From contig MVIG01000001.1 in the NCBI GenBank assembly GCA_002086835.1, forward strand, positions 310,001 to 374,000: a stretch of 64,000 nt of DNA. The letters are read 5' to 3'. Source of the DNA: Mycolicibacterium porcinum (GTDB lineage: Bacteria > Actinomycetota > Actinomycetes > Mycobacteriales > Mycobacteriaceae). A model generated the notes under the pieces. That model was not told the origin of the DNA, ran no database searches, and saw only the letters and a program-made list of their open reading frames with translations. Shown here one piece after another: positions 1 to 64,000 of this stretch (positions are counted from its first letter, which is position 1; each line of letters opens with the position of its first letter). The position numbers and the translations under genes were made by a program.

Positions 1-769
1 CCACGTCCAGCACGTTCCACGTCATGGTCGCCACCGCGTCCTCGCCGGGCATGGTGTATCGGGTGCGGTGTTCGACGGGCCGGCCGCCATCGGCTGGGGC
101 GGACTCGACGAGTACCAGCTCCGGGAGATCCCGTTGGTCGATGCGCTGCACCAGGATTCGAGTCGAGTCGGGTGACCAGTGCAGGATCGTCAACGGCGGC
201 AGCCCGACTGCCCGCATCAGCGCGCGGCCCCCGGTGGTATCGGGCAGGCCGCCGTAGTCGAACAGCGGTTCGGCGTCGTGGGTGAGCGCGAATTCCTGCT
301 CGCCGGGTCGCCGGACCCAGATGTTGCCGTCGCGCCGGAATGCCACCCAGGACTCGTCGGGTGACGGTCCTTCTTCGGGTGTGTACGGGGCTGCGGCGCC
401 GATGCTCAGGCCCGCGTCGTCGGACCACTCCCAGCGCTCGCCGAACGCGGTGAACCGCACCGTCGCGTCACCGCGGATGTCGACGGCGGTGATCGGCAGG
501 TCGGCCGCCTCTGCGGCGTGGCCGGACGCGGCCGACAGTGCCGATGCCAGCCGGGCATGGTCGAAAGCGTCCCGCCGGCTCTTCTCCGCGGGGTTCACCA
601 CGAGGTAGCGGGTGCCGATCCGGTACCAGAACCGGGTGCCGTCGGCGAGCCACTGCGGCTGTAGTGAGCTGCCGGGCACCCGGCGCGCACGGTAGGGAGC
701 GAGCATCTGCTCGGCGCGGGCGTAGTCGGAATTCGTCAGCGTCGTGGGTTCATGCGTCACGGTATCCAT
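1..769 (-). CDS. S9 family peptidase (DPP-IV type), N-terminal part only
   Basis: This minus-strand gene starts at an ATG at 769 and runs off the left edge, so only about 256 N-terminal residues are visible. The translation reads like the beta-propeller N-terminal region of dipeptidyl-peptidase-IV-like serine peptidases: repeated short motifs with DG..FWYR, WVAFRRDGNIWVR, and WSPDSTRILVQRID, followed by RYTMPGED and VLDV, which are typical of this family. The catalytic alpha/beta-hydrolase domain would lie outside the window. No signal peptide is seen, so a cytoplasmic oligopeptidase is likely. The reading frame is open throughout with strong third-position GC. Family assignment is fairly sure; substrate is unknown. 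Confidence 0.8.
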   Translation of the reverse strand, partial: MDTVTHEPTTLTNSDYARAEQMLAPYRARRVPGSSLQPQWLADGTRFWYRIGTRYLVVNPAEKSRRDAFDHARLASALSAASGHAAEAADLPITAVDIRGDATVRFTAFGERWEWSDDAGLSIGAAAPYTPEEGPSPDESWVAFRRDGNIWVRRPGEQEFALTHDAEPLFDYGGLPDTTGGRALMRAVGLPPLTILHWSPDSTRILVQRIDQRDLPELVLVESAPADGGRPVEHRTRYTMPGEDAVATMTWNVLDV

Positions 770-809
770 GTCACACCCGGACGTAGCGGCATGGTCAAGT
801 CGCGGAGCA

Positions 810-911
810 TCAGTTCTTGGCGCTGCAGGTCGCCGGGTGGACCAGGGAGACGTCGGGGAACCGCATCTGCGTCGGCAATTTTCGTTCGTCGAGCACGTCG
901 CGCGGCCGCAT
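810..911 (-). CDS. possible 33-residue small protein coupled to the TetR gene
   Basis: The TetR stop codon at 911-913 overlaps an ATG at 911 (TGATG), which opens a 33-codon frame ending at 810. Nearly all of its codons end in G or C, as in the neighbouring real genes, and the C-terminal part (VSLVHPATCSAKN) looks like ordinary protein. It fills most of a stretch that would otherwise be empty between the TetR gene and the S9 peptidase. It has one Cys and no membrane segment. It could be a genuine small protein, the remnant of a longer gene, or chance. I do not recognise it. Confidence 0.3.
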   Translation of the reverse strand: MRPRDVLDERKLPTQMRFPDVSLVHPATCSAKN

Positions 912-1510
912 CACCCCCGCGGCAGCCCGATCAGTTCCTCGGTCAATGCGCGTGCCGCCGTGATGGGCTTGGTGGAGCGTTCCAGTTTGGAACCCAGCAG
1001 CGCGCCGTCGTAGAGCAGTTGGATGTTGCGGGCCAGTGTCGCGGGGGAGTCGATGCCGGCCTGTCTCAGCAGGGCGGTCAGCGTGGCCCGCAGCCATTTG
1101 CGGTGCGCCTGTACCGGTTCGAGCTCCACGCCGGGGTATTCGGTGGCGGCGTTGGCGTAAAGGCAGCCGCGGTAGTCACGCCGGGTCGCCGACCGTGAGG
1201 CGAGGTCGAAAAAGGTCAGGATTCGGCTCACCGGATCGCCCACTCCGGCGACCGCCTGCTCCCAGCGATTGCGATCAGCGTGATCCAAATCGGTGAGGTA
1301 GGCGATCACCAACGCGTCTTTGGAGCCGTAGGTGCTGTAGAGGCTCGCCTTGGCGACCCCCGCCTCGCGCAGGATCTGGTCGATGCCGACGGCGCGAATG
1401 CCCTGGCCGGCGAACAGTTCGGCCGCGGTGGTGAGCAATCGCTGGGCCGGTGGAACGGTGCCGGCGGCCGGTGCGGGCGTGGTCGCGGTGGCGGTCTGGG
1501 GCGTGCTCAT
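911..1510 (-). CDS. TetR/AcrR family transcriptional regulator
   Basis: A 199-residue regulator. Residues about 20-65 form the TetR DNA-binding domain (RLLTTAAELFAGQGIRAVG, then the recognition helix region AGVAKASLYSTYGSKDALV). The rest is a helical ligand-binding domain containing a TetR_C-like stretch (DYRGCLYANAATEYPG). The ATG at 1510 is chosen because the HTH begins about 20 residues in. A TACGCT hexamer (1517-1522) ends six bases upstream, the geometry expected for a leaderless mycobacterial transcript. A perfect palindrome lies at 1537-1558 between this gene and the divergent operon, so it probably represses itself and that operon. The ligand is unknown. Confidence 0.88.
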   Translation of the reverse strand: MSTPQTATATTPAPAAGTVPPAQRLLTTAAELFAGQGIRAVGIDQILREAGVAKASLYSTYGSKDALVIAYLTDLDHADRNRWEQAVAGVGDPVSRILTFFDLASRSATRRDYRGCLYANAATEYPGVELEPVQAHRKWLRATLTALLRQAGIDSPATLARNIQLLYDGALLGSKLERSTKPITAARALTEELIGLPRG

Positions 1511-1536
1511 GCAGTCAGCGTAGCCCGGAACGCTCA

Positions 1537-1558
1537 ATAGACAGACCTGTCTGTCTAT
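1537..1558. promoter_or_regulatory. palindromic TetR operator
   Basis: Ten-base perfect inverted repeat ATAGACAGAC / GTCTGTCTAT around a two-base centre. The arms themselves contain the direct repeat AGAC-AGAC. It sits 27-48 bases upstream of the TetR start codon and before the divergent DUF4242 gene. The ATG at 1557 of the longer alternative frame of that gene overlaps the operator, which favours the later GTG start. The assignment to this TetR protein is by position. Confidence 0.8.
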
Positions 1559-1604
1559 GGGAGTGTCGGTGCCGTTCCACCCCTGCGATGCCGAGGATTG
1601 CCAC

Positions 1605-2135
1605 GTGACTCTGTACCTGTACGAAATCACCCCTGATGCCACCGATGCCGCTGCGGTGGGACAGCTTCTCAAGACGCTCGATGCCGAGATCGCCGGCGGG
1701 GGTGGTGAACTGATCGAGGCTCAGGTCACCGCGCAGCGCCGGCGCATCTTCGCGATCGCCGAATTCGCACAGGATGCGGCCACCCTGGACGCCACCCAGT
1801 TGGCTGCCGCCACCGTCGCGGGCCCACATCAGGTCCGGCTGGTCGGCGCGGATCTGTCGGTGCTGAAAGCGGCCCGCCCGCAGGCTGGTTACCTGGTCGA
1901 GTGGGACCTGCCGGCCGAACTCGACATGGAGTCCTACCTGGCCCGCAAGAAGGCCAACGCCCCCAAGTACGCCGACGTGCCCGAGGTGCAGTTCCTGCGC
2001 ACCTATGTCCGCGAGGACATGGACAAGTGCCTGTGTTTCTACGACGCGCCCGACGAGGCCGCTGTGCGGCGGGCCCGCGACGCGGTGAGCACGCCGATCG
2101 ACCGGCTGCACGGATTGGACGGGCCGCTCCTGTGA
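1605..2135 (+). CDS. DUF4242 family protein (SCO4226-like, putative nickel binding)
   Basis: A 176-residue protein if started at the GTG at 1605 (VTLYLYEI), which has a GAGGA sequence about eight bases upstream. An ATG at 1557 in the same frame would add 16 residues but lies inside the operator. The sequence appears to hold two similar ferredoxin-like halves, each with an acidic/hydrophobic core; the second half contains YLVEWDLP, AEVQFLRTYV-type strands and DKCLCFYDAPDEAAV, typical of DUF4242. Members of this family include the Streptomyces nickel-binding protein SCO4226; metal binding here is not shown. It is the first gene of a five-gene operon; its stop overlaps the next start (GTGA). Confidence 0.75.
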   Translation: MTLYLYEITPDATDAAAVGQLLKTLDAEIAGGGGELIEAQVTAQRRRIFAIAEFAQDAATLDATQLAAATVAGPHQVRLVGADLSVLKAARPQAGYLVEWDLPAELDMESYLARKKANAPKYADVPEVQFLRTYVREDMDKCLCFYDAPDEAAVRRARDAVSTPIDRLHGLDGPLL

Positions 2136-3154
2136 CCGCCGCGCTCGCGGAGTCCGCCCTGGACCGGGTGGCGCACACCGTCGCCGCTCGCGCCGCCGAT
2201 CTCGATGAGCAGCGCACCGATGTCCGCACCGATCTGGCTGAGCTCGGCCGCGCCGGGCTACTCGACCTCGAGCTGCCCGACATGGCCCGCGTCATCGATG
2301 AGGTGTCGGCGCACAGCCTGGCCGTCGGCTTTTCCGCCTGGGCACACCACATGACCATCCGGTACCTGCACGCGGCGACCGGCGGTGGGTTCGGCGAGCA
2401 GATCGATACCCTCGCCACCGCAGGCCGGATCGGCGTCACCGCGATGGCGGCCGGGCTCAAGCAGGTCGCCGGCCTCGGGCAGGTGCCGCTCACCGGCGAC
2501 ACCGAGGGTGCGGGCCTGATCGTCAGTGGACCGATTCGCTGGGCCTCCAACGTGTTTCCCGATGCACTCATCGTGCTGCCGGTCCGCACCGGCGAGAGCG
2601 CGCTGGTCGTCGCGGTGGACGTCGGCGCCGACGGTGTGACGGTCAATCCCGCCCCAGCGCTCACCGCACTCGGGGCGACCGCGTCGACGTCATTGCGTCT
2701 GGACCGGGTGCGGGTGCCGGCACATCAGGTGCTCGCCACCGACCTTGATGCGTTCGTCGCCGGTATCCGGCCCGCGTTCTTGTTGTTGCAGACCGCGTTC
2801 TGCGTCGGCGTCACTCGGGCGGCACTGACTGCGGCCACCGAGGCGCACACCGGCCCGCTGGCACGGTTCGGCATCGAACTCGAGGATGCAGCCGCCCGCG
2901 CCAGCGATGTCAGATCGCGGCTGTACCGCTGGGCTGCGGACTCCGATACGGCGACGGTGCCCGACCTGATCCGGCTGCGGCTGGATGCGGCGCGGGTGGC
3001 TGTCGACGTCACTCGGCTGGAGCTCTCGTTGACCGGCGGCGCCGGCTACACGCTGGGAAGTGCTGCCAACCGGCGGTTCCGGGAAACCGCCTTCCTGCCC
3101 GTGCAATCACCTTCGGAAGGGCAACTGCGGTGGGAACTCACGCGTTACGAATAG
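2132..3154 (+). CDS. acyl-CoA-dehydrogenase-fold flavin monooxygenase (SfnB/DszC-like)
   Basis: A 340-residue protein beginning at a GTG that overlaps the previous stop by four bases. It has the acyl-CoA dehydrogenase architecture: helical N-terminus, a beta middle domain (GAGLIVSGPIRWASN), and a helical C-terminal domain ending in a GAGYTLGSAANRRFRE stretch. It lacks the usual active-site glutamate motif of true acyl-CoA dehydrogenases. Proteins of this kind next to nitrate/sulfonate/taurine-type ABC transporters are commonly flavin-dependent desulfonating or sulfone monooxygenases of the SfnB/DszC group; that is the inferred role. A partner flavin reductase is not seen nearby. It overlaps the ABC ATPase gene by 25 bases. 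Confidence 0.7.
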   Translation: MTAALAESALDRVAHTVAARAADLDEQRTDVRTDLAELGRAGLLDLELPDMARVIDEVSAHSLAVGFSAWAHHMTIRYLHAATGGGFGEQIDTLATAGRIGVTAMAAGLKQVAGLGQVPLTGDTEGAGLIVSGPIRWASNVFPDALIVLPVRTGESALVVAVDVGADGVTVNPAPALTALGATASTSLRLDRVRVPAHQVLATDLDAFVAGIRPAFLLLQTAFCVGVTRAALTAATEAHTGPLARFGIELEDAAARASDVRSRLYRWAADSDTATVPDLIRLRLDAARVAVDVTRLELSLTGGAGYTLGSAANRRFRETAFLPVQSPSEGQLRWELTRYE

Positions 3155-3846
3155 CGCACGGCACCAGGAATTTCGGTGGGGCGCCGGCGCTGACCGACCT
3201 CGATCTGCAGATCCGCACGGGGGAGTTTCTCGCGGTGCTGGGTCCCAGCGGCAGCGGCAAGTCGACCTTGCTGCGGATCTGCGCCGGGCTGGACGACCTG
3301 AGTTCCGGGACATTGACCTGGTCCGGTGACGGTAGCCGGCCCCGTACCGGGGTGGTGTTCCAGCAGCCGCTGCTGATGCCGTGGCTGAGCGTCGCGGACA
3401 ACGTGGCCTTCGCTCGCCGGTTCGCCGCGCAACGGAGCGGGTTCGACGCCGACGACGCTGCGAAGCTCATCACCAGGTTTGGATTGGACCACCTGGCCGC
3501 GCGGTACCCCGACGAGTTGTCGGGTGGCCAGGCCCAGCGGGTGGCGATCCTGCGTGCCGTCGCGACCCGCCCGCAGCTGCTGCTCCTCGATGAACCGTTC
3601 AGCGCGTTGGATCCGGCCACCCGTACCGATCTGGTCGGCTGGCTGCGGGAGCTGGCACGGGAACTGGATGTCACCGTGGTGCTCGTCACCCACGATGTCG
3701 ACGAGGCGTTGTCTCTGGCGCAGCGCATCGTGCTGCTCGACGGGGGCCGGATCCGCGCGGACTGGACGGTCGGCAGTGATGGAACCCCCACGCGCGGTGA
3801 GATTCTCGCGCAGTATCGAGCCGATGCCGCGGTGGAGGTGCTGTGA
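3130..3846 (+). CDS. ABC transporter ATP-binding protein (nitrate/sulfonate/taurine type)
   Basis: A 238-residue ATPase subunit. Walker A GPSGSGKST at residues 38-46, Q-loop VVFQQPLLMPWL near 75-86, signature LSGGQAQR at 130-137, Walker B LLLLDEPFSALD near 150-161 and the switch histidine in VLVTHDVDEA near 188. The PWL after the Q-loop and overall length match SsuB/TauB/NrtD proteins. It is the third gene of the operon; its start lies 25 bases inside the upstream flavoprotein gene and its stop overlaps the binding-protein start (GTGA). It would energise uptake through the permease at 5006-5803. Confidence 0.92.
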   Translation: MGTHALRIAHGTRNFGGAPALTDLDLQIRTGEFLAVLGPSGSGKSTLLRICAGLDDLSSGTLTWSGDGSRPRTGVVFQQPLLMPWLSVADNVAFARRFAAQRSGFDADDAAKLITRFGLDHLAARYPDELSGGQAQRVAILRAVATRPQLLLLDEPFSALDPATRTDLVGWLRELARELDVTVVLVTHDVDEALSLAQRIVLLDGGRIRADWTVGSDGTPTRGEILAQYRADAAVEVL

Positions 3847-5009
3847 CGGTGCTGACCCGGCGCTCCCTGCTGGCCGGAGCGGCCGGATTGACCGCTGCCG
3901 GTGGACTCTTCGGCCTCGGCGGGCTGGCGCACAGTGCCGTGAGCAGTGCACCGGGCGACGAGGGTGCGCTGCGGGTGGGCTATCTGCCCATCACTGATGC
4001 CGCGCCGCTGCTGATGGCTCACAGTGCCGGGCTGTACCCCGCCGGGGAGGTGAGTTCGGCACGGCCGGTGCTGTTCCGCAGCTGGGCTGCGCTGGCCGAG
4101 GCATTCATCACGCGGCAGGTCGACGTCGTACACCTGCTGATGCCGATGGCCGTCCAGTTGCGCTACACCCTGGGCGCCGGGGTCCGCGTGCTGGGTTGGA
4201 ACCACACGAACGGATCGGCGCTGACGGTGGCGCCGCACATCCGGGAGTTGAGCGATCTGGCCGGCACTCAGGTGGCCATCCCGTTCTGGTGGTCGATCCA
4301 CAACATCGTGTTGCAGCAACTACTTCGGGCCCATGGCCTGCGACCGGTGTTGCGGCGCAGCGCTTCCCGTGCGGACCGAACCGTGGAACTGATCGTGATG
4401 AGTCCGTCGGACATGGTGCCCGCCCTGGCCAACGGCACGCTGGGCGGGTACGTGGTGGCCGACCCGTTCAACGCTGTCGCGCAGATCAAGAAGATCGGCC
4501 ACATCCACACCTTCCTCGGCGACGTCTGGCGCGATCACGCCTGTTGCGCCCTGGTCACGCGGGAGGACGTCATCGCGAGCCGACCGCAGGCCGTGCAGGC
4601 CGTCGCCGATGCGGTGGTGGGCGCGCAGCAGCGCATCGATGGCGACCGCGCGGCCGCGGCGACGGCGCTGACCGGCGGTAGGTATCTACCGCAGCCGACA
4701 CCGGCGATCGCACTGGCGCTCACCTATCCGAAACCGCCTTATCCACTGGCACATCCGGATTGGCAGCCACAGCGCCTCGGGTTTCAACCCTTCCCGTATC
4801 CGAGCTTCACCCGGCGTCTCGTCGAGGCCATGCATGACACCGTGGTCGACGGCGACCGCCGGTTCCTGGACCGGCTCGACCTCGATGCGGTGCACACCGA
4901 TCTGGTGGAAGACCGATTCGTCCGCCGGGCCCTCGCCGCTCACGGCGGGCCGAGCGCCTTCGGACTGACCGCCGACCTCACCCGAACCGAACAGGTGCAA
5001 CCGCTATGA
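3843..5009 (+). CDS. ABC transporter substrate-binding protein with Tat signal
   Basis: A 388-residue exported protein. The N-terminus carries a twin-arginine motif (LTRRSLLAGAAG) followed by a hydrophobic segment, as expected for Tat export. The body is the NMT1/SsuA/NrtA fold: LRVGYLPITDAAPLLMAHSAG near residue 40, the recognition stretch DLAGTQVAIPFWWS in the middle, and a helical C-terminal lobe. It starts at a GTG overlapping the ATPase stop, and its own stop overlaps the permease start. The substrate is probably an organosulfur or nitrogen compound by analogy to the family; the sequence alone does not say which. Confidence 0.88.
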   Translation: MTVLTRRSLLAGAAGLTAAGGLFGLGGLAHSAVSSAPGDEGALRVGYLPITDAAPLLMAHSAGLYPAGEVSSARPVLFRSWAALAEAFITRQVDVVHLLMPMAVQLRYTLGAGVRVLGWNHTNGSALTVAPHIRELSDLAGTQVAIPFWWSIHNIVLQQLLRAHGLRPVLRRSASRADRTVELIVMSPSDMVPALANGTLGGYVVADPFNAVAQIKKIGHIHTFLGDVWRDHACCALVTREDVIASRPQAVQAVADAVVGAQQRIDGDRAAAATALTGGRYLPQPTPAIALALTYPKPPYPLAHPDWQPQRLGFQPFPYPSFTRRLVEAMHDTVVDGDRRFLDRLDLDAVHTDLVEDRFVRRALAAHGGPSAFGLTADLTRTEQVQPL

Positions 5010-5803
5010 CCATTGCCTTCGCCAACAAAGCCCAGACATCCGACGGTGTTCCGAGCTGGTCGGGCCGTTTCGCGCCGCCGGTCGTCGCCATCCTGGTTGC
5101 CGTCGTGCTGTGGTGGTTCGCAACCTCGGTGCTCAGCGGACCAGAATCGGTATTGCGTCAGACCGCGCCGCAGCGTGTCTTCCCGGCGCTGGCCGGGCTT
5201 CTCGAACGCGGCGTGCTGCTCAGCGATCTCGGCGTCAGCCTGTGGCGGTTGTTGATCGGCCTGGCCGTCGCGGCCGTGATCGGGATGCCGCTGGGCTTGT
5301 TGATCGGGTCCTCTGGCGTCGCCGAACGCGCCGGTGGGCCGATCATCGCGTTCCTGCGGATGATCTCACCCCTGTCGTGGACACCGATTGCACTGGCGGT
5401 GTTCGGCATCGGTAATCAGCCGGTGATCTTCCTGATCGCCGTGGCCGCGGTGTGGCCGGTGCTGCTGAACACCGCGGCGGGCGTGCGCGCCGTGGACCCG
5501 GGGCTGCTCAACGTGGCGCGCTCATTTCACGCCACGCGCTGGGAGTTGCTGCTCGCGGTGGTCCTGCCGGCGATCCGCACTCACGTGCAGACCGGGATCC
5601 GGCTGGCGCTGGGCGTCGCCTGGATCGTCCTCGTGCCCGCCGAGATGCTCGGGGTGCGTTCGGGTCTGGGCTATCAGATCCTGAACGCCCGCGACCAGCT
5701 GGCCTACGACCAGGTGGTCGCGGTCATCGTCGTGATCGGCCTGCTGGGATTCCTGCTCGACGCTGCCGCGCGCTGGCTGTTGAATCCGGCCCGTCGCGGC
5801 TGA
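5006..5803 (+). CDS. ABC transporter permease (SsuC/TauC/NrtB type)
   Basis: A 265-residue inner-membrane permease with six or so hydrophobic segments and the BPD_transp_1 domain; the EAA-like loop is in the stretch ARSFHATRWELLLAVVLPA (around residues 170-190), which contacts the ATPase. It follows the binding protein with a four-base overlap (ATGA) and is the last gene of the operon that begins at 1605. The next gene (5846-7192) is convergent and 43 bases away. In that gap the bases CTGAGGC and GCCTCAG form a weak inverted repeat that might end transcription. Confidence 0.9.
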   Translation: MTIAFANKAQTSDGVPSWSGRFAPPVVAILVAVVLWWFATSVLSGPESVLRQTAPQRVFPALAGLLERGVLLSDLGVSLWRLLIGLAVAAVIGMPLGLLIGSSGVAERAGGPIIAFLRMISPLSWTPIALAVFGIGNQPVIFLIAVAAVWPVLLNTAAGVRAVDPGLLNVARSFHATRWELLLAVVLPAIRTHVQTGIRLALGVAWIVLVPAEMLGVRSGLGYQILNARDQLAYDQVVAVIVVIGLLGFLLDAAARWLLNPARRG

Positions 5804-5845
5804 GGCTGACGGAGCCGGATTCGTGCCTCAGAGGTTGGCCGTCGA

Positions 5846-7192
5846 TCACCCGACGGTCCGGATCAGCTTCTTGTTGACGAACTCGCCGATGCCGAGCGTG
5901 CCGAGTTCGCGGCCGAAACCTGATCGCTTGATGCCACCGAAAGGCAATTCGACCCCGTCGGCCTGCACTCCGTTGATGAACACCATGCCGGCGTCGATCT
6001 TCGCGGCGACCCGTTTGGCTTGTTCCGCGTCGGTCGTGAAGACGTAGGAGCCCAGCCCGAATGGGGTGTCGTTGGCCAGCTCCAGAGCCTCATCTTCCGA
6101 CCCTGCCTTGAAAACCATCGCGATGGGGCCGAACAGTTCTTGGTAGTAGACGTCGTTGTCGGGCTTGACGTTGGTCAGCACACCGGTCGGGAAGTACGCA
6201 CCGTTGCGTTCCCCGGCGCTGGTGAGCGTCGCGCCCTGTTCGACGGCACTGTCCACCTGGGCCTGCAACCGGTCAGCGGCCAATTCCGATGACAGCGGGG
6301 TGATTCCGTCGGCAGCGGCGAGCACGGCGGCGGTGAATTTCTCCAGGAACGCGTCGTAGAGTTCGTCGGCGACGATGAAGCGCTTCGCCGCATTGCACGC
6401 CTGCCCGGTGTTGTCCAGTCGAGCCGCCGCCGCCTTGGCGACGGTGTCATCGAGATCGTCGGTGGACAGCAGGATGAACGGGTCCGAGCCGCCCAATTCC
6501 AGGACGACCTTCTTCAGGTTGCGGCCGGCGATTTCGGCGACGGCGGCACCGGCGCGCTCGGAGCCGGTCAGCGAGACCCCAGCCACCCGTGGATCTTCGA
6601 TCAGCGTGGCCACCTGCTCGTTGGTGGCGTAGATGTTGACATACGCCCCGGCCGGGAACCCGGCGTCATCGAAGATCTGCTGGATCGCCGCGGCCGACTC
6701 CGGGCACTGCGGGGCGTGCTTGAGCAGGATCGTGTTGCCGACACACAGATTGGGACCGGCGAACCTGGCGACCTGGTAGGCCGGGAAGTTCCACGGCATG
6801 ATGCCCAGGAGGACACCGTAGGGGCTGTTGGTGATCACCGCGTCGCCGGTGCCGTCGAGCAGTTCGATCGGCTGGTCGCGCAGGATGGCCTCGGCGTGAT
6901 CGGCGTAGTACTCGTAGATCGAGGCGCTGAACTTGACTTCACCGATCGCAGCGTCGCGCGGCTTGCCCATCTCACGCACGATGATCGAACCGATTTCGTC
7001 CGCGCGCTCGGCATGCAGTTCGCCGACGCGACGGATGAGGGCCGCGCGCTCGGCAACCGTCGTTTCGCGTGCCCACGTCCGGCTCGCTGAGGTGGCCGCA
7101 GACAGGGCGGTGTCGATCTCGGCGTCGGTGGCGGTCGGGTACTTCTTGACGACGTCGCCGGTGGCCGGGTTGGTCACGACATACAGGCTCAT
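5846..7192 (-). CDS. NAD(P)-dependent succinate-semialdehyde dehydrogenase (Sad/GabD1-like)
   Basis: A 448-residue aldehyde dehydrogenase. Family landmarks are the catalytic asparagine region IMPWNFPAYQ, the cofactor-fold GSERAG, the glutamate motif LELGGSDPF and the catalytic cysteine in NTGQACNAAKRF. The serine in GGSDPF and the overall length match the Sad (YneI) and mycobacterial GabD1 group of succinate-semialdehyde dehydrogenases. It is the last gene of the minus-strand operon that starts at 14568, 25 bases after the reductase gene. In this context it would oxidise an omega-aldehyde released from an amine (succinate or glutarate semialdehyde, or a gamma-glutamylated aminoaldehyde). The exact aldehyde is uncertain. 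Confidence 0.85.
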   Translation of the reverse strand: MSLYVVTNPATGDVVKKYPTATDAEIDTALSAATSASRTWARETTVAERAALIRRVGELHAERADEIGSIIVREMGKPRDAAIGEVKFSASIYEYYADHAEAILRDQPIELLDGTGDAVITNSPYGVLLGIMPWNFPAYQVARFAGPNLCVGNTILLKHAPQCPESAAAIQQIFDDAGFPAGAYVNIYATNEQVATLIEDPRVAGVSLTGSERAGAAVAEIAGRNLKKVVLELGGSDPFILLSTDDLDDTVAKAAAARLDNTGQACNAAKRFIVADELYDAFLEKFTAAVLAAADGITPLSSELAADRLQAQVDSAVEQGATLTSAGERNGAYFPTGVLTNVKPDNDVYYQELFGPIAMVFKAGSEDEALELANDTPFGLGSYVFTTDAEQAKRVAAKIDAGMVFINGVQADGVELPFGGIKRSGFGRELGTLGIGEFVNKKLIRTVG

Positions 7193-7217
7193 TGGTGTTC
7201 TCCAGTCTTACGCGTGG

Positions 7218-8174
7218 TCAGTAGAGTTCGATGACGAGTTTGTCGCTGAGAGAGCGGGATACGCACAGCGCCATTTCCTCGTTGTTGGCCTTGACGGTCG
7301 CCGACAGGCAGTTGTCGCGGTGGTCCGGAATGCCCTCGGCGACACCGGAGACGCAGGATCCGCAGATGCCCTCCCCGCACGATCTGAACACGTCGCAGCC
7401 GGCTTCCTCGAGTACGTCGAGAATCGAGCGGTCGGCAGGGATCTCGAACACCTCACCGGTGGTCAGTTCGACGGTGAACGCCTTGTCGCCGGAGGTGTCG
7501 ACTTCCTTCGGCGTGAACGCCTCGAGGTGGATGTGGTCCGCGCCGACAGCCGGGGTGAACGAGGTGACCACTTGGTTCATGAATCCTTCCGGGCCGCAGG
7601 TGTATACATGCGTGCCGGCCGGCATGGTCGATGCCATCTGCTCGAACAGCGCGGGGTGCTCGCTACGCGGCACACCGATGTGCAGCGTGACGAAGTCCCG
7701 GTACTCGACTCGCTCGGTGAGGAAGTCGTCGAAAGCCATCTCCTCCCGCGACCGGGCGAAGTAGTGCAGCTCGAAGTCGGCACCCCAGCTGTACAGCTCG
7801 AACGCCATGCTCATCAGCGGCGTGAGGCCGATGCCGCCGGCGATCAGAATGTGCTTGGCGGCGTCCGGCACGATGCCAAGCATGTTGCGCGGCTTGCTGA
7901 TCTTGAGGTGATCGCCGACCTGTAGCTCATGCATGGCAGCTGAGCCACCGTGCGGCCCTTCCTTTTTCACTGCGACCCACATCGACGAATCGTCTTTGGG
8001 GGAGCCGGCCAGTGAGTACTGGCGAAGCACCCCGGTGGGGCCGGTCACGTCGATGTGGGCCCCGGCACGCCATTCGCTGAACGGGGACCCGTCGAGCTGC
8101 TCCAGCCGCAGGCCTCGGATGTCGGGTGTCTCGACCTGGATCTCCGCGATCCGGACCACGATGCTGTTTTCCAT
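7218..8174 (-). CDS. PDR/VanB-type ferredoxin reductase with fused [2Fe-2S] domain
   Basis: A 318-residue reductase of the phthalate-dioxygenase-reductase type. The order is a flavin-binding barrel (QYSLAGSP near residue 74), an NAD-binding domain (HILIAGGIGLTPLMSM near 125), and a plant-type ferredoxin domain at the C-terminus with cysteines in FRSCGEGICGSC and ALCVSRS. Such single-chain reductases feed electrons to Rieske oxygenases and to some P450s. No Rieske oxygenase is present here; the only oxygenase in the operon is the P450 at 11813-13018, which makes it the likely partner. Its start codon overlaps the upstream amidotransferase stop by one base (TGATG), so the two are translationally coupled. 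Confidence 0.88.
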   Translation of the reverse strand: MENSIVVRIAEIQVETPDIRGLRLEQLDGSPFSEWRAGAHIDVTGPTGVLRQYSLAGSPKDDSSMWVAVKKEGPHGGSAAMHELQVGDHLKISKPRNMLGIVPDAAKHILIAGGIGLTPLMSMAFELYSWGADFELHYFARSREEMAFDDFLTERVEYRDFVTLHIGVPRSEHPALFEQMASTMPAGTHVYTCGPEGFMNQVVTSFTPAVGADHIHLEAFTPKEVDTSGDKAFTVELTTGEVFEIPADRSILDVLEEAGCDVFRSCGEGICGSCVSGVAEGIPDHRDNCLSATVKANNEEMALCVSRSLSDKLVIELY

Positions 8175-8965
8175 CAGTGGGCCTCCGGGGCAGGCGCGCC
8201 GGCCGCGATGAAGCCGGCGAGCAGTTGGTAGAGCGGTTCGAGGGGCCCGTCGTCATCTTCCGGGTGGAACTGCACGCCCAGCACCCAGTCCGTCGGGTGT
8301 TCCACGCCTTCGACGATGCCGTCGAGGGCCCGCGCGGCGACGACGAGCTCATCGGCGACGGCATCGACGGCCTGGTGGTGGCCGGACCGCACGACGAGGG
8401 GACCGGCACCGAGGATGACGGCCAGCCGGGTGTCGGGTAGTACCTCGACCTTCTCGTCGATGAAAAGGTGCTCGCCCGGCCCGCCGCGGTGGAGCTGGTA
8501 GTCGGTGATGTCGCCGATGATGGTGCCCCCGTAGCAGACGTTGATCAGCTGCGAACCGCGGCAGATGCCAAGCACCGGCCGACCGGCGTCGACATAGGCC
8601 CGGATCATGTCGAGGCTGACCCGGTCGGCCTGAGCGTCGACCCCGTAGGAGTTCGGCAGCGGCCCGTCCGGTCCGCCGTAGCAGGCCGCGGCGATATCAC
8701 CACCACCGAGCACCAGCAGGCCGTCGGCATCGACGACCACCTCGACCGATCCGGGTTCGGAGGTGTCCACCAGCTCGAAGCTGGCATCGAGCTCGGCCAG
8801 TGCGTTCAGAGCGGTCCGGGTGAAGCGGCGGTGCAGTGCCGCGACCGGTGCGGTGAGATCGGGGAAATTGAGGGACACCAACACCGCGACATGCGGCCGT
8901 CCCGGCTCCCGGGTACGAGTGCCGGACGGTTCGACTTCGTCGCGTAGGACGACGGGGTTGTTCAT
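8174..8965 (-). CDS. class I glutamine amidotransferase-like gamma-glutamyl hydrolase (second copy)
   Basis: A 263-residue protein with the class I amidotransferase (C26 peptidase / PuuD) fold: LGICRGSQLIN holds the nucleophilic cysteine and VQFHPED holds the histidine and glutamate of the triad. PuuD-type enzymes hydrolyse gamma-glutamyl amides such as gamma-glutamyl-GABA. It overlaps the first copy (8962-9678) by four bases (ATGA). Because the two neighbours differ considerably in sequence, they are either paralogues with different acyl acceptors or subunits of one enzyme. The start at 8965 is fixed by this overlap; longer frames upstream would run deep into the neighbour. Confidence 0.85.
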   Translation of the reverse strand: MNNPVVLRDEVEPSGTRTREPGRPHVAVLVSLNFPDLTAPVAALHRRFTRTALNALAELDASFELVDTSEPGSVEVVVDADGLLVLGGGDIAAACYGGPDGPLPNSYGVDAQADRVSLDMIRAYVDAGRPVLGICRGSQLINVCYGGTIIGDITDYQLHRGGPGEHLFIDEKVEVLPDTRLAVILGAGPLVVRSGHHQAVDAVADELVVAARALDGIVEGVEHPTDWVLGVQFHPEDDDGPLEPLYQLLAGFIAAGAPAPEAH

Positions 8966-9678
8966 ACCAGGGCCTCCATCCTGGATTTGGCGGCTCGTTC
9001 GGAGAGGTCGGCGAAAAGCGCTGCGTCGCTGCGCGAGGATACGTGCAGGTCCTCGGGATGCCATTGCACGGCAAGCAGATTCCCGCTGGTGTGCTCCAGG
9101 GCTTCCACACAGCCGTCGTCCGCGGTGGCGACGACCCGCAGGTCTCTACCGAGCGCGCCGATCGCCTGATGGTGATACGACGACACCGGGATCCGGGTGG
9201 ATCCCACGACCTGGAGCAGCCGGCTGCCCTCGGCCACGGTCACGTCGTGTACGGCGTTGCCGTGCCCGACGTCGCTCGGGGTGAGGTGCTGGATCAGGTC
9301 GCCGCCCTGCACCACGTTGAGGATCTGCATACCGCGGCAGATCGCGAGGGTCGGAATGCCGAGTTGCACAGCGCAGGTCATGACCGCCATGTCGAACGCA
9401 TCCTGGTGTGCCACCGGATCTTCGGTCTCCGCAACGGGCTGCTGCCCGTAGTGCCGTGGATCCAGATCCGCGCCTCCGGGCATGCAGATGCCGTCGAACC
9501 GGGCCAGCCGGTCGGCCAACTCCGCGGCCGGGTCACCGTCCGGGCCGTGCAGAACGAGCGGCTCGCCACCGGCGGCCCACACCGCCTCGCAGATGGCCTC
9601 CGCGGCCAGGGTCGCGCTGAAGCGCAGGATCGGCACGCGGGCGGCGCGCCGGCCGGGCACCGCGATCAGTGGTCGCAT
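8962..9678 (-). CDS. class I glutamine amidotransferase-like gamma-glutamyl hydrolase (first copy)
   Basis: A 238-residue PuuD-like amidotransferase. The oxyanion/loop motif GICMPGGADLDP lies near residues 64-75, the cysteine nucleophile is at about 114 in LAICRGMQILN, and the His-Glu pair is in VQWHPEDLH near residue 207. The family removes a gamma-glutamyl group from an amide. It lies one base downstream of the solute-binding-like gene and overlaps the second amidotransferase by four bases. Next to a glutamine-synthetase-like ligase, the natural reading is that the ligase adds glutamate to an amine and one or both hydrolases remove it after oxidation. Confidence 0.87.
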   Translation of the reverse strand: MRPLIAVPGRRAARVPILRFSATLAAEAICEAVWAAGGEPLVLHGPDGDPAAELADRLARFDGICMPGGADLDPRHYGQQPVAETEDPVAHQDAFDMAVMTCAVQLGIPTLAICRGMQILNVVQGGDLIQHLTPSDVGHGNAVHDVTVAEGSRLLQVVGSTRIPVSSYHHQAIGALGRDLRVVATADDGCVEALEHTSGNLLAVQWHPEDLHVSSRSDAALFADLSERAAKSRMEALV

Positions 9679-9679
9679 G

Positions 9680-10381
9680 TCAGCTCACCTCGAAGGGGTA
9701 ATCCAGCGTCGGTAGCCACTGCGCCCACGCGGATTTCAGGCGGCCGTCGGCGATGATCCGTGCCAAGGCACCGTCAAGGGCGGCAAGGGTTTCGGGGCGG
9801 TCCTTGGCGACGGCGATACCCCACGGGTTGTTGGTCTTGACGACGAACGCGAGCTCGAAATCCGGGTCGGAGTCGCCGAGCGGGACGAAGACGACGTCGT
9901 CGTCACACACTGCGTCGACCTTGCCCGAGCGCAGTGCACCCAGCATGTCCTCGTAGACGTGCTCCGACTCGAACTCGATCACCTCGGCACCGGTGAACGA
10001 GGCGGCCAGGTTGTAGTTGGCCGAGGCGCGGATGGCGGCGATCCGCTTGCCGGCCAGACCTGTTGGATCGGACACCGCCTCGCCGCGGCGCATCAGGATG
10101 CCTTCGTGGAAGATCCCGTACGGCCGGGTGAAATCGGCCTGCTCCAGGCGGGCGGGGATGATGCCCTGGCCGCACAGCACACCGTCCACCCGATGGTCGC
10201 GGGCGGCGGGCAGCATGTCGCCCCACGGCATGATGACCCACTCGAGCTCCCGGTCCAGTTCGGCGGCAAGGAGTTCGGCCACGGCCGGTTCGTATCCCGA
10301 CCGGCCGCCGGGTGACGAGGCGAGCCCGAACAATGGTGGAGCGTCGGCGTCGATGCAGGCCAGGCGCAACAGCTCGGTCAC
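9680..10381 (-). CDS. solute-binding-protein-like (SBP_bac_3) protein without signal peptide
   Basis: A 233-residue protein beginning with a GTG at 10381 that overlaps the glutamine-synthetase-like stop (GTGA). It has the amino-acid-binding periplasmic fold: LACIDADAPPLFG at the start, the hinge region VDGVLCGQGIIPARLEQADFTRPY in part, GLAGKRIAAIRAS and KVDAVCDDDVVF in the second lobe. The N-terminus goes straight into the first beta strand and shows neither a Sec/Tat signal nor a lipobox cysteine. No ABC permease or ATPase is in the operon. It is therefore either a cytoplasmic ligand-binding or carrier protein, or an enzyme of cyclohexadienyl-dehydratase-like kind. Function is unknown. Confidence 0.75.
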   Translation of the reverse strand: MTELLRLACIDADAPPLFGLASSPGGRSGYEPAVAELLAAELDRELEWVIMPWGDMLPAARDHRVDGVLCGQGIIPARLEQADFTRPYGIFHEGILMRRGEAVSDPTGLAGKRIAAIRASANYNLAASFTGAEVIEFESEHVYEDMLGALRSGKVDAVCDDDVVFVPLGDSDPDFELAFVVKTNNPWGIAVAKDRPETLAALDGALARIIADGRLKSAWAQWLPTLDYPFEVS

Positions 10382-11763
10382 GGGGTGTCCTCCCAGTACA
10401 TCGTGCGCTCCCAGTCGGTGATCGAGCTGTTGAACCGCGCCCACTCGTCGGTCTTGTACTCCAGCAACAGGTTGCCCAGCGGGGCGCCCAGCGCATTGAT
10501 CAGGTAGTCGTCGGCTTTGAACGCAGCCAGTGCATCACCGAGAGTCAGCGGCAGTTCGCCGAACAACTCGGCGTCCGTGGATTCGTAGCTCGATCCGACA
10601 GTGGGCGCGCCGGGGCTGATCTGGTTCTTCAGCCCGTCGTCGATCGAGACCAGCATCGCCGCGTGGGTCAGGTACGGGTTGCACGCGGCATCGGGAAGTT
10701 TGTACTCGAGCCGGCCGTTGGCCGACAGGCGCACCGTGCAGGTCTTGTTGTCGAGGCCCCAGTTGATCTTCGACGGGGCGAACTGGCCCGCGTCCCAGTA
10801 TCGCTTGTACGAGTTGACCGTCGACCCCATGATCAGCATCGCGCCGGGGGTATGCGTGAGCAGGCCGCCCAGGGCGTACTGGCCCTCCTCGGTCAGGTGC
10901 AGATCGTGTCGGCCCTCGTCGGCCAGGATGTTGACGTCGCCGCGCCAGAGGCTGAAGTTGTGGTGGCAGCCGTTGCCCATGTAGCCCTGCCCGGGTTTGG
11001 GCATGAAGCTTGCCTCGATGCCGAGTTCTCGGGCGACCTGCTTACAGATCTGCCGGTAGGTCATCAGCCGGTCGGCGGTCGCGTCGCTGTGGTCGAACAT
11101 CCAGTTGAGCTCGACCTGACCGGCGTCCTCGAAGTCGCCTTCGACCATCTGGAAGCCCATGAATTTCGCGTAGGTGATCACCTTCTGGTAGATCGCGCGG
11201 TATCGCTCGAGGTGCTCGATGTGGTAGGCGGGACTCGAATCGGGGCGGAAGGAGGTGGTGAAACCCGGTCCTTCCCACGTCATCTCGGGCTCGGTGCCGG
11301 TACGGAGCTCCAGGCCGGTGCGATCGGTGAACGCGGCATGCAGTCGCTTCATCAGTCCGCGGGTGTCGGTCGGCAGGGGAGCCCCGGGATCGACCGCCAC
11401 GTGGTCGGGCTCGTACAGGCTGCAGAAGACCCGTGCGGTCTTGTGGTCCCAGGGCAGCACCGAGAAAGTGTCGAGGTCGGGCATCGCGCAGTACTCGGCG
11501 GCGCCGACACCGCCACCGAGTAGTACGCCCTCGCGGGTGGTCTGCAGGTTGGCGATGGCGGTGCGGTGCTGCATGACACCGCGCGTCGCAAGCCGGGCGA
11601 ACTGGTCTGCGGGAACGACTTTTCCGACCACTCTCGCGGTGATCGTGACGGCCTGGAAGTAGACGAACTCCACGCCGTACTCCTCGATCGCCGCCAGTGC
11701 GGCATCGAGGGCTCCGGGGGCGGAATTGGCGTCGCGGTGTTGGTCGAGCGCTGTAGTGCTCAT
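10378..11763 (-). CDS. glutamine-synthetase-like gamma-glutamyl-amine ligase
   Basis: A 461-residue member of the glutamine synthetase family (GlnA3/GlnA4/PuuA/IpuC-like). Visible motifs are TGTEPEMTW and EGDFEDAGQVELNW (metal and glutamate site), GNGCHHNFSLWRGD (in place of the usual GSGMHxHQS), NSYKRYWDAGQFAPSKINWG, and EYKLPDAACNPYL near the C-terminus. Departures from true glutamine synthetase at the NR and RxP positions, and its place beside gamma-glutamyl hydrolases, point to ATP-dependent gamma-glutamylation of an organic amine rather than ammonia assimilation. The ATG at 11763 is chosen because the conserved N-terminus starts there; the P450 stop is 49 bases upstream. Confidence 0.85.
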   Translation of the reverse strand: MSTTALDQHRDANSAPGALDAALAAIEEYGVEFVYFQAVTITARVVGKVVPADQFARLATRGVMQHRTAIANLQTTREGVLLGGGVGAAEYCAMPDLDTFSVLPWDHKTARVFCSLYEPDHVAVDPGAPLPTDTRGLMKRLHAAFTDRTGLELRTGTEPEMTWEGPGFTTSFRPDSSPAYHIEHLERYRAIYQKVITYAKFMGFQMVEGDFEDAGQVELNWMFDHSDATADRLMTYRQICKQVARELGIEASFMPKPGQGYMGNGCHHNFSLWRGDVNILADEGRHDLHLTEEGQYALGGLLTHTPGAMLIMGSTVNSYKRYWDAGQFAPSKINWGLDNKTCTVRLSANGRLEYKLPDAACNPYLTHAAMLVSIDDGLKNQISPGAPTVGSSYESTDAELFGELPLTLGDALAAFKADDYLINALGAPLGNLLLEYKTDEWARFNSSITDWERTMYWEDTP

Positions 11764-11812
11764 GGACGCGGACCTTTCGGGATGAGTGTGGATGGTGGGA
11801 CGGACGGCCCGC

Positions 11813-13018
11813 TCAGGCGGGGGTGAAGCTGATCGGGAGTGTGTTCGCACCGGTGTTGCCCGAGTCGGGCATCCAGTCGGCACCGTCGAGCAGCTTCGGG
11901 TCGCGGAGCCGGCGGGCCAGCAGCGGTAGCGCCTCGGCCATGTCGGCCCGGGCGACGAAGTGCCCCAGGCAGTGGTGCGCACCGCCGCCGAAACCAAAGT
12001 GCGGCTTGCGTTCTGCGGCGATGTCGAAACTGGGCGCCCCGAACACCCGTGGATCGGTGCCCGATGATTCGCTGAACAGGTGGACGGTGGTTCCGGCGCT
12101 GATCGCCAGTCCCTGGTATTCGAAGTCCTCGGTCGCCTCGCGGGTGACCCAGCGGACGGTCGGGTTGGTCCGCATCACCTCTTCGACCGCCTTGCCGCCA
12201 AGTTCGGGGTTCTGCGCCAGCAGATCCCACTGTTGGGGGTGGTCGATGAAGCTCTGCATCGCCAGACCGAGTTGGTTGCGGGTGGTGTCGTAGCCGCCGA
12301 AGATCATCAGCACGAAGGCATCGCGCAGTTCGTCGGGGGACAGCCCGCCGTCGTTCTTCGCTTGCACCAGGGTCGTCGTGAAATCGTCGCGCGGGTTGGC
12401 CTCCCGGTCTGCGATCGCGGCATCGGCGTACTCGAACAGTGTCGCCAGGGCGGCCTCTATCCGCGGCAGCTCCTGCTTGAAGGTGATGCCCATCGCCAGC
12501 CCGATGGTGGCGGACTCCCGGGCGATGATCTGCCACTCCGACTCGGGCAGCCCGAGCATGATGGCGATGACGCGGGCCGCGTACGGGTCGGCGAACTCGC
12601 CGATGAATTCGCACTCGCCGCGCTCGGCGAAAGCATCGATGAGTTCGCCTGCCAGCGCCTGGAATCGAGGCACGAGGCCCTTGATCAACCGTTTGGAGAA
12701 CGCCGGGTTGAGCAGGGTTCGCAGCCGCCGGTGCTCATCGCCTTCTTTGTTCAGGATCCAGCTGTTCCACCAGTCCAGGAACGGTCCATCGGTGACGCCG
12801 TTGTGAGCCGGCCAGTGCACGCTGCCCTGGCGCAGGCTCGGATGGCGCATGAGCTCGCTGACCTCGGCGTAGCGCAGGACGGCGATCCCGTACTCGGTGT
12901 GGGCGAACCAGCTGGCTTCCCTGGCCTCGTGGACCACGGCCGAGGTGATCGAGAACGCGGGATCGGTCACGTTCAGGCGTGGGGCCTCGGTGTCGGTGGT
13001 GATGGTGTTCGGAGTCAC
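11813..13018 (-). CDS. cytochrome P450
   Basis: A 401-residue soluble bacterial P450. The I-helix oxygen-activation motif is FGGYDTTRNQ (about residue 240), the ExxR motif is EEVMR (about 280), and the heme cysteine is about residue 350 in FGFGGGAHHCLGHF. The start is a GTG at 13018 preceded by a strong AGAGGAGAG ribosome-binding site; longer frames upstream run into the permease gene. No small ferredoxin gene is adjacent, so electrons probably come from the VanB-type reductase in the same operon. The substrate would be an amine or a gamma-glutamylated amine, judged from the neighbours. CYP151 (piperidine/morpholine P450) was considered but could not be confirmed from memory. Confidence 0.93.
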   Translation of the reverse strand: MTPNTITTDTEAPRLNVTDPAFSITSAVVHEAREASWFAHTEYGIAVLRYAEVSELMRHPSLRQGSVHWPAHNGVTDGPFLDWWNSWILNKEGDEHRRLRTLLNPAFSKRLIKGLVPRFQALAGELIDAFAERGECEFIGEFADPYAARVIAIMLGLPESEWQIIARESATIGLAMGITFKQELPRIEAALATLFEYADAAIADREANPRDDFTTTLVQAKNDGGLSPDELRDAFVLMIFGGYDTTRNQLGLAMQSFIDHPQQWDLLAQNPELGGKAVEEVMRTNPTVRWVTREATEDFEYQGLAISAGTTVHLFSESSGTDPRVFGAPSFDIAAERKPHFGFGGGAHHCLGHFVARADMAEALPLLARRLRDPKLLDGADWMPDSGNTGANTLPISFTPA

Positions 13019-13056
13019 GGCGACTCTCCTCTGGTGATCGTTATCTGGCGGGTCAG

Positions 13057-14568
13057 CTAAACCGGCTGCGTCGCAACGGGTTCCGTATGGGATTCGGTCG
13101 TGGCCGTCGGGATCGCGTCGGCGTGCGGTGTGTTGCCGTTGGAATGGGAGCGGACGACGGCCATGTAGAGCAGTCCCAGCCCGATGACGATGGCCGACAT
13201 CAGCAACACGATGTAGTTGTCGTACCAGGGCGCCTCGGGTGTGCGGGGCCAGCAGATGTTGATGATGGCCGCCACGCCGTAGACCAGGGCGCCGACGTTG
13301 ACCAGCACTCTCCATCGGCCGAGGCGGTACTTCCCGCTCGGGTCCCAACCTTTGATGCGGGCCCGCAAGGCGGCGAACACGACCATCTGGAAGGCGATGT
13401 AGATGCCGACCGAACCGAAGCTGATGAGCTTGGTCAGCGCGTCGGTGGAGACGATCGATCCGATGATCAGAGCGGCGGGGATGACCGCTGCGGCGAGCAA
13501 CGCATACGGGGGCACGTGGCGTTTCTTGTCGAACCGGGCCCACAGCTTGGAGCCGACGATCATGTCGTCGCGTCCGTACGAGTAGAGCAGCCGGCTGGCT
13601 GCCGCCTGCAGGCTCAGGGCACATGACACGAACGAGATCAGCACGATGCAGAGCACGATCTTGGATCCGACCGGGCCGAAGGCCGTGGCCAGCACGGTCG
13701 AGATCGGATCGACGTCTTCGCCGCGGATCACCGCGCCGATGTCGACGACCGACAGAATGAGGCTGAGGCAGACGAAAGTGGCTGCGGCGCCGCCGATGTA
13801 GATCGTCCGTCGCATCGACTTCGGGATCTGCACACCAGGGTTACGGACCTCCTCGGCGACGTCACCGCAGGCTTCGAAACCGTAGTACTGGAAGACGCCG
13901 ATCAGGCTGGCCGCCAGAAACGCGTAGAGGAAGCTGTGCTCACCCTGCGCCCCGAAGCTGTCGAACAGCACGCCCAACCCGTGGTGACGTTGGGTGAGCA
14001 GCAGCCACCCGCCCACGATCAGCGCACCGATCAGCTCGGCGGTGAAGCCGAATATCGCGAAGTAGCTCAGCATCTTGGTGCCGGTGAGATTGATGACCGT
14101 GGCCAGCAGCAGCACGATCAGCGCGCATACCACCGTGGTGTAGACCGTCGAGGTCAAACCTAAGACGGTCGCCACGAACGGGCCGGCGCCGTAGGCCACA
14201 CCGGCGATGGTGGCCAGCAGCGCGAAGATGTACACCCAACCGGTCATCCAGGCCCATTTGCGGCCCCACAGCCGGCGGGCCCACGGGTATACACCGCCGG
14301 CCACCGGGAATTGCGCGACGATCTCGCTGAACACCAGCGCGACCAGCATCTGGCCGAAGCCCGCGATCAGCAGGCTCCAGATCATCGGAGGTCCCGCCGC
14401 GGCGAGCGCGAATGCGAAGACGGTGTAGATGCCGACGACCGGCGACAGATAGGTGAAGCCCAGCGAGAAGTTCGCCCAGAGGCTCATGTCTCGTTTGAAC
14501 TCGGATTGGAAACCGAGCGCGGCGAGTTGCGCGTGGTCCTCGTCGTGCGGCTCGGGTGTTTTCGACAT
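13057..14568 (-). CDS. APC family amino acid / amine permease
   Basis: A 503-residue, 12-segment membrane transporter of the amino acid-polyamine-organocation family. Typical stretches are the first helix SLGFTYLSPVVGIYTVFAFA, the second-helix end VAQFPVAGGVYPWARRLWG and the loop GFEACGDVAEEVRNP. The C-terminal tail after the last helix is hydrophilic. It is the first gene of the eight-gene minus-strand operon and stands 38 bases upstream of the P450. It probably imports the amine that the operon degrades. The divergent regulator gene begins at 14712. Confidence 0.9.
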   Translation of the reverse strand: MSKTPEPHDEDHAQLAALGFQSEFKRDMSLWANFSLGFTYLSPVVGIYTVFAFALAAAGPPMIWSLLIAGFGQMLVALVFSEIVAQFPVAGGVYPWARRLWGRKWAWMTGWVYIFALLATIAGVAYGAGPFVATVLGLTSTVYTTVVCALIVLLLATVINLTGTKMLSYFAIFGFTAELIGALIVGGWLLLTQRHHGLGVLFDSFGAQGEHSFLYAFLAASLIGVFQYYGFEACGDVAEEVRNPGVQIPKSMRRTIYIGGAAATFVCLSLILSVVDIGAVIRGEDVDPISTVLATAFGPVGSKIVLCIVLISFVSCALSLQAAASRLLYSYGRDDMIVGSKLWARFDKKRHVPPYALLAAAVIPAALIIGSIVSTDALTKLISFGSVGIYIAFQMVVFAALRARIKGWDPSGKYRLGRWRVLVNVGALVYGVAAIINICWPRTPEAPWYDNYIVLLMSAIVIGLGLLYMAVVRSHSNGNTPHADAIPTATTESHTEPVATQPV

Positions 14569-14645
14569 AGGCGGGCCGGCTTTCTGTGTCAGGGGCCATG
14601 TTCAAGAGCGGGCTGTGAGGCAAGCCATAGGATTAAAACATAAAG

Positions 14646-14666
14646 GTTCATAGTTCATAGTTCAAG
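14646..14666. promoter_or_regulatory. three tandem heptamers, candidate GntR operator
   Basis: In the 143-base gap between the APC permease and the GntR-type regulator lie three consecutive seven-base units, GTTCATA, GTTCATA, GTTCAAG. The surrounding stretch 14625-14680 is unusually AT-rich for this genome. The repeats lie 46-66 bases upstream of the regulator start and 78-98 bases upstream of the permease start. A role as the binding site of the adjacent regulator is inferred from position only. Confidence 0.5.
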
Positions 14667-14711
14667 ACTTATCGCGTACGATCGTCGAAATTGCCCCTGG
14701 CAGGAGGAACG

Positions 14712-15464
14712 GTGGCGGTCGAACAGTTGCGCGGCCTGACCGCGGTCGGGGCTGTGTTGTCGCCGCTGGCGGGCAGCGGCCCGCGCACCGACGCCGTGGT
14801 GTCGCGGATCTCGGCCGCGATCGGCCTCGGGGTGATCTCCGACGGGGAGCAACTTCCGAGCGAGATCGAGCTGGCCACCCAGCTGGGCGTATCGACCATG
14901 ACCTTGCGTGAAGCGTTGGCCATCCTGCGCGAGCAGGGGCTGGTGGTGACGAAGCGAGGGCGGGGAGGCGGAAGCTTCGTGCGTGCCTCCGCCGAGGACG
15001 TGCACACGCGGTCGCTGGCGTTGCTGCAAGAGCTGACCGTTGAGGGGTTGCGTGACCTGGGTGACGAGCACTTCGCGGTCGCCGGTGCCACCGCGGTTCT
15101 CGCGACCCGTCGCGCCGTCACCGCTGACATCGCGCGGCTTCGGACACTGGCCGACCGTCTTGCGGTCAGCGAGGACGCGATCTCCAGCCGACGCGCCGAC
15201 AGCCGATTCCAGATCGAGGTCGCGGTCTGTTCCCAATCCGCCCGGCTCACCCGGGCAGAGGTCAACATTCAGGCTGAGCTGGCGGCCATGGTCTGGTTGC
15301 CACGGCTGGGGTTGGATCCGGCGGACGAGGCGGCCACACATCACCAACTCGTCGACGCGATCGAAGGCGGAGATCAAGCTCGAGCGCGATCATTGGCCGA
15401 GGAGTACAGCGCGCTGACCATCCGACGGCTGATCGGCCTGCGAATGGAACTCGCCAGAACATGA
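14712..15464 (+). CDS. FadR/GntR family transcriptional regulator (FCD type)
   Basis: A 250-residue regulator started at the GTG at 14712, which has a strong AGGAGGA site four bases upstream (an ATG at 14691 would add seven residues but would bury that site). Residues about 25-85 form the winged helix: ISDGEQLPSEIELATQLGVS and TMTLREALAILREQGLVV followed by the wing KRGRGGGSFVRA. The C-terminal helical domain resembles the FCD effector domain of FadR-like proteins. It diverges from the amine operon at 14568-5846 and shares an upstream region with tandem repeats, so it is the obvious regulator of that operon. The Cache-domain gene 75 bases downstream may be co-transcribed. Confidence 0.85.
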   Translation: MAVEQLRGLTAVGAVLSPLAGSGPRTDAVVSRISAAIGLGVISDGEQLPSEIELATQLGVSTMTLREALAILREQGLVVTKRGRGGGSFVRASAEDVHTRSLALLQELTVEGLRDLGDEHFAVAGATAVLATRRAVTADIARLRTLADRLAVSEDAISSRRADSRFQIEVAVCSQSARLTRAEVNIQAELAAMVWLPRLGLDPADEAATHHQLVDAIEGGDQARARSLAEEYSALTIRRLIGLRMELART

Positions 15465-15539
15465 GTCGCGGGTTGATCTGGCATCCTGCCGGGCGCCGGT
15501 GCCTAGGCTGACGCCGATACAGACGGAAGGGCATTCGAG

Positions 15540-16295
15540 ATGATGGCGAACGGAACGGACCGGTCGTTTCGCGCCGATAGCGGCGATGCGGCGCTCGAGT
15601 TGGTCGCTACGGCGGTGACCTCGCTCGTCGAGGACATCTTCGCCTCGCTGCGCACCGTCGCGGAGGCCACCGGAGCGCTGTGGAATCGCATCGAAGACTC
15701 TGGCGCCCAGCCGAGTTCGGCCGACCTCGCGGCACTTCGCGACCCGGTGGTCGCTGAACTGCAGCGACAGGCGGCACTGGTGAACGGCGTCGGATTCGTC
15801 GTCGCCGACCGGGCATTGGTCGACGTTCCGCGTTACCTCGAGTGGTGGCAGCCGAATTCCAAACCGGGCGGCCAGGCGCAACGGCTCGAACTGGATCTCA
15901 ACCCGGGCAGCGAGTACTTCTACGACTACTCCACGATGGAGTGGTTTTCCATACCCCGCGACCGCGGCACCCGGTGGGTGCACGGCCCGTATCTGGACTA
16001 CACCGGCGTCGACCTCTACGTGTGTACGTTCGCCACTCCGGTGACCACCGCACGAGGGGAATTCATCGGCGTGGCAGGGGCCGATGTGCCCGTAGCGCGC
16101 CTCGACGCCGCGCTGTTGCCGACGTTCGCCGCGCATCGCACGCCGCTGGCGCTCACCAACGCGGAGGGGCGCGTGATCGTGGCCAACGACGCCGAGCACG
16201 TCGCTGGATCCAAGCTCCAGGACCCGAGTTCGCCTACAGCGCTGCCGGTTTCATCGACACCATGGTCGTTGGTGTCGCTGAGCGGCAACCCGTGA
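15540..16295 (+). CDS. soluble Cache-domain (PDC sensor-like) protein
   Basis: A 251-residue protein starting at ATG 15540. After a helical N-terminal part (residues 1-70) it has a Cache-like ligand-binding fold: FYDYSTMEWFSIPRD, HGPYLDYTGVDLYVCTFATPV and GEFIGVAGADVPV, the pattern seen in extracellular sensor domains of chemoreceptors and kinases. Here there is no signal peptide, no membrane segment and no output domain. It follows the GntR regulator and ends 23 bases from the convergent glutamate dehydrogenase gene. It may be a cytoplasmic amine or amino-acid sensor working with the regulator, but this is inference. Fold assignment is moderately sure. Confidence 0.65.
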   Translation: MMANGTDRSFRADSGDAALELVATAVTSLVEDIFASLRTVAEATGALWNRIEDSGAQPSSADLAALRDPVVAELQRQAALVNGVGFVVADRALVDVPRYLEWWQPNSKPGGQAQRLELDLNPGSEYFYDYSTMEWFSIPRDRGTRWVHGPYLDYTGVDLYVCTFATPVTTARGEFIGVAGADVPVARLDAALLPTFAAHRTPLALTNAEGRVIVANDAEHVAGSKLQDPSSPTALPVSSTPWSLVSLSGNP

Positions 16296-16318
16296 GTTCT
16301 CGCCGGCCGCCGGCCGGC

Positions 16319-19300
16319 TCAGCGGACGAGGCCGTCGGTGTGCCGGAGGAGTAGCCCGAGTTCGGCGAGTACGGTCGCCGCTCGGGCAACGTCGATGACG
16401 CTGTCGCGACCCAGTTCGGCGCGCACCCGGTCGAACCGCTCCAGCGCCGTCGCCGCCCCGTGACGCCACGCGCTCAGTGCTTCCTCGGGATCGGCGGCCA
16501 GGCTCAGCACCGCGGCCGTGAGCTGATGGTGCGTATCGACGAGCTGGTCGTGCAGGGCGCCCGCGCCCATGGCCTCCCACCAGGTCGATGCGGTGTGTGC
16601 CTGCAGTGCGCGTTCGATCCAGTCCAGGTCCAGCCGGTCGTCGATCGTGAGAAACACGCCGGCCACCACCGTGATATCGACGCCCATTCGGGTGGCTGTC
16701 CGGCTGAGGTCGAACGACACCGGCCGTAGTCGCGGCCAACGGTCGCCGAAGTCACGGCGTCGGTCGTGCAGGGTGCCGACGTGTCGCTGATAAGCCGCGA
16801 TGGTGGTGCCGATGTCGAGTTTGCCGGTGTGCCGGCGCAAGAGGCGGCCCGCGGTGTGTTCGATGAAGTGCTGCACCGAGTGAAGCGCAGCGTTGCGCTG
16901 CGCCGGGCTGCCGGCCGTCTGCTCCAGCGCCTCGCGCCACATCTCGTCGATTCCGAAGAGATGCCGCACCACGGTGTAGGCCGCCGCGACCGTCGGTGTG
17001 GAGACGCCCAGCCGCTCGTCGAGTTGATAGATCAGGCCCGGACCGACGTGGTTGATCAGGTCGTCGGCGATCTGGGTGGCGATGATCTCCCGGGCGAGCC
17101 GATGGCACGAGATATCGGCATCGAGGTGGGTGCGGAACGGCGTGGGGAAGTAGTCGCGCAACGCGGTGGTGAAGATCGGATCGTCGGGTATCGAGGAGTC
17201 CAGCAACTCGTCGCGCACCACATTCTTGGAATGCGCAAGCAGCACTGCGATCTCCGGGCGGGTCAGCCCGCGACCAGCGCGGGTACGCGAGACGAGTTCG
17301 GCTCTGCTGGGCAGCATTTCGGCGGCGCGGCTGATTCCGGAAACCTGCTCGAGATTCTCGATCAGTCGTTCGTGGCGATTGAGCAGCGCAGGGGCTTGCG
17401 CTTCGGCCAGATCGATTGCCAGTACCTGATTCTCGCAGCCGCGCAGCACCGCGGCGGCGACCTCTGCCTGGCAGCCGGTCAACATCGCGTCGCGCCCGGC
17501 AGCGTCGACGCGCTCCGCGCGCAATGCCGATTGCAGGGCGATCTTGAGATTGACCTCGCGGTCGGAAGAGGCCACGCCCGCGGCGTTGTCGATGAAGTCG
17601 GCGTTGATTCGGCCGCCGGCCAGAGAGTATTCGATGCGGGCCCGCTGCGTCAGCCCGAGGTTCCCGCCCTCACCGATCACCGACACCCTGAGCTGGTCTG
17701 CGTCGACGCGGACGGCGTCGTTGGCCGGATCCGCCGCGTCGGTGTTGCTTTCGCGCGCCGACTTCACGTAGGTGCCGATGCCGCCGTTCCACAGTAGGTC
17801 CACATCCGCGGTGAGGATGGCGCGGATGACGTCGTTCGGGGTGACCGTTTCGGCGGTCATGCCGAGCGCCTCGCGAGCCGCCGCGGACAGAACGATTCGT
17901 TTGGCGTTGCGCGACCAGACCCCACCGCCGGGGGACAGGGCGGCGCGGTCGTAGTCGTCCCAGCTGCTGGTCGCCATCGCGGCCAGTCGGGTCCGCTCGG
18001 CGTATCCGGCCCGCGGGTCTGGGTCCGGGTCGACGAAGATGTGGCGATGATCGAAGGCGGCGACCAGTTTGAGGTTGGGCGACAACAGCATTCCGTTGCC
18101 GAACACGTCACCTGACATGTCCCCGATACCCACGACGGTGATGGGGTCGGCGTCGGCGTCGCGTCCGAGGCCGGCGAAGTGGGCGCGGACCGACACCCAT
18201 GCGCCGCGAGCGGTGATGCCCATCTCCTTGTGGTCGTAGCCCGCCGAACCGCCGGACGCGAACGCATCTCCCAACCAGAACCCCCGGTGCGTTGCCAGCT
18301 CGTTGGCGACATCAGAGAATCGGGCGGTGCCCTTGTCGGCGGCCACCACCAGGTAGGTGTCGTTTCCGCCGTATGTGACGGTCGCTTCGGGCGGGCAGAC
18401 ATCATCACCGAGCAGGTTGTCGGTGAGATCGAGCAGCCCCGAGACGAAGGTGCGGTAGCACTGTTCGACGCTGACCGCCGGGTTCTTGCGCACGAACGCG
18501 CCCTTGGCGCCGGCCGGAACGATCGGTGAATTCTTGACGGTCTGCGTCTTCATCAGTCCGAGAACCTCGGTGCGGTAGTCCTCGGGCCGGTCGGAGAACC
18601 GAAGCCCGCCGCGCGCAACGGGGCCGCTGCGGGCGTGGATCCCTTCGACGTCGTCACTGTCGACGAAGATCTCTCGGAACGGCACGATCGGGCCGCGTGG
18701 GTGGAGCTTCGAGGAATCGATCAGATATGAGGCGTGGCGTTTGGTCCCGCCGTCGGGATCACGCTGAAACCAGTTGGTGCGCAATGTCGCCGATACGAAG
18801 GAGGCGAATGACCGCAGTATCCGGTCCTCGTCGACCGACGTGGTCGCCTCGATCAGGCCCGCCACGCGGTCCTGCAGGCCGGCCACCCGTGAATCCCGGT
18901 CACGCAGTTGCGGATCGAACCGCGCCGTGAACAGCTCCACCAGGGTGGCCACGAAGTCGGCGTGGCCCGTCAGGGTGTCGAGCACATAGCTGTCCGACAT
19001 GGCCAACCCGGCCTGGCGCACGAACCGGCTGACCGAGCGCACCAGGACGACCTCGCGCCACGTGATACCTGCCGTGATGACCAGGCGCGCATAGTCGTCG
19101 ATCAGGAAGCCATCGCTGCGCGCAGCGAACGCATCGGCCAGCTTGTTCTCGCTGTCGACACGCCACTCGTGCGGCGTGACGAAATCGAACACTGCCGCGG
19201 TCAACGGCAGGTCGGGAGTTGCGACCGGATGCTGCCCCGCCACCTGAAGGCCGAAATGCTCGAACAGGGCACAGGCCTCGGTCAGCAACGGCACCGGGTC

Positions 19301-19453
19301 CGCCCAGGCGACCACGGCGCGCGCCGTGTCTGCCGCGCCGGAGTCGACGAAGATCATCTGTTCGCGCGGCGGCAGGTCCGATGGCTGTATCCGGTCGAGC
19401 GCATCGGCGATGGTGTCGGTATCAAGCCGCCCGGCGGCGACGTCGCAGCTCAT
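16319..19453 (-). CDS. NAD-dependent glutamate dehydrogenase, short (about 115 kDa) form
   Basis: A 1044-residue protein of the large NAD-GDH family, started at ATG 19453. The catalytic core is clear: RGGLRFSDRPEDYRTEVLG, KTQTVKNSPIVPAGAKGAF, then the NAD-domain stretch GIGDMSGDVFGNGMLLS and GNLGLTQRARIEYSLAGG. A long helical C-terminal region follows. The main mycobacterial enzyme is about 1600 residues with N-terminal ACT regions; those are missing here, so this is a short-form paralogue like the 115-kDa class, not an obvious truncation, because the start sits beside a divergent promoter. It converts glutamate to 2-oxoglutarate plus ammonia, which would recycle the glutamate formed by the divergent GabT aminotransferase. 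Confidence 0.85.
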   Translation of the reverse strand: MSCDVAAGRLDTDTIADALDRIQPSDLPPREQMIFVDSGAADTARAVVAWADPVPLLTEACALFEHFGLQVAGQHPVATPDLPLTAAVFDFVTPHEWRVDSENKLADAFAARSDGFLIDDYARLVITAGITWREVVLVRSVSRFVRQAGLAMSDSYVLDTLTGHADFVATLVELFTARFDPQLRDRDSRVAGLQDRVAGLIEATTSVDEDRILRSFASFVSATLRTNWFQRDPDGGTKRHASYLIDSSKLHPRGPIVPFREIFVDSDDVEGIHARSGPVARGGLRFSDRPEDYRTEVLGLMKTQTVKNSPIVPAGAKGAFVRKNPAVSVEQCYRTFVSGLLDLTDNLLGDDVCPPEATVTYGGNDTYLVVAADKGTARFSDVANELATHRGFWLGDAFASGGSAGYDHKEMGITARGAWVSVRAHFAGLGRDADADPITVVGIGDMSGDVFGNGMLLSPNLKLVAAFDHRHIFVDPDPDPRAGYAERTRLAAMATSSWDDYDRAALSPGGGVWSRNAKRIVLSAAAREALGMTAETVTPNDVIRAILTADVDLLWNGGIGTYVKSARESNTDAADPANDAVRVDADQLRVSVIGEGGNLGLTQRARIEYSLAGGRINADFIDNAAGVASSDREVNLKIALQSALRAERVDAAGRDAMLTGCQAEVAAAVLRGCENQVLAIDLAEAQAPALLNRHERLIENLEQVSGISRAAEMLPSRAELVSRTRAGRGLTRPEIAVLLAHSKNVVRDELLDSSIPDDPIFTTALRDYFPTPFRTHLDADISCHRLAREIIATQIADDLINHVGPGLIYQLDERLGVSTPTVAAAYTVVRHLFGIDEMWREALEQTAGSPAQRNAALHSVQHFIEHTAGRLLRRHTGKLDIGTTIAAYQRHVGTLHDRRRDFGDRWPRLRPVSFDLSRTATRMGVDITVVAGVFLTIDDRLDLDWIERALQAHTASTWWEAMGAGALHDQLVDTHHQLTAAVLSLAADPEEALSAWRHGAATALERFDRVRAELGRDSVIDVARAATVLAELGLLLRHTDGLVR

Positions 19454-19599
19454 CACGCCCACAGTGTCGAGGCGGTGGTCGGCGATCCGGAATCTCCAAT
19501 ATGGATAACAAGCCTGGCCAATTTGTCCAATCCGGCGATATGGCATTCGCGCGGCCGGTCCATACGCTGACCTTCACACAGACGGAAGGAACGAGCGAG
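19454..19599. promoter_or_regulatory. divergent promoter region of gdh and gabT
   Basis: This 146-base gap drives glutamate dehydrogenase leftward and the gabT operon rightward. It contains three CCAAT units at 19496, 19518 and 19527 and an AT-rich stretch unusual for the genome. A GGAAGGAACGAG sequence before 19600 is the likely ribosome-binding region of gabT. No regulator gene is adjacent; the LysR at 24848-25732 and the GntR at 14712 are candidates. Confidence 0.4.
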
Positions 19600-20958
19600 A
19601 TGACGATGCTCGACACGGTGGTCGGCGGTCCGGAACTGCGTCAGGAACGCCGGCTGGTCACTGAGGTCCCCGGGCCGCGGTCGCGCGAACTGGCTGCCCG
19701 TCGCGCCGGCGCCCTGCCCGCGGGATTGTCCAGCGGCGCGCCGATCTACGCTGCCGGCGCCGGCGGCGGCGTGATCGTCGACGTCGACGGCAACTCGTTC
19801 ATCGACATGGGTAGTGGCATCGCGGTCACCACCGTGGGCAACGCCGCGCCGGCCGTCGTCGCGCGCGCCACCGACCAGCTGGCCCGCTACACCCACACCT
19901 GTTTCCTGGCCACCCCGTACGAGCCCTACATCGAGGTGGCCGAACGGCTCAACCAGCTTGCCCCCGGCACCCACGAGAAGCGCACCGCACTGTTCAACAC
20001 CGGCAGCGAAGCCGTCGAGAACGCCGTGAAGTACGCCCGCGCCGCCACCAAGCGGCCGGCCGTGGTGGTGTTCGACCACGCTTTCCACGGCCGCTCGCTG
20101 CTGACGATGACCATGACCGCCAAGAACCAGCCCTACAAGCACAGTTTCGGCCCGTTCGCCCCCGAGGTGTATCGCGCGCCGATGGCCTACCCGTACCGCT
20201 GGCCGTCCGGTCCGCAGAATTGCGCCGCCGAGGCGTTCAGCCAGTTCGCTCAACTCATCGACGCCCAGATCGGCGCCGACGCGGTGGCGTGTGTCGTGGT
20301 CGAACCCATCCAGGGCGAGGGCGGATTCATCGTTCCCGCCGAAGGATTCCTGCCTGCGGTCGCGGACTTCTGCCGCGAACGGGGCATCCTGCTGGTCGCC
20401 GACGAGGTGCAGGCCGGTATCGCCCGCACCGGAACGTGGTTCGCCAGTGAGCATGACGGTTTGGTGCCCGACATGATCGTCACCGCCAAGGGTCTGGCCG
20501 GTGGCATGCCACTGGCCGCGGTCACCGGACGCGCCGACGTCATGGACGCCGCGCATCCCGGCGGGATCGGAGGCACCTACAGCGGCAACCCGGTGGCCTG
20601 CGCAGCCGCCCTCGGTGTGTTCGACGAGATCGAGCAGCATCGACTGCTCGACCGCGCGCAAGCCATCGGCGACATTCTGGTACGCGAACTGCGCGGGATC
20701 GCAAGCACGACAGACGTTCTCGGCGACATTCGCGGCCGGGGCGCGATGATCGCCGCCGAACTCGTCGTTCCAGGCACCCGAACGCCCAACCGCGACGCGG
20801 TGGCCGCCGTCAGCCGTCACTGCCTGGACAACGGCGTGCTGACGCTGACCGCCGGAACATTCGGCAATGTGCTGCGTTTCCTGCCGCCGCTGTCGATTTC
20901 GGATGACCTGCTCGTCGAGGCATTGGGCGTCGTACGCGATGCCTTTGCCGCGCTCTAA
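19600..20958 (+). CDS. gabT: 4-aminobutyrate / 5-aminovalerate aminotransferase
   Basis: A 452-residue class III PLP aminotransferase. Landmarks: FNTGSEAVENAVKYARAAT (PLP phosphate site), FDHAFHGRSLLTMTMTAK, VVEPIQGEGGF, LVADEVQAGIARTG (PLP-binding Asp) and the lysine in TAKGLAGGMPLAAV. This is the GabT pattern. The start is the ATG at 19600 after a GGAAGGAACGAG stretch. GabT enzymes accept GABA and usually also 5-aminovalerate. Followed by glutaryl-CoA dehydrogenase, a semialdehyde dehydrogenase and a CoA-transferase, 5-aminovalerate to glutarate semialdehyde is the more fitting reaction here, with 2-oxoglutarate as amino acceptor. Confidence 0.93.
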   Translation: MTMLDTVVGGPELRQERRLVTEVPGPRSRELAARRAGALPAGLSSGAPIYAAGAGGGVIVDVDGNSFIDMGSGIAVTTVGNAAPAVVARATDQLARYTHTCFLATPYEPYIEVAERLNQLAPGTHEKRTALFNTGSEAVENAVKYARAATKRPAVVVFDHAFHGRSLLTMTMTAKNQPYKHSFGPFAPEVYRAPMAYPYRWPSGPQNCAAEAFSQFAQLIDAQIGADAVACVVVEPIQGEGGFIVPAEGFLPAVADFCRERGILLVADEVQAGIARTGTWFASEHDGLVPDMIVTAKGLAGGMPLAAVTGRADVMDAAHPGGIGGTYSGNPVACAAALGVFDEIEQHRLLDRAQAIGDILVRELRGIASTTDVLGDIRGRGAMIAAELVVPGTRTPNRDAVAAVSRHCLDNGVLTLTAGTFGNVLRFLPPLSISDDLLVEALGVVRDAFAAL

Positions 20959-20991
20959 TTCACCCACCGAATCTCGCTTAGGAGTCACTTC

Positions 20992-22191
20992 ATGACGACC
21001 ACCGCTGCCGCTCCGGCTGCCAAGAAGTCCACCTACCGGCCGTTGGAGTTGTTCGATACCGACCGGTTGCTCGATCAGGATGAGCGCGACATCGCCGCGA
21101 CGGTGCGGCAGTTCGTCGATACGCGGCTCAAGCCGAACATCGAGGGCTGGTTCGAATCAGCCACGTTGCCTCGGGAGTTGGCCAAGGAGTTCGGCGGCCT
21201 CGGGGTACTCGGCATGCATCTGCAGGGATATGGCTGTGCGGGCACCAACGCGGTCAGCTACGGGCTGGCGTGCATGGAGCTGGAAGCCGGTGACAGTGGG
21301 TTTCGCAGCTTCGTCTCGGTGCAGGGTTCGTTGTCGATGTTCTCGATCTACCGGTTCGGCTCCGAGGAACAAAAGCAGGAATGGCTGCCCCGGCTGGCTT
21401 CTGGCGAGGCGATCGGCTGCTTCGGTCTGACCGAACCTGACTTCGGCTCCAACCCCGCCGGCATGCGCACCCGTGCCCGCCGCGACGGTGCCGACTGGGT
21501 GCTCAACGGCACCAAGATGTGGATCACCAACGGAAACCTGGCCGATGTGGCCACGGTGTGGGCCCAGACCGAGGACGGGATCCGGGGCTTTGTGGTGCCC
21601 ACCGACACCCCCGGCTTCACCGCCAACGAGATTCACCGCAAGCTGTCCCTGCGCGCCTCGGTGACCTCCGAGCTGGTACTCGACAACGTGCGGCTGCCCG
21701 CTTCGGCGCAGCTGCCACTGGCCGAAGGATTGTCGGCCCCGCTGTCATGCCTCAACGAAGCCCGGTTCGGCATCGTGTTCGGTGCGCTCGGCGCCGCGCG
21801 TGACAGCCTGCAGACCGCGATCGACTACGCGGGTTCGCGTGAGGTGTTCGACAAGCCGTTGTCCAGTTATCAGCTCACCCAGGAGAAGCTGGCCAACATG
21901 ACCGTCGAACTCGGCAAGGGCATGCTGCTGGCGATTCACCTGGGCCGGATCAAGGACGCCGAAGGGGCCCGGCCCGAGCAGATCAGCCTGGGCAAGCTCA
22001 ACAATGTGCGCGAAGCCCTGGCCATCGCGCGGGAATGCCGGACCCTGCTGGGCGGCAGCGGCATCACCCTCGAATACTCACCGCTGCGCCACGCCAACAA
22101 CCTCGAATCGGTCCTCACCTACGAAGGCACCTCCGAAATGCACCTACTGTCCATCGGCAAGGCGCTGACCGGCCAGGCCGCCTTCCGCTGA
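20992..22191 (+). CDS. gcdH: glutaryl-CoA dehydrogenase-like acyl-CoA dehydrogenase
   Basis: A 399-residue flavoprotein. It carries the acyl-CoA dehydrogenase motifs GCFGLTEPDFGSNPAGMRT and GTKMWITNGNLADV, and the catalytic glutamate in LTYEGTSEMH near residue 375, the position and context used by glutaryl-CoA dehydrogenases, which oxidise and decarboxylate glutaryl-CoA to crotonyl-CoA. The GFRSFVSVQGSLSMF stretch is also characteristic of that subgroup. It starts 33 bases after gabT and precedes the semialdehyde dehydrogenase and CoA-transferase genes, which would make and activate glutarate. Confidence 0.88.
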   Translation: MTTTAAAPAAKKSTYRPLELFDTDRLLDQDERDIAATVRQFVDTRLKPNIEGWFESATLPRELAKEFGGLGVLGMHLQGYGCAGTNAVSYGLACMELEAGDSGFRSFVSVQGSLSMFSIYRFGSEEQKQEWLPRLASGEAIGCFGLTEPDFGSNPAGMRTRARRDGADWVLNGTKMWITNGNLADVATVWAQTEDGIRGFVVPTDTPGFTANEIHRKLSLRASVTSELVLDNVRLPASAQLPLAEGLSAPLSCLNEARFGIVFGALGAARDSLQTAIDYAGSREVFDKPLSSYQLTQEKLANMTVELGKGMLLAIHLGRIKDAEGARPEQISLGKLNNVREALAIARECRTLLGGSGITLEYSPLRHANNLESVLTYEGTSEMHLLSIGKALTGQAAFR

Positions 22192-22221
22192 GCCGCCGTA
22201 ACCCCTGATCGGAGCAATCGG

Positions 22222-23694
22222 ATGACCATGCATACACCAGTACGGCTGCGGCACCTCGTTGCGGGGCAATGGATTTCGGGCGAGGGTGACGGCGTCCGCA
22301 GTGTCGATCCGGCCCGGCCGCGATCCGTCGTCGCCGAAGGCGGCGCCGCGAGTACGGACCACCTCGATGCGGCGGTGGCAGCGGCAGGCGACGCCGTTCG
22401 CGCGTGGGCGGCCACCCCGATGGCGGAGCGCGGTGGCGTGCTGCTGGCCGCGGCCGCGATCCTCGACGACAACGCCGGCCAGTGGGGGCGCGACCTGTCG
22501 GTGGAAGAAGGCAAGACGCTTGCCGAAGGCGTCGGTGAGGTGCGGCGCGCGGCCCAGATCCTGCGCTACTACGGCAACGAGGGCGACCGGCAGGCCGGTG
22601 AGATCTATGCCTCCCCGCGGGCGGGTGAACAGATCCTGGTGACCCGCAAGCCGGTTGGGGTGGTAGGTGTCATCACCCCGTTCAACTTTCCGATTGCCAT
22701 CCCGGCGTGGAAGATCGCACCGGCTCTGATCTACGGCAACGCGGTGGTGTGGAAGCCCGCCAGCACCGTGCCCCTGCTCGCGATGCACCTGGCGAGTGCG
22801 CTCGACGCCGCGGGTCTGCCTGCGGGTGTGCTCAATTTGCTCATCGGCGGCTCGGTCATCGGCGACGGGATCGTCAACCATCCCGACGTCGACGCTGTCA
22901 CCTTCACCGGATCAACCGATATCGGGCGGCGTATCGCAAGCACGGCGGCCGCCCGTGGGGTGCCTGCGCAAGCCGAGATGGGCGGTAAGAATGCCGCCGT
23001 CGTGCTCGACGATGCCGATCTGGACCTGGCGGTCGAGCAGGTGATGCTGGGTGCCTTCCGTTCGACCGGCCAGAAGTGCACGGCCACTTCCCGATTGATC
23101 CTCACCGAGAACATCGCTGACCGTTTCCTGGACGCGCTCGTCGATCGTGCCGGGGCGCTCGTCGTGGGCGATCCGGTTGGCGAGTCCACGCAGATGGGGC
23201 CGGTCGTCAGCGAGTCGGCACACAAGACGATCACGACCGGCATCGAAAGTGCGCGGACCCAGGGGGCGACCGTCCTGGCCGGCGGGCAGCCGTATGCGGA
23301 CGAGCTGCGGGCTCACGGCTACTTCATCGCGCCGACGGTCATCGAACTCGGCGACCAGCCCGCCGACCTGTGGACCGACGAGTTGTTCGGCCCAGTGCTC
23401 GCGGTGCGCCGCGCCGCCGACGCCGAGGAAGCGTTCGCGCTCGCCAATGACAGCGAATTCGGCCTTTCGGCAGCGGTTTTCACCCAGGACCTGACCCGCG
23501 CACTGCAAGCGGTCGAGCACATCGACGTCGGGGTACTGCACGTCAACTCCGAATCAGCCGGTGCGGACCCGCATGTGCCGTTCGGTGGCGCCAAGAAGAG
23601 CGGGCTCGGACCCAAGGAACAGGGATCGGCGGCCCGAGAGTTCTTCACCCACACCACAACGGTGTACCTGCGTGGCGGAGCGCCGCGCTCATGA
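22222..23694 (+). CDS. semialdehyde dehydrogenase (probable glutarate semialdehyde dehydrogenase)
   Basis: A 490-residue aldehyde dehydrogenase. Motifs: ITPFNFPIAIPAWKIAPAL, FTGSTDIGR, the glutamate site AEMGGKNAAVV (EMGGKN rather than ELGGKN) and the catalytic cysteine in STGQKCTATSR. The EMGGKN and C-terminal SAGADPHVPFGG patterns resemble 2-oxoglutarate (2,5-dioxovalerate) semialdehyde dehydrogenases, so it belongs to the broad semialdehyde group. Between glutaryl-CoA dehydrogenase and CoA-transferase genes, oxidation of glutarate semialdehyde to glutarate is the best inference. It differs clearly from the Sad-type enzyme at 5846-7192. Its stop overlaps the next start (ATGA). Confidence 0.87.
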   Translation: MTMHTPVRLRHLVAGQWISGEGDGVRSVDPARPRSVVAEGGAASTDHLDAAVAAAGDAVRAWAATPMAERGGVLLAAAAILDDNAGQWGRDLSVEEGKTLAEGVGEVRRAAQILRYYGNEGDRQAGEIYASPRAGEQILVTRKPVGVVGVITPFNFPIAIPAWKIAPALIYGNAVVWKPASTVPLLAMHLASALDAAGLPAGVLNLLIGGSVIGDGIVNHPDVDAVTFTGSTDIGRRIASTAAARGVPAQAEMGGKNAAVVLDDADLDLAVEQVMLGAFRSTGQKCTATSRLILTENIADRFLDALVDRAGALVVGDPVGESTQMGPVVSESAHKTITTGIESARTQGATVLAGGQPYADELRAHGYFIAPTVIELGDQPADLWTDELFGPVLAVRRAADAEEAFALANDSEFGLSAAVFTQDLTRALQAVEHIDVGVLHVNSESAGADPHVPFGGAKKSGLGPKEQGSAAREFFTHTTTVYLRGGAPRS

Positions 23695-24830
23695 TCGCCG
23701 GTGCACTCGACGGAATCACCGTCGTCGACTTCAGCCGGGTACTCGCCGGCCCGTACGCCACCATGATGCTCGGTGACTTCGGGGCGGACGTCATCAAGAT
23801 CGAACGTCCCGGCGTCGGGGACGACACCCGCGAATGGGGCCCGCCGTATGACGCGGACGGCGTGGCCACCTATTTCAACTCCGTCAACCGCAACAAGCGT
23901 TCTGTGGTGCTCGATCTCACCGATCCCGACGACGTTGCCCGGGCCCGCGAGCTGGTCAGCGGCGCCGACATCGTCGTCGAGAACTTCCGGCCCGGCACCA
24001 TGGAGAAGCTCGGTCTCGGTTACGACACCCTGCGCGAGATCAAGCCGGACCTGATCTACTGCGCCATCACCGGATTCGGCCGTGCCGGCGGCGCCGAGCT
24101 GCCCGGCTATGACCTGCTGGTCCAGGCGGTCGGCGGGCTGATGAGCATCACCGGCCCACAACCCGGCGAGCCCACCAAAGTTGGTGTCGCCATGGTCGAC
24201 GTGCTCACCGGCGCGCATGCCCTCAGCGGAATCCTGGTGGCACTGGCCCACCGCGACCGCACCGGGCAGGGGCAACGCGTCGACACCGACCTGTTGTCAG
24301 TGTTGTTGTCCTCCATGGTCAACCAGGCCTCGGGATTCCTGGGGGCCGGCGCCGTCCCGGCCGCCATGGGCAACCGTCACCCCAGCATCGCGCCGTACCA
24401 AACCTTCAACACCGCCGATCGCCCCATCGCGCTGGCCGTCGGTAACGACAAACAGTTCCGGCTGTTGGTCAGTGCTCTAGGGCTCGACGCGCTCGCCGAC
24501 GACGAACGCTTCACCTCCAACGCCTTACGGGTGCGCCATCGAGATGCACTCTGCGCACTCCTTGAGGCCAGGTTCGGCGATCACGGCGCCGACCACTGGT
24601 ACGACGTCCTCACGTCCGTGGGGGTGCCCGCCGGGCCCATCAACGACATGGCCGAGGCGTTCAGCTTCGCCGAGAAGCTGGGGTTGGCCGCGACCGTCCC
24701 GGTTCCCGGAAGCAACACCCCTCAGGTCGCCAACCCGGTGTCCCTGTCGGCGACGCCGGTGCAGTACCGCAGCGCCCCGCCCCGACTGGGGGAGCACCTG
24801 CCCAGCGACCCGGCCGGCATCACGGCGTGA
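23691..24830 (+). CDS. CaiB/BaiF (family III) CoA-transferase, probable glutarate CoA-transferase
   Basis: A 379-residue family III CoA-transferase. The N-terminus GITVVDFSRVLAGPYATMML, the following GDFGADVIKIERPG, the NRNKRSVVLDL stretch and ADIVVENFRPGTMEKLGL are diagnostic; the catalytic aspartate is expected in VAMVDVLTG. It overlaps the dehydrogenase by four bases and ends the operon begun at 19600. With glutaryl-CoA dehydrogenase in the same operon, transfer of CoA from succinyl-CoA to glutarate (as in mammalian SUGCT) is the likely reaction. Confidence 0.87.
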   Translation: MIAGALDGITVVDFSRVLAGPYATMMLGDFGADVIKIERPGVGDDTREWGPPYDADGVATYFNSVNRNKRSVVLDLTDPDDVARARELVSGADIVVENFRPGTMEKLGLGYDTLREIKPDLIYCAITGFGRAGGAELPGYDLLVQAVGGLMSITGPQPGEPTKVGVAMVDVLTGAHALSGILVALAHRDRTGQGQRVDTDLLSVLLSSMVNQASGFLGAGAVPAAMGNRHPSIAPYQTFNTADRPIALAVGNDKQFRLLVSALGLDALADDERFTSNALRVRHRDALCALLEARFGDHGADHWYDVLTSVGVPAGPINDMAEAFSFAEKLGLAATVPVPGSNTPQVANPVSLSATPVQYRSAPPRLGEHLPSDPAGITA

Positions 24831-24847
24831 GCAGGGTGGGTGGCTGA

Positions 24848-25732
24848 TCACGTCGTCTGGTCCCGGCACGCCAGGGCAGCCGCCACGAACTCATCCCGCA
24901 CCGGGTTATCGGTGGCCGCGTTCCAGATGAGCGTCACCCGGGAGGGGCTCAGGTCCTCGATCGGCACTGCGCGGACATCGGGCCTGCGGTAGTAGGCGGT
25001 CGTGGAGTGCGGCAGGATCACGAAACCCGCACGCGCGGCGACATGTTCGAGTTTGTCCTCGATGGTGCGGAATTCCTCGCGGGGCGGTGCCCAACGTTGG
25101 CCCGGCCCGACGAGGTCCGTCTGCCACCCCGGAACCATCGCGGGGTCGGGCAGCAACAACACCCGTGACGCGAGATCCGCCAACCGCACCGATGCGCGCG
25201 CCACCAGGTCGTCGTCGGCGGGCAGCACCGCGTCCATCGGTTCTTCCAGGAGCGGGGCGCTCCCCAACCCGCGGTGGTCGACGGGTTCACGCGCGTAGAC
25301 CACATCCACCTCGCCGGATCTGACCAGCTCGGCCTGCTGCTGCCACGGGATCTGGCGCACGACGGCGCGGCGGCGTGGGTCGCCTGCCTCGAATGCTGCG
25401 GCCGCCGCGGTAGCGCGCAGCCCGGCCATCACTCCGACCGTCACGGTCACCGTGTGGCCGGCGGCTCGGGCCAACCGCTGTCGCAGCGCCTGTGCGTCGT
25501 CGAGGAGAACCTTGGCGTCCTGCAACAACTGGGCACCGGCGGTGGTCAGTTGGGTGCCGCTGCTGCTGCGGACGAACAGCTGAGTACCGAGTTCGGTCTC
25601 GAACGACCGGATCTGGCGCGACAGCACAGGCTGTGCGATGTGCAGGCGCTGCGCGGCGCGCCCGAAATTGAGCTCCTCGGCGACTGCGACGAAATACCGC
25701 AGTTTGCGCAGGTCGAGGTCGGGTGTGCTCAT
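24848..25732 (-). CDS. LysR family transcriptional regulator
   Basis: A 294-residue LysR protein. The helix-turn-helix lies at residues about 9-65 (LRKLRYFVAVAEELNFGRAA, HIAQPVLSRQIRSFE), followed by the linker helix and an effector-binding domain with LPADDDLVARASVRLADL. It is convergent with the CoA-transferase gene (17 bases apart) and divergent from the SDR gene, with 71 bases between the two starts. LysR regulators usually control the divergent gene, here the SDR; control of the neighbouring glutarate operon is possible but less direct. Confidence 0.9.
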   Translation of the reverse strand: MSTPDLDLRKLRYFVAVAEELNFGRAAQRLHIAQPVLSRQIRSFETELGTQLFVRSSSGTQLTTAGAQLLQDAKVLLDDAQALRQRLARAAGHTVTVTVGVMAGLRATAAAAAFEAGDPRRRAVVRQIPWQQQAELVRSGEVDVVYAREPVDHRGLGSAPLLEEPMDAVLPADDDLVARASVRLADLASRVLLLPDPAMVPGWQTDLVGPGQRWAPPREEFRTIEDKLEHVAARAGFVILPHSTTAYYRRPDVRAVPIEDLSPSRVTLIWNAATDNPVRDEFVAAALACRDQTT

Positions 25733-25803
25733 GCCTTGAGGGTATCGCCGGACGACGAAAAGAGTCTTGGACGACAGTCCGGGGGCGAACTCACAGTGGA
25801 CTC

Positions 25804-26520
25804 ATGAACCTCAAGAACGCGCGGGTCCTCGTCATCGGCGGCACTTCCGGTATCGGTCTGGGCGTCGCGGAAGCGGTGGCCGACAGAGGCGGCATCCCGA
25901 TCGTGGTGTCGCGCAGTCAATCCAACGTCGATCGAGCCTTGGCCGGACTCGGCGAGAACGGTCGCGGGACGACTGTCGACCTCCGTGACCCCACGTCGAT
26001 CAGTCATCTCGCAGAGGAGGTCGGCCAGATCGAGCATCTCGTGTTCACCGCGGGGGAGTCGCTCACAATGGTCGGCCTGGCCGATCTGACCGCCGCGGCG
26101 ATCACCGATTTCACCGGCACCCGCTTCGTCGGCCAGTTGCAGGCGGTGCGGGAGTTCGCCCCCAAGATCACCCCGGGCGGCTCGATCACGCTGACCAGTG
26201 GCACCGCGGCCGAGAAGCCCGGACTGGGAGTGCTGCCGACCGCCATCTGCGGTGCGATCAACGCGATGACCCGTGCGCTGGCCGTCGAACTCGCACCGCT
26301 GCGCGTCAATGCCGTCGCGCCCGGGCCGATCGAGACGCCGCTGTGGTCGGCGCTCGGCGAGGCCGATCGCGACGCGGTGTACGAGCAGTTCGCGAGCAAT
26401 CTCCCCGCGGGCCGGATCGGTCAGCCGACCGACACCGCATTGGCGTACGTCTATCTGATGGAACAGGAGTTCGGCACCGGGGTGGTGTTGACCGTCGACG
26501 GCGGCACAACCCTGGTGTGA
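25804..26520 (+). CDS. SDR-fold protein lacking the usual Tyr-Lys catalytic pair
   Basis: A 238-residue short-chain dehydrogenase/reductase. The nucleotide-binding motif GGTSGIGLGVAEA is intact and the C-terminal part RALAVELAPLRVNAVAPG is typical. At the active site, however, the expected YxxxK is replaced: by alignment the Tyr position is Pro and the Lys position is Cys in LPTAICGAINAM, while the upstream serine region TLTSGTAAEKPG is kept. Related SDRs next to LysR genes with altered active sites do occur. It may bind NAD(P) without classical reductase chemistry. Start at ATG 25804 is set by the first glycine motif; it diverges from LysR. Confidence 0.85.
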   Translation: MNLKNARVLVIGGTSGIGLGVAEAVADRGGIPIVVSRSQSNVDRALAGLGENGRGTTVDLRDPTSISHLAEEVGQIEHLVFTAGESLTMVGLADLTAAAITDFTGTRFVGQLQAVREFAPKITPGGSITLTSGTAAEKPGLGVLPTAICGAINAMTRALAVELAPLRVNAVAPGPIETPLWSALGEADRDAVYEQFASNLPAGRIGQPTDTALAYVYLMEQEFGTGVVLTVDGGTTLV

Positions 26521-26527
26521 CGCCCGG

Positions 26528-27379
26528 TTACGGCTTGAGCAGCGCGACGACCTTGTCCTCCAGCGCCACCGGATCGGCATCCGGGTCAGCCGTTTCGGTG
26601 TGCGGCAGGTCGCCGTCGGGATTCGCGAAGTCGCGGTAGGTCTTGTCGCCGGCCAGCGTGGCCAGCAGGTACCCGGTGAGCAGGCCGCGGACGATCTTCT
26701 GCGTGTCCTTGTCGGCACCCGGGAGTCCGATGAAGCGGGCCAGGCGACGCCCCTCGACCAGGCCGCCGGCCTGCGCCTTGCTGACCGTCCGCAGTGTCGC
26801 GCCGGCCCAGGCGCGGGCCAGTTCCACGGCGTTCGAGCGCAGCGTCATCGGGTCGCCGGGAGCGGTCAGGATCAGGCCGGGCACCTGCAGCGTCGACGCC
26901 GGTTGTTCGGCCGGCGGCTTGGTCACCGTCGGGAACAGCGACACCACGGCCTTGGGGCCCTGGGCGGAGCCTCCCATCCCCGCAGCGGCGAACACCGCGG
27001 CCGAGCCGCCGAAACCGTGCCCGACCACACCGCGCTTGCCCGGGTGGACGCTGATCTTGCCCGTCCCCAGCCGCACCCCGGTGATGATCTCGAGGGCCGC
27101 GCCCAGGTCGAACGCGAAATTGAGCACCGACGGAGCCAGGCTCGTCTCGGTGTCGGGTGCCGCCGCAACGACGCCCCACGACGCCAGGTGCTCGAGCGTG
27201 CCGGTGTAGTTCTCCGCCCGCGTCATCCATTCGTGGCCGAACACCACACCGGGCAGGTTCAGGCCGGACTCGGGCGTGTAGACGACTCCTGGCATGCCGG
27301 CGAACGCCAGGTCACCGCGCAGAACCCGATGCGGTCCGCGCCGGGACAACCCTGCGAAGAGCTTCTTTGTGCTGGCCAC
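26528..27379 (-). CDS. alpha/beta hydrolase-fold protein with altered nucleophile elbow
   Basis: A 283-residue protein of the dienelactone hydrolase/chlorophyllase-like kind, begun at GTG 27379. FGHEWMTRAENYTGTLEHLA and WGVVAAAPDTE are typical of the first strands. The elbow that normally reads GxSxG is GVVGHGFGGSAAVF, so the usual serine position is glycine; a serine three residues later could be used only if the alignment shifts. The last 90 residues include a helical extension (KIVRGLLTGYLLATLAGDK). It lies next to glmS and diverges from it. Either non-catalytic or using an unusual nucleophile. Confidence 0.75.
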   Translation of the reverse strand: MASTKKLFAGLSRRGPHRVLRGDLAFAGMPGVVYTPESGLNLPGVVFGHEWMTRAENYTGTLEHLASWGVVAAAPDTETSLAPSVLNFAFDLGAALEIITGVRLGTGKISVHPGKRGVVGHGFGGSAAVFAAAGMGGSAQGPKAVVSLFPTVTKPPAEQPASTLQVPGLILTAPGDPMTLRSNAVELARAWAGATLRTVSKAQAGGLVEGRRLARFIGLPGADKDTQKIVRGLLTGYLLATLAGDKTYRDFANPDGDLPHTETADPDADPVALEDKVVALLKP

Positions 27380-27495
27380 GCGTTGACCGTAGCGCAGGCT
27401 GCCGAATCCGCACCCGGGTGCTTTCGCGGTGATATGCGTCAAACGCTGTCGCGCGGAATCGGGCCGGCGCTCCGACTGCACTACCCTGGGACCCT

Positions 27496-29373
27496 ATGTG
27501 TGGAATCGTCGGCTACGTCGGGGCGCGCCCGGCCCGAGACATCGTGGTCGACGCGCTGCGCCGGATGGAATACCGGGGCTACGACTCCGCGGGCATCGCG
27601 CTGATCGACGGCAACGGCGGGTTGACGGTACGTCGCCGCGCGGGCCGGCTGGCCAACCTGGAGACCACCCTCGCCGAGACCGACGACGGTGTGCTGACCG
27701 GAAGCACCGGCCTCGGCCACACCCGCTGGGCCACCCACGGCCGGCCCACCGACCGCAATGCACACCCGCACCGCGACGCGGCGGGCAAGATCGCCGTCGT
27801 CCACAACGGGATCATCGAGAACTTCGCCGTCCTGCGCGCCGAACTGGAGGGCGCCGGGGTCGAGTTCGCCAGCGACACCGACTCCGAGGTGGCCGTGCAC
27901 CTGGTGGCCCGGCAGTACGCCGACGGCGACACCGCCGGAGACTTTCCCGCCTCGGTGCTGGCCGTGCTGCAGCGCCTGGAAGGCCACTTCACCCTGGTGT
28001 TCGCGAACGCCGACGATCCGGGCACGATCGTCGCCGCCCGCCGGTCCACGCCGCTCGTCGTGGGTATCGGCGAGGGCGAGATGTTCGTCGGCTCCGATGT
28101 GGCGGCTTTCATCGAGCACACCCGCAATGCCGTCGAACTCGGTCAGGACCAGGCGGTGGTGCTGACCGCCGACGGCTACCGGATCACCGACTTCTTCGGC
28201 CGGGACGATCTGGAGGCCGGCCGGGACTACCGGGAATTCCACATCGACTGGGACCTCGATGCCGCCGAAAAGGGTGGCTACGACTACTTCATGCTCAAGG
28301 AGATCGCCGAGCAGCCCGCCGCGGTCGCCGACACCTTGCTCGGGCACTTCGTCGACGGTCAGATCGTGCTCGACGAGCAGCGCCTGTCCGATCAGGAACT
28401 GCGCGAGATCGACAAGGTCTTCATCGTCGCCTGCGGCACCGCCTACCACTCGGGTCTGCTGGCCAAGTACGCCATCGAACACTGGACCCGGCTGCCCGTC
28501 GAGGTCGAGCTCGCCAGCGAGTTCCGCTACCGCGACCCCGTGCTGGACCGCAGCACCCTGGTGATCGCCATCTCGCAGTCCGGCGAGACCGCCGACACGC
28601 TCGAGGCGGTACGGCACGCCAAGACCCAGAAGGCCAAGGTGCTGGCGATCTGCAACACCAACGGCAGCCAGATCCCGCGCGAGGCCGACGCGGTGCTCTA
28701 CACCCGGGCCGGGCCGGAGATCGGTGTGGCCGCCACCAAGACGTTCCTGGCGCAGATCGCCGCGAACTATCTGGTGGGGCTGGCGCTGGCGCAGGCTCGC
28801 GGGACCAAGTACCCCGATGAGGTCGAGCGCGAGTACCACGATCTTGAGGCCATGCCTGCGTTGATCGGCCGGGTGCTGGCCGGCATCGAATCGGTGGGCC
28901 AGTTGGCGCGGCAGTTCGCGAAGTCGCCGACGGTGCTGTTCCTGGGTCGGCACGTCGGCTACCCGGTGGCGCTTGAGGGTGCACTCAAGCTCAAGGAGCT
29001 GGCCTACATGCATGCCGAGGGCTTCGCCGCCGGCGAGCTCAAGCACGGACCGATCGCGCTGATCGACGACGACCTGCCGGTGATCGTGGTGATGCCGTCT
29101 CCCAAGAACGCGCAGATGCTGCACGCCAAGCTGCTCTCCAACATCCGCGAGATCCAGGCCCGCGGCGCGGTGACCATCGTGATCGCCGAGGAGGGCGACG
29201 ACACGGTGCGGCCGTACGCCGATCACCTGATCGAGATCCCCGCGGTGTCAACGCTTTTCCAGCCGTTGTTGTCGACCGTCCCGCTGCAGGTGTTCGCCGC
29301 CGGAGTGGCCCGCGCGCGCGGGTACGACGTCGACAAACCGCGAAACCTGGCCAAGTCCGTCACCGTCGAGTAG
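27496..29373 (+). CDS. glmS: glutamine-fructose-6-phosphate aminotransferase
   Basis: A 625-residue enzyme that makes glucosamine-6-phosphate, the first step to UDP-GlcNAc for peptidoglycan and arabinogalactan linkage. Met is followed directly by the nucleophile Cys2 (MCGIVGYVG), with GHTRWATHG and the N-terminal glutaminase motifs in the first 230 residues. Two SIS domains follow: IVACGTAYHSGLLAKY and AISQSGETADTLEA, then FLGRHVGYPVALEGALKLKE and the C-terminal KPRNLAKSVTVE. The length is normal for the family. It has its own upstream region of 116 bases, and the next gene begins nine bases after its stop. Confidence 0.97.
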   Translation: MCGIVGYVGARPARDIVVDALRRMEYRGYDSAGIALIDGNGGLTVRRRAGRLANLETTLAETDDGVLTGSTGLGHTRWATHGRPTDRNAHPHRDAAGKIAVVHNGIIENFAVLRAELEGAGVEFASDTDSEVAVHLVARQYADGDTAGDFPASVLAVLQRLEGHFTLVFANADDPGTIVAARRSTPLVVGIGEGEMFVGSDVAAFIEHTRNAVELGQDQAVVLTADGYRITDFFGRDDLEAGRDYREFHIDWDLDAAEKGGYDYFMLKEIAEQPAAVADTLLGHFVDGQIVLDEQRLSDQELREIDKVFIVACGTAYHSGLLAKYAIEHWTRLPVEVELASEFRYRDPVLDRSTLVIAISQSGETADTLEAVRHAKTQKAKVLAICNTNGSQIPREADAVLYTRAGPEIGVAATKTFLAQIAANYLVGLALAQARGTKYPDEVEREYHDLEAMPALIGRVLAGIESVGQLARQFAKSPTVLFLGRHVGYPVALEGALKLKELAYMHAEGFAAGELKHGPIALIDDDLPVIVVMPSPKNAQMLHAKLLSNIREIQARGAVTIVIAEEGDDTVRPYADHLIEIPAVSTLFQPLLSTVPLQVFAAGVARARGYDVDKPRNLAKSVTVE

Positions 29374-29382
29374 TCCTCCTGG

Positions 29383-30525
29383 ATGCCCACCGCCAAGGAA
29401 CTCCGCAAGTTCTGGGATCAGCGGATCAAGGACGAGGCGACCGCGCGCGGTCTGAAGTCGGTGAGCGGCTTCGTCTATCGGGCCGACGCGGGGTACGTGG
29501 CGGTGCTGGTGCCCATTGTCGGTGTCGACCGGTTGGCTGAGTCCGTCCAGCTGACCTGGCGCGCGGAGATCAAGCCCCTGGCGCTCGATGAGATCCTGTG
29601 GGCGGCGTTCATGCCCGACCAGGACCTGGGTGGGTCCCGCAAGCGGCTCAACCTGCGCGTGACCGGGGCTTTCACCGTCTCGGGTCTGGACATCGGCGCA
29701 GGTTCGGTTCAGGCGCTGCCCACAGACGACCCGGGTGCCGTCATCGCGGAGATGCTCGACGAGTTCGACCGACTCAGTGTCGAATTCATCGCAGGCCACC
29801 CGGACATCGACGCGTATCTGGCTGCGGTGCAGGCATTGCCGGCCGCACAGGCGGGCTGGCCGCGCAACCGGTTGCGCGAGATCGTGACTCTGATCGCGGT
29901 GGGGGACCGCGACGCGGCGATCGCGGTGGCCGACGCCGAGGTGGCGGCCGGCGAGCAGGGTCCGATGTCAGGACCGCGTGGTGGTGTGTTCGAACTCCTG
30001 TCGGTCTCCTGCAAGCCACCCGAGGTGCAGGCCGAATACTGGGCCAGGAACAAGCACACGCACCGCTTGACGTTCGTTTCCGGCACGCGTGGTCCGGTCA
30101 CCATCAACCTCGCGGCCGGGCGAGAGAAGAGCGGAGCGTTCGACCGACACCTGCGCGGCTTCAACGGCCATGACAATTTCGCGCTGATCCTGACCCCGAT
30201 CGAGGACGAAGACAGTTACGTGCAGGCCGCGGGTTCGGGGCCGGACCGCATCACCGTCGAGATCCGGAAACGTGCCGAGCAGCAGTGGGGAGTCGAGTGG
30301 GTGCGCTCCGTCATCGGACGCCCGGGTTCTGACGGCGCGGCGCTCGATCATGCCATCGAGTTGCCCACCAGCATCCAGATGGTCAGTGCGGACGAGGTTT
30401 TCGAAGCGGCCGAAGCCGCCGAACTGTTCGGCCGTTACTACCGGACCGGAGCGATACCTGAGCGCTACGTGTTGCGCCCGGTCGAAGGCTGGACCGCTGA
30501 TGACACAATCGTGCGGTTGGGTTGA
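29383..30525 (+). CDS. uncharacterised 380-residue protein following glmS
   Basis: A 380-residue protein I do not recognise. It starts at ATG 29383, nine bases after glmS, so it is probably co-transcribed. The first 150 residues (KELRKFWDQRIKDEATARGL, then a beta-rich part with WRAEIKPLALDEILW) faintly resemble DUF4304-like proteins. The middle has a helical segment around residues 120-200, and the C-terminal half is charged and predicted soluble. No signal peptide, membrane segment or catalytic motif is evident. Strong GC3 and an overlap with the next gene region show it is a real coding sequence. Confidence 0.75.
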   Translation: MPTAKELRKFWDQRIKDEATARGLKSVSGFVYRADAGYVAVLVPIVGVDRLAESVQLTWRAEIKPLALDEILWAAFMPDQDLGGSRKRLNLRVTGAFTVSGLDIGAGSVQALPTDDPGAVIAEMLDEFDRLSVEFIAGHPDIDAYLAAVQALPAAQAGWPRNRLREIVTLIAVGDRDAAIAVADAEVAAGEQGPMSGPRGGVFELLSVSCKPPEVQAEYWARNKHTHRLTFVSGTRGPVTINLAAGREKSGAFDRHLRGFNGHDNFALILTPIEDEDSYVQAAGSGPDRITVEIRKRAEQQWGVEWVRSVIGRPGSDGAALDHAIELPTSIQMVSADEVFEAAEAAELFGRYYRTGAIPERYVLRPVEGWTADDTIVRLG

Positions 30526-30530
30526 CACTG

Positions 30531-31451
30531 ATGGATCTGCGGGTTCCCATGGTCAACGTCGCCGGACGCTGGGCCCGGGACGGACTGGGTTCCTTCGTCT
30601 CCGACCCGGCGTTCGAGCATTTCCTCGGCACCTACCGGGCTGGGATGGCGGCCCTGCCGCCGTTCGAATTGTTCGATGTGCCAACCTCGTTCGGGACGGT
30701 GCGGGCCTACCGATTCGCCGGGCCGAACTCAGGTGCGCCGGTGGTCCTGCTGCCGGGGCGCAACGCGTCGACGCCGATGTATCGAGCCAACCTCGAGCCG
30801 CTGCTGCAACGTCGCACGGTGTACGGCATCGACCTGCTCGGTGAGGCCGGCCTGTCGGTGCAGCACAAAGCGATTCGCGGGGGCGCGGATCAGGCTCAGT
30901 GGCTCGATGAGGCGCTGGCCGGTCTTGACCTGGATCTGGTGCATCTGTTCGGGGTGTCGATCGGCGGCTGGACTGCCGCGAACGCCGCGGTGCACCGGCC
31001 TCGGCGGATCGCGTCGCTGACCCTGCTCGATCCGGTGTTCACCTTCACCGGTATTCCGGCCAAGGCGATGCTCGCCTCGGTGGCGCTGTTCGCACCGGGT
31101 GTTCCGGAGAGCTGGCGCAGGCGGGTACACAGCTGGATAGCCGGCGGTTCCGACCTGGAGACCGCCGACCTCGAATCCGCACTGATCGATGCCGGGGCAA
31201 AGGATTTCACGCTGCGCACCCCGATGCCGGAACTGTTCAGCGATGAGGAACTGCGGAGTCTCGACGTGCCGGTGCTGGCGTTGATCGCGGGCCGCAGCGT
31301 CATGCTCGACCCGGAGCGTGCCGTCGCGCGGGCGCGAGAGCTGCTGGCGCGCGGGGAAGTCGAACTCTGGGCCGACGCTTCACATGCCATCAACGGTGAA
31401 TACCCGGAGGAGATCGCACAGCGGGCGGGCCGGTTCTGGGACGAGGTGTAG
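30531..31451 (+). CDS. alpha/beta hydrolase
   Basis: A 306-residue alpha/beta hydrolase. The oxyanion region VVLLPGRNASTPMY, the nucleophile elbow LFGVSIGGWTAAN (serine near residue 146), the acid region LALIAGRSVMLDPER and the histidine in WADASHAINGEYPEE give a full catalytic triad. The ATG at 30531 is used; a TTG at 30522 overlapping the preceding stop (TTGA) would add three residues and would make the two genes translationally coupled. It closes a three-gene run with glmS and ends 11 bases from the convergent DeoR gene. Substrate unknown. Confidence 0.85.
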   Translation: MDLRVPMVNVAGRWARDGLGSFVSDPAFEHFLGTYRAGMAALPPFELFDVPTSFGTVRAYRFAGPNSGAPVVLLPGRNASTPMYRANLEPLLQRRTVYGIDLLGEAGLSVQHKAIRGGADQAQWLDEALAGLDLDLVHLFGVSIGGWTAANAAVHRPRRIASLTLLDPVFTFTGIPAKAMLASVALFAPGVPESWRRRVHSWIAGGSDLETADLESALIDAGAKDFTLRTPMPELFSDEELRSLDVPVLALIAGRSVMLDPERAVARARELLARGEVELWADASHAINGEYPEEIAQRAGRFWDEV

Positions 31452-31462
31452 GCGCCAGGCCG

Positions 31463-32230
31463 TCAGGCGCGAATCACCGACGGCCCCAGCGCTTCATAGC
31501 GCTGCGCTTCCCCGGCGGGCAGCTCGGTGCCGGTGACGATCGCCTCGAAGTCGGCGACGTCGGCGAACCGGCAGAAACTCGTCTCGCCGAACTTGGAATG
31601 CGCGGCCACGAGTACACACCGCTGCGCGACCCGCACCGCTGTCTGCTTCACCGCTGCCACCGCGGGATCCGGTGTGGTGAGGCCGTGCTCGGCGGTGATT
31701 CCGTTGGTGCCGAGGAAGGCGATGTCGATGACCAGGCTGCTCAGCCGCTCCACCGCCCAGTGGTCGACGGTGGCCAGGGTGCGTCCGCGCATGCGCCCGC
31801 CGATCATCAGGACGGTGACGGTCTCGCTGTGCGCCAATGCTTCGGCGGCCAGCAGCGAGGATGTCACCACCGTCAGTTCCTGATCGGCGAGCTGTTCGGC
31901 GATCAGCCGTGGCGTGAAACCCTCGTCCAGGTAGACGGTTTCGGCGCCGTGCAACAGATGTGCCGCCGCGGCGGCGATGCGGTGTTTCTGGGCCAGATCC
32001 ACCTGGCTGCGGTATTCGACGGTGGATTCGAACGCGGCGGTCTCCAGAGGGATCGCGCCGCCGTGCACCCGTTTGAGCAGTCGTCTGCCGGCCAGCGACT
32101 TGAGGTCGCGGCGGATGGTCTCGGCCGCCACGTCGAGTTCTTCGGCCAGCGTCAGCACCTCGACGCGGCCCCGGCTACGCGCGAACTCCACGATGCGGCT
32201 CTGGCGGGTATCTGAATCCACGCTTGCCAT
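31463..32230 (-). CDS. DeoR family transcriptional regulator
   Basis: A 255-residue DeoR/FruR-type repressor. The N-terminal helix-turn-helix (residues about 10-60) reads RIVEFARSRGRVEVLTLAEE, then TIRRDLKSLAGRRLLKRVHGGA, the classic DeoR signature. The C-terminal sugar-phosphate sensor contains VYLDEGFTPRLIAEQL, the IGGRM glycine motif and DIAFLGTNGITAEHGLTTPD. It lies 26 bases downstream of the PTS gene and is probably co-transcribed with it. A phosphorylated polyol or ketose made by that PTS is the expected inducer. Confidence 0.92.
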   Translation of the reverse strand: MASVDSDTRQSRIVEFARSRGRVEVLTLAEELDVAAETIRRDLKSLAGRRLLKRVHGGAIPLETAAFESTVEYRSQVDLAQKHRIAAAAAHLLHGAETVYLDEGFTPRLIAEQLADQELTVVTSSLLAAEALAHSETVTVLMIGGRMRGRTLATVDHWAVERLSSLVIDIAFLGTNGITAEHGLTTPDPAVAAVKQTAVRVAQRCVLVAAHSKFGETSFCRFADVADFEAIVTGTELPAGEAQRYEALGPSVIRA

Positions 32231-32256
32231 TGTGGGGCACCCGGGTGTGGGGCCGG

Positions 32257-34224
32257 TTATTCGCTGTCGGACAGCACCGCGCGCACGTCGTCGGCGCTGG
32301 TCGCCGCCCGCAGGCGGGCCACCTCGTCCTTGTCGAGGAAGACGTGCGCGATCTTGGTCAGCAGTGCCATGTGGTCGTTGCCCAGACCGGCGATGCCGAC
32401 GACGAACTCGGCGGGCTTGCCGTTCCAGTCGATGGGTTCGGGATAGCGCACGAAGGAGATGCCCGTGCGCCGGATCGCGGTCTTGGCCTCGTTGGTGCCG
32501 TGCGGGATGGCCAGACCGTTGCCCATGTAGGTCGACACCGACTTCTCGCGCTCGTGCATGGCCTCCACGTAGGCCGGCTCGACGGCGTCCGCCGCGACCA
32601 ACAGGGCCCCGGCCTCGTCGATGGCGGAGTCCGCCGAGGTGGCGGTGCCGGCCAGCACGATCGATTCCAGCGGCAGAACGTCGTCCGCAGCGTTCTCGGG
32701 CTGTTTCTCGGCCTTCAGGTCTTCGCGCAAGCCCTCGTCCCCAGAGGAGTTCGTGTCGCGCAGCATGTCCACGATCTCGTCGTAGCGCGGTGAACTCATG
32801 AAGTCCTCGACCGAGACATGCACGGCCGAAGCGGTTTTCAGCCGGGCCCGGTCGGTCAGGTCGCGATGGGTGACCACCAGGTCGTAGGTGTCGGTGAGAT
32901 TCGCGATCGATTGGTTGGTGACGGCGATGTCGCCGAAGCCCGCGGACCGGATCTTCTTGCGCAGCACCGACGCGCCCATCGCCGATGACCCCATGCCGGC
33001 GTCACAGGCGAACACGATGCTGGACACCGGCCCTCGGGGCGCACCGACCAGAGCAGAAGCCACGCTGGACTTCTTGCCCTTGAGTGCCTCCATCTCGGCG
33101 GTGGCCGCGGCCAGATCGGGTTCGGCGTCGGCCCGGTCGGTCTTGAGCAGCAGTGAGGCCACGGCGAACGAGACGGCGGTGGCCCCGAGCACCGCCAAGG
33201 TCACGCCGAGGAAGCTGCCGCTTGCGGTCTGCGCGTAGATCGCGATGATCGAACCGGGGGCGGCCGGGGCGCGCAGGCCGGAACCGAACAGCACGTTGAT
33301 GAAGACGCCGGTCATGCCGCCGAGGATGGTGGCGGCGATCAGCTTGGGCTTCATCAGCACATACGGGAAGTAGATCTCGTGGATACCGCCGAAGAACTGG
33401 ATGATCGCGGCGCCCGGTGCCGAGGCGCGGGCGGCGCCGCGGCCGAACACCATGAACGCCAACAGGATTCCCAGGCCGGGACCGGGGTTGGTCTCGAGCA
33501 GGAACAGAATCGACTTTCCGGTCTCCAGCGCCTGGGTGGTGCCCAGCGGTGTCAGGACCCCGTGGTTGATGGCGTTGTTGAGGAACAACACCTTGGCCGG
33601 CTCGATGAGCAATGAGGTCAGGGGCAGCAGATCATGGCTGACCAGGAAGTCCACCGCGTTTCCGGCGGCCCGCGTGAACGACGACACGATCGGGCCGACA
33701 CCGAAGAACCCCAGGATGGCCAGCAGCATGCCCAGGATGCCTGCGGAGAAGTTGTCGACGAGCATCTCGAAACCGGGCCGGATCTTGCCCTCCCAGACCG
33801 CGTCGGCCTTCTTCATCGCCCAGCCGCCCAGCGGCCCCATGATCATGGCGCCCATGAACATCGGGACGTCGGCGCCGGCGACCACCCCCATCGTGGCGAT
33901 CGCGCCGACGACGGCACCGCGGTTGCCGTGGATCATCCGGCCGCCGGTGTATCCGATCAGGACAGGCAGCAGGTAGGTGATCATCGGGCCGACGATCCCC
34001 GCGCCGTCGTAACTGCCCCAGCCGCCGATCCTGGCCACCCACCCGTCGGGGTCTCTGAGTCCGGCGAAGATGGCCTGCAACCAGCCCTGCTCGATGAACA
34101 GGGCCGTGATCAGGCCCCAGGCGATAAAGGCGCCGATGTTCGGCATCACCATGTTCGACAGCGAGGTGCCCAGCTTCTGCACGTGCACCCGAACCCCGGT
34201 GCGTGGCGCTTCGACAGTGGACAT
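32257..34224 (-). CDS. PTS mannitol-type enzyme II (EIICBA fusion)
   Basis: A 655-residue membrane permease-kinase. Residues about 1-350 are the EIIC channel (SNMVMPNIGAFIAWGLITAL, GAAIIQFFGGIHEIYFPYVL). EIIB follows with its phosphocysteine in VFACDAGMGSSAMGASVLRKK (about residue 400). EIIA at the end carries the phosphohistidine in MGNGLAIPHGTNEAK (about 565). This order matches MtlA, which imports and phosphorylates mannitol or a related polyol. The ATG at 34224 has a GGAGG site eight bases upstream; longer frames have none. No EI or HPr gene is in the window. It diverges from the zinc dehydrogenase at 34419 and is followed by the DeoR gene. Confidence 0.92.
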   Translation of the reverse strand: MSTVEAPRTGVRVHVQKLGTSLSNMVMPNIGAFIAWGLITALFIEQGWLQAIFAGLRDPDGWVARIGGWGSYDGAGIVGPMITYLLPVLIGYTGGRMIHGNRGAVVGAIATMGVVAGADVPMFMGAMIMGPLGGWAMKKADAVWEGKIRPGFEMLVDNFSAGILGMLLAILGFFGVGPIVSSFTRAAGNAVDFLVSHDLLPLTSLLIEPAKVLFLNNAINHGVLTPLGTTQALETGKSILFLLETNPGPGLGILLAFMVFGRGAARASAPGAAIIQFFGGIHEIYFPYVLMKPKLIAATILGGMTGVFINVLFGSGLRAPAAPGSIIAIYAQTASGSFLGVTLAVLGATAVSFAVASLLLKTDRADAEPDLAAATAEMEALKGKKSSVASALVGAPRGPVSSIVFACDAGMGSSAMGASVLRKKIRSAGFGDIAVTNQSIANLTDTYDLVVTHRDLTDRARLKTASAVHVSVEDFMSSPRYDEIVDMLRDTNSSGDEGLREDLKAEKQPENAADDVLPLESIVLAGTATSADSAIDEAGALLVAADAVEPAYVEAMHEREKSVSTYMGNGLAIPHGTNEAKTAIRRTGISFVRYPEPIDWNGKPAEFVVGIAGLGNDHMALLTKIAHVFLDKDEVARLRAATSADDVRAVLSDSE

Positions 34225-34418
34225 CTGACGACCTCCGATCTTGCCGGCTGCTGGGTGACGCCGGTCACATGCACACCTAGTACACCGCACAAGTGGGCAC
34301 CGGTGCAAGCAATCGGGCGTAAATGGGCAGAAGAAAATGTGGTTTTATGACCGGATTGGGGTTAGGGTGCTGATACCAACGCGGTTACCGCCAGTCCCTG
34401 TGAGTCGAGAGGACCGTC
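34225..34418. promoter_or_regulatory. divergent promoter region of the polyol PTS and dehydrogenase
   Basis: This 194-base gap separates the EII gene (leftward) from the zinc dehydrogenase (rightward). Between 34290 and 34350 it is AT-richer than its surroundings and contains similar units AAGTGGGCA and AAATGGGCA about 30 bases apart, which may be half-sites for the DeoR regulator. TAGGGT at 34363-34368 is a possible -10 element for the dehydrogenase. No firm operator consensus is seen. Confidence 0.4.
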
Positions 34419-35498
34419 ATGAAAGCCCTGCGCTACTACGCCCCCGAGGACGTTCGACTGGAGGATGTGCCGGAGCCGCAGTGCGGCCCCGACGAGGTGA
34501 AGATCCGGGTGCGGAACTGTTCCACCTGCGGCACCGACGTCAAGATCCTGCACAACGGGCACCAGAACCTGACCCCGCCGCGCACCATCGGCCACGAGAT
34601 CGCCGGTGACATCGTGGAGGTGGGTGCCCAGGTAAACACCGCGAACGCCACGAATTGGGCCGAGGGGGACCGGGTTCAGGTGATCGCCGCGGTCCCGTGC
34701 GGCGAGTGCCACGAGTGCCGCAAAGGCTGGATGGCCGTCTGCCAGAACCAGACTTCGATGGGCTACCAGTACGACGGCGGGTTCGCCGAGTACATGATCG
34801 TGCCGCGTCAGGTACTCAAAGTCGATGGGCTGAACCGGATTCCGGACAACGTCGGTTACGACGAGGCCTCGGCGGCGGAGCCGTTCGCGTGCGCGATCAA
34901 CGCGCAGGACCTGCTCGGTATCGAAGACGGTGACACGGTGGTGGTGTTCGGTGCCGGCCCGATCGGCTGTATGCACATCCGCATTGCGCGTGGCGTCCAC
35001 AACTGCGGCCCGGTGTACCTCGTGGACGTGAACGAAAGCCGGCTGAAGATGTCGGCGGACGCCGTGCATCCCGACGAGGTGATCAACGCGGCGGAGGTCG
35101 ACGTCGTCGAGAAGGTGATGGAACTGACCGGCGGCCGCGGCGCCGACGTCGTCATCACCGCCACCGCGGCCAACGTCACCCAGGAGCAGGCCATCGCGAT
35201 GGCCGCCCGCAACGGGCGCATCTCGTTCTTCGGCGGACTGCCCAAGACCAACCCGACCATCACGTGCGATTCGAATGTCGTGCACTACCGGCAGCTGCAC
35301 ATCCACGGGGCCAACGGTTCCGCGCCGGAGCACAACAAGCGTGCGCTGCAGTACATCTCGACCGGCCAGGTCCCGGTGAAGGACCTCATCACGCGCCACA
35401 TCCCGCTGGGTGAGGTGCTCGACGCATTCTCGATCGTGCAGAACGGTGAGGCCATCAAGGTGACGGTCGAGCCCGCCGCTGCCACGGCATCAGTCTGA
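34419..35498 (+). CDS. zinc-dependent polyol(-phosphate) dehydrogenase
   Basis: A 359-residue medium-chain dehydrogenase. The catalytic zinc ligands are in NCSTCGTDVK (Cys) and IGHEIAGDI (His-Glu); the structural zinc cysteines are in PCGECHECRKGWMAVC; the NAD-binding motif is VVFGAGPIGCMHIRIA. It resembles sorbitol/galactitol-1-phosphate/threonine dehydrogenases. Because it diverges from a mannitol-type PTS gene and is near its DeoR regulator, it probably oxidises the polyol phosphate made by that PTS to a ketose phosphate. A dedicated MtlD-type enzyme is absent from the window. It ends two bases from the convergent PNPOx-fold gene. Confidence 0.88.
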   Translation: MKALRYYAPEDVRLEDVPEPQCGPDEVKIRVRNCSTCGTDVKILHNGHQNLTPPRTIGHEIAGDIVEVGAQVNTANATNWAEGDRVQVIAAVPCGECHECRKGWMAVCQNQTSMGYQYDGGFAEYMIVPRQVLKVDGLNRIPDNVGYDEASAAEPFACAINAQDLLGIEDGDTVVVFGAGPIGCMHIRIARGVHNCGPVYLVDVNESRLKMSADAVHPDEVINAAEVDVVEKVMELTGGRGADVVITATAANVTQEQAIAMAARNGRISFFGGLPKTNPTITCDSNVVHYRQLHIHGANGSAPEHNKRALQYISTGQVPVKDLITRHIPLGEVLDAFSIVQNGEAIKVTVEPAAATASV

Positions 35499-35500
35499 GG

Positions 35501-36172
35501 TCAGTACAGCTCGTTCTCGTAGTGGTCGTCGATCACCGCGTGGAGTGACCCGGCGAGGTCACCGAGTTTCTCGGCCATCTTCGCCGCGCTCTCGGTGATC
35601 GAGAGGGTGTAGAAGTCCCCGCCCAACATCACGGCGTCGGCCAGGCCCCGGCTGTCGCCCTCCCAGAGCTTGGCCCGGATCACCGCCTTGCCGCATTGCC
35701 CGAACACTTCGCGGATCCGCACGATGGTGGCCAACACCGCGGGTTTGCCGTCGGCGCTGAGCATCTCGAGCAGTTCGGGGTCGTCGGTGACGAACGCGTC
35801 GCCGTTCACTCTGATCACCTCGCGGATACCCGGTACGAAGAAGACCAGTCCGACCGCGGGATGTGTGGTGATGTTCTCGTGGGTGTCGGCGAGTTTGTTG
35901 CCCGGCCGGTCGGGGATGGCGAGCGTCCACGGGTCGAGGATCCGTACCGAACCCGGTGGATCTCCTCGCGGGCTGGTGTCCAGCTGACCGTCGGCGCCCA
36001 CCGTCGCCATGCAGAAGAACGGGCTGTGCGCGATGAACCGAGCCGAGAATTCACCGAGTTTGGGCTCCTTCTTCTCGGCGATGAACCGTTCCGGATACCC
36101 GACGATCTCCCTGACTCGCTCCATCGAGATGGGGGAGTACGAGTCTGCCGCTGTGCCTGTGGTTTTCCTCAT
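35501..36172 (-). CDS. pyridoxamine-5'-phosphate-oxidase-fold flavoprotein
   Basis: A 223-residue protein of the PNPOx-like split-barrel family (the group called MSMEG_1061-like). Typical stretches are ISMERVREIVGYPERF at the start, FFCMATVGADGQLDTSPRGD (the flavin-binding strand), LAIPDRPGNKLADTHENI and VGLVFFVPGIREVIRVNG. Such proteins reduce small substrates with FMN or F420. It lies eight bases after the VanB-type reductase gene (36181-37140), so the two probably form an operon controlled by the TetR regulator at 37207. No oxygenase lies with them. Confidence 0.85.
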   Translation of the reverse strand: MRKTTGTAADSYSPISMERVREIVGYPERFIAEKKEPKLGEFSARFIAHSPFFCMATVGADGQLDTSPRGDPPGSVRILDPWTLAIPDRPGNKLADTHENITTHPAVGLVFFVPGIREVIRVNGDAFVTDDPELLEMLSADGKPAVLATIVRIREVFGQCGKAVIRAKLWEGDSRGLADAVMLGGDFYTLSITESAAKMAEKLGDLAGSLHAVIDDHYENELY

Positions 36173-36180
36173 CGAATTCC

Positions 36181-37140
36181 CTATATGTCGAGAACCAGCC
36201 GGGGGGTTTGCGCCCGCGAAACGCAGATGAACATGCGATCGTTGGCGGCGCGCTCGGTCTCCGACAGAATGTCGTCACGATGATCGGGCACTCCGTCGAC
36301 GACGGCCGTCTCGCAGGCGCCGCAGATGCCCGATCGGCATGACGAGGGCGCGTTGACACCGGCGCCTTCGAGTGCGCCGAGAATGCTCTGGCCCGCTTCG
36401 ACATTCACCGTCTTACCCGACGCCGCACACACCACCTCGACCGGCTTTTCTTCGGCGGATGAGGCCCGCTTCCGCGGCTTGAAGCGCTCGAGATGCAGAC
36501 TGCCCGCCGGCCAGTGCTCGGTGGCGTCCTGCAGCGCCGCCAGTAGCGCCGGGGGGCCGCACGCGTAGACCTTCGCGCCGGGTTGCACCTGAGCGAAATG
36601 CTCGCTGAGCGGGATCCGGCCGTGGGCGTCAGAGGCATAGAAGCTCACGCGCGTTCCGTATCCGCGGAGTTCGTCGGCGAACGGCATCGAGGCTGCGGTG
36701 CGCCCGCCGTAGAGCAATTTCCAGTCCAGGCCCCAGGATTCGGCCTGGCGGATCATCGGGAGAATGGGGGTGATTCCGATGCCGCCTGCCACGAACACAT
36801 ACGAGGTGGCCCGATGCAGCTCGAAGGTGTTCCGGACACCCGAAACCGTAAGTTGTTGCCCTGGTCGCAGAAACGCGTGCACGTACTCGGAACCGCCGCG
36901 GCTGGTGTGTTCCCGACGCACCCCGATGCGGTAATACGACCGCTCACCGACCGGCCCGCACAACGAGTACTGACGTTGGATGCCCGTCGGCAGGAGCAGA
37001 TCGATGTGCGCGCCGGGCCCCCAGGCCGGCAGCAGCTCGCCGGAACGCGGCTGCAACTGCACCGACACCACGCCGTCGGCCTCCCATCGGAGCTGGCGCA
37101 CGGCGACACCGATCCCGTCGGCTGCCAGTTCGGTTCCCAC
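36181..37140 (-). CDS. PDR/VanB-type oxidoreductase with [2Fe-2S] domain (second in window)
   Basis: A 319-residue reductase of the same type as the one at 7218-8174: flavin barrel (QYSLCGPVGERSYYRIGV), NAD-binding domain (YVFVAGGIGITPILPMIRQA) and a C-terminal plant-type ferredoxin with cysteines in SSCRSGICGACETAV and MFICVSRA. It begins at a GTG with an AAGGAGG site seven bases upstream. It diverges from a TetR gene, with two palindromes in the 66-base gap, and is followed by a PNPOx-fold flavoprotein. The oxygenase it serves is not encoded next to it. The two VanB-type copies are clearly different proteins. Confidence 0.88.
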   Translation of the reverse strand: MGTELAADGIGVAVRQLRWEADGVVSVQLQPRSGELLPAWGPGAHIDLLLPTGIQRQYSLCGPVGERSYYRIGVRREHTSRGGSEYVHAFLRPGQQLTVSGVRNTFELHRATSYVFVAGGIGITPILPMIRQAESWGLDWKLLYGGRTAASMPFADELRGYGTRVSFYASDAHGRIPLSEHFAQVQPGAKVYACGPPALLAALQDATEHWPAGSLHLERFKPRKRASSAEEKPVEVVCAASGKTVNVEAGQSILGALEGAGVNAPSSCRSGICGACETAVVDGVPDHRDDILSETERAANDRMFICVSRAQTPRLVLDI

Positions 37141-37158
37141 GTCGCATCCTCCTTCCGG

Positions 37159-37173
37159 ATTAACAATGTTAAT
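37159..37173. promoter_or_regulatory. TetR operator, copy next to the reductase gene
   Basis: ATTAACAATGTTAAT, an inverted repeat of ATTAACA/TGTTAAT around one central base, 19-33 bases upstream of the reductase start codon. It shares the GTTAAC-type core with the second copy at 37192-37206. Binding by the TetR protein encoded at 37207 is inferred from position and from the paired copies. Confidence 0.75.
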
Positions 37174-37191
37174 TGCAGGTCAGAGGGTAGT

Positions 37192-37206
37192 GTTAACATC
37201 GTTAAC
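37192..37206. promoter_or_regulatory. TetR operator, copy abutting the TetR start codon
   Basis: GTTAACATCGTTAAC, a GTTAAC/GTTAAC inverted repeat with a three-base centre that ends directly before the GTG start at 37207. It overlaps a TAACAT -10-like hexamer (37194-37199) that ends seven bases before the start codon, so the transcript is probably leaderless and a bound repressor would cover both the promoter and the start codon. Confidence 0.75.
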
Positions 37207-37857
37207 GTGTCAACCGCCTCGACTGCCCGCGATCGTGTGGCGCTGGCCGGCCTTTCGGTGGACGGCGTGGTGGGAGAAGCTCTGGCGCTGGTCAACGAGG
37301 GCGGACTGGAATCGCTGACAATGCGCCGGCTGGCCGACCGGCTGCGGGCACACCTGCCGACGATCTACCGGCTGGTCGACGGCAAAGACGCGCTCATCGA
37401 CGAGATGGCCGAGACGATTCTGGCGAAGGCACTCGAAAACGCCGACACCGCCGATCCGGACTGGGCAGTTCGCGTCAAAAGCCTTGCCGAGGGCCTACGT
37501 TCAGCACTCCTGGCACAACGCGACGGCGCCCGCATCGTCGGCGGCAACTATGCCGCCAAGCGGGCCAATCTGACCTTCGTCGACACACTCGTCGGTAGTG
37601 TCCAGGCCGGCGGCCTGGCCCGGGAACCCGCCCTGTGGGCGGCCAGCTCGCTGTTCTGCTACGTCCTCGGTGAAGTTCTTGAGCAGCAGGGTGCCGCGGG
37701 CGGCGAGAGCGAGACACTCCGAGATGTGGTTCAGGCGGGCGACTATCCGCACCTCGCGTCCGGTCCGGTCGAGCAGTTGCTCGACTTCGACGCGCGATTC
37801 GAGTTCGGGCTGAACCTGCTCATGTCGGGCATGCGTTCCGGCACCGACCGCTGCTGA
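37207..37857 (+). CDS. TetR family transcriptional regulator (TetR_C type)
   Basis: A 216-residue regulator starting at a GTG with the operator immediately upstream. The DNA-binding part (residues about 15-65) reads GEALALVNEGGLESLTMRRL, then RLRAHLPTIYRLVDGKDALID, as in the TetR/MarA-type tetracycline repressor subgroup. The C-terminal domain is helical. It diverges from the reductase/PNPOx pair, which it likely represses together with itself through two GTTAAC-type operators. Its last 115 bases overlap the convergent EamA transporter gene. Confidence 0.88.
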   Translation: MSTASTARDRVALAGLSVDGVVGEALALVNEGGLESLTMRRLADRLRAHLPTIYRLVDGKDALIDEMAETILAKALENADTADPDWAVRVKSLAEGLRSALLAQRDGARIVGGNYAAKRANLTFVDTLVGSVQAGGLAREPALWAASSLFCYVLGEVLEQQGAAGGESETLRDVVQAGDYPHLASGPVEQLLDFDARFEFGLNLLMSGMRSGTDRC

Positions 37858-38726
37858 GCCCCTACGCCGTTGTCGCTCAGCCCCAGCGCCAGCCCGCACG
37901 CGATCAGGCCGATACCGGCCCACACCGCCGTGCTGGGCACCGCCCCGGTGACCGGAATGCCGATCACCGCCGCCGCTACCGGCGCCACGCCCGTGAGCAG
38001 CCCGGCCCGCCCGGCACCGAGCCGGCGCACGCAGGTGTACCAGAGAACGAAGGCGAGCGCGGTGACGCAGAGGGCGAGATAGCCGATCGCCATGATCTCG
38101 CCGACGTCGAAACCGCTTGCCGCACTCCATCCTTCGGTGGTGAGCGCGAGTGCCCCGAAAGTCGCCGCAGCCATCCAGGTGGTGTGCACCGACACCCCGG
38201 CGGCACCGTGTGAACCGAGCACCGGAACCGCCAGCAGCGTGAAACCGGCCTCGCAGGCGAAAACGACGACGGCCCAGAGCAGTCCGACGGCATCGGCGCG
38301 GCCGAGTCCTTCGACGATCACCGCCCCGACGCTCACCACCACGGCCGCGGCCACCACCCGGGCCTCGACGCGGCGCCCCTCGAGTAGAGGTCCGGCGACG
38401 GCCACGGCCAGTGGCACGCATGCCACCGCCACCGCCAGCGCCGCGGGTTCGGCGTGGCGCGAGCCGTACACCAGGGCCACGTTGAACAGCACCAGGCCGC
38501 TGACGGTGACGCCCAGTAGCCAGAGCCACTCGCTGCCTCGGGGGCGGCGCACACTCTGGCCGGTGATTCTGACCCAGGCGAGCAACAGCAGGCAGGCGAC
38601 GCCGTAGCGCAATGCCTGGGCGGTGTGCAGGGGCGCGTCGGCGAGCGCACCGGAGACGGCGACGCTGCCGCCGACGAAGGTCATGCCGAGGGCGCCGGAC
38701 AGGCCGGCGCGGGTGGGGCTGGACAT
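37743..38726 (-). CDS. EamA/DMT family exporter
   Basis: A 327-residue membrane protein with about ten hydrophobic segments, arranged as two EamA (DUF6-like) repeats; GALGMTFVGGSVAVSGALAD starts the first and GLLWAVVVFACEAGFTLLAV the second. The C-terminal 40 residues after the last membrane segment are hydrophilic and are encoded opposite the 3' end of the TetR gene, so the two genes overlap by about 115 bases. It is divergent from the MocR regulator with GGACCAA repeats between them, so it is probably the MocR target and exports an amino acid or related metabolite. Confidence 0.88.
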   Translation of the reverse strand: MSSPTRAGLSGALGMTFVGGSVAVSGALADAPLHTAQALRYGVACLLLLAWVRITGQSVRRPRGSEWLWLLGVTVSGLVLFNVALVYGSRHAEPAALAVAVACVPLAVAVAGPLLEGRRVEARVVAAAVVVSVGAVIVEGLGRADAVGLLWAVVVFACEAGFTLLAVPVLGSHGAAGVSVHTTWMAAATFGALALTTEGWSAASGFDVGEIMAIGYLALCVTALAFVLWYTCVRRLGAGRAGLLTGVAPVAAAVIGIPVTGAVPSTAVWAGIGLIACGLALGLSDNGVGAQQRSVPERMPDMSRFSPNSNRASKSSNCSTGPDARCG

Positions 38727-38748
38727 GCTCTCATGCTGGCGCCAATAT

Positions 38749-38793
38749 GGTCCAACAAACAGGACCAAGTTTGGACGTTTGTCATGGACCAAA
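38749..38793. promoter_or_regulatory. MocR operator region with repeated GGACCAA units
   Basis: Four copies of the same seven-base core lie in 45 bases: GGTCCAA at 38749-38755 (inverted), GGACCAA at 38762-38768, TTTGGAC at 38770-38776 (inverted) and TGGACCAAA at 38785-38793. The last copy is inside the first codons of the MocR gene. The array lies between the divergent EamA and MocR genes. Direct plus inverted repeats are usual for MocR-type regulators, so self-regulation and control of EamA are likely. Confidence 0.7.
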
Positions 38794-40196
38794 TCGCGGG
38801 CGCGGACTTCCTGCAGCTCGATCCGTCGACCGCCCCGGCGCGCGGACTCACCGACTGGCTTGCCGACGCGCTGCGCACCGCGATCGCGGACGGGAAGCTC
38901 ACCCCGGGGACCCGATTTCCGCCCACCCGGATGCTGGCGGGCGAACTCGGGGTGTCACGCGGTGTGGTCGTCGAGGCCTATCGGCGTCTTGCCGACGAAG
39001 GCCTGGTCAGCGGGCATGCGGGCGGCGGCACTCGCGTTCTCGCGCAGCCGGTCCGGCTGCGCCGGGCAGACCCCGGTCCGCCGGTGCCGTCGGTGTCACG
39101 TCTGCCGCGCCCGCGCCTGCCCGCCGGTCAAGGCATCGACCTCTCGCCGGGCGTGCCCGATCTGTCGTCGTTTCCGCGCAGCACGTGGTTGCGTGCCGAA
39201 CGTGCGGTGCTCGCGGAGACCTCGCCGGACGATCTTGGCTACGGAGATCCCCGCGGCCATCCGCGGCTACGCGCCGCGCTCGCCCCATGGCTGGGCCGGA
39301 CCCGCGGGCTGCGGATCGATCCGGACGACATCCTGGTGGTCGCCGGTGTCGCCCAGGCCGTCGCGCTCCTGGCCCAGCAGTTGCGCGGGGAAGGCCTCGA
39401 CACCATCGCCGTCGAGGATCCCGGATCGCGCGGGGCGGTCGACGAACTCGAGTACTGGGGTCTGCGCCCGGTGCCGATCCCCGTCGACGACGACGGCATC
39501 CGAGTCACCGAGCTGGCCGCCAGTGGCGCGCCCAGCGTCTTCCTCACCCCGGCGCATCAGTTCCCGACGGGCGTGGTGCTGGGCCCGCACCGGCGCCGAG
39601 AACTGCTCGAGTGGGACGGGGAGCTGCTCATCGAGGACGACTACGACGCCGAATACCGCTACGACCGGGCACCGGTGCCTGCCATGCACCCGTCGGCCCC
39701 CGATCGCATCGCGTATGCCGGGAGCACCTCGAAGAGCCTGGCGCCGGCATTACGTCTGGGGTGGGTGGTCGCGCCTGCGCGGCGGCGGCCCGGTCTGGTC
39801 GCGGCCAAACACGCCACCGACCTCGGCAGCCCGACCCTGCCGCAACTGGTACTCGCGCGGCTGCTCGAATCAGGCGAATACGACCGGCATGTCCGGCTGG
39901 TGCGCACGCGGCACCGGGCCCGCCGCGACGCCCTGCTGGAGGTGCTGACCGCGGGCATGCCCGGGGTGAGGGTGAGCGGTGTCGCCGCCGGTCTGCACCT
40001 GCTCGTCACGCTGCCCGAAGCTGCCGACGACGTTGCGCTGGCGGACGATCTGCATGACGCCGGGGTTCTCGTGCATCCCGTGTCGTGGCACCGCCGGCTG
40101 CCCGGACCGCCCGGTCTGGTTCTCGGGTACGCCTCGCATCCGCCGGACCGGTTACGCGACGCCGCGGCCACGATCGCGCGGATCGCGCGAAAGTGA
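38784..40196 (+). CDS. MocR-type regulator (GntR winged helix fused to aminotransferase fold)
   Basis: A 470-residue chimeric regulator. Residues about 15-80 are a GntR winged helix (KLTPGTRFPPTRMLAGELGV, SRGVVVEAYRRLADEGLVSG). After a proline-rich linker comes a fold-type I aminotransferase domain of about 340 residues, with the aspartate region LIEDDYDAEYRYDR and the PLP lysine in GSTSKSLAPALRLGW. MocR proteins sense PLP or an amino compound. It diverges from the EamA exporter and the operator repeats reach into its first codons. The likely ligand and target are not shown by the sequence. Confidence 0.92.
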   Translation: MDQIAGADFLQLDPSTAPARGLTDWLADALRTAIADGKLTPGTRFPPTRMLAGELGVSRGVVVEAYRRLADEGLVSGHAGGGTRVLAQPVRLRRADPGPPVPSVSRLPRPRLPAGQGIDLSPGVPDLSSFPRSTWLRAERAVLAETSPDDLGYGDPRGHPRLRAALAPWLGRTRGLRIDPDDILVVAGVAQAVALLAQQLRGEGLDTIAVEDPGSRGAVDELEYWGLRPVPIPVDDDGIRVTELAASGAPSVFLTPAHQFPTGVVLGPHRRRELLEWDGELLIEDDYDAEYRYDRAPVPAMHPSAPDRIAYAGSTSKSLAPALRLGWVVAPARRRPGLVAAKHATDLGSPTLPQLVLARLLESGEYDRHVRLVRTRHRARRDALLEVLTAGMPGVRVSGVAAGLHLLVTLPEAADDVALADDLHDAGVLVHPVSWHRRLPGPPGLVLGYASHPPDRLRDAAATIARIARK

Positions 40197-40362
40197 CGCA
40201 GCGGTCGTTCCGCCGTCTCGGTAACAGCCATACCGTCACTTTCGGGGCCGCGCAGCGACACCAGTGGCCTGGTCGGCGCAAACTCCTGACTGTCCCGAGC
40301 AAACACACGTAACCTGTTGGCGCGCGGCAAAGTCGACGACACATCGAGCGGAGTGGGAGCTG

Positions 40363-41775
40363 ATGCGGTACTACTACTCGGCCGATGCGATCCGTGCGGC
40401 CGAGGCGCCACTGCTGGCCTCGCTGCCCGATGGTGTGCTGATGGGCCGTGCTGCCTATGGGCTGGCGACGGCGATCGCCACCGAACTGAAGATGCGGACC
40501 GGCGGGGTTGCGGGCCGGCGGATCTGTGCGGTGGTGGGTTCGGGCGACAACGGTGGCGACGCGCTGTGGGCGGCCACGTACCTTCGGCGTCGCGGCGCGG
40601 CTGCCGACGCCGTCCTGCTCAATCCGGAGAAAACTCACGCCAAGGGTCTGGCCGCATTCCGGCGTGCCGGCGGCCGCGTGGTGTCCGGCATCTCCGCGGC
40701 AACCGATCTGGTGATCGACGGCGTCGTCGGCATCTCCGGGCGCGGCCCGCTGCGCCCCGATGCCGCGGCGGTGTTCGCGGCCAACACCGCGCCGGTGGTC
40801 GCCGTCGACATCCCCAGCGGCGTCGATGTGCAGACCGGGACCGCCGACGGTCCGCATGTGGTTGCCGCCCTGACTGTCACGTTCGGTGGTCTCAAACCGG
40901 TACACGCCCTGGGCGAGTGCGGCCGCGTCGAGCTCGTCGACATCGGGCTGAACCTGGCACCCACGGAGCTGGCCGGGCTGGAGGCGGCCGACGTCCGGGC
41001 CCGCTGGCCCATCCCCGGTCCGCGCGACGACAAGTACACCCAGGGCGTAACGGGTGTGGTATCCGGTTCGGCAACCTATCCCGGTGCGGCCGTCTTGAGC
41101 ACCGGGGCCGCCGTAGCCGCCACGTCCGGCATGGTCCGCTACGCGGGAAGCGCTGGACCGCAAGTGCTTTCGCACTGGCCGGAGGTGATCGCGGCGCCCA
41201 GTCCGCAGGAGGCGGGCCGGGTTCAGGCCTGGGTGGTCGGGCCCGGACTGGGCACCGATGACACGGCAAAGGCCGCCCTGCGTTTCGCGCTGGAATCCGA
41301 TCTGCCGGTGATCGTCGACGCCGACGCGCTCACGCTGCTGGCCGCCGATCCCGGTTTGCTCGCCGGCCGCGGCGCGCCGACTGTGCTGACACCGCACGCG
41401 GGCGAATTCGAGCGGCTCGCCGGTGATCCGCCGGGCGCCGACCGCGTCGCCGCCACTCGCGGTCTGGCCGACCGGCTCGGCGCCACGGTGCTGCTCAAGG
41501 GCAACGTCACCGTCATCGCCGAACCCGGCGCCACGACCTATCTCAACCCGGCCGGCCAATCCTGGGCTGCCACAGCCGGATCCGGTGACGTGCTGTCCGG
41601 AATCATCGGCGCCCTGCTGGCCGCCGGACTGTCCACCGGTGAGGCCGCCGCCTCGGCGGCCTTCGTCCATGCCCGCGCCGCCAACCTGTCGGCGGCCGAC
41701 CCCGGCCCCAACCCGGCGCCGACCTCGGCGTCACGCATCCTCGCCCATGTCCGCGCCGCGATCGCCGCGTTGTAG
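40363..41775 (+). CDS. nnr: bifunctional NAD(P)H-hydrate repair enzyme (epimerase and dehydratase)
   Basis: A 470-residue fusion. The N-terminal epimerase (YjeF_N) part has VVGSGDNGGDALWAATYLRR and VDIPSGVDVQTG (residues about 50-160). The C-terminal kinase-like ADP-dependent dehydratase has KYTQGVTGVVSGSATYPGA, VVGPGLGTDD, LTPHAGEFERLAG and the catalytic AATAGSGDVLSGIIGALLAAG. It repairs hydrated NADH/NADPH. The ATG at 40363 follows a GGGAGC site; 166 bases upstream show no gene. It is 15 bases upstream of the glutamate decarboxylase gene and is probably co-transcribed with it; this order is common in mycobacteria. Confidence 0.93.
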   Translation: MRYYYSADAIRAAEAPLLASLPDGVLMGRAAYGLATAIATELKMRTGGVAGRRICAVVGSGDNGGDALWAATYLRRRGAAADAVLLNPEKTHAKGLAAFRRAGGRVVSGISAATDLVIDGVVGISGRGPLRPDAAAVFAANTAPVVAVDIPSGVDVQTGTADGPHVVAALTVTFGGLKPVHALGECGRVELVDIGLNLAPTELAGLEAADVRARWPIPGPRDDKYTQGVTGVVSGSATYPGAAVLSTGAAVAATSGMVRYAGSAGPQVLSHWPEVIAAPSPQEAGRVQAWVVGPGLGTDDTAKAALRFALESDLPVIVDADALTLLAADPGLLAGRGAPTVLTPHAGEFERLAGDPPGADRVAATRGLADRLGATVLLKGNVTVIAEPGATTYLNPAGQSWAATAGSGDVLSGIIGALLAAGLSTGEAAASAAFVHARAANLSAADPGPNPAPTSASRILAHVRAAIAAL

Positions 41776-41790
41776 AAGAAAAGGATCTCC

Positions 41791-43182
41791 ATGCCGCACA
41801 AGCACCCTCGCACCCAGCACATCTCGCCGGCCTACACCGGCAGGCTGGCGATGGCCCCGGTGCCGTCGCTGCGCCTGCCCGACGAGGCGATGGAACCCGG
41901 TGCGGCGTACCGCTTCATCCACGACGAGCTGATGCTCGACGGCAGCTCACGGCTGAACCTGGCGACGTTCGTCACCACGTGGATGGACCCCGAGGCCGAG
42001 AAGCTGATGGCCGAGACGTTCGACAAGAACATGATCGACAAGGACGAGTACCCGGCCACCGCCGCGATCGAAGCGCGCTGCGTGAGCATGGTCGCCGACC
42101 TGTTCCACGCCGAGAACCTGAGCGACGAGGATTCTTCGGCCGCGTGCGGAGTCTCCACGATCGGCTCCAGCGAGGCTGTGATGCTGGGCGGGCTGGCGAT
42201 GAAATGGCGGTGGCGCGAGAAGGTCGGGTCAGGAAAGGACGGCTGGAAGGGGCGCACCCCCAACCTCGTGATGGGCGCCAACGTCCAGGTGGTGTGGGAG
42301 AAGTTCTGTCGCTACTTCGACGTCGAACCGCGCTACCTGCCCATGGAGAAGGGCCGCTACGTGATCACCCCCGAGCAGGTGCTCGACGCGGTCGACGAGG
42401 ACACCATCGGCGTCGTCGCGATCCTGGGCACCACCTACACCGGGGAACTGGAGCCGATCGCGGAGATCTGCGCGGCGCTGGACCAGCTCGCCCAGGACCA
42501 GGGTCCCGATGTTCCCGTGCACGTCGACGCCGCCAGCGGCGGGTTCGTCGTCCCCTTCCTGCACCCCGACCTGGAGTGGGATTTCCGGCTGCCGCGCGTG
42601 GTGTCCATCAACGTCAGCGGTCACAAGTACGGGCTGACCTACCCGGGCATCGGCTTCGTAGTGTGGCGCAGCAAGGAGTACCTGCCCGAGGATCTGGTGT
42701 TCCGAGTCAATTACCTCGGCGGGGACATGCCGACGTTCACCCTGAACTTCTCCCGGCCCGGCAACCAGGTGGTGGGCCAGTACTACAACTTCCTGCGGCT
42801 GGGCCGGGCCGGGTACACCCAGGTGATGCAGTGTCTGTCACAGACCGCGCGCTGGCTGGGCGACGAGCTGCGCGACAGCGAGCACTTCGAGCTGATCACC
42901 GACGGCTCGGCCATCCCCGTGGTCAGCTTCCAGCTCAAGGGCAAACCCGGATACACCGAATTCGACGTGTCCGAGGGGCTGCGCGCCTTCGGCTGGCAGG
43001 TGCCGGCCTACACCATGCCCGAGGGCGCCACCGACGTCGTGGTGCTGCGGGTGGTCGTGCGGGAGGGATTCTCCGCGGATCTGGCCCGGGCGCTCAAGGA
43101 GGACATGATCACGGTGCTCGGGCGGCTCGACAAGCTCAAACCGAGCGGTGCATTCAACGACCTGCAGCCGTTTGCGCACTAG
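41791..43182 (+). CDS. gadB: glutamate decarboxylase
   Basis: A 463-residue PLP decarboxylase that turns glutamate into GABA and consumes a proton. Family markers: FDKNMIDKDEYPATAAIEAR, the SSAACGVSTIGSSEAVMLGG stretch, HVDAASGGFVVPFLHP (aspartate and PLP ring) and the lysine in NVSGHKYGLTYPG, followed by the C-terminal motif of Gad proteins. An AAAGGA sequence lies eight bases before the ATG. In this window its product GABA could be taken up by the gabT/semialdehyde dehydrogenase genes 20 kb away. It is followed by alr after 69 bases. Confidence 0.95.
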   Translation: MPHKHPRTQHISPAYTGRLAMAPVPSLRLPDEAMEPGAAYRFIHDELMLDGSSRLNLATFVTTWMDPEAEKLMAETFDKNMIDKDEYPATAAIEARCVSMVADLFHAENLSDEDSSAACGVSTIGSSEAVMLGGLAMKWRWREKVGSGKDGWKGRTPNLVMGANVQVVWEKFCRYFDVEPRYLPMEKGRYVITPEQVLDAVDEDTIGVVAILGTTYTGELEPIAEICAALDQLAQDQGPDVPVHVDAASGGFVVPFLHPDLEWDFRLPRVVSINVSGHKYGLTYPGIGFVVWRSKEYLPEDLVFRVNYLGGDMPTFTLNFSRPGNQVVGQYYNFLRLGRAGYTQVMQCLSQTARWLGDELRDSEHFELITDGSAIPVVSFQLKGKPGYTEFDVSEGLRAFGWQVPAYTMPEGATDVVVLRVVVREGFSADLARALKEDMITVLGRLDKLKPSGAFNDLQPFAH

Positions 43183-43251
43183 AGAGGCTCTGCCGGTCCG
43201 CTGATCAGCGTGGATACCTGCCTCTGGGACAATGGTCGGCGGTGATATGAC

Positions 43252-44421
43252 ATGCAGACGACCGAACTCGCGACACCGCTGACGCCGCACGCATCGCCGC
43301 AGGCGGTGGTGGACCTCGGCGCGATCGACCACAACGTCCGCCTGCTACGCGAACATGCCGGCGACGCCCGGGTGATGGCCGTGGTCAAGGCCGATGGCTA
43401 CGGGCACGGCGCGGTCGAGGTGGGCCGGGCCGCCCTGGCCGCCGGGGCCGCCGAACTCGGGGTGGTGACCATCGCAGAGGCGCTGGCCCTGCGCGCAGGC
43501 GGGATCACCGCTCCCGTGTTGTGCTGGTTGCACCCGCCGGGCACCGACTTCGCTCCTGCCCTCGACGCCGATGTGCAGGTCGCGGTGTCCTCGGTGCGCC
43601 AGGTCGACGACGTGGTGACGGCCGCGCGTCAGACCGGCCACACCGCGACCGTCACGGTGAAGGTCGACACGGGATTGAGCCGCAACGGGGTCAGCCCGGC
43701 CGATTTCCCCGACGTGATCACCGCGTTGAGCCGCGCCCACGCCGACGGGACGATCCGGCCCCGCGGCATCATGAGTCACCTGGTGCACGGCGACGAGCCG
43801 GACAACCCGTTCAACGATCTGCAGGGCAAGCGCCTCACTGCGATGCGGGAGCAGGCTGCGGCCCAAGGGGTGGTGTTCGAGCTCGCGCACCTGTCCAACT
43901 CGCCCGCGGCGATGACCCGTCCGGACCTCGCGTTCGACATGGTGCGGCCCGGGATCGCGGTCTACGGCCTGAGCCCCATCCCAGAGCGCGGCGATATGGG
44001 ACTGATCCCCGCCATGACATTGAAATGCCCGGTGGCGCTGGTGCGTTCGGTGCATGCCGGTGACGGGGTGTCCTACGGCCACCGGTGGATCGCCGACCGG
44101 GACACCACCCTGGCGCTACTGCCGGTCGGTTACGCCGACGGCATCTTCCGGTCGTTGAGCGGCAAGATCGAGGTGGAGATCAACGGCAGGCGCCGCCCGG
44201 CCGTCGGGCGGATCTGTATGGATCAGTTCGTCGTCGATCTCGGTCCGGACGCCACCGACGTCGCCGAGGGCGACGACGCGATCCTCTTCGGACCCGGCAC
44301 CCAGGGCGAACAGACCGCCCAGGACTGGGCCGAACTGCTCGGCACCATCAACTATGAGGTGGTGACCAGCCCGCGCGGCCGGATCACCCGCACGTATCTG
44401 CAGGCAGGTCGCGGGCGTTGA
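43252..44421 (+). CDS. alr: alanine racemase
   Basis: A 389-residue PLP enzyme that supplies D-alanine for peptidoglycan and is the target of D-cycloserine. The PLP lysine is in [20 protein letters not shown] (about residue 44), the opposite catalytic tyrosine lies in the C-terminal barrel region VSYGHRWIA, and [13 protein letters not shown] closes the beta domain. The length is usual for mycobacterial Alr. It is followed by an alpha/beta hydrolase whose TTG start overlaps the stop by four bases, then by tsaE-tsaB-rimI-tsaD, the standard mycobacterial order. Confidence 0.96.
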
Positions 44422-45506
44422 GTCGCAATGCTCAGTGGCTCGCGGGTGCGGCCGGGGTGACTGCTGTCGGCACCGTGGCGGGCCGCTCGGTGGCGCGCTC
44501 GCTGACCCGCCGCAGGGCCGGCGAGGATCCCTATCTCGGCGAGGATTTCGAACGCCTCGATGCCGACCGCAGTTCCGTGGTGACCACAGACGACGGGGTG
44601 CCGCTCGCCGTGCGTGAGGTCGGCCCGAACGATGCACCGCTGACGGTGGTGTTCGCTCACGGTTTCTGTCTACGCATGGGCGCCTTCTACTTTCAGCGCA
44701 CCCGGTTGGCCGAACAATGGGGTCCGCAGGTGCGGATGGTGTTCTACGACCAGCGCGGCCACGGACAGTCCGGCACCGCGTCGCCCGACACCTACACCGT
44801 CGAACAACTCGGCCGTGATCTGGAATCAGTTCTGGCCGTGACGGTTCCGCGTGGCCCCGCAGTGCTCGTCGGGCATTCGATGGGCGGCATGACCGTGCTC
44901 TCGCACGCGCGGCAGTTCCCGCACCGCTATCCGAAACAGATCGTCGGCGCCGCGGTGATCTCCTCGGCGGTCGAAGGCGTGGCCCGCTCGCCGCTGGGGG
45001 AGATCCTGCGTAACCCGGCGCTGGAAGCGGTGCGGTTCGTGGCCCGCTATGCCCCCGGTGCGGTGCATCACACGCGGGGCGCGGCCCGGTCGGTGATCGG
45101 CCCGGTGCTGCGGGCGGCGTCCTACGGCGATGAGGCGATCAGCCCGAGCGTGGTCGAGTTCTCCCAGCGGATGATGCACGGCACCTCGATCACCACGCTC
45201 GTCGAGTTCCTGCATGCCCTCGAGGTGCACGACGAGGCCGGGGCGCTGCGGGTGCTGGCGAAAGTCCCGACCCTGATCGCCTGCGGTGACCGAGATCTGC
45301 TCACCCCAATGGAATACTCAAAGGCCATGGCCGCACAGCTACCCCGCTCCGAACTGGTGATCGTCGGAGGAGCGGGTCACCTGGTTCAGCTTGAGGAGCC
45401 CGTGGTGATCGATGACGCACTGGTCCGTCTGGTCGAGCGGGCCACCCCGTCCAAACTGGTCACCCTGAGCCGCCGGGTTCGCGATCGGGTGCGGTTCCGT
45501 GGCTGA
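44418..45506 (+). CDS. alpha/beta hydrolase between alr and tsaE
   Basis: A 362-residue hydrolase starting with a TTG that overlaps the alr stop (TTGA). An N-terminal segment (residues 5-25) of [18 protein letters not shown] type is mildly hydrophobic and may be a membrane anchor. The oxyanion loop [15 protein letters not shown], the nucleophile in [16 protein letters not shown] and the late aspartate/histidine regions [14 protein letters not shown] and [14 protein letters not shown] show a complete triad. Its end overlaps tsaE by eight bases. The conserved place suggests a cell-envelope or lipid ester substrate, but this is not shown. Confidence 0.88.
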
Positions 45507-45966
45507 GCGCAGCGCCGGCACAGCCGAACTGGCGACCACCGAAGACACGATCGCGCTGGGGGCGACGCTGGGCGCCGGGCTCAAGGCCGGCGATGTCGTG
45601 GTGTTGTCGGGGCCGCTCGGCGCTGGCAAGACCGTGATGGCCAAGGGCATCGCCCAAGCGATGGATGTGGACGGTCCGGTGGTCTCGCCGACGTTCGTGC
45701 TGGCCCGGGTGCACCGGGCCCGCCAGGCCGGCCGCCCGGCGATGGTCCACGTCGACATGTACCGATTGCTCGATCACCCCGGCGTCGACCTGCTGGGGGA
45801 ACTCGACGCGCTCGATCTCGACACCGATCTCGACGACGCCGTCGTGGTGGTCGAGTGGGGTGAGGGTCTGGCCGAACGTCTTTCCGATCATCACCTGGAC
45901 ATCCGGATCGAGCGGGACACCGAAACCGAGACGCGCACCGTGATCTGGCAGTGGAGCACCCCATGA
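45499..45966 (+). CDS. tsaE: tRNA threonylcarbamoyladenosine biosynthesis ATPase TsaE
   Basis: A 155-residue P-loop ATPase of the t6A37 tRNA modification complex. The Walker A motif is SGPLGAGKTVMAKGIA (residues about 32-47), followed by PTFVLARVHRA and the conserved HVDMYRLLD, then VVVEWGEGLAERL near the end. TsaE drives the TsaB-TsaD cycle. It begins with a GTG inside the end of the hydrolase gene and its stop overlaps the tsaB start by four bases. The operon order alr-hydrolase-tsaE-tsaB-rimI-tsaD is as in other mycobacteria. Confidence 0.93.
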   Translation: MAERSAGTAELATTEDTIALGATLGAGLKAGDVVVLSGPLGAGKTVMAKGIAQAMDVDGPVVSPTFVLARVHRARQAGRPAMVHVDMYRLLDHPGVDLLGELDALDLDTDLDDAVVVVEWGEGLAERLSDHHLDIRIERDTETETRTVIWQWSTP

Positions 45967-46601
45967 ACGTGTTGACCATCGACACCGCGACCCCGGCGGT
46001 CAGTGCCGGCGTGGTCGGTCGTGACGAGGACGGCACGGTGCACACCCTCGCCGAGCGGGTGACCGTCGACGCCCGGGCGCACGCCGAACAGCTCACGCCG
46101 AACGTGCTGGGCGCGGTGGCCGACGCCGGGATCACGGTGGCCGATCTCGACGCGGTTGTCGTCGGGTGCGGGCCGGGCCCGTTCACCGGGCTGCGGGTGG
46201 GGATGGCCAGTGCCGCGGCGTTCGCTCATGCGCTGGGCGTTCCCGTGCACGGGGTGTGCAGCCTGGACGGCATCGGAATCCACACCGACGGCGACGTATT
46301 GGTGGTCACCGATGCGCGTCGCCGCGAGGTGTACTGGGCGCACTACCGCGACGGGGTCCGGGTGGACGGTCCGTCGGTCAACGCCCCCGACGATGTGGCA
46401 TCGGTACTGGCGAGTTCGGTCGTCGCGGTGGCGGGTTCGCCAGATCACGCCGCGCTGTTCGCCCTGCCCCGGCTTGACGTGGTGTACCCGACGCCCGCCG
46501 GCCTGGTGCGTGCGGTCGCCGATTGGGACGACCCGCAACCGCTGGTGCCGTTGTACCTGCGCAGGCCCGACGCCAAACCCTCTGCGGCGGTCCGGAAATG
46601 A
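45963..46601 (+). CDS. tsaB: tRNA threonylcarbamoyladenosine biosynthesis protein TsaB
   Basis: A 212-residue ASKHA-fold protein that pairs with TsaD. The start [18 protein letters not shown] and the loop [20 protein letters not shown] (residues about 63-82) are diagnostic of TsaB/YeaZ. The ATG at 45963 overlaps the tsaE stop; a longer frame from 45951 is less likely. It overlaps rimI by four bases, so the four genes are translationally coupled. Confidence 0.93.
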
Positions 46602-47059
46602 CGGTGTTCGACGCGCTGACGCGGGCCGACGCCACACGGTGCGCCGAGCTGGAGGCCAAGCTGTTCGCCGGGGACGATCCGTGGCCGGCCCGGGCTTTCC
46701 TCGCCGAACTCGACGCCAAGCACAATCGCTACATCGCCGCGCGCAGCGACGGTGTGCTCGTCGGCTATGCCGGAATCTCCCGGCTGGGCCGAATGCGCCC
46801 GTACGAGTACGAGATCCACACCATCGGCGTCGACCCCGACTTCCAGGGACAGGGGATCGGGCGCCGGCTGCTCGACGACCTACTCGACTACGCCTCGGGC
46901 GGAACGGTTTTCCTGGAAGTCCGCACCGACAACGAACCGGCCATCGCGCTGTACGAGAGCGTCGGATTCGTCAACATCGGCCTGCGCAAGCGGTACTACC
47001 GCGCCAGCGGGGCCGACGCGTACACCATGCAACGCCTTCCCCAAAGGGGCCCGACGTGA
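46598..47059 (+). CDS. rimI: ribosomal protein S18 alanine N-acetyltransferase
   Basis: A 153-residue GNAT acetyltransferase. Motif A is in [20 protein letters not shown] with the acetyl-CoA-binding Q-G-Q-G-I-G (residues about 75-92), then the [17 protein letters not shown] stretch of RimI-type enzymes. In mycobacteria it lies, as here, between tsaB and tsaD. It overlaps both neighbours by four bases (ATGA before, GTGA after). Confidence 0.93.
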
Positions 47060-48090
47060 TCATCCTGGCCATCGAAAGCTCTTGTGACGAAACAGGAGTC
47101 GGCATCGCCGACCTCGCCATTGACGACGGTGGCGGGGTGACCGTTTCTCTTTTGGCCGACGAAGTCGCCTCCAGCGTCGACGAGCACGCCCGCTACGGCG
47201 GCGTCGTCCCCGAGATCGCCTCGCGTGCGCACCTGGAAGCCTTGGGGCCGACCATGCGCCGCGCCCTGGACGCCGCGGGCATCGAGCGGCCCGACGTCGT
47301 CGCCGCGACCATCGGACCGGGGCTGGCCGGGGCACTGCTGGTCGGGGTGGCCGCCGCCAAGGCGTACGCCGCCGGCTGGAACGTCCCGTTCTACGGCGTC
47401 AACCACCTGGGCGGGCACTTGGCCGCCGACGTCTACGACCACGGGCCGTTACCCGAGAGCGTTGGCCTGCTGGTCTCGGGTGGACACACCCACCTGCTGC
47501 ACGTTCGGTCCCTGGGCGAACCGATCATCGAATTGGGCAGCACCGTCGACGATGCCGCCGGGGAGGCCTACGACAAGGTGGCCCGGCTACTCGGGCTGGG
47601 CTATCCGGGCGGACGGGTGCTCGATGAGCTGGCCCGCACCGGGGACCGCGACGCGATCGTCTTCCCGCGCGGCATGACCGGGCCCCGGGACGACCCGTAT
47701 GTGTTCAGCTTCTCGGGGCTGAAGACCGCGGTGGCTCGGTATGTCGAGGCGCACCCGGAGGCGTCGCAAGCTGACGTGGCGGCCGGGTTTCAGGAGGCCG
47801 TCGCCGACGTGCTGACCGCCAAGGCCGTGCGCGCAGCTACTGATCTCGGGGTGTCCACCCTGCTGATCGCGGGCGGGGTGGCGGCCAACTCACGGCTGCG
47901 TGAACTGGCCGAGGAACGCTGCGCGGCAGCGGGTCTGACACTGCGAGTGCCGCGGCCCCGGCTGTGCACCGACAACGGCGCCATGATCGCCTCGTTCGCC
48001 GCGCATCTGATCGCGGCAGGCGCGGAGCCGTCGCCGCTGGATGCGGCCAGCGATCCGGGGCTGCCGGTGGTGAAGGGACAGGTTGCGTGA
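47056..48090 (+). CDS. tsaD: tRNA N6-adenosine threonylcarbamoyltransferase TsaD
   Basis: A 344-residue ASKHA protein (Kae1/Gcp family) that transfers threonylcarbamoyl to A37 of ANN-decoding tRNAs. Markers: [16 protein letters not shown] at the start, [15 protein letters not shown] with the metal histidine, [43 protein letters not shown] and [10 protein letters not shown]. The GTG start overlaps the rimI stop. It is fourth in the t6A block and is followed by an NTF2-like gene with another four-base overlap. Confidence 0.96.
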
Positions 48091-48551
48091 GCGCCGACAA
48101 GCTCGAAGTCACCGAGCTGCTGTACCGCTATGCCGAGCTGATCGACGCCGGCGACTTCGACGGGGTCGGGGAGTTGTTGGGCCGGGCCACGTTCGGCGGC
48201 CCGGCGTCCGGCAGCGTGGCCGGAGCCCAGGCCATCGCGAAGTTGTTCGCCCACACCACCCGCCGGTTCCCCGAGCATGACAACCGCACCAGAACCCGCC
48301 ACCTGGTGCTCAATCCGATCGTCGAACTGGACGGTGACAGTGCTTCGGCACGGTCCACGTTCGTCGTCGTGCAGCATGTCCCGGACGGCCCGAGTCCCGT
48401 TCCGCTACAGCCCATCGTGGTCGGGCGGTACTTCGACACGTTCGCCCGGGACGCTGCGGGCTGGCACTTCACCGAACGCAAGGTCGACGTGGAGATGGTG
48501 GGTGACGTCTCGGCGCATCTGAACGTCGACCCGCGGCAGTACGAACGCTAG
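48087..48551 (+). CDS. NTF2/SnoaL-like protein
   Basis: A 154-residue small cone-fold protein started at the GTG at 48087, which overlaps the tsaD stop. [20 protein letters not shown] (residues 6-25), followed by a variable middle and the C-terminal strands [24 protein letters not shown], is the SnoaL_4 pattern. Such proteins are isomerases, hydratases or dimer partners; no active site can be assigned. It ends directly against the convergent PucR gene (next base is its stop). Confidence 0.85.
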
Positions 48552-49586
48552 TCAACGCGCTTCGTTGAACTGGTGGACCCGCACGCTGACCTCCAGTTGA
48601 AAACGGTCGGCGGGGTTCTTGAGCGACAGCCCGGTGAGTTCCTCGATCAGTTTGATCCGGTACAGCAGGGAGTGCCGGTTCAGGAACAGCGCCCGCGCCG
48701 CCGCACTGGTGTTCGTGGCCTCGTCCAGCAGGATCTCCAAGGTGTGCACGAGTTGCCCGCGCCGGGTGCGGTCGTAATCGACGAGTGGCTGCAGCGTTTG
48801 CAGGATGGTCGCCATGCTGCGTGGGTGCTGACGCAGCACCTCGGCGAACTGCATAGGACCGGCCGGACCCTCGGGCAGCGACGGCGACACCGGTGCGGCG
48901 ACGGTGACCGCATGGCCGTGGGCGGGCGCCAGCAGCGCCCAGGTCACGAGGTCCTCGGGAAGCAGACTGAGCCGCTGCGCGGAATCGACCAGGCCGGATA
49001 CCGTCGATTCTGTTGGAGCCGAAGAGAAATGGCTCATCACCAGGTCATCGGTGACCGACGACGTGACCGTCAGGCCGGCGGCGAGCGCCAGCTCGTGCAG
49101 TGCCTTGGCGAAGCCGTCGGCGGTGTCGCTCCACCGCGGGTCTTCGCGCACCCGTCGCCCGATGACCATCTGCACCCGGCTGTCCGGCGGAGTCGGACTG
49201 ACCAGCGGCAGCAGCGTCTTCTGGACGTCGGCGAAGGCAATTTCCCAGGGCAGCAGGACAAATGGGCACGCATGCCGGTCGGCGAGCGGGATCATCAACT
49301 CGAGGAGATCGTGCGCATCCACATCCGGGGGTGGGCTGAGAATGATGCCGGCGGCCGGTGAGGCCACCAGGGAGACGAGGAACTCCCGCACACCCGCCTG
49401 ATGAATGTCGGCGCCGGTGGTGAGTACCAGGTCGCCGGGTCGGACGAAGTCCTCGGCGGGGGCGTGGATGATGTCCACCCAGCGGACCTCACGGGACAGC
49501 CCGCGGTGCCCAGCAACCACCGACCCCTGATCCAGGGGTGGGATCGTCAAGACCGCCGCCACACTCAGCGACGAGTCCTCGGACAT
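48552..49586 (-). CDS. PucR/CdaR family transcriptional regulator
   Basis: A 344-residue regulator. The N-terminal PucR domain (residues about 8-130) has VVAGHRGLSREVRWVDIIHA and DFVRPGDLVLTTG. A GGDEF-like helical middle follows, and the C-terminal HTH_30 is TLEILLDEATNTSAAARALF plus NRHSLLYRIKLIEELTGLSL. An AGAAGGGAAG site precedes the ATG at 49586. It lies 110 bases downstream of the APC permease on the same strand and probably controls that permease and the divergent diol dehydratase operon. Confidence 0.9.
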   Translation of the reverse strand: MSEDSSLSVAAVLTIPPLDQGSVVAGHRGLSREVRWVDIIHAPAEDFVRPGDLVLTTGADIHQAGVREFLVSLVASPAAGIILSPPPDVDAHDLLELMIPLADRHACPFVLLPWEIAFADVQKTLLPLVSPTPPDSRVQMVIGRRVREDPRWSDTADGFAKALHELALAAGLTVTSSVTDDLVMSHFSSAPTESTVSGLVDSAQRLSLLPEDLVTWALLAPAHGHAVTVAAPVSPSLPEGPAGPMQFAEVLRQHPRSMATILQTLQPLVDYDRTRRGQLVHTLEILLDEATNTSAAARALFLNRHSLLYRIKLIEELTGLSLKNPADRFQLEVSVRVHQFNEAR

Positions 49587-49696
49587 GCCGCTTCCCTTCT
49601 GATCAACTGCTCGGCGGTGCGTCGAAGCCGACGGTATCAGCGACCAGTCACACCGGTGGCCACCTGCCCGGCAGGTGGCCACCGATGCCGGGGGGT

Positions 49697-51139
49697 TCAG
49701 CCGGCCGACGACAGCGAGGCGAGCTCTCCGCTGGACCGCCGGCTCAGCAGCATGCCTACCGCGAAGAACACCAGCGGCATCACCCCGAAGATCGCGGCCA
49801 GGGTGGGCGTGCCGCCGACCACCAGGGTCAGGTTGGACACCACCAGCACCAAGGCTGCCGCCAGGGCGAGGGTCGCGAACGAGGCCAGCACCACCTTGCC
49901 GGTCGAGTTGCCGCGGCGCACGAAGAAGATCACCACCGAGATCGTGGTCAGCAGCCACAGCAGCGCCAGGGCCAGGATGCCCAGACCACCGCCCGGTCCG
50001 AAGATCTGCAGCACCGGGTCCAGCTGCAGCGCGGCGCAGATACCCATGACGACGAACGAGGCCACCGTGATGGCCAGCGAGGCGTTGGACGGGGAGCCGT
50101 GACGCTCGTGCACCTTGCCGATCTTCGTCGAGAAGACGCCGCTCTGCCCGAGCACGAACGCATAGCGAGACGCGATGTTGTGGAACGCGAGGGCACACGC
50201 GAAGACACTGACTGCCCACAGGACGGTGTTCAGATCACGCCCGACCATGCCGAGGTACTTGCCGGCGGTGTTCACCATGAAGTTGTCGGGGTCGTCGGTG
50301 GCCAGTTGGATGGCGTCGTGCCCGCCGTTGCCCTCGACGAGGGCCCAGCTGGTGAAGGCGTAGAACACGGCGACGATGCCCACCGCCCAGTAGGTGGCGC
50401 GGGGCACCGTGCGATCGGGATCCTTGGCCTCGTCCCGGAACACCGCGGTCGCCTCGACGCCGACGAATCCCCACAGCGCGTACAGCAGCGCGATACCGAA
50501 GCCGCCGGCAATGCCCTGCGGCGTGAACGAGTCGCCGGTGAGGCCGTGCTCACCGCCGCGCACCACGATGACCAGATCGACGACCATGAGGATCGCGACC
50601 TCGGACACCAGGAAGACACCCAGCACCTTGGCGCTGAGGTCGATGTCGCGGTATCCGAGCCAGGCGACGGCCGCCAGCACCAGCCCGGTCAGCAGCCACC
50701 ATGGGATGTCAGGGCCACCGAACCGGGTGATCAGCTCGTTGAGAATGACGCCGTCGTAGGCGGCCACGGCGATCAGCGTCGCCATGTAGGCGGGGAGTGC
50801 GAGCACGGCCGCGCCGGTACCGGCCGCCCGGCCGAGCGACTCACGGATGTAGGCGTAGAACGCGCCGGCGTCGGTGACGTACTTCGACATCGCCACGAAG
50901 CTGGCCGCGAACAGGCCGAAGATGACGCCCGCGACGATGAATGCGACCGGGATGCCGGTGGTGTTGCCCAACGCCATCGCGATCGGCACATTGCCGCCGA
51001 TGGTCGACAGCGGTGCCGAGGCAGCCACGACCATCAGCACGATGGCGGGCACGCCGAGGCGCCCGCGCAGTTTGGCCGGACGGCCGGCAGATGATGTCTC
51101 AGGTGCGGGCGTATGGCCCGCGTTGACAACCTCGGTCAT
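49697..51139 (-). CDS. APC family permease (amine/amino acid)
   Basis: A 480-residue transporter with about twelve membrane segments; VPAIVLMVVAASAPLSTIGG starts helix 1, then NTTGIPVAFIVAGVIFGLFA and the inner loop RDEAKDPDRTVPRATYWAVG. The ATG at 51139 is chosen because the hydrophilic N-terminus of about 30 residues ends just before helix 1. It diverges from the B12-dependent dehydratase operon with 245 bases between starts. It differs strongly from the permease at 13057-14568. An amino-alcohol or amino acid is the likely cargo, judged only from the neighbours. Confidence 0.88.
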   Translation of the reverse strand: MTEVVNAGHTPAPETSSAGRPAKLRGRLGVPAIVLMVVAASAPLSTIGGNVPIAMALGNTTGIPVAFIVAGVIFGLFAASFVAMSKYVTDAGAFYAYIRESLGRAAGTGAAVLALPAYMATLIAVAAYDGVILNELITRFGGPDIPWWLLTGLVLAAVAWLGYRDIDLSAKVLGVFLVSEVAILMVVDLVIVVRGGEHGLTGDSFTPQGIAGGFGIALLYALWGFVGVEATAVFRDEAKDPDRTVPRATYWAVGIVAVFYAFTSWALVEGNGGHDAIQLATDDPDNFMVNTAGKYLGMVGRDLNTVLWAVSVFACALAFHNIASRYAFVLGQSGVFSTKIGKVHERHGSPSNASLAITVASFVVMGICAALQLDPVLQIFGPGGGLGILALALLWLLTTISVVIFFVRRGNSTGKVVLASFATLALAAALVLVVSNLTLVVGGTPTLAAIFGVMPLVFFAVGMLLSRRSSGELASLSSAG

Positions 51140-51240
51140 GGGTTGATTCCTCCTAACTGCCGGTCGCAGATGGCGGCCGGGTGAAGTCCGGGGCAAGTTT
51201 GCGAGAATCACAGGCCGCTCCGCCAGCGCAGTAGGTCACT

Positions 51241-51303
51241 TTCCAACACCTTGTTGTAAGCCAGCTCACAACGGCCCCGCCGGCGTCACACATTGTGTTG
51301 GAA
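51241..51303. promoter_or_regulatory. inverted repeats in the divergent permease/dehydratase promoter region
   Basis: TTCCAACAC at 51241-51249 is mirrored exactly by GTGTTGGAA at 51295-51303. Between them lie a smaller GTTGT/ACAAC inverted pair (51253-51271) and a further TTGTG unit. The region is between the permease (start 51139) and the dehydratase (start 51385), so it is a natural place for the PucR regulator to bind. The assignment is by position only. Confidence 0.45.
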
Positions 51304-51384
51304 GGTGCCGAGCGGACGTTGTTCCACCGCGGCATTCCAGTCGATGCTTGGCCGGTCACCCGACAGAGAGGTACGCCGACCGCC

Positions 51385-53658
51385 ATGAACCCGGACCGCA
51401 GCGAAACCGAGCAGGATTACCGGCTGGGGCGCATCCGACTGCTCGATGAGCAGCGCGTCAACCTGGACGGATTCGCTCAGGCCGACCCCGAGCTGGGCAT
51501 GATCTCGCACCTGTCGCCCCACGATCCGGAACCGTCCTGGAAGGTGGCCGACGACGGCACCGTGCTGGAGATGGATTCGAAGGCGGCCGCCGACTTCGAC
51601 ACGATCGACGAGTTCATCGTCCGCTACGCCGTCGACCCGGTGCAGGCTCCGCAGTCGATGGCGATGAGCGAGGTCGACCTGGCCCGGATGATCGTCGACT
51701 CGGCGGTGCCGCGGGAGGAGGTGCTGCGGGTCTGCGGCGGACTGACCCCGGCCAAGATGGCCCGGGTGGTGGCGATGCTTCAGCCCGTCGAGATCCAGAT
51801 GGCGATGATGAAGATGCGGGCCCGCCGCACGCCGGCGAACCAGGCCCATGTCACCAACCGGCTGGACGACCCGTTGCTCATCGCGGCCGACGCCGCGACC
51901 GCCGTCGTCTACGGGTTCCGGGAACTGGAAGCCACCGTCCCGGTGCTCGACGACGCCCCGGCCGTCGCGGTGGGTCTGCTGATCGGCTCCCAGGTGCCCG
52001 CGCCGGGAGCGCTGACCCAGTGCTCGGTCGAGGAGGCGCGCGAGCTGGAACTCGGGGTGCGCGGGCTGGTGTCGTATGCCGAGACGGTGTCGGTGTACGG
52101 CACCGAGCAGGTCTTCACCGACGGTGACGACACCCCCTGGTCGAAAGCGTTTCTCACCTCGTCCTACGCGTCCCGCGGCATCAAGATGCGGTTGTCCAGC
52201 GGTGCGGGCTCGGAGGTGCTGATGGGTCAGGCCGAGCGCAAGTCGATGAACTACCTGGAGTCCCGCTGCGTCGCCCTGGCCAAAGGCATTGGTGCACAGG
52301 GCGTTCAGAACGGCGGTATCGACGGCGCATCGATCACCGCGTCGGTGCCGGGCGGTGTCCGCGAACTCATCGCCGAGAACCTGATGGTCATGCTGCGCGG
52401 ACTCGAATCCTGCAGCGGCAACGACTCGCTGGTGTCCGAATCGACCATGCGACGAACCAGCCGGACGCTGCCGGTGCTGTTGTCGGGGTCGGATTTCATC
52501 TTCTCCGGCTTCGGGTCGGTGGTGGCCTACGACAACATGTTCGGGCCCTCCAACTTCAACGCCGCCGACCTCGATGACTATCTGGTGATGCAGCGCGACT
52601 GGGGCGTCGACGGTGGGCTGCGGTCGGTGGACCCGACCACGCTCGAAGCCATGCGCCGTCAGGCCGCCGAGGCCACTCGAGCGGTGTTCGAGTATCTGGG
52701 GCTCGCCGATTTCGACGACGAACACGTGGAAGCCGTTGTCGGAGCAGAGGGTTCCAAGGATCTACCCGACACCGACGGAGTGAAGATACTCAGCGCCGCC
52801 CGGATGATCGAACAGTCGGGCCTGACGGTGCTCGACATCGTCGCCGCTCTCGACGAGACCGGTTTCACCGAGATCGCCGAACGCGTCCTGGGCATGGCCA
52901 AAGCCCGGGTCACCGGAGACTACCTGCAGACCGCGGCCATCTTCGACGAGCAGATGAACGTGCTGTCGGCGCTGCAGGATCCGAACGACTACCGCGGCCC
53001 CGGTACCGGATACCGACCGACGGTGGAGCGTCAGGCGCAGATCGACGCGGTGCGGCAGGCCCGGTCGGTGACCGATCTGGTCAAGGAGCAGGCGACCTTC
53101 GCCGATCCGGATCGGCTGGTCGTGCGGGGCCCCGCGGGGGTGGGAGACGATCCCCGTGAAGTCGTGATCGGAGTGTCACCCGCATTCGGGGTCAAGCTGT
53201 TTCGCACCCTGTCCGGGATGGTCGTCTACGACGCGTTGGAACAGATCCTGGCCGGCCTGGAGGAGGAGCAGTGCGTGCCGCGCCTGGTGCGGATCGCCGA
53301 CTCCGTCGATCTGGGAGTGATCGGCAAATCCGCGGCTCGGCTGTCCGGATCCGGGATCGGCGTCGGCCTGCAGGCCAAGGGCACAACCCTGATCCACCGC
53401 CGCGACCTCCCGCCGCTGGCCAACCTCGAATTGCTCAGTGTCGCACCGCTGATCACGCCGGAGATGTACCGCCTGATCGGCATCAACGCCGGCCGGCATG
53501 CCAAGGGCGCGACGCCTGCCCCGATGCGCAACGCGTACACCGACGAGGCGATCACCGCCCGGTATCACACCAGGGTGGTGTCGATGGTGGCCATCGAGCG
53601 GTCCGAATGCGATCGCGACGACCGCGGCGTGAACATGGAATTGGAGCTCAAGCGATGA
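51385..53658 (+). CDS. coenzyme-B12 diol/glycerol dehydratase, fused large and medium subunits
   Basis: A 757-residue protein. Residues about 1-555 follow the PduC/DhaB1 large subunit throughout: LRARRTPANQAHVTN-type motif (Gln and His of the substrate site), VSYAETVSVYGTEQVFTDGDD, LMGQAERKSMNYLESR, SGNDSLVSESTMRRT, LSGSDFIFSGFGSV, and ATGYRP at its end. Residues about 575-757 correspond to the PduD medium subunit (VVIGVSPAFGVKLFRTLSGM). The enteric enzymes have these as separate proteins, so here they are fused, as in other mycobacteria. The enzyme dehydrates 1,2-diols or glycerol to aldehydes. A GAGAGG site precedes the ATG at 51385. Its stop overlaps the small-subunit start. Confidence 0.93.
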   Translation: MNPDRSETEQDYRLGRIRLLDEQRVNLDGFAQADPELGMISHLSPHDPEPSWKVADDGTVLEMDSKAAADFDTIDEFIVRYAVDPVQAPQSMAMSEVDLARMIVDSAVPREEVLRVCGGLTPAKMARVVAMLQPVEIQMAMMKMRARRTPANQAHVTNRLDDPLLIAADAATAVVYGFRELEATVPVLDDAPAVAVGLLIGSQVPAPGALTQCSVEEARELELGVRGLVSYAETVSVYGTEQVFTDGDDTPWSKAFLTSSYASRGIKMRLSSGAGSEVLMGQAERKSMNYLESRCVALAKGIGAQGVQNGGIDGASITASVPGGVRELIAENLMVMLRGLESCSGNDSLVSESTMRRTSRTLPVLLSGSDFIFSGFGSVVAYDNMFGPSNFNAADLDDYLVMQRDWGVDGGLRSVDPTTLEAMRRQAAEATRAVFEYLGLADFDDEHVEAVVGAEGSKDLPDTDGVKILSAARMIEQSGLTVLDIVAALDETGFTEIAERVLGMAKARVTGDYLQTAAIFDEQMNVLSALQDPNDYRGPGTGYRPTVERQAQIDAVRQARSVTDLVKEQATFADPDRLVVRGPAGVGDDPREVVIGVSPAFGVKLFRTLSGMVVYDALEQILAGLEEEQCVPRLVRIADSVDLGVIGKSAARLSGSGIGVGLQAKGTTLIHRRDLPPLANLELLSVAPLITPEMYRLIGINAGRHAKGATPAPMRNAYTDEAITARYHTRVVSMVAIERSECDRDDRGVNMELELKR

Positions 53659-54014
53659 CGATCACTGCCCACTCGGGCCGCAGCCTGGCCGAGGTGACGG
53701 TCGAGGCCGCCCGCAACGGTGACCTGGGGCTCGATGACATCCGGGTGAGCCGGGAAACCCTGCTGGCACAGGCGGATACCGCGCAGCGCTCCGGCTCTGT
53801 GCAGTTGGCGATGAACCTGCGGCGGGCCGCGGAGATGACCGCACTCAGCTCGGAGGAGATGCTGGCCGCCTACGAGGCGCTGCGTCCCCGCCGGTCGAGC
53901 TTCGCCGAACTCGAGGAACTGGCGCAACGGCTCGCGGACCGGGACGCGCCTACCTGTGCGGCACTCGTCCGGGAGGCGGCGACGGCGTACCAGCGGCGCG
54001 GCCTGCTGCGGTGA
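53655..54014 (+). CDS. diol dehydratase small subunit
   Basis: A 119-residue small (gamma) subunit. ITAHSGRSLAEVTVEAARNG, then VSRETLLAQADTAQRSGSVQ and the C-terminal ALRPRRSSFAELEELAQRLA match PduE/DhaB3. It lacks the N-terminal extension that targets enteric PduE to microcompartments, which fits the absence of shell genes here. Its ATG overlaps the fused subunit stop and its stop overlaps the reactivase GTG, so the three proteins are made in stoichiometric order. Confidence 0.9.
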   Translation: MTITAHSGRSLAEVTVEAARNGDLGLDDIRVSRETLLAQADTAQRSGSVQLAMNLRRAAEMTALSSEEMLAAYEALRPRRSSFAELEELAQRLADRDAPTCAALVREAATAYQRRGLLR

Positions 54015-55678
54015 CCGTCTGGGCCGGTGTCGACATCGGCAACTCCACCACCGAGGTGGTGCTCTGCCGGATGGATGACGAACTCGCGGTGCTGGCCAGT
54101 GCCCGCACGCCGACCCGTGGCGGCAAGGGTTCGGCCCGGGCGGTGCAGGGTGCCGCACAGCTGGTGCGGCGTTTGGCCGAGGCGCATGGGCTGAAGCTCG
54201 ACCGGGCCGCGTTCGCCCCGACTCCGCCCGTGCAGTCGACCGTCGAACAGGTCCAACTGGAGACACGGCGGACGGGCAGACTGATGATCGTCACCCGGTC
54301 GGCGGCCACCACCGCCGGGGACGCGGTGGGTGTGGGGCAGCCAGTTCCCGTCGAATGCCTCGGCGGGGTCGAGCCCGGGCGCCCGGTGATCGCCTGCGCG
54401 GCGGCCCAGTGGGGTTACCGCGAGGTGGCGGTGCGAGTGAATGCCGCTGTCGCCCAAGGGTGCAACGTCACGGCGGTGCTGACCGCCAACGATGAGGCGG
54501 TGCTGGTGTCGAATCGCCTGAGCGTGGCACTGCCCGTAGTCGATGATGTCGACGTCACGGCGCTGTTGTCGTCGGCCCGCGTCGCCGTCGAAGTGCGCCA
54601 GGGCATCGCCCCCCTGCAACGGCTCACCGACCCCTTCTGGCTGGCCGATGTGTTCGGTCTCAGCGATGCCGAGCGGGCGGATGCGCGGGTGATCGCCGAC
54701 CAGCTCTTCGACAGTGCCTGCGCGGTGGTGTGCATCGGTGACGCTGAACCGGCGGTAGCGGAGCCCGTCGTCCGGACGGCGGGAGAGGGGGCCTACGTGG
54801 TTCACCTCGCCGATATCGCGGCGCAGGCCAATTCACGGCGCGGGTCGGTCGCCGTCGACAATCTGGTGATGGCGAACCTGGGCGGCACACAGGAACCGCC
54901 GGCAGGAGCCGACGAGCTGGCCCGGGCCTTGGGGGTACCGGTAACGCACGTTGATTCGGAGGCCGCGGCGGCCCGCGTCGGCGCCCTCACCACACCCGGG
55001 ATCACCCCTGATGTCGTGGTGGTGGATGTCGGCGGCGGCACCGTCGACGTCGTGTCCGACGGATCGCGCAACGTGCTGCCAGGCGCGGGGCAGCTGCTGA
55101 CGGCGGCGACGGCCGCCGCGCTGGAGATCTCCCGAAGTGCCGCCGAATACGCCAAACGAGCCGAGGCGGTCACGGCGGTCACCGTCCAGCTCATCGAGGA
55201 TGAACATGGCCGGCGGCAGTTCCTGGACACGCCGGTCAGTGGCCGGTGCAGCGGATGGCTGCTGACCGCAGCCCCCAGTGGCTGGTTACCCTTCACGTCA
55301 CGGCTGTCGGGGGCCGAATGGCGCAGTTGGCGCCTGGCCGCCAAACGGCAGATCATCGGCGGCAATGTGATGCGGGGCATCGAATGCACGGCCCCCGGGG
55401 TGACCGGGGTGCTGCTCGTCGGAGGCGGTGCCGGTGACGACGAACTGGTCCGTGCCGTCACCGAACAGCTCGGCCACGACGTGAGTGTCGGCCGGGGAAA
55501 CGTGGCTGGTCAGCTGGGGCACCGATTCGCGGTCGCATACGGACTGGTGGCCATGGCGGCGCGGATGCCGGGCGGCCAGCCGTGCGATGAAGGGCTGGAC
55601 CGGGACGACCGGTCAGGCGGTGGCGCGAAGGTTTACGACGTGGATGTCGCTGGTGAACACCCGAGCGCCCGTAGGTAG
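54011..55678 (+). CDS. diol dehydratase reactivase large subunit
   Basis: A 555-residue ASKHA ATPase that exchanges damaged cobalamin in diol dehydratase (DdrA/PduG-like). GVDIGNSTTEVVLCRMDDE begins the ATPase; VVDVGGGTVDVVSDGSRNV and LLVGGGAGDDELVRAVTEQL are its phosphate and adenosine loops; the central swivel region PVECLGGVEPG-RPVIA is recognisable. Typical DdrA proteins are about 610 residues, so this one is somewhat short. A DdrB small subunit is not seen. Its last 66 bases overlap the convergent 13E12/HNH gene, so the C-terminus may have been reshaped by that gene's arrival. Confidence 0.87.
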   Translation: MTVWAGVDIGNSTTEVVLCRMDDELAVLASARTPTRGGKGSARAVQGAAQLVRRLAEAHGLKLDRAAFAPTPPVQSTVEQVQLETRRTGRLMIVTRSAATTAGDAVGVGQPVPVECLGGVEPGRPVIACAAAQWGYREVAVRVNAAVAQGCNVTAVLTANDEAVLVSNRLSVALPVVDDVDVTALLSSARVAVEVRQGIAPLQRLTDPFWLADVFGLSDAERADARVIADQLFDSACAVVCIGDAEPAVAEPVVRTAGEGAYVVHLADIAAQANSRRGSVAVDNLVMANLGGTQEPPAGADELARALGVPVTHVDSEAAAARVGALTTPGITPDVVVVDVGGGTVDVVSDGSRNVLPGAGQLLTAATAAALEISRSAAEYAKRAEAVTAVTVQLIEDEHGRRQFLDTPVSGRCSGWLLTAAPSGWLPFTSRLSGAEWRSWRLAAKRQIIGGNVMRGIECTAPGVTGVLLVGGGAGDDELVRAVTEQLGHDVSVGRGNVAGQLGHRFAVAYGLVAMAARMPGGQPCDEGLDRDDRSGGGAKVYDVDVAGEHPSARR

Positions 55679-56905
55679 CGGTGGGGCGGTACTTCGATAT
55701 GTGCGCCCGGTGGGCGTCGTGATCTCGCTGGTGTGGCGGCCGTACCGGTCGTAGGCGGTCACGGTGTGCCACCCTGGGCTTTCTTTTGCGTAGTTGCAGC
55801 GTTCGCACAGCCCTTGGCCGTTGGCTGCGCTGGTCGGACCGCCGTCGGCGTGGCGGGTGATGTGATCGACGTGGCGAACCGGTGCGTCGCAGTAAGGGGT
55901 GCGGCAGCGCTGGTCACGCAGGGCGATCAGCCAGCGCAGTCCCTTGGGAAATGCCCGGGCGGTGGACTCCATCGCGACCAGGTTGCCGGTGGCCGGATCG
56001 GCGTAGAGCTTGCGCACCGCGGCTTCGACCTGGGGGTCCAGCAGTGCCGCCAAAGCCATCTGCCGGGCCACCGCCGCCGGAATGGGGCCGTATCCCTGCA
56101 GCACCGCCGGGTCGGGGCCGTCGGCCAACAAGCTCTCATCGGAGACCACCAGATTGAGCCCGACCGGGACCGCCGCCCCGACCTCCCGCCCGGTGACGCG
56201 CCGGTAGAAGGCGTCGGCCATCAACGGGCCCCGTCCCTCGCATCCCTCTCCGGCGGCGATCGAGGCGGCCGCGGCCGCGGCGGCCTCCGCTTGCAACGCC
56301 TCATATGCCGTGACGCCTTCGGCTGCGGTCAACAGCGCCGTCACGTACGCCATGCCGTGCGGAGCGGGACGCAGCGTGACGGTGCGATCGCACTGATGGC
56401 GGCTGATGCGCTCCATCACCGCGTCGCGATCGAGCCGAAACGCCACCCGCCCTGCCTCGGCCTCAACCTGCCTGTCTCCCTGACCATCCAGCACGTCAGG
56501 GCCGGCACACAGTTCGGCATCCATCACGTGTCGGTCTGCTGGTGACAGGCAGGCGGCCTGGCCCGCGATGATCATTGCCCGGTTTTCGGTCAGTACGCCG
56601 GACTGCAGCGCCGCGAGCGTATAGGGCATGTCGTCGACCAGGATCCTGGACATCTTCAGATACTTGGCCCCGTGCCAAGGGGAGGACTTGCGGGCCAGCC
56701 CCACCTCGGATGCCAGCCCTTGGGCGCGTCTGGCGGCAGGCACACCCTCAGCGGCCCTACGGGCGAGGCGCTTGGCTTCCAGCATCGTCGTCACTCTTGC
56801 CTGGGCCGCGGCAAGGCCGGCGGTCGCGCGGGTCATCGCAGCTAGTTGATCGACCAACGCTGCTTCTGTGGCGTCGGGGTCGATGTTCCAACTAACTTCG
56901 AACAT
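55613..56905 (-). CDS. 13E12-type DUF222/HNH endonuclease protein
   Basis: A 430-residue member of the mycobacterial 13E12 repeat family. The N-terminal DUF222 region (residues 1-300) is helical and alanine-rich; the HNH nuclease is near the end: CRTPYCDAPVRHVDHITRHA followed by NGQGLCERCNYAKESPGW, giving the two zinc-cysteine pairs and the HNH core. Such genes are found in multiple copies in mycobacteria and many are SOS-induced. Here a perfect LexA box (56898-56913) covers the start codon, and TATAGT ends seven bases before it, so the mRNA is probably leaderless. It is wedged between the reactivase gene and groES, on the opposite strand, and overlaps the reactivase 3' end. Confidence 0.9.
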   Translation of the reverse strand: MFEVSWNIDPDATEAALVDQLAAMTRATAGLAAAQARVTTMLEAKRLARRAAEGVPAARRAQGLASEVGLARKSSPWHGAKYLKMSRILVDDMPYTLAALQSGVLTENRAMIIAGQAACLSPADRHVMDAELCAGPDVLDGQGDRQVEAEAGRVAFRLDRDAVMERISRHQCDRTVTLRPAPHGMAYVTALLTAAEGVTAYEALQAEAAAAAAASIAAGEGCEGRGPLMADAFYRRVTGREVGAAVPVGLNLVVSDESLLADGPDPAVLQGYGPIPAAVARQMALAALLDPQVEAAVRKLYADPATGNLVAMESTARAFPKGLRWLIALRDQRCRTPYCDAPVRHVDHITRHADGGPTSAANGQGLCERCNYAKESPGWHTVTAYDRYGRHTSEITTPTGRTYRSTAPPLPTGARVFTSDIHVVNLRATA

Positions 56906-56913
56906 ATGTTCGA
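56898..56913. promoter_or_regulatory. LexA (SOS) box of the 13E12/HNH gene
   Basis: TCGAACATATGTTCGA, a perfect palindrome identical to the mycobacterial SOS consensus TCGAAC-N4-GTTCGA. It covers the ATG of the minus-strand HNH gene and overlaps by one base the -10-like TATAGT at 56913-56918. LexA bound here would block the promoter and the transcription start, and DNA damage would release it. Confidence 0.9.
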
Positions 56914-56998
56914 CTATAGCACTGACTCGAACTTTTGGCAGGGTTTCAGGCCTTCCGCTGGGTTCGCGTGCGGCGGCCGCACAACCCACCCTTGAGTG

Positions 56999-57025
56999 CT
57001 AGCACTCGCATGTATAGAGTGCTAG
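56999..57025. promoter_or_regulatory. CIRCE element of groES-groEL1
   Basis: CTAGCACTC, nine bases, GAGTGCTAG: the CIRCE inverted repeat bound by HrcA. An additional GAGTGCTAG half-site overlaps on the left (56994-57002), so the left part reads GAGTGCTAGCACTC, a perfect palindrome of its own. TTGAGT (56992-56997) and TATAGA (57013-57018) could be the promoter hexamers, in which case HrcA binding covers the promoter. The transcript would have a leader of about 140 bases before groES. Confidence 0.92.
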
Positions 57026-57165
57026 GTGGCACGCGGCCAAACCCCCCAGCGCCGGCACCCGCGACGACGGAGCGAGGGGCACGGGCGCATGCCGAACACC
57101 TGGTTAACCCGAGGGCCCCGGAGCACACCGGGACTCGATACCCAAACAAGTGGAGGGCTTCCATC

Positions 57166-57465
57166 GTGGCAGTCAACATCAAGCCACTCGAGGACAAGAT
57201 CCTCGTTCAGGCCAACGCGGCCGAGACCACGACCGCTTCCGGTCTGGTCATCCCCGACACCGCCAAGGAAAAGCCGCAGGAAGGCACCGTCGTCGCAGTT
57301 GGCCCCGGCCGCTGGGATGAGGACGGCGAGAAGCGGATCCCCCTGGACGTTGCCGAGGGTGACACCGTCATCTACAGCAAGTACGGCGGCACCGAGATCA
57401 AGTACAACGGCGAGGAGTACCTGATCCTGTCAGCTCGCGACGTGCTGGCTGTCGTCGCCAAGTAA
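57166..57465 (+). CDS. groES: co-chaperonin GroES
   Basis: A 99-residue GroES (Cpn10), started at a GTG with GGAGG nine bases upstream. [20 protein letters not shown] at the start, the mobile loop [19 protein letters not shown] (residues about 18-36) and [19 protein letters not shown] near the end are as in other mycobacteria. It caps GroEL. It is controlled by CIRCE upstream, and groEL1 follows after 86 bases that contain a hairpin. Confidence 0.97.
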
Positions 57466-57477
57466 GTACTCGTGCGT

Positions 57478-57523
57478 CCGCCCCGGAGATCCCCGTGTTC
57501 AGCACGGGCGGTGTCCGGGGCGG
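57478..57523 (+). ncRNA. hairpin between groES and groEL1
   Basis: The mRNA can fold with a ten-base outer stem (57478-57487 with 57514-57523, CCGCCCCGGA/TCCGGGGCGG) and an inner stem CCCGTG/CACGGG (57492-57497 with 57503-57508) closed by a five-base loop. No run of U follows, so it is unlikely to be a terminator. It could mark a processing or stabilising site that sets the groES to groEL1 ratio; cleavage between these genes has been described in M. tuberculosis. Function here is inference. Confidence 0.55.
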
Positions 57524-57538
57524 TATGCGTTAGGAGTC

Positions 57539-59171
<1,633 letters not shown>

Positions 59172-59183
59172 GTAGTCCCGTAG

Positions 59184-59217
59184 AACACCCCCGGTCCTCT
59201 TGGGCCGGGGGTGTTTT
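59184..59217 (+). terminator. intrinsic terminator after groEL1
   Basis: An eleven-base perfect stem (AACACCCCCGG at 59184-59194 with CCGGGGGTGTT at 59205-59215), a ten-base loop and a T run after the stem. It begins 13 bases after the groEL1 stop and should end the groES-groEL1 transcript. Confidence 0.9.
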
Positions 59218-59352
59218 CGTTGGCAGGCTGAATTGCTCGATTGCTCGCCGAGACTGCGGTGAGATCGCATTTTTCGGCCAAAACGCGACCTGAGCGCAGG
59301 CTCGATGATCGGGGTGCAGCCTCGATGAGTTTTCGAGCCACCATCGGTCGGT

Positions 59353-59838
59353 ATGGGTATGACTGACGACAGCATGAGCGCCGTGTGCGCCATCAACGCG
59401 CCGGCCGACGCCGTGTTCGCGGTGCTGGCCGACCCGACCACCCATCAGGCGATCGACGGCACCGGCTGGGTGCGGGAGTCGCTCGACGGCAAGCAGCTGA
59501 CCGAGGTGGGCCAGATCTTCCGGATGGCGATGTACCACGACAACTACGGCGGCATGCACTACGAGATGGCCAACCGGGTCGAGGTATTCGATCCGCCGCA
59601 CGCGATCGCGTGGCTGCCGGGCCAGGGTGATGACGACGCGCACCTCGAATTCGGCGGGTGGGTCTGGCGGTACGACCTCAAGCCGATCGGCGACGACCAG
59701 ACCGAGGTCACCCTGAGCTACGACTGGTCGGCGGTGCCGGCCGAACTGCGCGAGCATATCCAGTTCCCGCCGTTCGACCGGCAGCACCTGGACAACTCGC
59801 TCAAGCACCTCGCCGGATTGGCGCAGGCTCGGCCGTAA
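59353..59838 (+). CDS. SRPBCC (START/Bet v1-like) domain protein
   Basis: A 161-residue protein with the SRPBCC lipid-cavity fold: SAVCAINAPADAVFAVLADP at the start, WVRESLDGKQLTEVGQIF, and the late strands TEVTLSYDWSAVPAELRE with the terminal helix FDRQHLDNSLKHLAGLA. The family binds small hydrophobic molecules. The start at ATG 59353 is the first of two close ATGs (the other at 59359). It lies downstream of the groEL1 terminator with 135 bases between; its function is unknown. Confidence 0.85.
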   Translation: MGMTDDSMSAVCAINAPADAVFAVLADPTTHQAIDGTGWVRESLDGKQLTEVGQIFRMAMYHDNYGGMHYEMANRVEVFDPPHAIAWLPGQGDDDAHLEFGGWVWRYDLKPIGDDQTEVTLSYDWSAVPAELREHIQFPPFDRQHLDNSLKHLAGLAQARP

Positions 59839-59854
59839 ACCCGCGCCGGATCCG

Positions 59855-60520
59855 TCAGCTCTCGATCGGCGCGTACCAGTCCGCGTTGGTGAGCAGCACC
59901 CGCGTGCCCAGGTCGCGGTTCCACTCCGGCTCGATGCCGTGGCGGCGCACGATCGGGAACACGACATCGTCGAGCATGCGGGCCACGTCGCTGAAGTAGA
60001 GGCTTTCCTTCGCCTCGTCGCTGAGCTCGTTGTACGCGTCCTCATCGAAGTTCTCGGGCTCGAACGCCCCGTAGCCGATGTAAGTGCTGCCGTCCTCGAC
60101 CAGGCGGTCGGTGTCCTGGCTGTGGAAGTAGACGAAGCCGCGCCAATGGCGGCTGTCGTCGCGCTCGTCGCCGATCTCGGCCGACGCACACGTTCCGCAG
60201 CACGAGAAGTCGGCGCGGGCGATCACGCCGTTGGCGTTGAGTTCGTCGAACGCCGCCAGCGTCCGCGACCGGTAGTCACCGATTTCGGTCTGCTGGCGCA
60301 GTCTCGCCTCACGCAGCGCGGCGAAGGCCGTGGTGAGCTGCTCGTCGGTGAGTTCGTAGTCCTCGGCGTAGATCTCGAGGAACTCCTCGACATCGTCGTT
60401 GCCGGTGACCAGCATGCCCCAGATTTCGGAGGTCAGGGTGGCGCGGTCCTCGTCGTCCAACGAAAAGTCGGGGAGCGCGGCGTAGGCGGGGATCACGTTC
60501 GGATTGGACGGTGCGCTCAC
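59855..60520 (-). CDS. DUF6891 family protein
   Basis: A 221-residue soluble protein. The stretch ADFSCCGTCASAEIGDERDD followed by GFVYFHSQDTDRL and YIGYGAFEP is the DUF6891 signature; the closely spaced cysteines (CCGTC) suggest a metal site or redox pair. The GTG at 60520 with GGAGGC upstream is chosen over a frame that begins at 60670 and runs through what looks like non-coding sequence. The N-terminal third is helical. Convergent with the SRPBCC gene by 16 bases. Function unknown. Confidence 0.8.
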   Translation of the reverse strand: MSAPSNPNVIPAYAALPDFSLDDEDRATLTSEIWGMLVTGNDDVEEFLEIYAEDYELTDEQLTTAFAALREARLRQQTEIGDYRSRTLAAFDELNANGVIARADFSCCGTCASAEIGDERDDSRHWRGFVYFHSQDTDRLVEDGSTYIGYGAFEPENFDEDAYNELSDEAKESLYFSDVARMLDDVVFPIVRRHGIEPEWNRDLGTRVLLTNADWYAPIES

Positions 60521-60668
60521 GGCGCTGGGCCTCCAGATGTGCTGTCGGAACCGGGCGATCACCCGGCGGTGGCGATCGTATCCTCGGAATCGAATCGGTA
60601 TCGGACCGATATCTCGACACGTCGTGTGGCGCTGCGGTTTTTCGCCCCGGACGGCCCACAATTCGGAC

Positions 60669-62126
60669 ATGACGGTACCGCGGGAAACACCGCGCGGGGT
60701 CTCGCGTCAGACGTTCCTGCGCGGCACCGTCGGGGCATTGGCCGCCGGAGCGGTGTTCGGATCCAGCCGGGCAAGTGCCGATCCGAGGGCCGCGGGCTGG
60801 GGCGACCTGTCGGCCGCAATCAACGGACAGGTGGTCCTGCCGGACAACGGTGGAGAATTCACCTCCGCCAAAAGCGTTTTCAACACCAACTTCAACGGCC
60901 TCACCCCGGCGGCAGTCGTCACCCCGACATCGGCATCGGACGTGCAGCGGGCGATGGCCTTCGCCGCTTCCCACAACCTCAAGGTCGCCGCGCGCGGTGG
61001 CGGTCATTCCTACGTGGGCGCATCGACGGCGAACGGCACGATGGTCCTGGATCTGCGGCAGTTGCCCGGCGACATCAACTACGACGTCGGCACCGGGTAC
61101 GTCACCGTGACGCCCGCGACCGGTCTCTATGCGATTCACCATACGCTGGCCGGAGCCGGCCGCGGGATTCCCACCGGCACCTGCCCGACGGTCGGCGCGG
61201 CCGGCCACGCCCTGGGCGGAGGACTGGGCTCCCAATCGCGACATGCTGGCCTGATGTGCGATCAGCTGGTGTCGGCCACGGTGGTGTTGCCCGGCGGCAC
61301 GGCAGTCAGGGCCTCGGCCAACGAGAATCCAGATCTGTTCTGGGCGTTGCGGGGTGGCGGCGGCGGCAACTTCGGAGTGACGACCGCACTGACCTTCGCC
61401 ACGTTCCCCATCGGCGACGTGGATGTGGTCGGCCTCCATTTCCCGCTGCAGTCTTTCGCACAGGTTCTGGTCGGGTGGCAGAACTGGCTGCGCACCGCCG
61501 ACCGCAACAGCTGGGCGCTGGCGGACACCGTCACCGACCCGCAGGGCGCGCACTGCCGCATCCTCGCGACCTGCCCGGCCGGGTCAGGGGACAGTGTCGC
61601 CGCCGCGGTGGTCAAAGCGGTGGGCCTGCAGCCGGCCGGGACCGAGAACCGCACCCTCAATTACCTGGACCTCGTGAAGTTTCTTGCTGCGGACAACCTC
61701 AACCCGGCACCGCTCGGTTATGCCGGCGGTTCCGATGTCTTCCAGTCGATCACTCCCGCTGCCGCCCACGGGATCGCGGCGGCGTTCAACGCATTCCCCG
61801 GCGGGGCCGGACGGCCGTTGGTGATCATGCATGCGCTCGACGGTGCGCTGGCCACCGTAGGGCCGGGGGATACCGCCTTCCCGTGGCGGCGGCAGTCCGC
61901 TCTGGTGCAGTGGTATGTCGAGACCTCCGGTTCACCTGCGCCGGCGGCGAACTGGCTCGCCACCGCGCATCAGGCCGTGGCACCGTATTCGGTCGGCGGC
62001 TACGTGAACTACCTCGAGGCGAACCAGCCGGCATCACGGTATTTCGGTGCCAACCTGTCGCGGCTGGCCGCCACCCGGCAGAAGTACGACCCGGGGCGGA
62101 TCATGTTCTCGGGTTTGAACTTCTGA
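60669..62126 (+). CDS. exported FAD-linked oxidase with bicovalent flavin site (BBE type)
   Basis: A 485-residue protein. Residues 10-38 look like a Tat signal, but the second arginine is replaced by glutamine (SRQTFLRGTVGALAAGAVFG), an unusual variant. The FAD domain follows: ARGGGHSYVGAS (histidine for the first flavin link) and TGTCPTVGAAGHALGGGLGS (cysteine for the second), as in glucooligosaccharide and berberine-bridge-type oxidases. The C-terminal BBE segment is near YVNYLEANQPASRYFG. It would oxidise an alcohol or sugar outside the membrane and release peroxide. The start ATG 60669 places the signal at the N-terminus. Confidence 0.87.
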   Translation: MTVPRETPRGVSRQTFLRGTVGALAAGAVFGSSRASADPRAAGWGDLSAAINGQVVLPDNGGEFTSAKSVFNTNFNGLTPAAVVTPTSASDVQRAMAFAASHNLKVAARGGGHSYVGASTANGTMVLDLRQLPGDINYDVGTGYVTVTPATGLYAIHHTLAGAGRGIPTGTCPTVGAAGHALGGGLGSQSRHAGLMCDQLVSATVVLPGGTAVRASANENPDLFWALRGGGGGNFGVTTALTFATFPIGDVDVVGLHFPLQSFAQVLVGWQNWLRTADRNSWALADTVTDPQGAHCRILATCPAGSGDSVAAAVVKAVGLQPAGTENRTLNYLDLVKFLAADNLNPAPLGYAGGSDVFQSITPAAAHGIAAAFNAFPGGAGRPLVIMHALDGALATVGPGDTAFPWRRQSALVQWYVETSGSPAPAANWLATAHQAVAPYSVGGYVNYLEANQPASRYFGANLSRLAATRQKYDPGRIMFSGLNF

Positions 62127-62267
62127 ACCAGACCCACGCTTCGATATCGGCCCGCTGCGCCGAGAGAGAAGTAGCGCACTACTCGTGCGGCCGTGGCGCC
62201 TTGCGGCGACTCTGGTCCTGACGACTACCCGATCCGCGGGTAGCCCTTGGGAGGGAGCGGTGATCAC

Positions 62268-62606
62268 ATGCCAACGACCGTTTTCGAGACACTGATCGCC
62301 AACGCGACACCGCTGCCACCCGGCGCGCGCGTGCAGAGTTCCGTCATCGATGTGTCCGGCGCTCGAGACGTCAACCTGATGTTCGGCATCATCAACAATG
62401 ACCCGGGGGTCAGGTGGGCGATCCACTTCGGTCCGACCACCAACAACGCCTACGCGTTGTGTCGGCAAGGCACCTTCGGATCGCAAAACAACCAGGCGAT
62501 CTCGATCCCCGTCTTCGGCACCGGGCTGTTCATCGTGGTGACCAATCAAGGTCAGAACAATCAGCACGTGGACGGGAAGGTGTACTTCATCCGCGAAGTT
62601 CCCTGA
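62268..62606 (+). CDS. uncharacterised 112-residue protein
   Basis: A short, probably beta-rich protein that I do not recognise. It begins at ATG 62268 after a GGAGGGAGCGG stretch and shows several Asn-Asn/Gln pairs (IINND, TTNNAY, SQNNQ, GQNNQ) and few charged residues, with one cysteine. No signal peptide, membrane segment or catalytic motif. It stands alone between the FAD oxidase and the DUF4239 gene, with 141 and 106 bases on either side. Confidence 0.65.
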   Translation: MPTTVFETLIANATPLPPGARVQSSVIDVSGARDVNLMFGIINNDPGVRWAIHFGPTTNNAYALCRQGTFGSQNNQAISIPVFGTGLFIVVTNQGQNNQHVDGKVYFIREVP

Positions 62607-62712
62607 GCTCCTCGTTCAGCAAGTTTTTCGCGGTCAATACGCTGCGATAGCTGTTGACGGTGGCGTATAAATCCGTGCAGATGAACCGATCTGGCATGGA
62701 GAGCGGTGCGCG

Positions 62713-63492
62713 ATGGGTGGCTTGAGCCTGCCGGGGTTGTCGTTGTTTCTCGCCGGGGTGCTCGCCGCCTCGGTGTTGCTGGCGGTCGGAAGCGTTTGGA
62801 TCGCCAACAAGACTGTGTACCGGCCCGGCGCCAAGAGACAGACCGGAACCCTGTCACCGTTTCTGACCACGGTTGCCCTGGTTTACGGTGCGCTGCTGGG
62901 TTTCACGGTCGTCGTGGCGTGGGAGCAGTTCTCCTCGGCCGAGGCGAACGTCACCAACGAATCGTCGACCTTGACGACGATGTACCGGCAGACGGTCAGC
63001 CTTCCGGCGCCCGAACAGGTGCGAATGCGAGAACTGCTGCGGACCTACACCGGCGCTGCGCAGGCCGAGTGGGACAAGCGTCAGCGCGACGGCGCGAGCG
63101 CCACGGCGCGGTCGGCGATCACCGACATGTATCGCGTCCTGGGGCAGCAGACACCGGACGCACACCCCGTCAACGCTGAGATCCGTGAGCAGCTCAATGT
63201 ACTGACATCGCAACGCAATACGAGAGTTCTGGATGCGAAGCCTCGCATTCCGGGACTGCTGTGGAGCGGACTGCTGTTCGGGGCCGTCTTGCTCATCGGA
63301 CTGATCGGCTTCACCCATCTCGGCAATGTCATGAGCCACATGCTCCTGTCCAGCGCCATCGCCATCCTGCTGGGTCTGCTGTTGTTCCTCATCTTCTGGC
63401 TCGACCACCCATTCGGGGAGCAACTCGGAGTGACACCGGCGCTGCTCGACTACTCGGTCCAGGTGTTTGACGGAGTCGATCAAGGGACGTAG
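62713..63492 (+). CDS. DUF4239 membrane protein
   Basis: A 259-residue protein with four hydrophobic segments at residues about 6-29, 49-71, 182-205 and 208-230. The central soluble part (residues 75-180) is helical with conserved VNEESSTLTTMYRQ-like and LLRTYTGAAQAEWD stretches, the DUF4239 pattern of bestrophin-like membrane proteins. It starts at ATG 62713. Its function is unknown; ion-channel relatives have been proposed in the family. It precedes the truncated zinc dehydrogenase by 114 bases. Confidence 0.85.
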   Translation: MGGLSLPGLSLFLAGVLAASVLLAVGSVWIANKTVYRPGAKRQTGTLSPFLTTVALVYGALLGFTVVVAWEQFSSAEANVTNESSTLTTMYRQTVSLPAPEQVRMRELLRTYTGAAQAEWDKRQRDGASATARSAITDMYRVLGQQTPDAHPVNAEIREQLNVLTSQRNTRVLDAKPRIPGLLWSGLLFGAVLLIGLIGFTHLGNVMSHMLLSSAIAILLGLLLFLIFWLDHPFGEQLGVTPALLDYSVQVFDGVDQGT

Positions 63493-63606
63493 GAGTGTCC
63501 ACGGAGTGCTGACCCCAAAGCACGTTCAGCCCCCGGACTCCGCCCACCGGCATAGCCTCGAGGCGTTGGGTCTTCTCTGCCGCCTGGACGAGTGAAGGAA
63601 CTGAGC

Positions 63607-64000
63607 ATGCGAGCAACCGTGATGTATGGGGCCGGCGACGTACGCGTCGAGAACGTGCCTGACCCGATCTTGAAGGAGCCGACCGACGCCATCGTGCGGG
63701 TCACCCGCGCCTGCATCTGCGGAAGCGACCTGTGGCCGTACCAGTCGATGCCGCACAAGGACGGTGGTCGCAGGATGGGCCACGAGTTCATCGGCATCGT
63801 CGAGGACGTCGGCTCCGACGTCTCGGGCCTGCGGCGTGGCGACCTGGTGGTGGCCCCCTTCGTCTGGGCCGACAACACGTGTGACTTCTGCCGGGAGGGA
63901 TTGCAGACGTCGTGCCGCCACGGCGGCGGGTGGGGTGCGCCCGGAGTCGATGCCGGCCAGGGTGAGGCCGTGCGCGTGCCCCAGGCGCAGGGCACGTTGG
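63607..64000 (+). CDS. zinc-dependent alcohol dehydrogenase, N-terminal part
   Basis: The first 131 residues of a medium-chain dehydrogenase that runs off the right edge. ACICGSDLWPYQ gives the catalytic cysteine, MGHEFIGIVEDVG the His-Glu zinc ligands, and NTCDFCREGLQTSC the structural-zinc cysteines. It starts at ATG 63607 with a GAAGGAACTG stretch upstream. Unlike the dehydrogenase at 34419-35498 it is not near transport or regulator genes in the visible part. Cofactor domain and substrate are outside the window. Confidence 0.88.
   Translation, partial: MRATVMYGAGDVRVENVPDPILKEPTDAIVRVTRACICGSDLWPYQSMPHKDGGRRMGHEFIGIVEDVGSDVSGLRRGDLVVAPFVWADNTCDFCREGLQTSCRHGGGWGAPGVDAGQGEAVRVPQAQGTL

Follow-up and report, generated by a model that had tools for sequence, protein, structure and literature searches.

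The window, a stretch of 64,000 nucleotides from Mycolicibacterium porcinum, carries an operon of eight genes, all on the (-) strand between 14568 and 5846, whose products would degrade an amine, most likely piperidine, by a pathway that is of the Pip/Mor (CYP151) type and induced by amines (probability about 0.55). A P450 would act first, followed by a glutamine-synthetase-like (GS-like) ligase, a dehydrogenase and two hydrolases. In a clade of 11 loci that includes the window, the ferredoxin gene is gone and there is a gene for a reductase related to those of Rieske operons, an arrangement that is new.

Gene content and conservation of the operon

Gene families were assigned from Pfam and NCBIfam, and the start codons are our own reading of the sequence. 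The operon begins with an APC-family permease gene (13057-14568; PF13520), likely serving amine uptake, which lies within 9.5 kb of the P450 in 45/47 of the genus loci described below. It is followed by genes for a CYP151-like cytochrome P450 of 401 aa (11813-13018, GTG start at 13018; PF00067), the GS-like ligase (10378-11763; PF00120), an SBP_bac_3-like protein (SBP-like; 9680-10381; PF00497), peptidase C26 gamma-glutamyl hydrolase A (8962-9678) and the divergent hydrolase B (8174-8965; both PF07722), a PDR-type reductase with a C-terminal 2Fe-2S (Fer2) domain (7218-8174; PF00111 and NAD domain) and an aldehyde dehydrogenase of the semialdehyde type (5846-7192; PF00171), whose top NCBIfam model, succinate-semialdehyde dehydrogenase, scored under its cut-off. 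It is clear that the operon proposed in the sequence-only reading is real, as coordinates, strand and families all fit; the gene list of that reading named seven of the eight genes and omitted the SBP-like gene. The 1-4 base overlaps it described in the middle of the operon are present at the ligase/SBP (4 nt), hydrolase A/B (4 nt) and hydrolase B/reductase (1 nt) junctions, but the SBP-like and hydrolase A genes are separated by a 1-nt gap. The outer gaps measure 38, 49 and 25 nt. Domains of a Rieske oxygenase or a PuuB-type FAD amine oxidase, which it had given as absent, were indeed not found among the eight genes. The ABC transporter genes at 3130-5803 were also considered; by tblastn they accompany the operon in 2 of 10 genus loci of the reductase clade (L029, a cut fragment, and L032).

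A genome search for this gene set had been called for, and the module was found in 47 further loci of the genus, in 45 other genomes, each with the same P450 family, which is present in 46 of 396 genomes of the genus. Within 9.5 kb of the P450, the ligase and SBP-like genes occurred in 47/47 of these loci, hydrolase A in 46/47 and hydrolase B in 44/47, so the grouping is not a matter of chance. In two of the loci (L058 and L059) the P450 is broken and the neighbouring genes are kept; both were left out of the tree and retained in the 47-locus counts. The genome of the window itself has 12 genes with a GS catalytic domain, and among its P450 matches only two, the operon P450 and the one at C14:42100, have such a gene within 5 kb.

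Named loci were taken as the best 80 of 488 matches. Outside the genus, 43 named loci have flanks of 6 kb or more on both sides, Mycobacterium and short-flank loci being left out, and the ligase was present in 42 of these. Thirteen of these 43 lacked a C26 hydrolase and 11 lacked the SBP-like gene; alphaproteobacterial loci, which carry two GS-like genes, made up 10 of the 13 and 10 of the 11. Distances of the P450 correlated with those of the ligase (0.90), hydrolase A (0.90), hydrolase B (0.87) and the SBP-like protein (0.86), the shuffled maxima being 0.15-0.27; common descent contributes to these values, since no outside gene served as a control.

Divergent from the operon, on the (+) strand, lie the genes of a GntR/FCD regulator (14691-15464; PF00392, PF07729) and a stand-alone dCache protein (15540-16295; PF22673), a pair found in 46/47 genus loci. 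The dCache protein is a candidate intracellular amine sensor, and a block in the divergent promoter region that is conserved in an alignment of 11 loci (14633-14666) is a candidate operator. Candidate positions of the AM motif in the dCache protein are W102, Y128, Y130, T163, P167 and D182, present in 66/66 sequences, and Y151, present in 65/66. The protein is matched by 3lib (E 4.7e-7), which the available part of PMC10104139 names as a carrier of the AM motif. The same part describes, for Actinobacteria, stand-alone intracellular amine sensors of the dCache_1AM type whose genes accompany that of a transcription factor, given as GntR in a figure legend; this is the arrangement seen in the window, and no target operon is named for them. 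Further along, a GDH gene (16319-19546) is missing from L169, L180 and L181 among the 10 other clade loci and adjoins the operon in the remaining 7. Its identity across clade loci is 76-88%, compared with 86-98% for the operon genes; because of this lower conservation and the three absences, it is probably a mere neighbour.

The ligase, the hydrolases and the C5 gene set

The flap glutamate of glutamine synthetase serves ammonia. We compared this position in 126 ligase sequences, namely 125 of 133 loci passing 38% identity and 75% coverage, with weak or partial GS hits dropped, and the window; 105 of the sequences are distinct, and some genomes entered twice via two collections. It was found that the residue is F in 113, W in 13 and E in none (GQFAP in the window versus GYEAP), and E212, E218, H267, R321, R345 and E353 are invariant in 126/126. 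The protein is therefore probably an amine ligase, and its earlier assignment as a gamma-glutamyl-amine ligase rather than a glutamine synthetase is very probably correct. The flap glutamate is also missing in methylamide synthetases. The NCBIfam model of gamma-glutamylputrescine synthetase matched far under its cut-off. For most GS homologues of M. smegmatis, no function is known according to a source available in part.

The two amidotransferases had been called gamma-glutamyl hydrolase-like, which agrees with the C26 Cys-His-Glu triad, intact in both and kept in 99-101 of 101 A and 94/94 B sequences; the PuuD structure 6vtv matches A with E 2.1e-17 and B with E 1.8e-9. An aldehyde dehydrogenase gene sits between the hydrolase genes in 7 of 86 named or plasmid loci (named, the best 80 of 488). 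The SBP-like protein has R78, D160 and D161 in 111/111 sequences, and its ligand may be glutamate or a gamma-glutamyl compound. We rejected it as part of a transporter, because a signal peptide was absent in 12/12 N-termini inspected and the eight genes include no ABC genes; it is probably cytosolic.

Four (+)-strand genes at 19219-24830 probably form a route from 5-aminovalerate to glutaryl-CoA. The first encodes a class III aminotransferase of the 4-aminobutyrate/5-aminovalerate type (19219-20958, conserved part from near 19630), which scored 701.5 bits with PRK06058 (cut-off 639) and 552.7 with TIGR00700 (cut-off 506.65). The second is a glutaryl-CoA dehydrogenase gene (20992-22191) by its top solved structure, 3swo (E 3.8e-251), NCBIfam yielding acyl-CoA dehydrogenase models only, under cut-off. 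An aldehyde dehydrogenase (22222-23694; PF00171, NCBIfam semialdehyde models under cut-off) would probably perform the glutarate-semialdehyde step, and a family III CoA-transferase (23691-24830; 9br7, E 4e-89) probably the glutarate step; the latter is nearest to glutarate/HMG types, and its top NCBIfam model, succinate--glutarate CoA-transferase, gave 365.8 bits, under the cut-off of 750. All four genes (at least 45% identity) are near the operon in 8/86 named or plasmid loci and 3/47 genus loci, and subsets of one to three occur in 19 further named or plasmid loci (named, again the best 80 of 488) and 27 further genus loci, counts that rest on short fetched stretches. Their positions and orientations vary, and the set may also be widespread in the genus where the operon is absent. 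Its discovery is the reason why we place piperidine first, where the choice had earlier been "pyrrolidine or piperidine".

Electron supply to the P450

A small ferredoxin gene of the family is present in 28 of the 37 other genus loci, all 28 products carrying CxxHxxC...CP, and in 0 of the 11 reductase-bearing loci; no ferredoxin gene was found in positions 1-25000 of the window or at the other 10 clade loci. The 11 reductase loci form one clade (support 100), nested in a 14-row clade (support 97) with ferredoxin-bearing loci, and are a single evolutionary event. The ten nearest relatives of the reductase examined all belong to Rieske dioxygenase operons, and an unrelated P450 also stands beside the reductase in two of them. 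Judging by these gene comparisons, the usual electron supplier of the P450 seems to have been swapped in this clade for one from a Rieske-type oxygenase system.

The solved structures nearest to the reductase are reductase portions of fused P450s (6kbh, which we take to be CYP116B46). The electron route, considered unusual in the sequence-only reading, is supported as such at the level of genes only and has a parallel in these enzymes: in the self-sufficient P450s 6kbh and 6laa, the P450 is likewise served by a PDR-type reductase with its own 2Fe-2S domain, whereas in the operon the genes are separate and the P450 is of a different family. It is rather unlikely that the reductase serves another partner and the P450 draws on a ferredoxin from a different locus. 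Such an arrangement would suit the Rieske partners of its nearest relatives and the 9/47 genus loci with neither a ferredoxin nor a PDR-type reductase near the P450, where an encoded partner is therefore not always needed. However, the eight genes hold no Rieske oxygenase, the reductase is present and the ferredoxin absent in every locus of a clade nested among ferredoxin-bearing loci, and both the fused structures and the two relatives beside an unrelated P450 argue for a P450 partner.

Proposed pathway and related systems

The P450, with the heme motif FGFGGGAHHCLG, is 70.6% identical to the P450 of plasmid pGKT2, which we take to be Cyp151C, the CYP151 naming of the relatives being likewise our assumption. 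Pip/Mor (CYP151) is the nearest known kind, PipA and MorA being likened by description and the pGKT2 P450 by sequence. A P450 next to a GS-like gene is not new: it is already known from pip/mor operons, reportedly since Poupin in 1999. Like PipA of M. smegmatis and MorABC of Mycobacterium sp. HE5, the window has a GntR regulator beside the P450 and a GS-like gene downstream of it. According to the available parts of the descriptions, the CYP151-pipA order is P450-ferredoxin-GS, shared by the ferredoxin-bearing relatives of our operon, and MorA oxidises morpholine with its own ferredoxin and reductase; the window clade differs in having the PDR-type reductase and no ferredoxin. Those parts make no mention of the hydrolases, the SBP-like gene or the dCache sensor.

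In the pathway we favour, the amine would enter via the permease, and the dCache protein would detect it inside the cell in concert with the GntR regulator. The P450, drawing its electrons in this clade from the one-piece PDR-type reductase of Rieske-operon origin and not from a small ferredoxin, would hydroxylate the carbon adjacent to the nitrogen, and the ring would open to 5-aminopentanal. The ligase would then put glutamate on the amino group, blocking re-cyclisation, an aldehyde dehydrogenase would oxidise the shielded aldehyde, and one or both C26 hydrolases would free glutamate and 5-aminovalerate, while the cytosolic binding-protein-like product may serve to bind gamma-glutamyl intermediates or glutamate. 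The products of 19219-24830 could then carry 5-aminovalerate through transamination, oxidation and transfer of CoA to glutaryl-CoA and further to crotonyl-CoA. The overall logic would be that of Puu, with a P450 replacing PuuB.

A P450-run, glutamyl-shielded breakdown had been proposed before; the ligase, the hydrolases and the co-varying distances (r = 0.87-0.90) speak for the shield, but not for a P450 acting on a glutamylated amine, as its kin use free amines. In that proposal the ligase came first, the P450 hydroxylated the gamma-glutamyl amide next to the nitrogen and the hydrolases removed the glutamate. The Puu and aniline pathways run in this order, the ligase co-evolves with the P450 and the hydrolases, the P450 never occurs without the ligase in the 47 genus loci, and on a cyclic amine the same gamma-glutamyl amino-aldehyde would result. 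PipA and MorA act on free cyclic secondary amines, however, MorA on free morpholine by the partial description, so the ligase is no less likely to act after the P450 than before it; in addition, a 47%-identical P450 lies in an ectoine-like gene set with a ferredoxin and a reductase and no GS-like gene annotated within 9 kb, and L147, one of the named loci (best 80 of 488), has the P450 and no GS. We regard the ligase-first order as somewhat unlikely. An open-chain C5 amine such as cadaverine, glutamylated by the ligase with the P450 standing in for the oxidase PuuB, would suit the Puu-like ligase and hydrolases and the glutaryl-CoA gene set, which fits any C5 omega-amino acid, but it is improbable, given that plain primary diamines are unusual P450 substrates and that the kin of this P450 act, in the partial descriptions, on cyclic secondary amines. 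Highly improbable is an ordinary glutamine synthetase assimilating ammonia from the P450 pathway. Nitrogen assimilation was assumed, in the available part of PMC9477822, for the GS-like gene next to a PipA-type P450 in Gulosibacter; we rejected it because the flap glutamate is absent from all 126 sequences, the window included, as in methylamide synthetases, and it is further opposed by the two hydrolases in the operon and the 12 GS-domain genes already in the genome.

With the Puu pathway (PuuA, PuuB, PuuC, PuuD) the operon shares the glutamyl ligase, aldehyde dehydrogenase and C26 hydrolase, but it has a P450 for the FAD oxidase PuuB and two hydrolases. The AtdA (aniline) and NpaA (1-naphthylamine) systems have in common with it a GS-like ligase, an amidotransferase-like hydrolase, an oxygenase and a PDR-type reductase; here the oxygenase is a P450 and the eight genes include no Rieske subunits, although the reductase is of Rieske-operon kin. 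The xpl locus of plasmid pGKT2 (Gordonia sp. KTR9) shares the FCD regulator, the cache protein, the P450 and a GS 80% identical to the ligase over residues 1-397, but there the GS is followed by XplB and XplA, and the hydrolases and SBP were not found. A literature search on P450s with gamma-glutamylation or cyclic amines returned no description of the module; subscription papers lay largely outside it, which leaves the absence unproven.

We tentatively suggest, at less than even odds, that Pip/Mor operons are generally glutamyl-shield pathways with an intracellular amine sensor and a cytosolic binding protein that passes gamma-glutamyl intermediates among ligase, P450, dehydrogenase and hydrolases, and that the clade P450 has been rewired to receive its electrons directly from a captured Rieske-system reductase. 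Given the conservation of the hydrolases, the loss of the ammonia residue and the C5 genes, the GS-like protein can be assigned a testable role in shielding an amino-aldehyde with glutamate. If this is true, orphan intracellular amine sensors of Actinobacteria would gain a target operon, the clade would represent a natural exchange of a P450 electron partner for a Rieske-type reductase, and the explosive-degrading xpl genes of pGKT2 would sit inside a former amine operon.

The operon and its known kin

Profile searches bore out the eight minus-strand genes (14568–5846) proposed in the sequence-only reading, with exact boundaries and assigned domains. The central genes overlap or abut, with junctions of 4, -1, 4 and 1 nt, and the gene that had been left unnamed encodes a family 3 solute-binding-like (SBP-like) protein; its start falls within the ligase stop codon and its product carries no signal peptide. 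Domain searches also identified two divergent genes upstream of the operon, for a GntR/FCD regulator and for a protein whose only domain is dCache, and four plus-strand genes (19219–24830, here the C5 set) beyond a glutamate dehydrogenase gene. Between the divergent promoters, a block at 14633–14666 with a repeated GAACTATG is kept in 11 loci and is a candidate operator. The adjoining glutamate dehydrogenase gene (16319–19546) is 76–88% identical in relatives, whereas the operon genes are 86–98% identical, and it is absent from 3 of 10 loci; judging from this neighbour, the operon may have been relocated.

The window P450 shows 70.6% identity to a P450 of plasmid pGKT2, which we take to be Cyp151C, a name that reportedly goes back to Indest in 2010. 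The pip locus of M. smegmatis was reportedly described by Poupin in 1999, and a P450 gene beside IS1096 in that species agrees with this account. In many relatives from the genus the gene order is regulator, dCache, P450, small ferredoxin and ligase. CYP151-pipA, ferredoxin and glnA are grouped together in Mycobacterium (PMC10516948), CYP151 is carried by saprophytic mycobacteria (PMC5018878), and in M. smegmatis a P450 gene adjoins IS1096 (PMC3662644). MorA oxidises morpholine with a ferredoxin and a reductase, and PipA is induced during growth on piperidine (PMC9477822). Because of these accounts of CYP151-pipA and MorA, together with the gene order of the genus relatives, the operon is assigned by its architecture to the Pip/Mor kind of secondary-amine P450 operons.

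On pGKT2 of Gordonia KTR9 (12485–19496), an FCD regulator, a cache protein, the 70.6% identical P450 and a ligase that breaks off near residue 397 are followed by xplB and xplA, so arranged that these RDX genes seem to sit within an operon of the present kind. A second gene set in the window's own genome (contig C40, 1–16571) encodes an XplA-like P450 (44%), a flavodoxin-like piece (54%) and an XplB-like reductase (39%), along with a GntR regulator, a permease, a GS-like protein, an aminotransferase, a C26 hydrolase and an aldehyde dehydrogenase. On a plasmid of Streptomyces sp. NBC_00111 (6982–12146), a 47% identical P450, a ferredoxin and a reductase lie amid ectA, ectB and ectoine synthase.

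Conservation and candidate regulation of the gene set

The P450 family was present in 46 of 396 genus genomes; a threshold of E <= 1e-95 gave 51, and five at 322–332 bits were other P450s and were left out, the next family member above them being a broken P450 copy at 338 bits. Only 3 of 396 genomes in the phylum sample, the window's own included, passed E <= 1e-100, and 15 of 399 in the family sample passed E <= 1e-90. We compared 47 loci from 45 other genus genomes by tblastn within 9.5 kb of the P450. The ligase and the SBP-like gene were found in all 47, hydrolase A, the GntR regulator and the dCache gene in 46 each, the permease in 45 and hydrolase B in 44. In two genus genomes the P450 gene is split into two frames, with its neighbours kept.

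Of 488 named loci, the 80 best came from Actinobacteria, Alphaproteobacteria and Halomonadaceae. Forty-three of these 80 belonged to other genera than Mycobacterium and had flanks of 6 kb or more on both sides; among these 43, a GS-like gene occurred in 42, an SBP-like gene in 32, a C26 hydrolase in 30 and an aldehyde dehydrogenase in 21. Loci without hydrolase and SBP were mostly ten from Alphaproteobacteria, each with two GS-like genes; in one of them (L152) PAS and sigma-54 regulators and an ABC transporter come next. Pairwise P450 distances correlated with those of the ligase (0.90), hydrolase A (0.90), hydrolase B (0.87), SBP (0.86), dCache (0.83), GntR (0.82) and permease (0.73), all of them genes of the operon and its regulator pair.

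Stand-alone intracellular amine-sensing dCache proteins, encoded together with a transcription factor, are described in Actinobacteria including Mycobacterium; the passages on them name no target operon (PMC10104139). Residues W102, Y128, Y130, T163, P167 and D182 were invariant in 66 dCache sequences, and the profile matches amine- and amino-acid-binding receptors, including 3lib. The GntR/dCache pair of the window fits this kind of sensor, and the present operon is a candidate target.

Probable glutamylation and predicted fate of the product

The best solved matches of the ligase were glutamine synthetase 8ool, methylamide synthetases 9qur and 7cql, and Bacillus-type GS. Its flap motif reads GQFAP, as against GYEAP in true GS, where the flap glutamate handles ammonia; methylamide synthetases likewise depart from GYEAP, with tryptophan at this position. 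Among 126 family ligases (105 distinct), the flap residue was F in 113, W in 13 and E in none, while E212, E218, H267, R321, R345 and E353 were retained in all. Since the flap glutamate is never present and these residues are kept, the GS-like enzyme probably works as a ligase that accepts amines. PuuD and its relatives are among the solved hydrolases matched by the two C26 proteins, which retain Cys, His and Glu. In 7 of the 86 named or plasmid loci an aldehyde dehydrogenase gene is placed immediately between the genes for hydrolases A and B.

The C5-set transaminase scored above curated cut-offs for 4-aminobutyrate transaminase, and the best solved match of the acyl-CoA dehydrogenase was glutaryl-CoA dehydrogenase 3swo (E 3.8e-251). 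For the family III CoA-transferase the best NCBIfam model was succinate--glutarate CoA-transferase, with a score under the cut-off; the fourth member is an aldehyde dehydrogenase. Together the four enzymes are predicted to convert 5-aminovalerate to glutaryl-CoA. Among operon-bearing loci, the full set at 45% identity or more stood beside the operon in 8 of the 86 that were named or on plasmids, including two from Arthrobacter, and in 3 of the 47 from the genus; a further 19 and 27, respectively, had one to three of its genes, and there the fetched stretch often ends. The set lies upstream of the operon in the window clade, whereas loci of the other Mycobacterium clade carry it downstream; the association is therefore not one inherited arrangement. 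In the more distant cluster L056, a transaminase above the 4-aminobutyrate transaminase cut-offs lies inside the P450 gene set.

The sequence-only reading had the ligase glutamylate the amine before the P450 oxidises it. The central proposal of that reading, that an amine is handled as a glutamyl derivative with the help of a P450, has good support; by analogy, the known chemistry of PipA and MorA favours the P450 step first.

Proposed electron supply of the P450

A small ferredoxin occurred in 28 of the 47 genus loci, with CxxHxxC...CP in all 28, and a PDR-type reductase in 10; no locus had both partners and nine had neither. The window itself has the reductase, and a search of positions 1–25000 found no small ferredoxin gene. 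A 110-row P450 tree grouped the 11 loci with the reductase in one clade (support 100), nested in a 14-row clade (support 97) that also contains two loci, of Nocardioides and Millisia, with the ferredoxin. Of the many relatives of the reductase outside its own genome, the ten best all belonged to operons for Rieske dioxygenases, next to alpha, beta and SDR genes; in two of the ten an unrelated P450 adjoins the reductase. The nearest solved structures were P450-fused reductases and phthalate dioxygenase reductase. The single reductase clade within ferredoxin-bearing kin, the Rieske-operon relatives and the nearest structures together suggest a single exchange of electron supply in the window clade.

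A second PDR-type reductase, 38% identical to that of the operon, is encoded at 36184–37113. Two plasmid loci, from Ruegeria and Paracoccus, carry a 55% identical P450 together with amidotransferases and two GS-like genes; one of these loci encodes a 2Fe-2S ferredoxin, whereas the other has a reductase of the diflavin type. Judged by gene content, the electron partner differs widely across the P450 family.

Operons of this kind are already known, and the hydrolases, the sensor and the C5 set supply a fuller mechanism for them; what is new is the suggested switch to the reductase.
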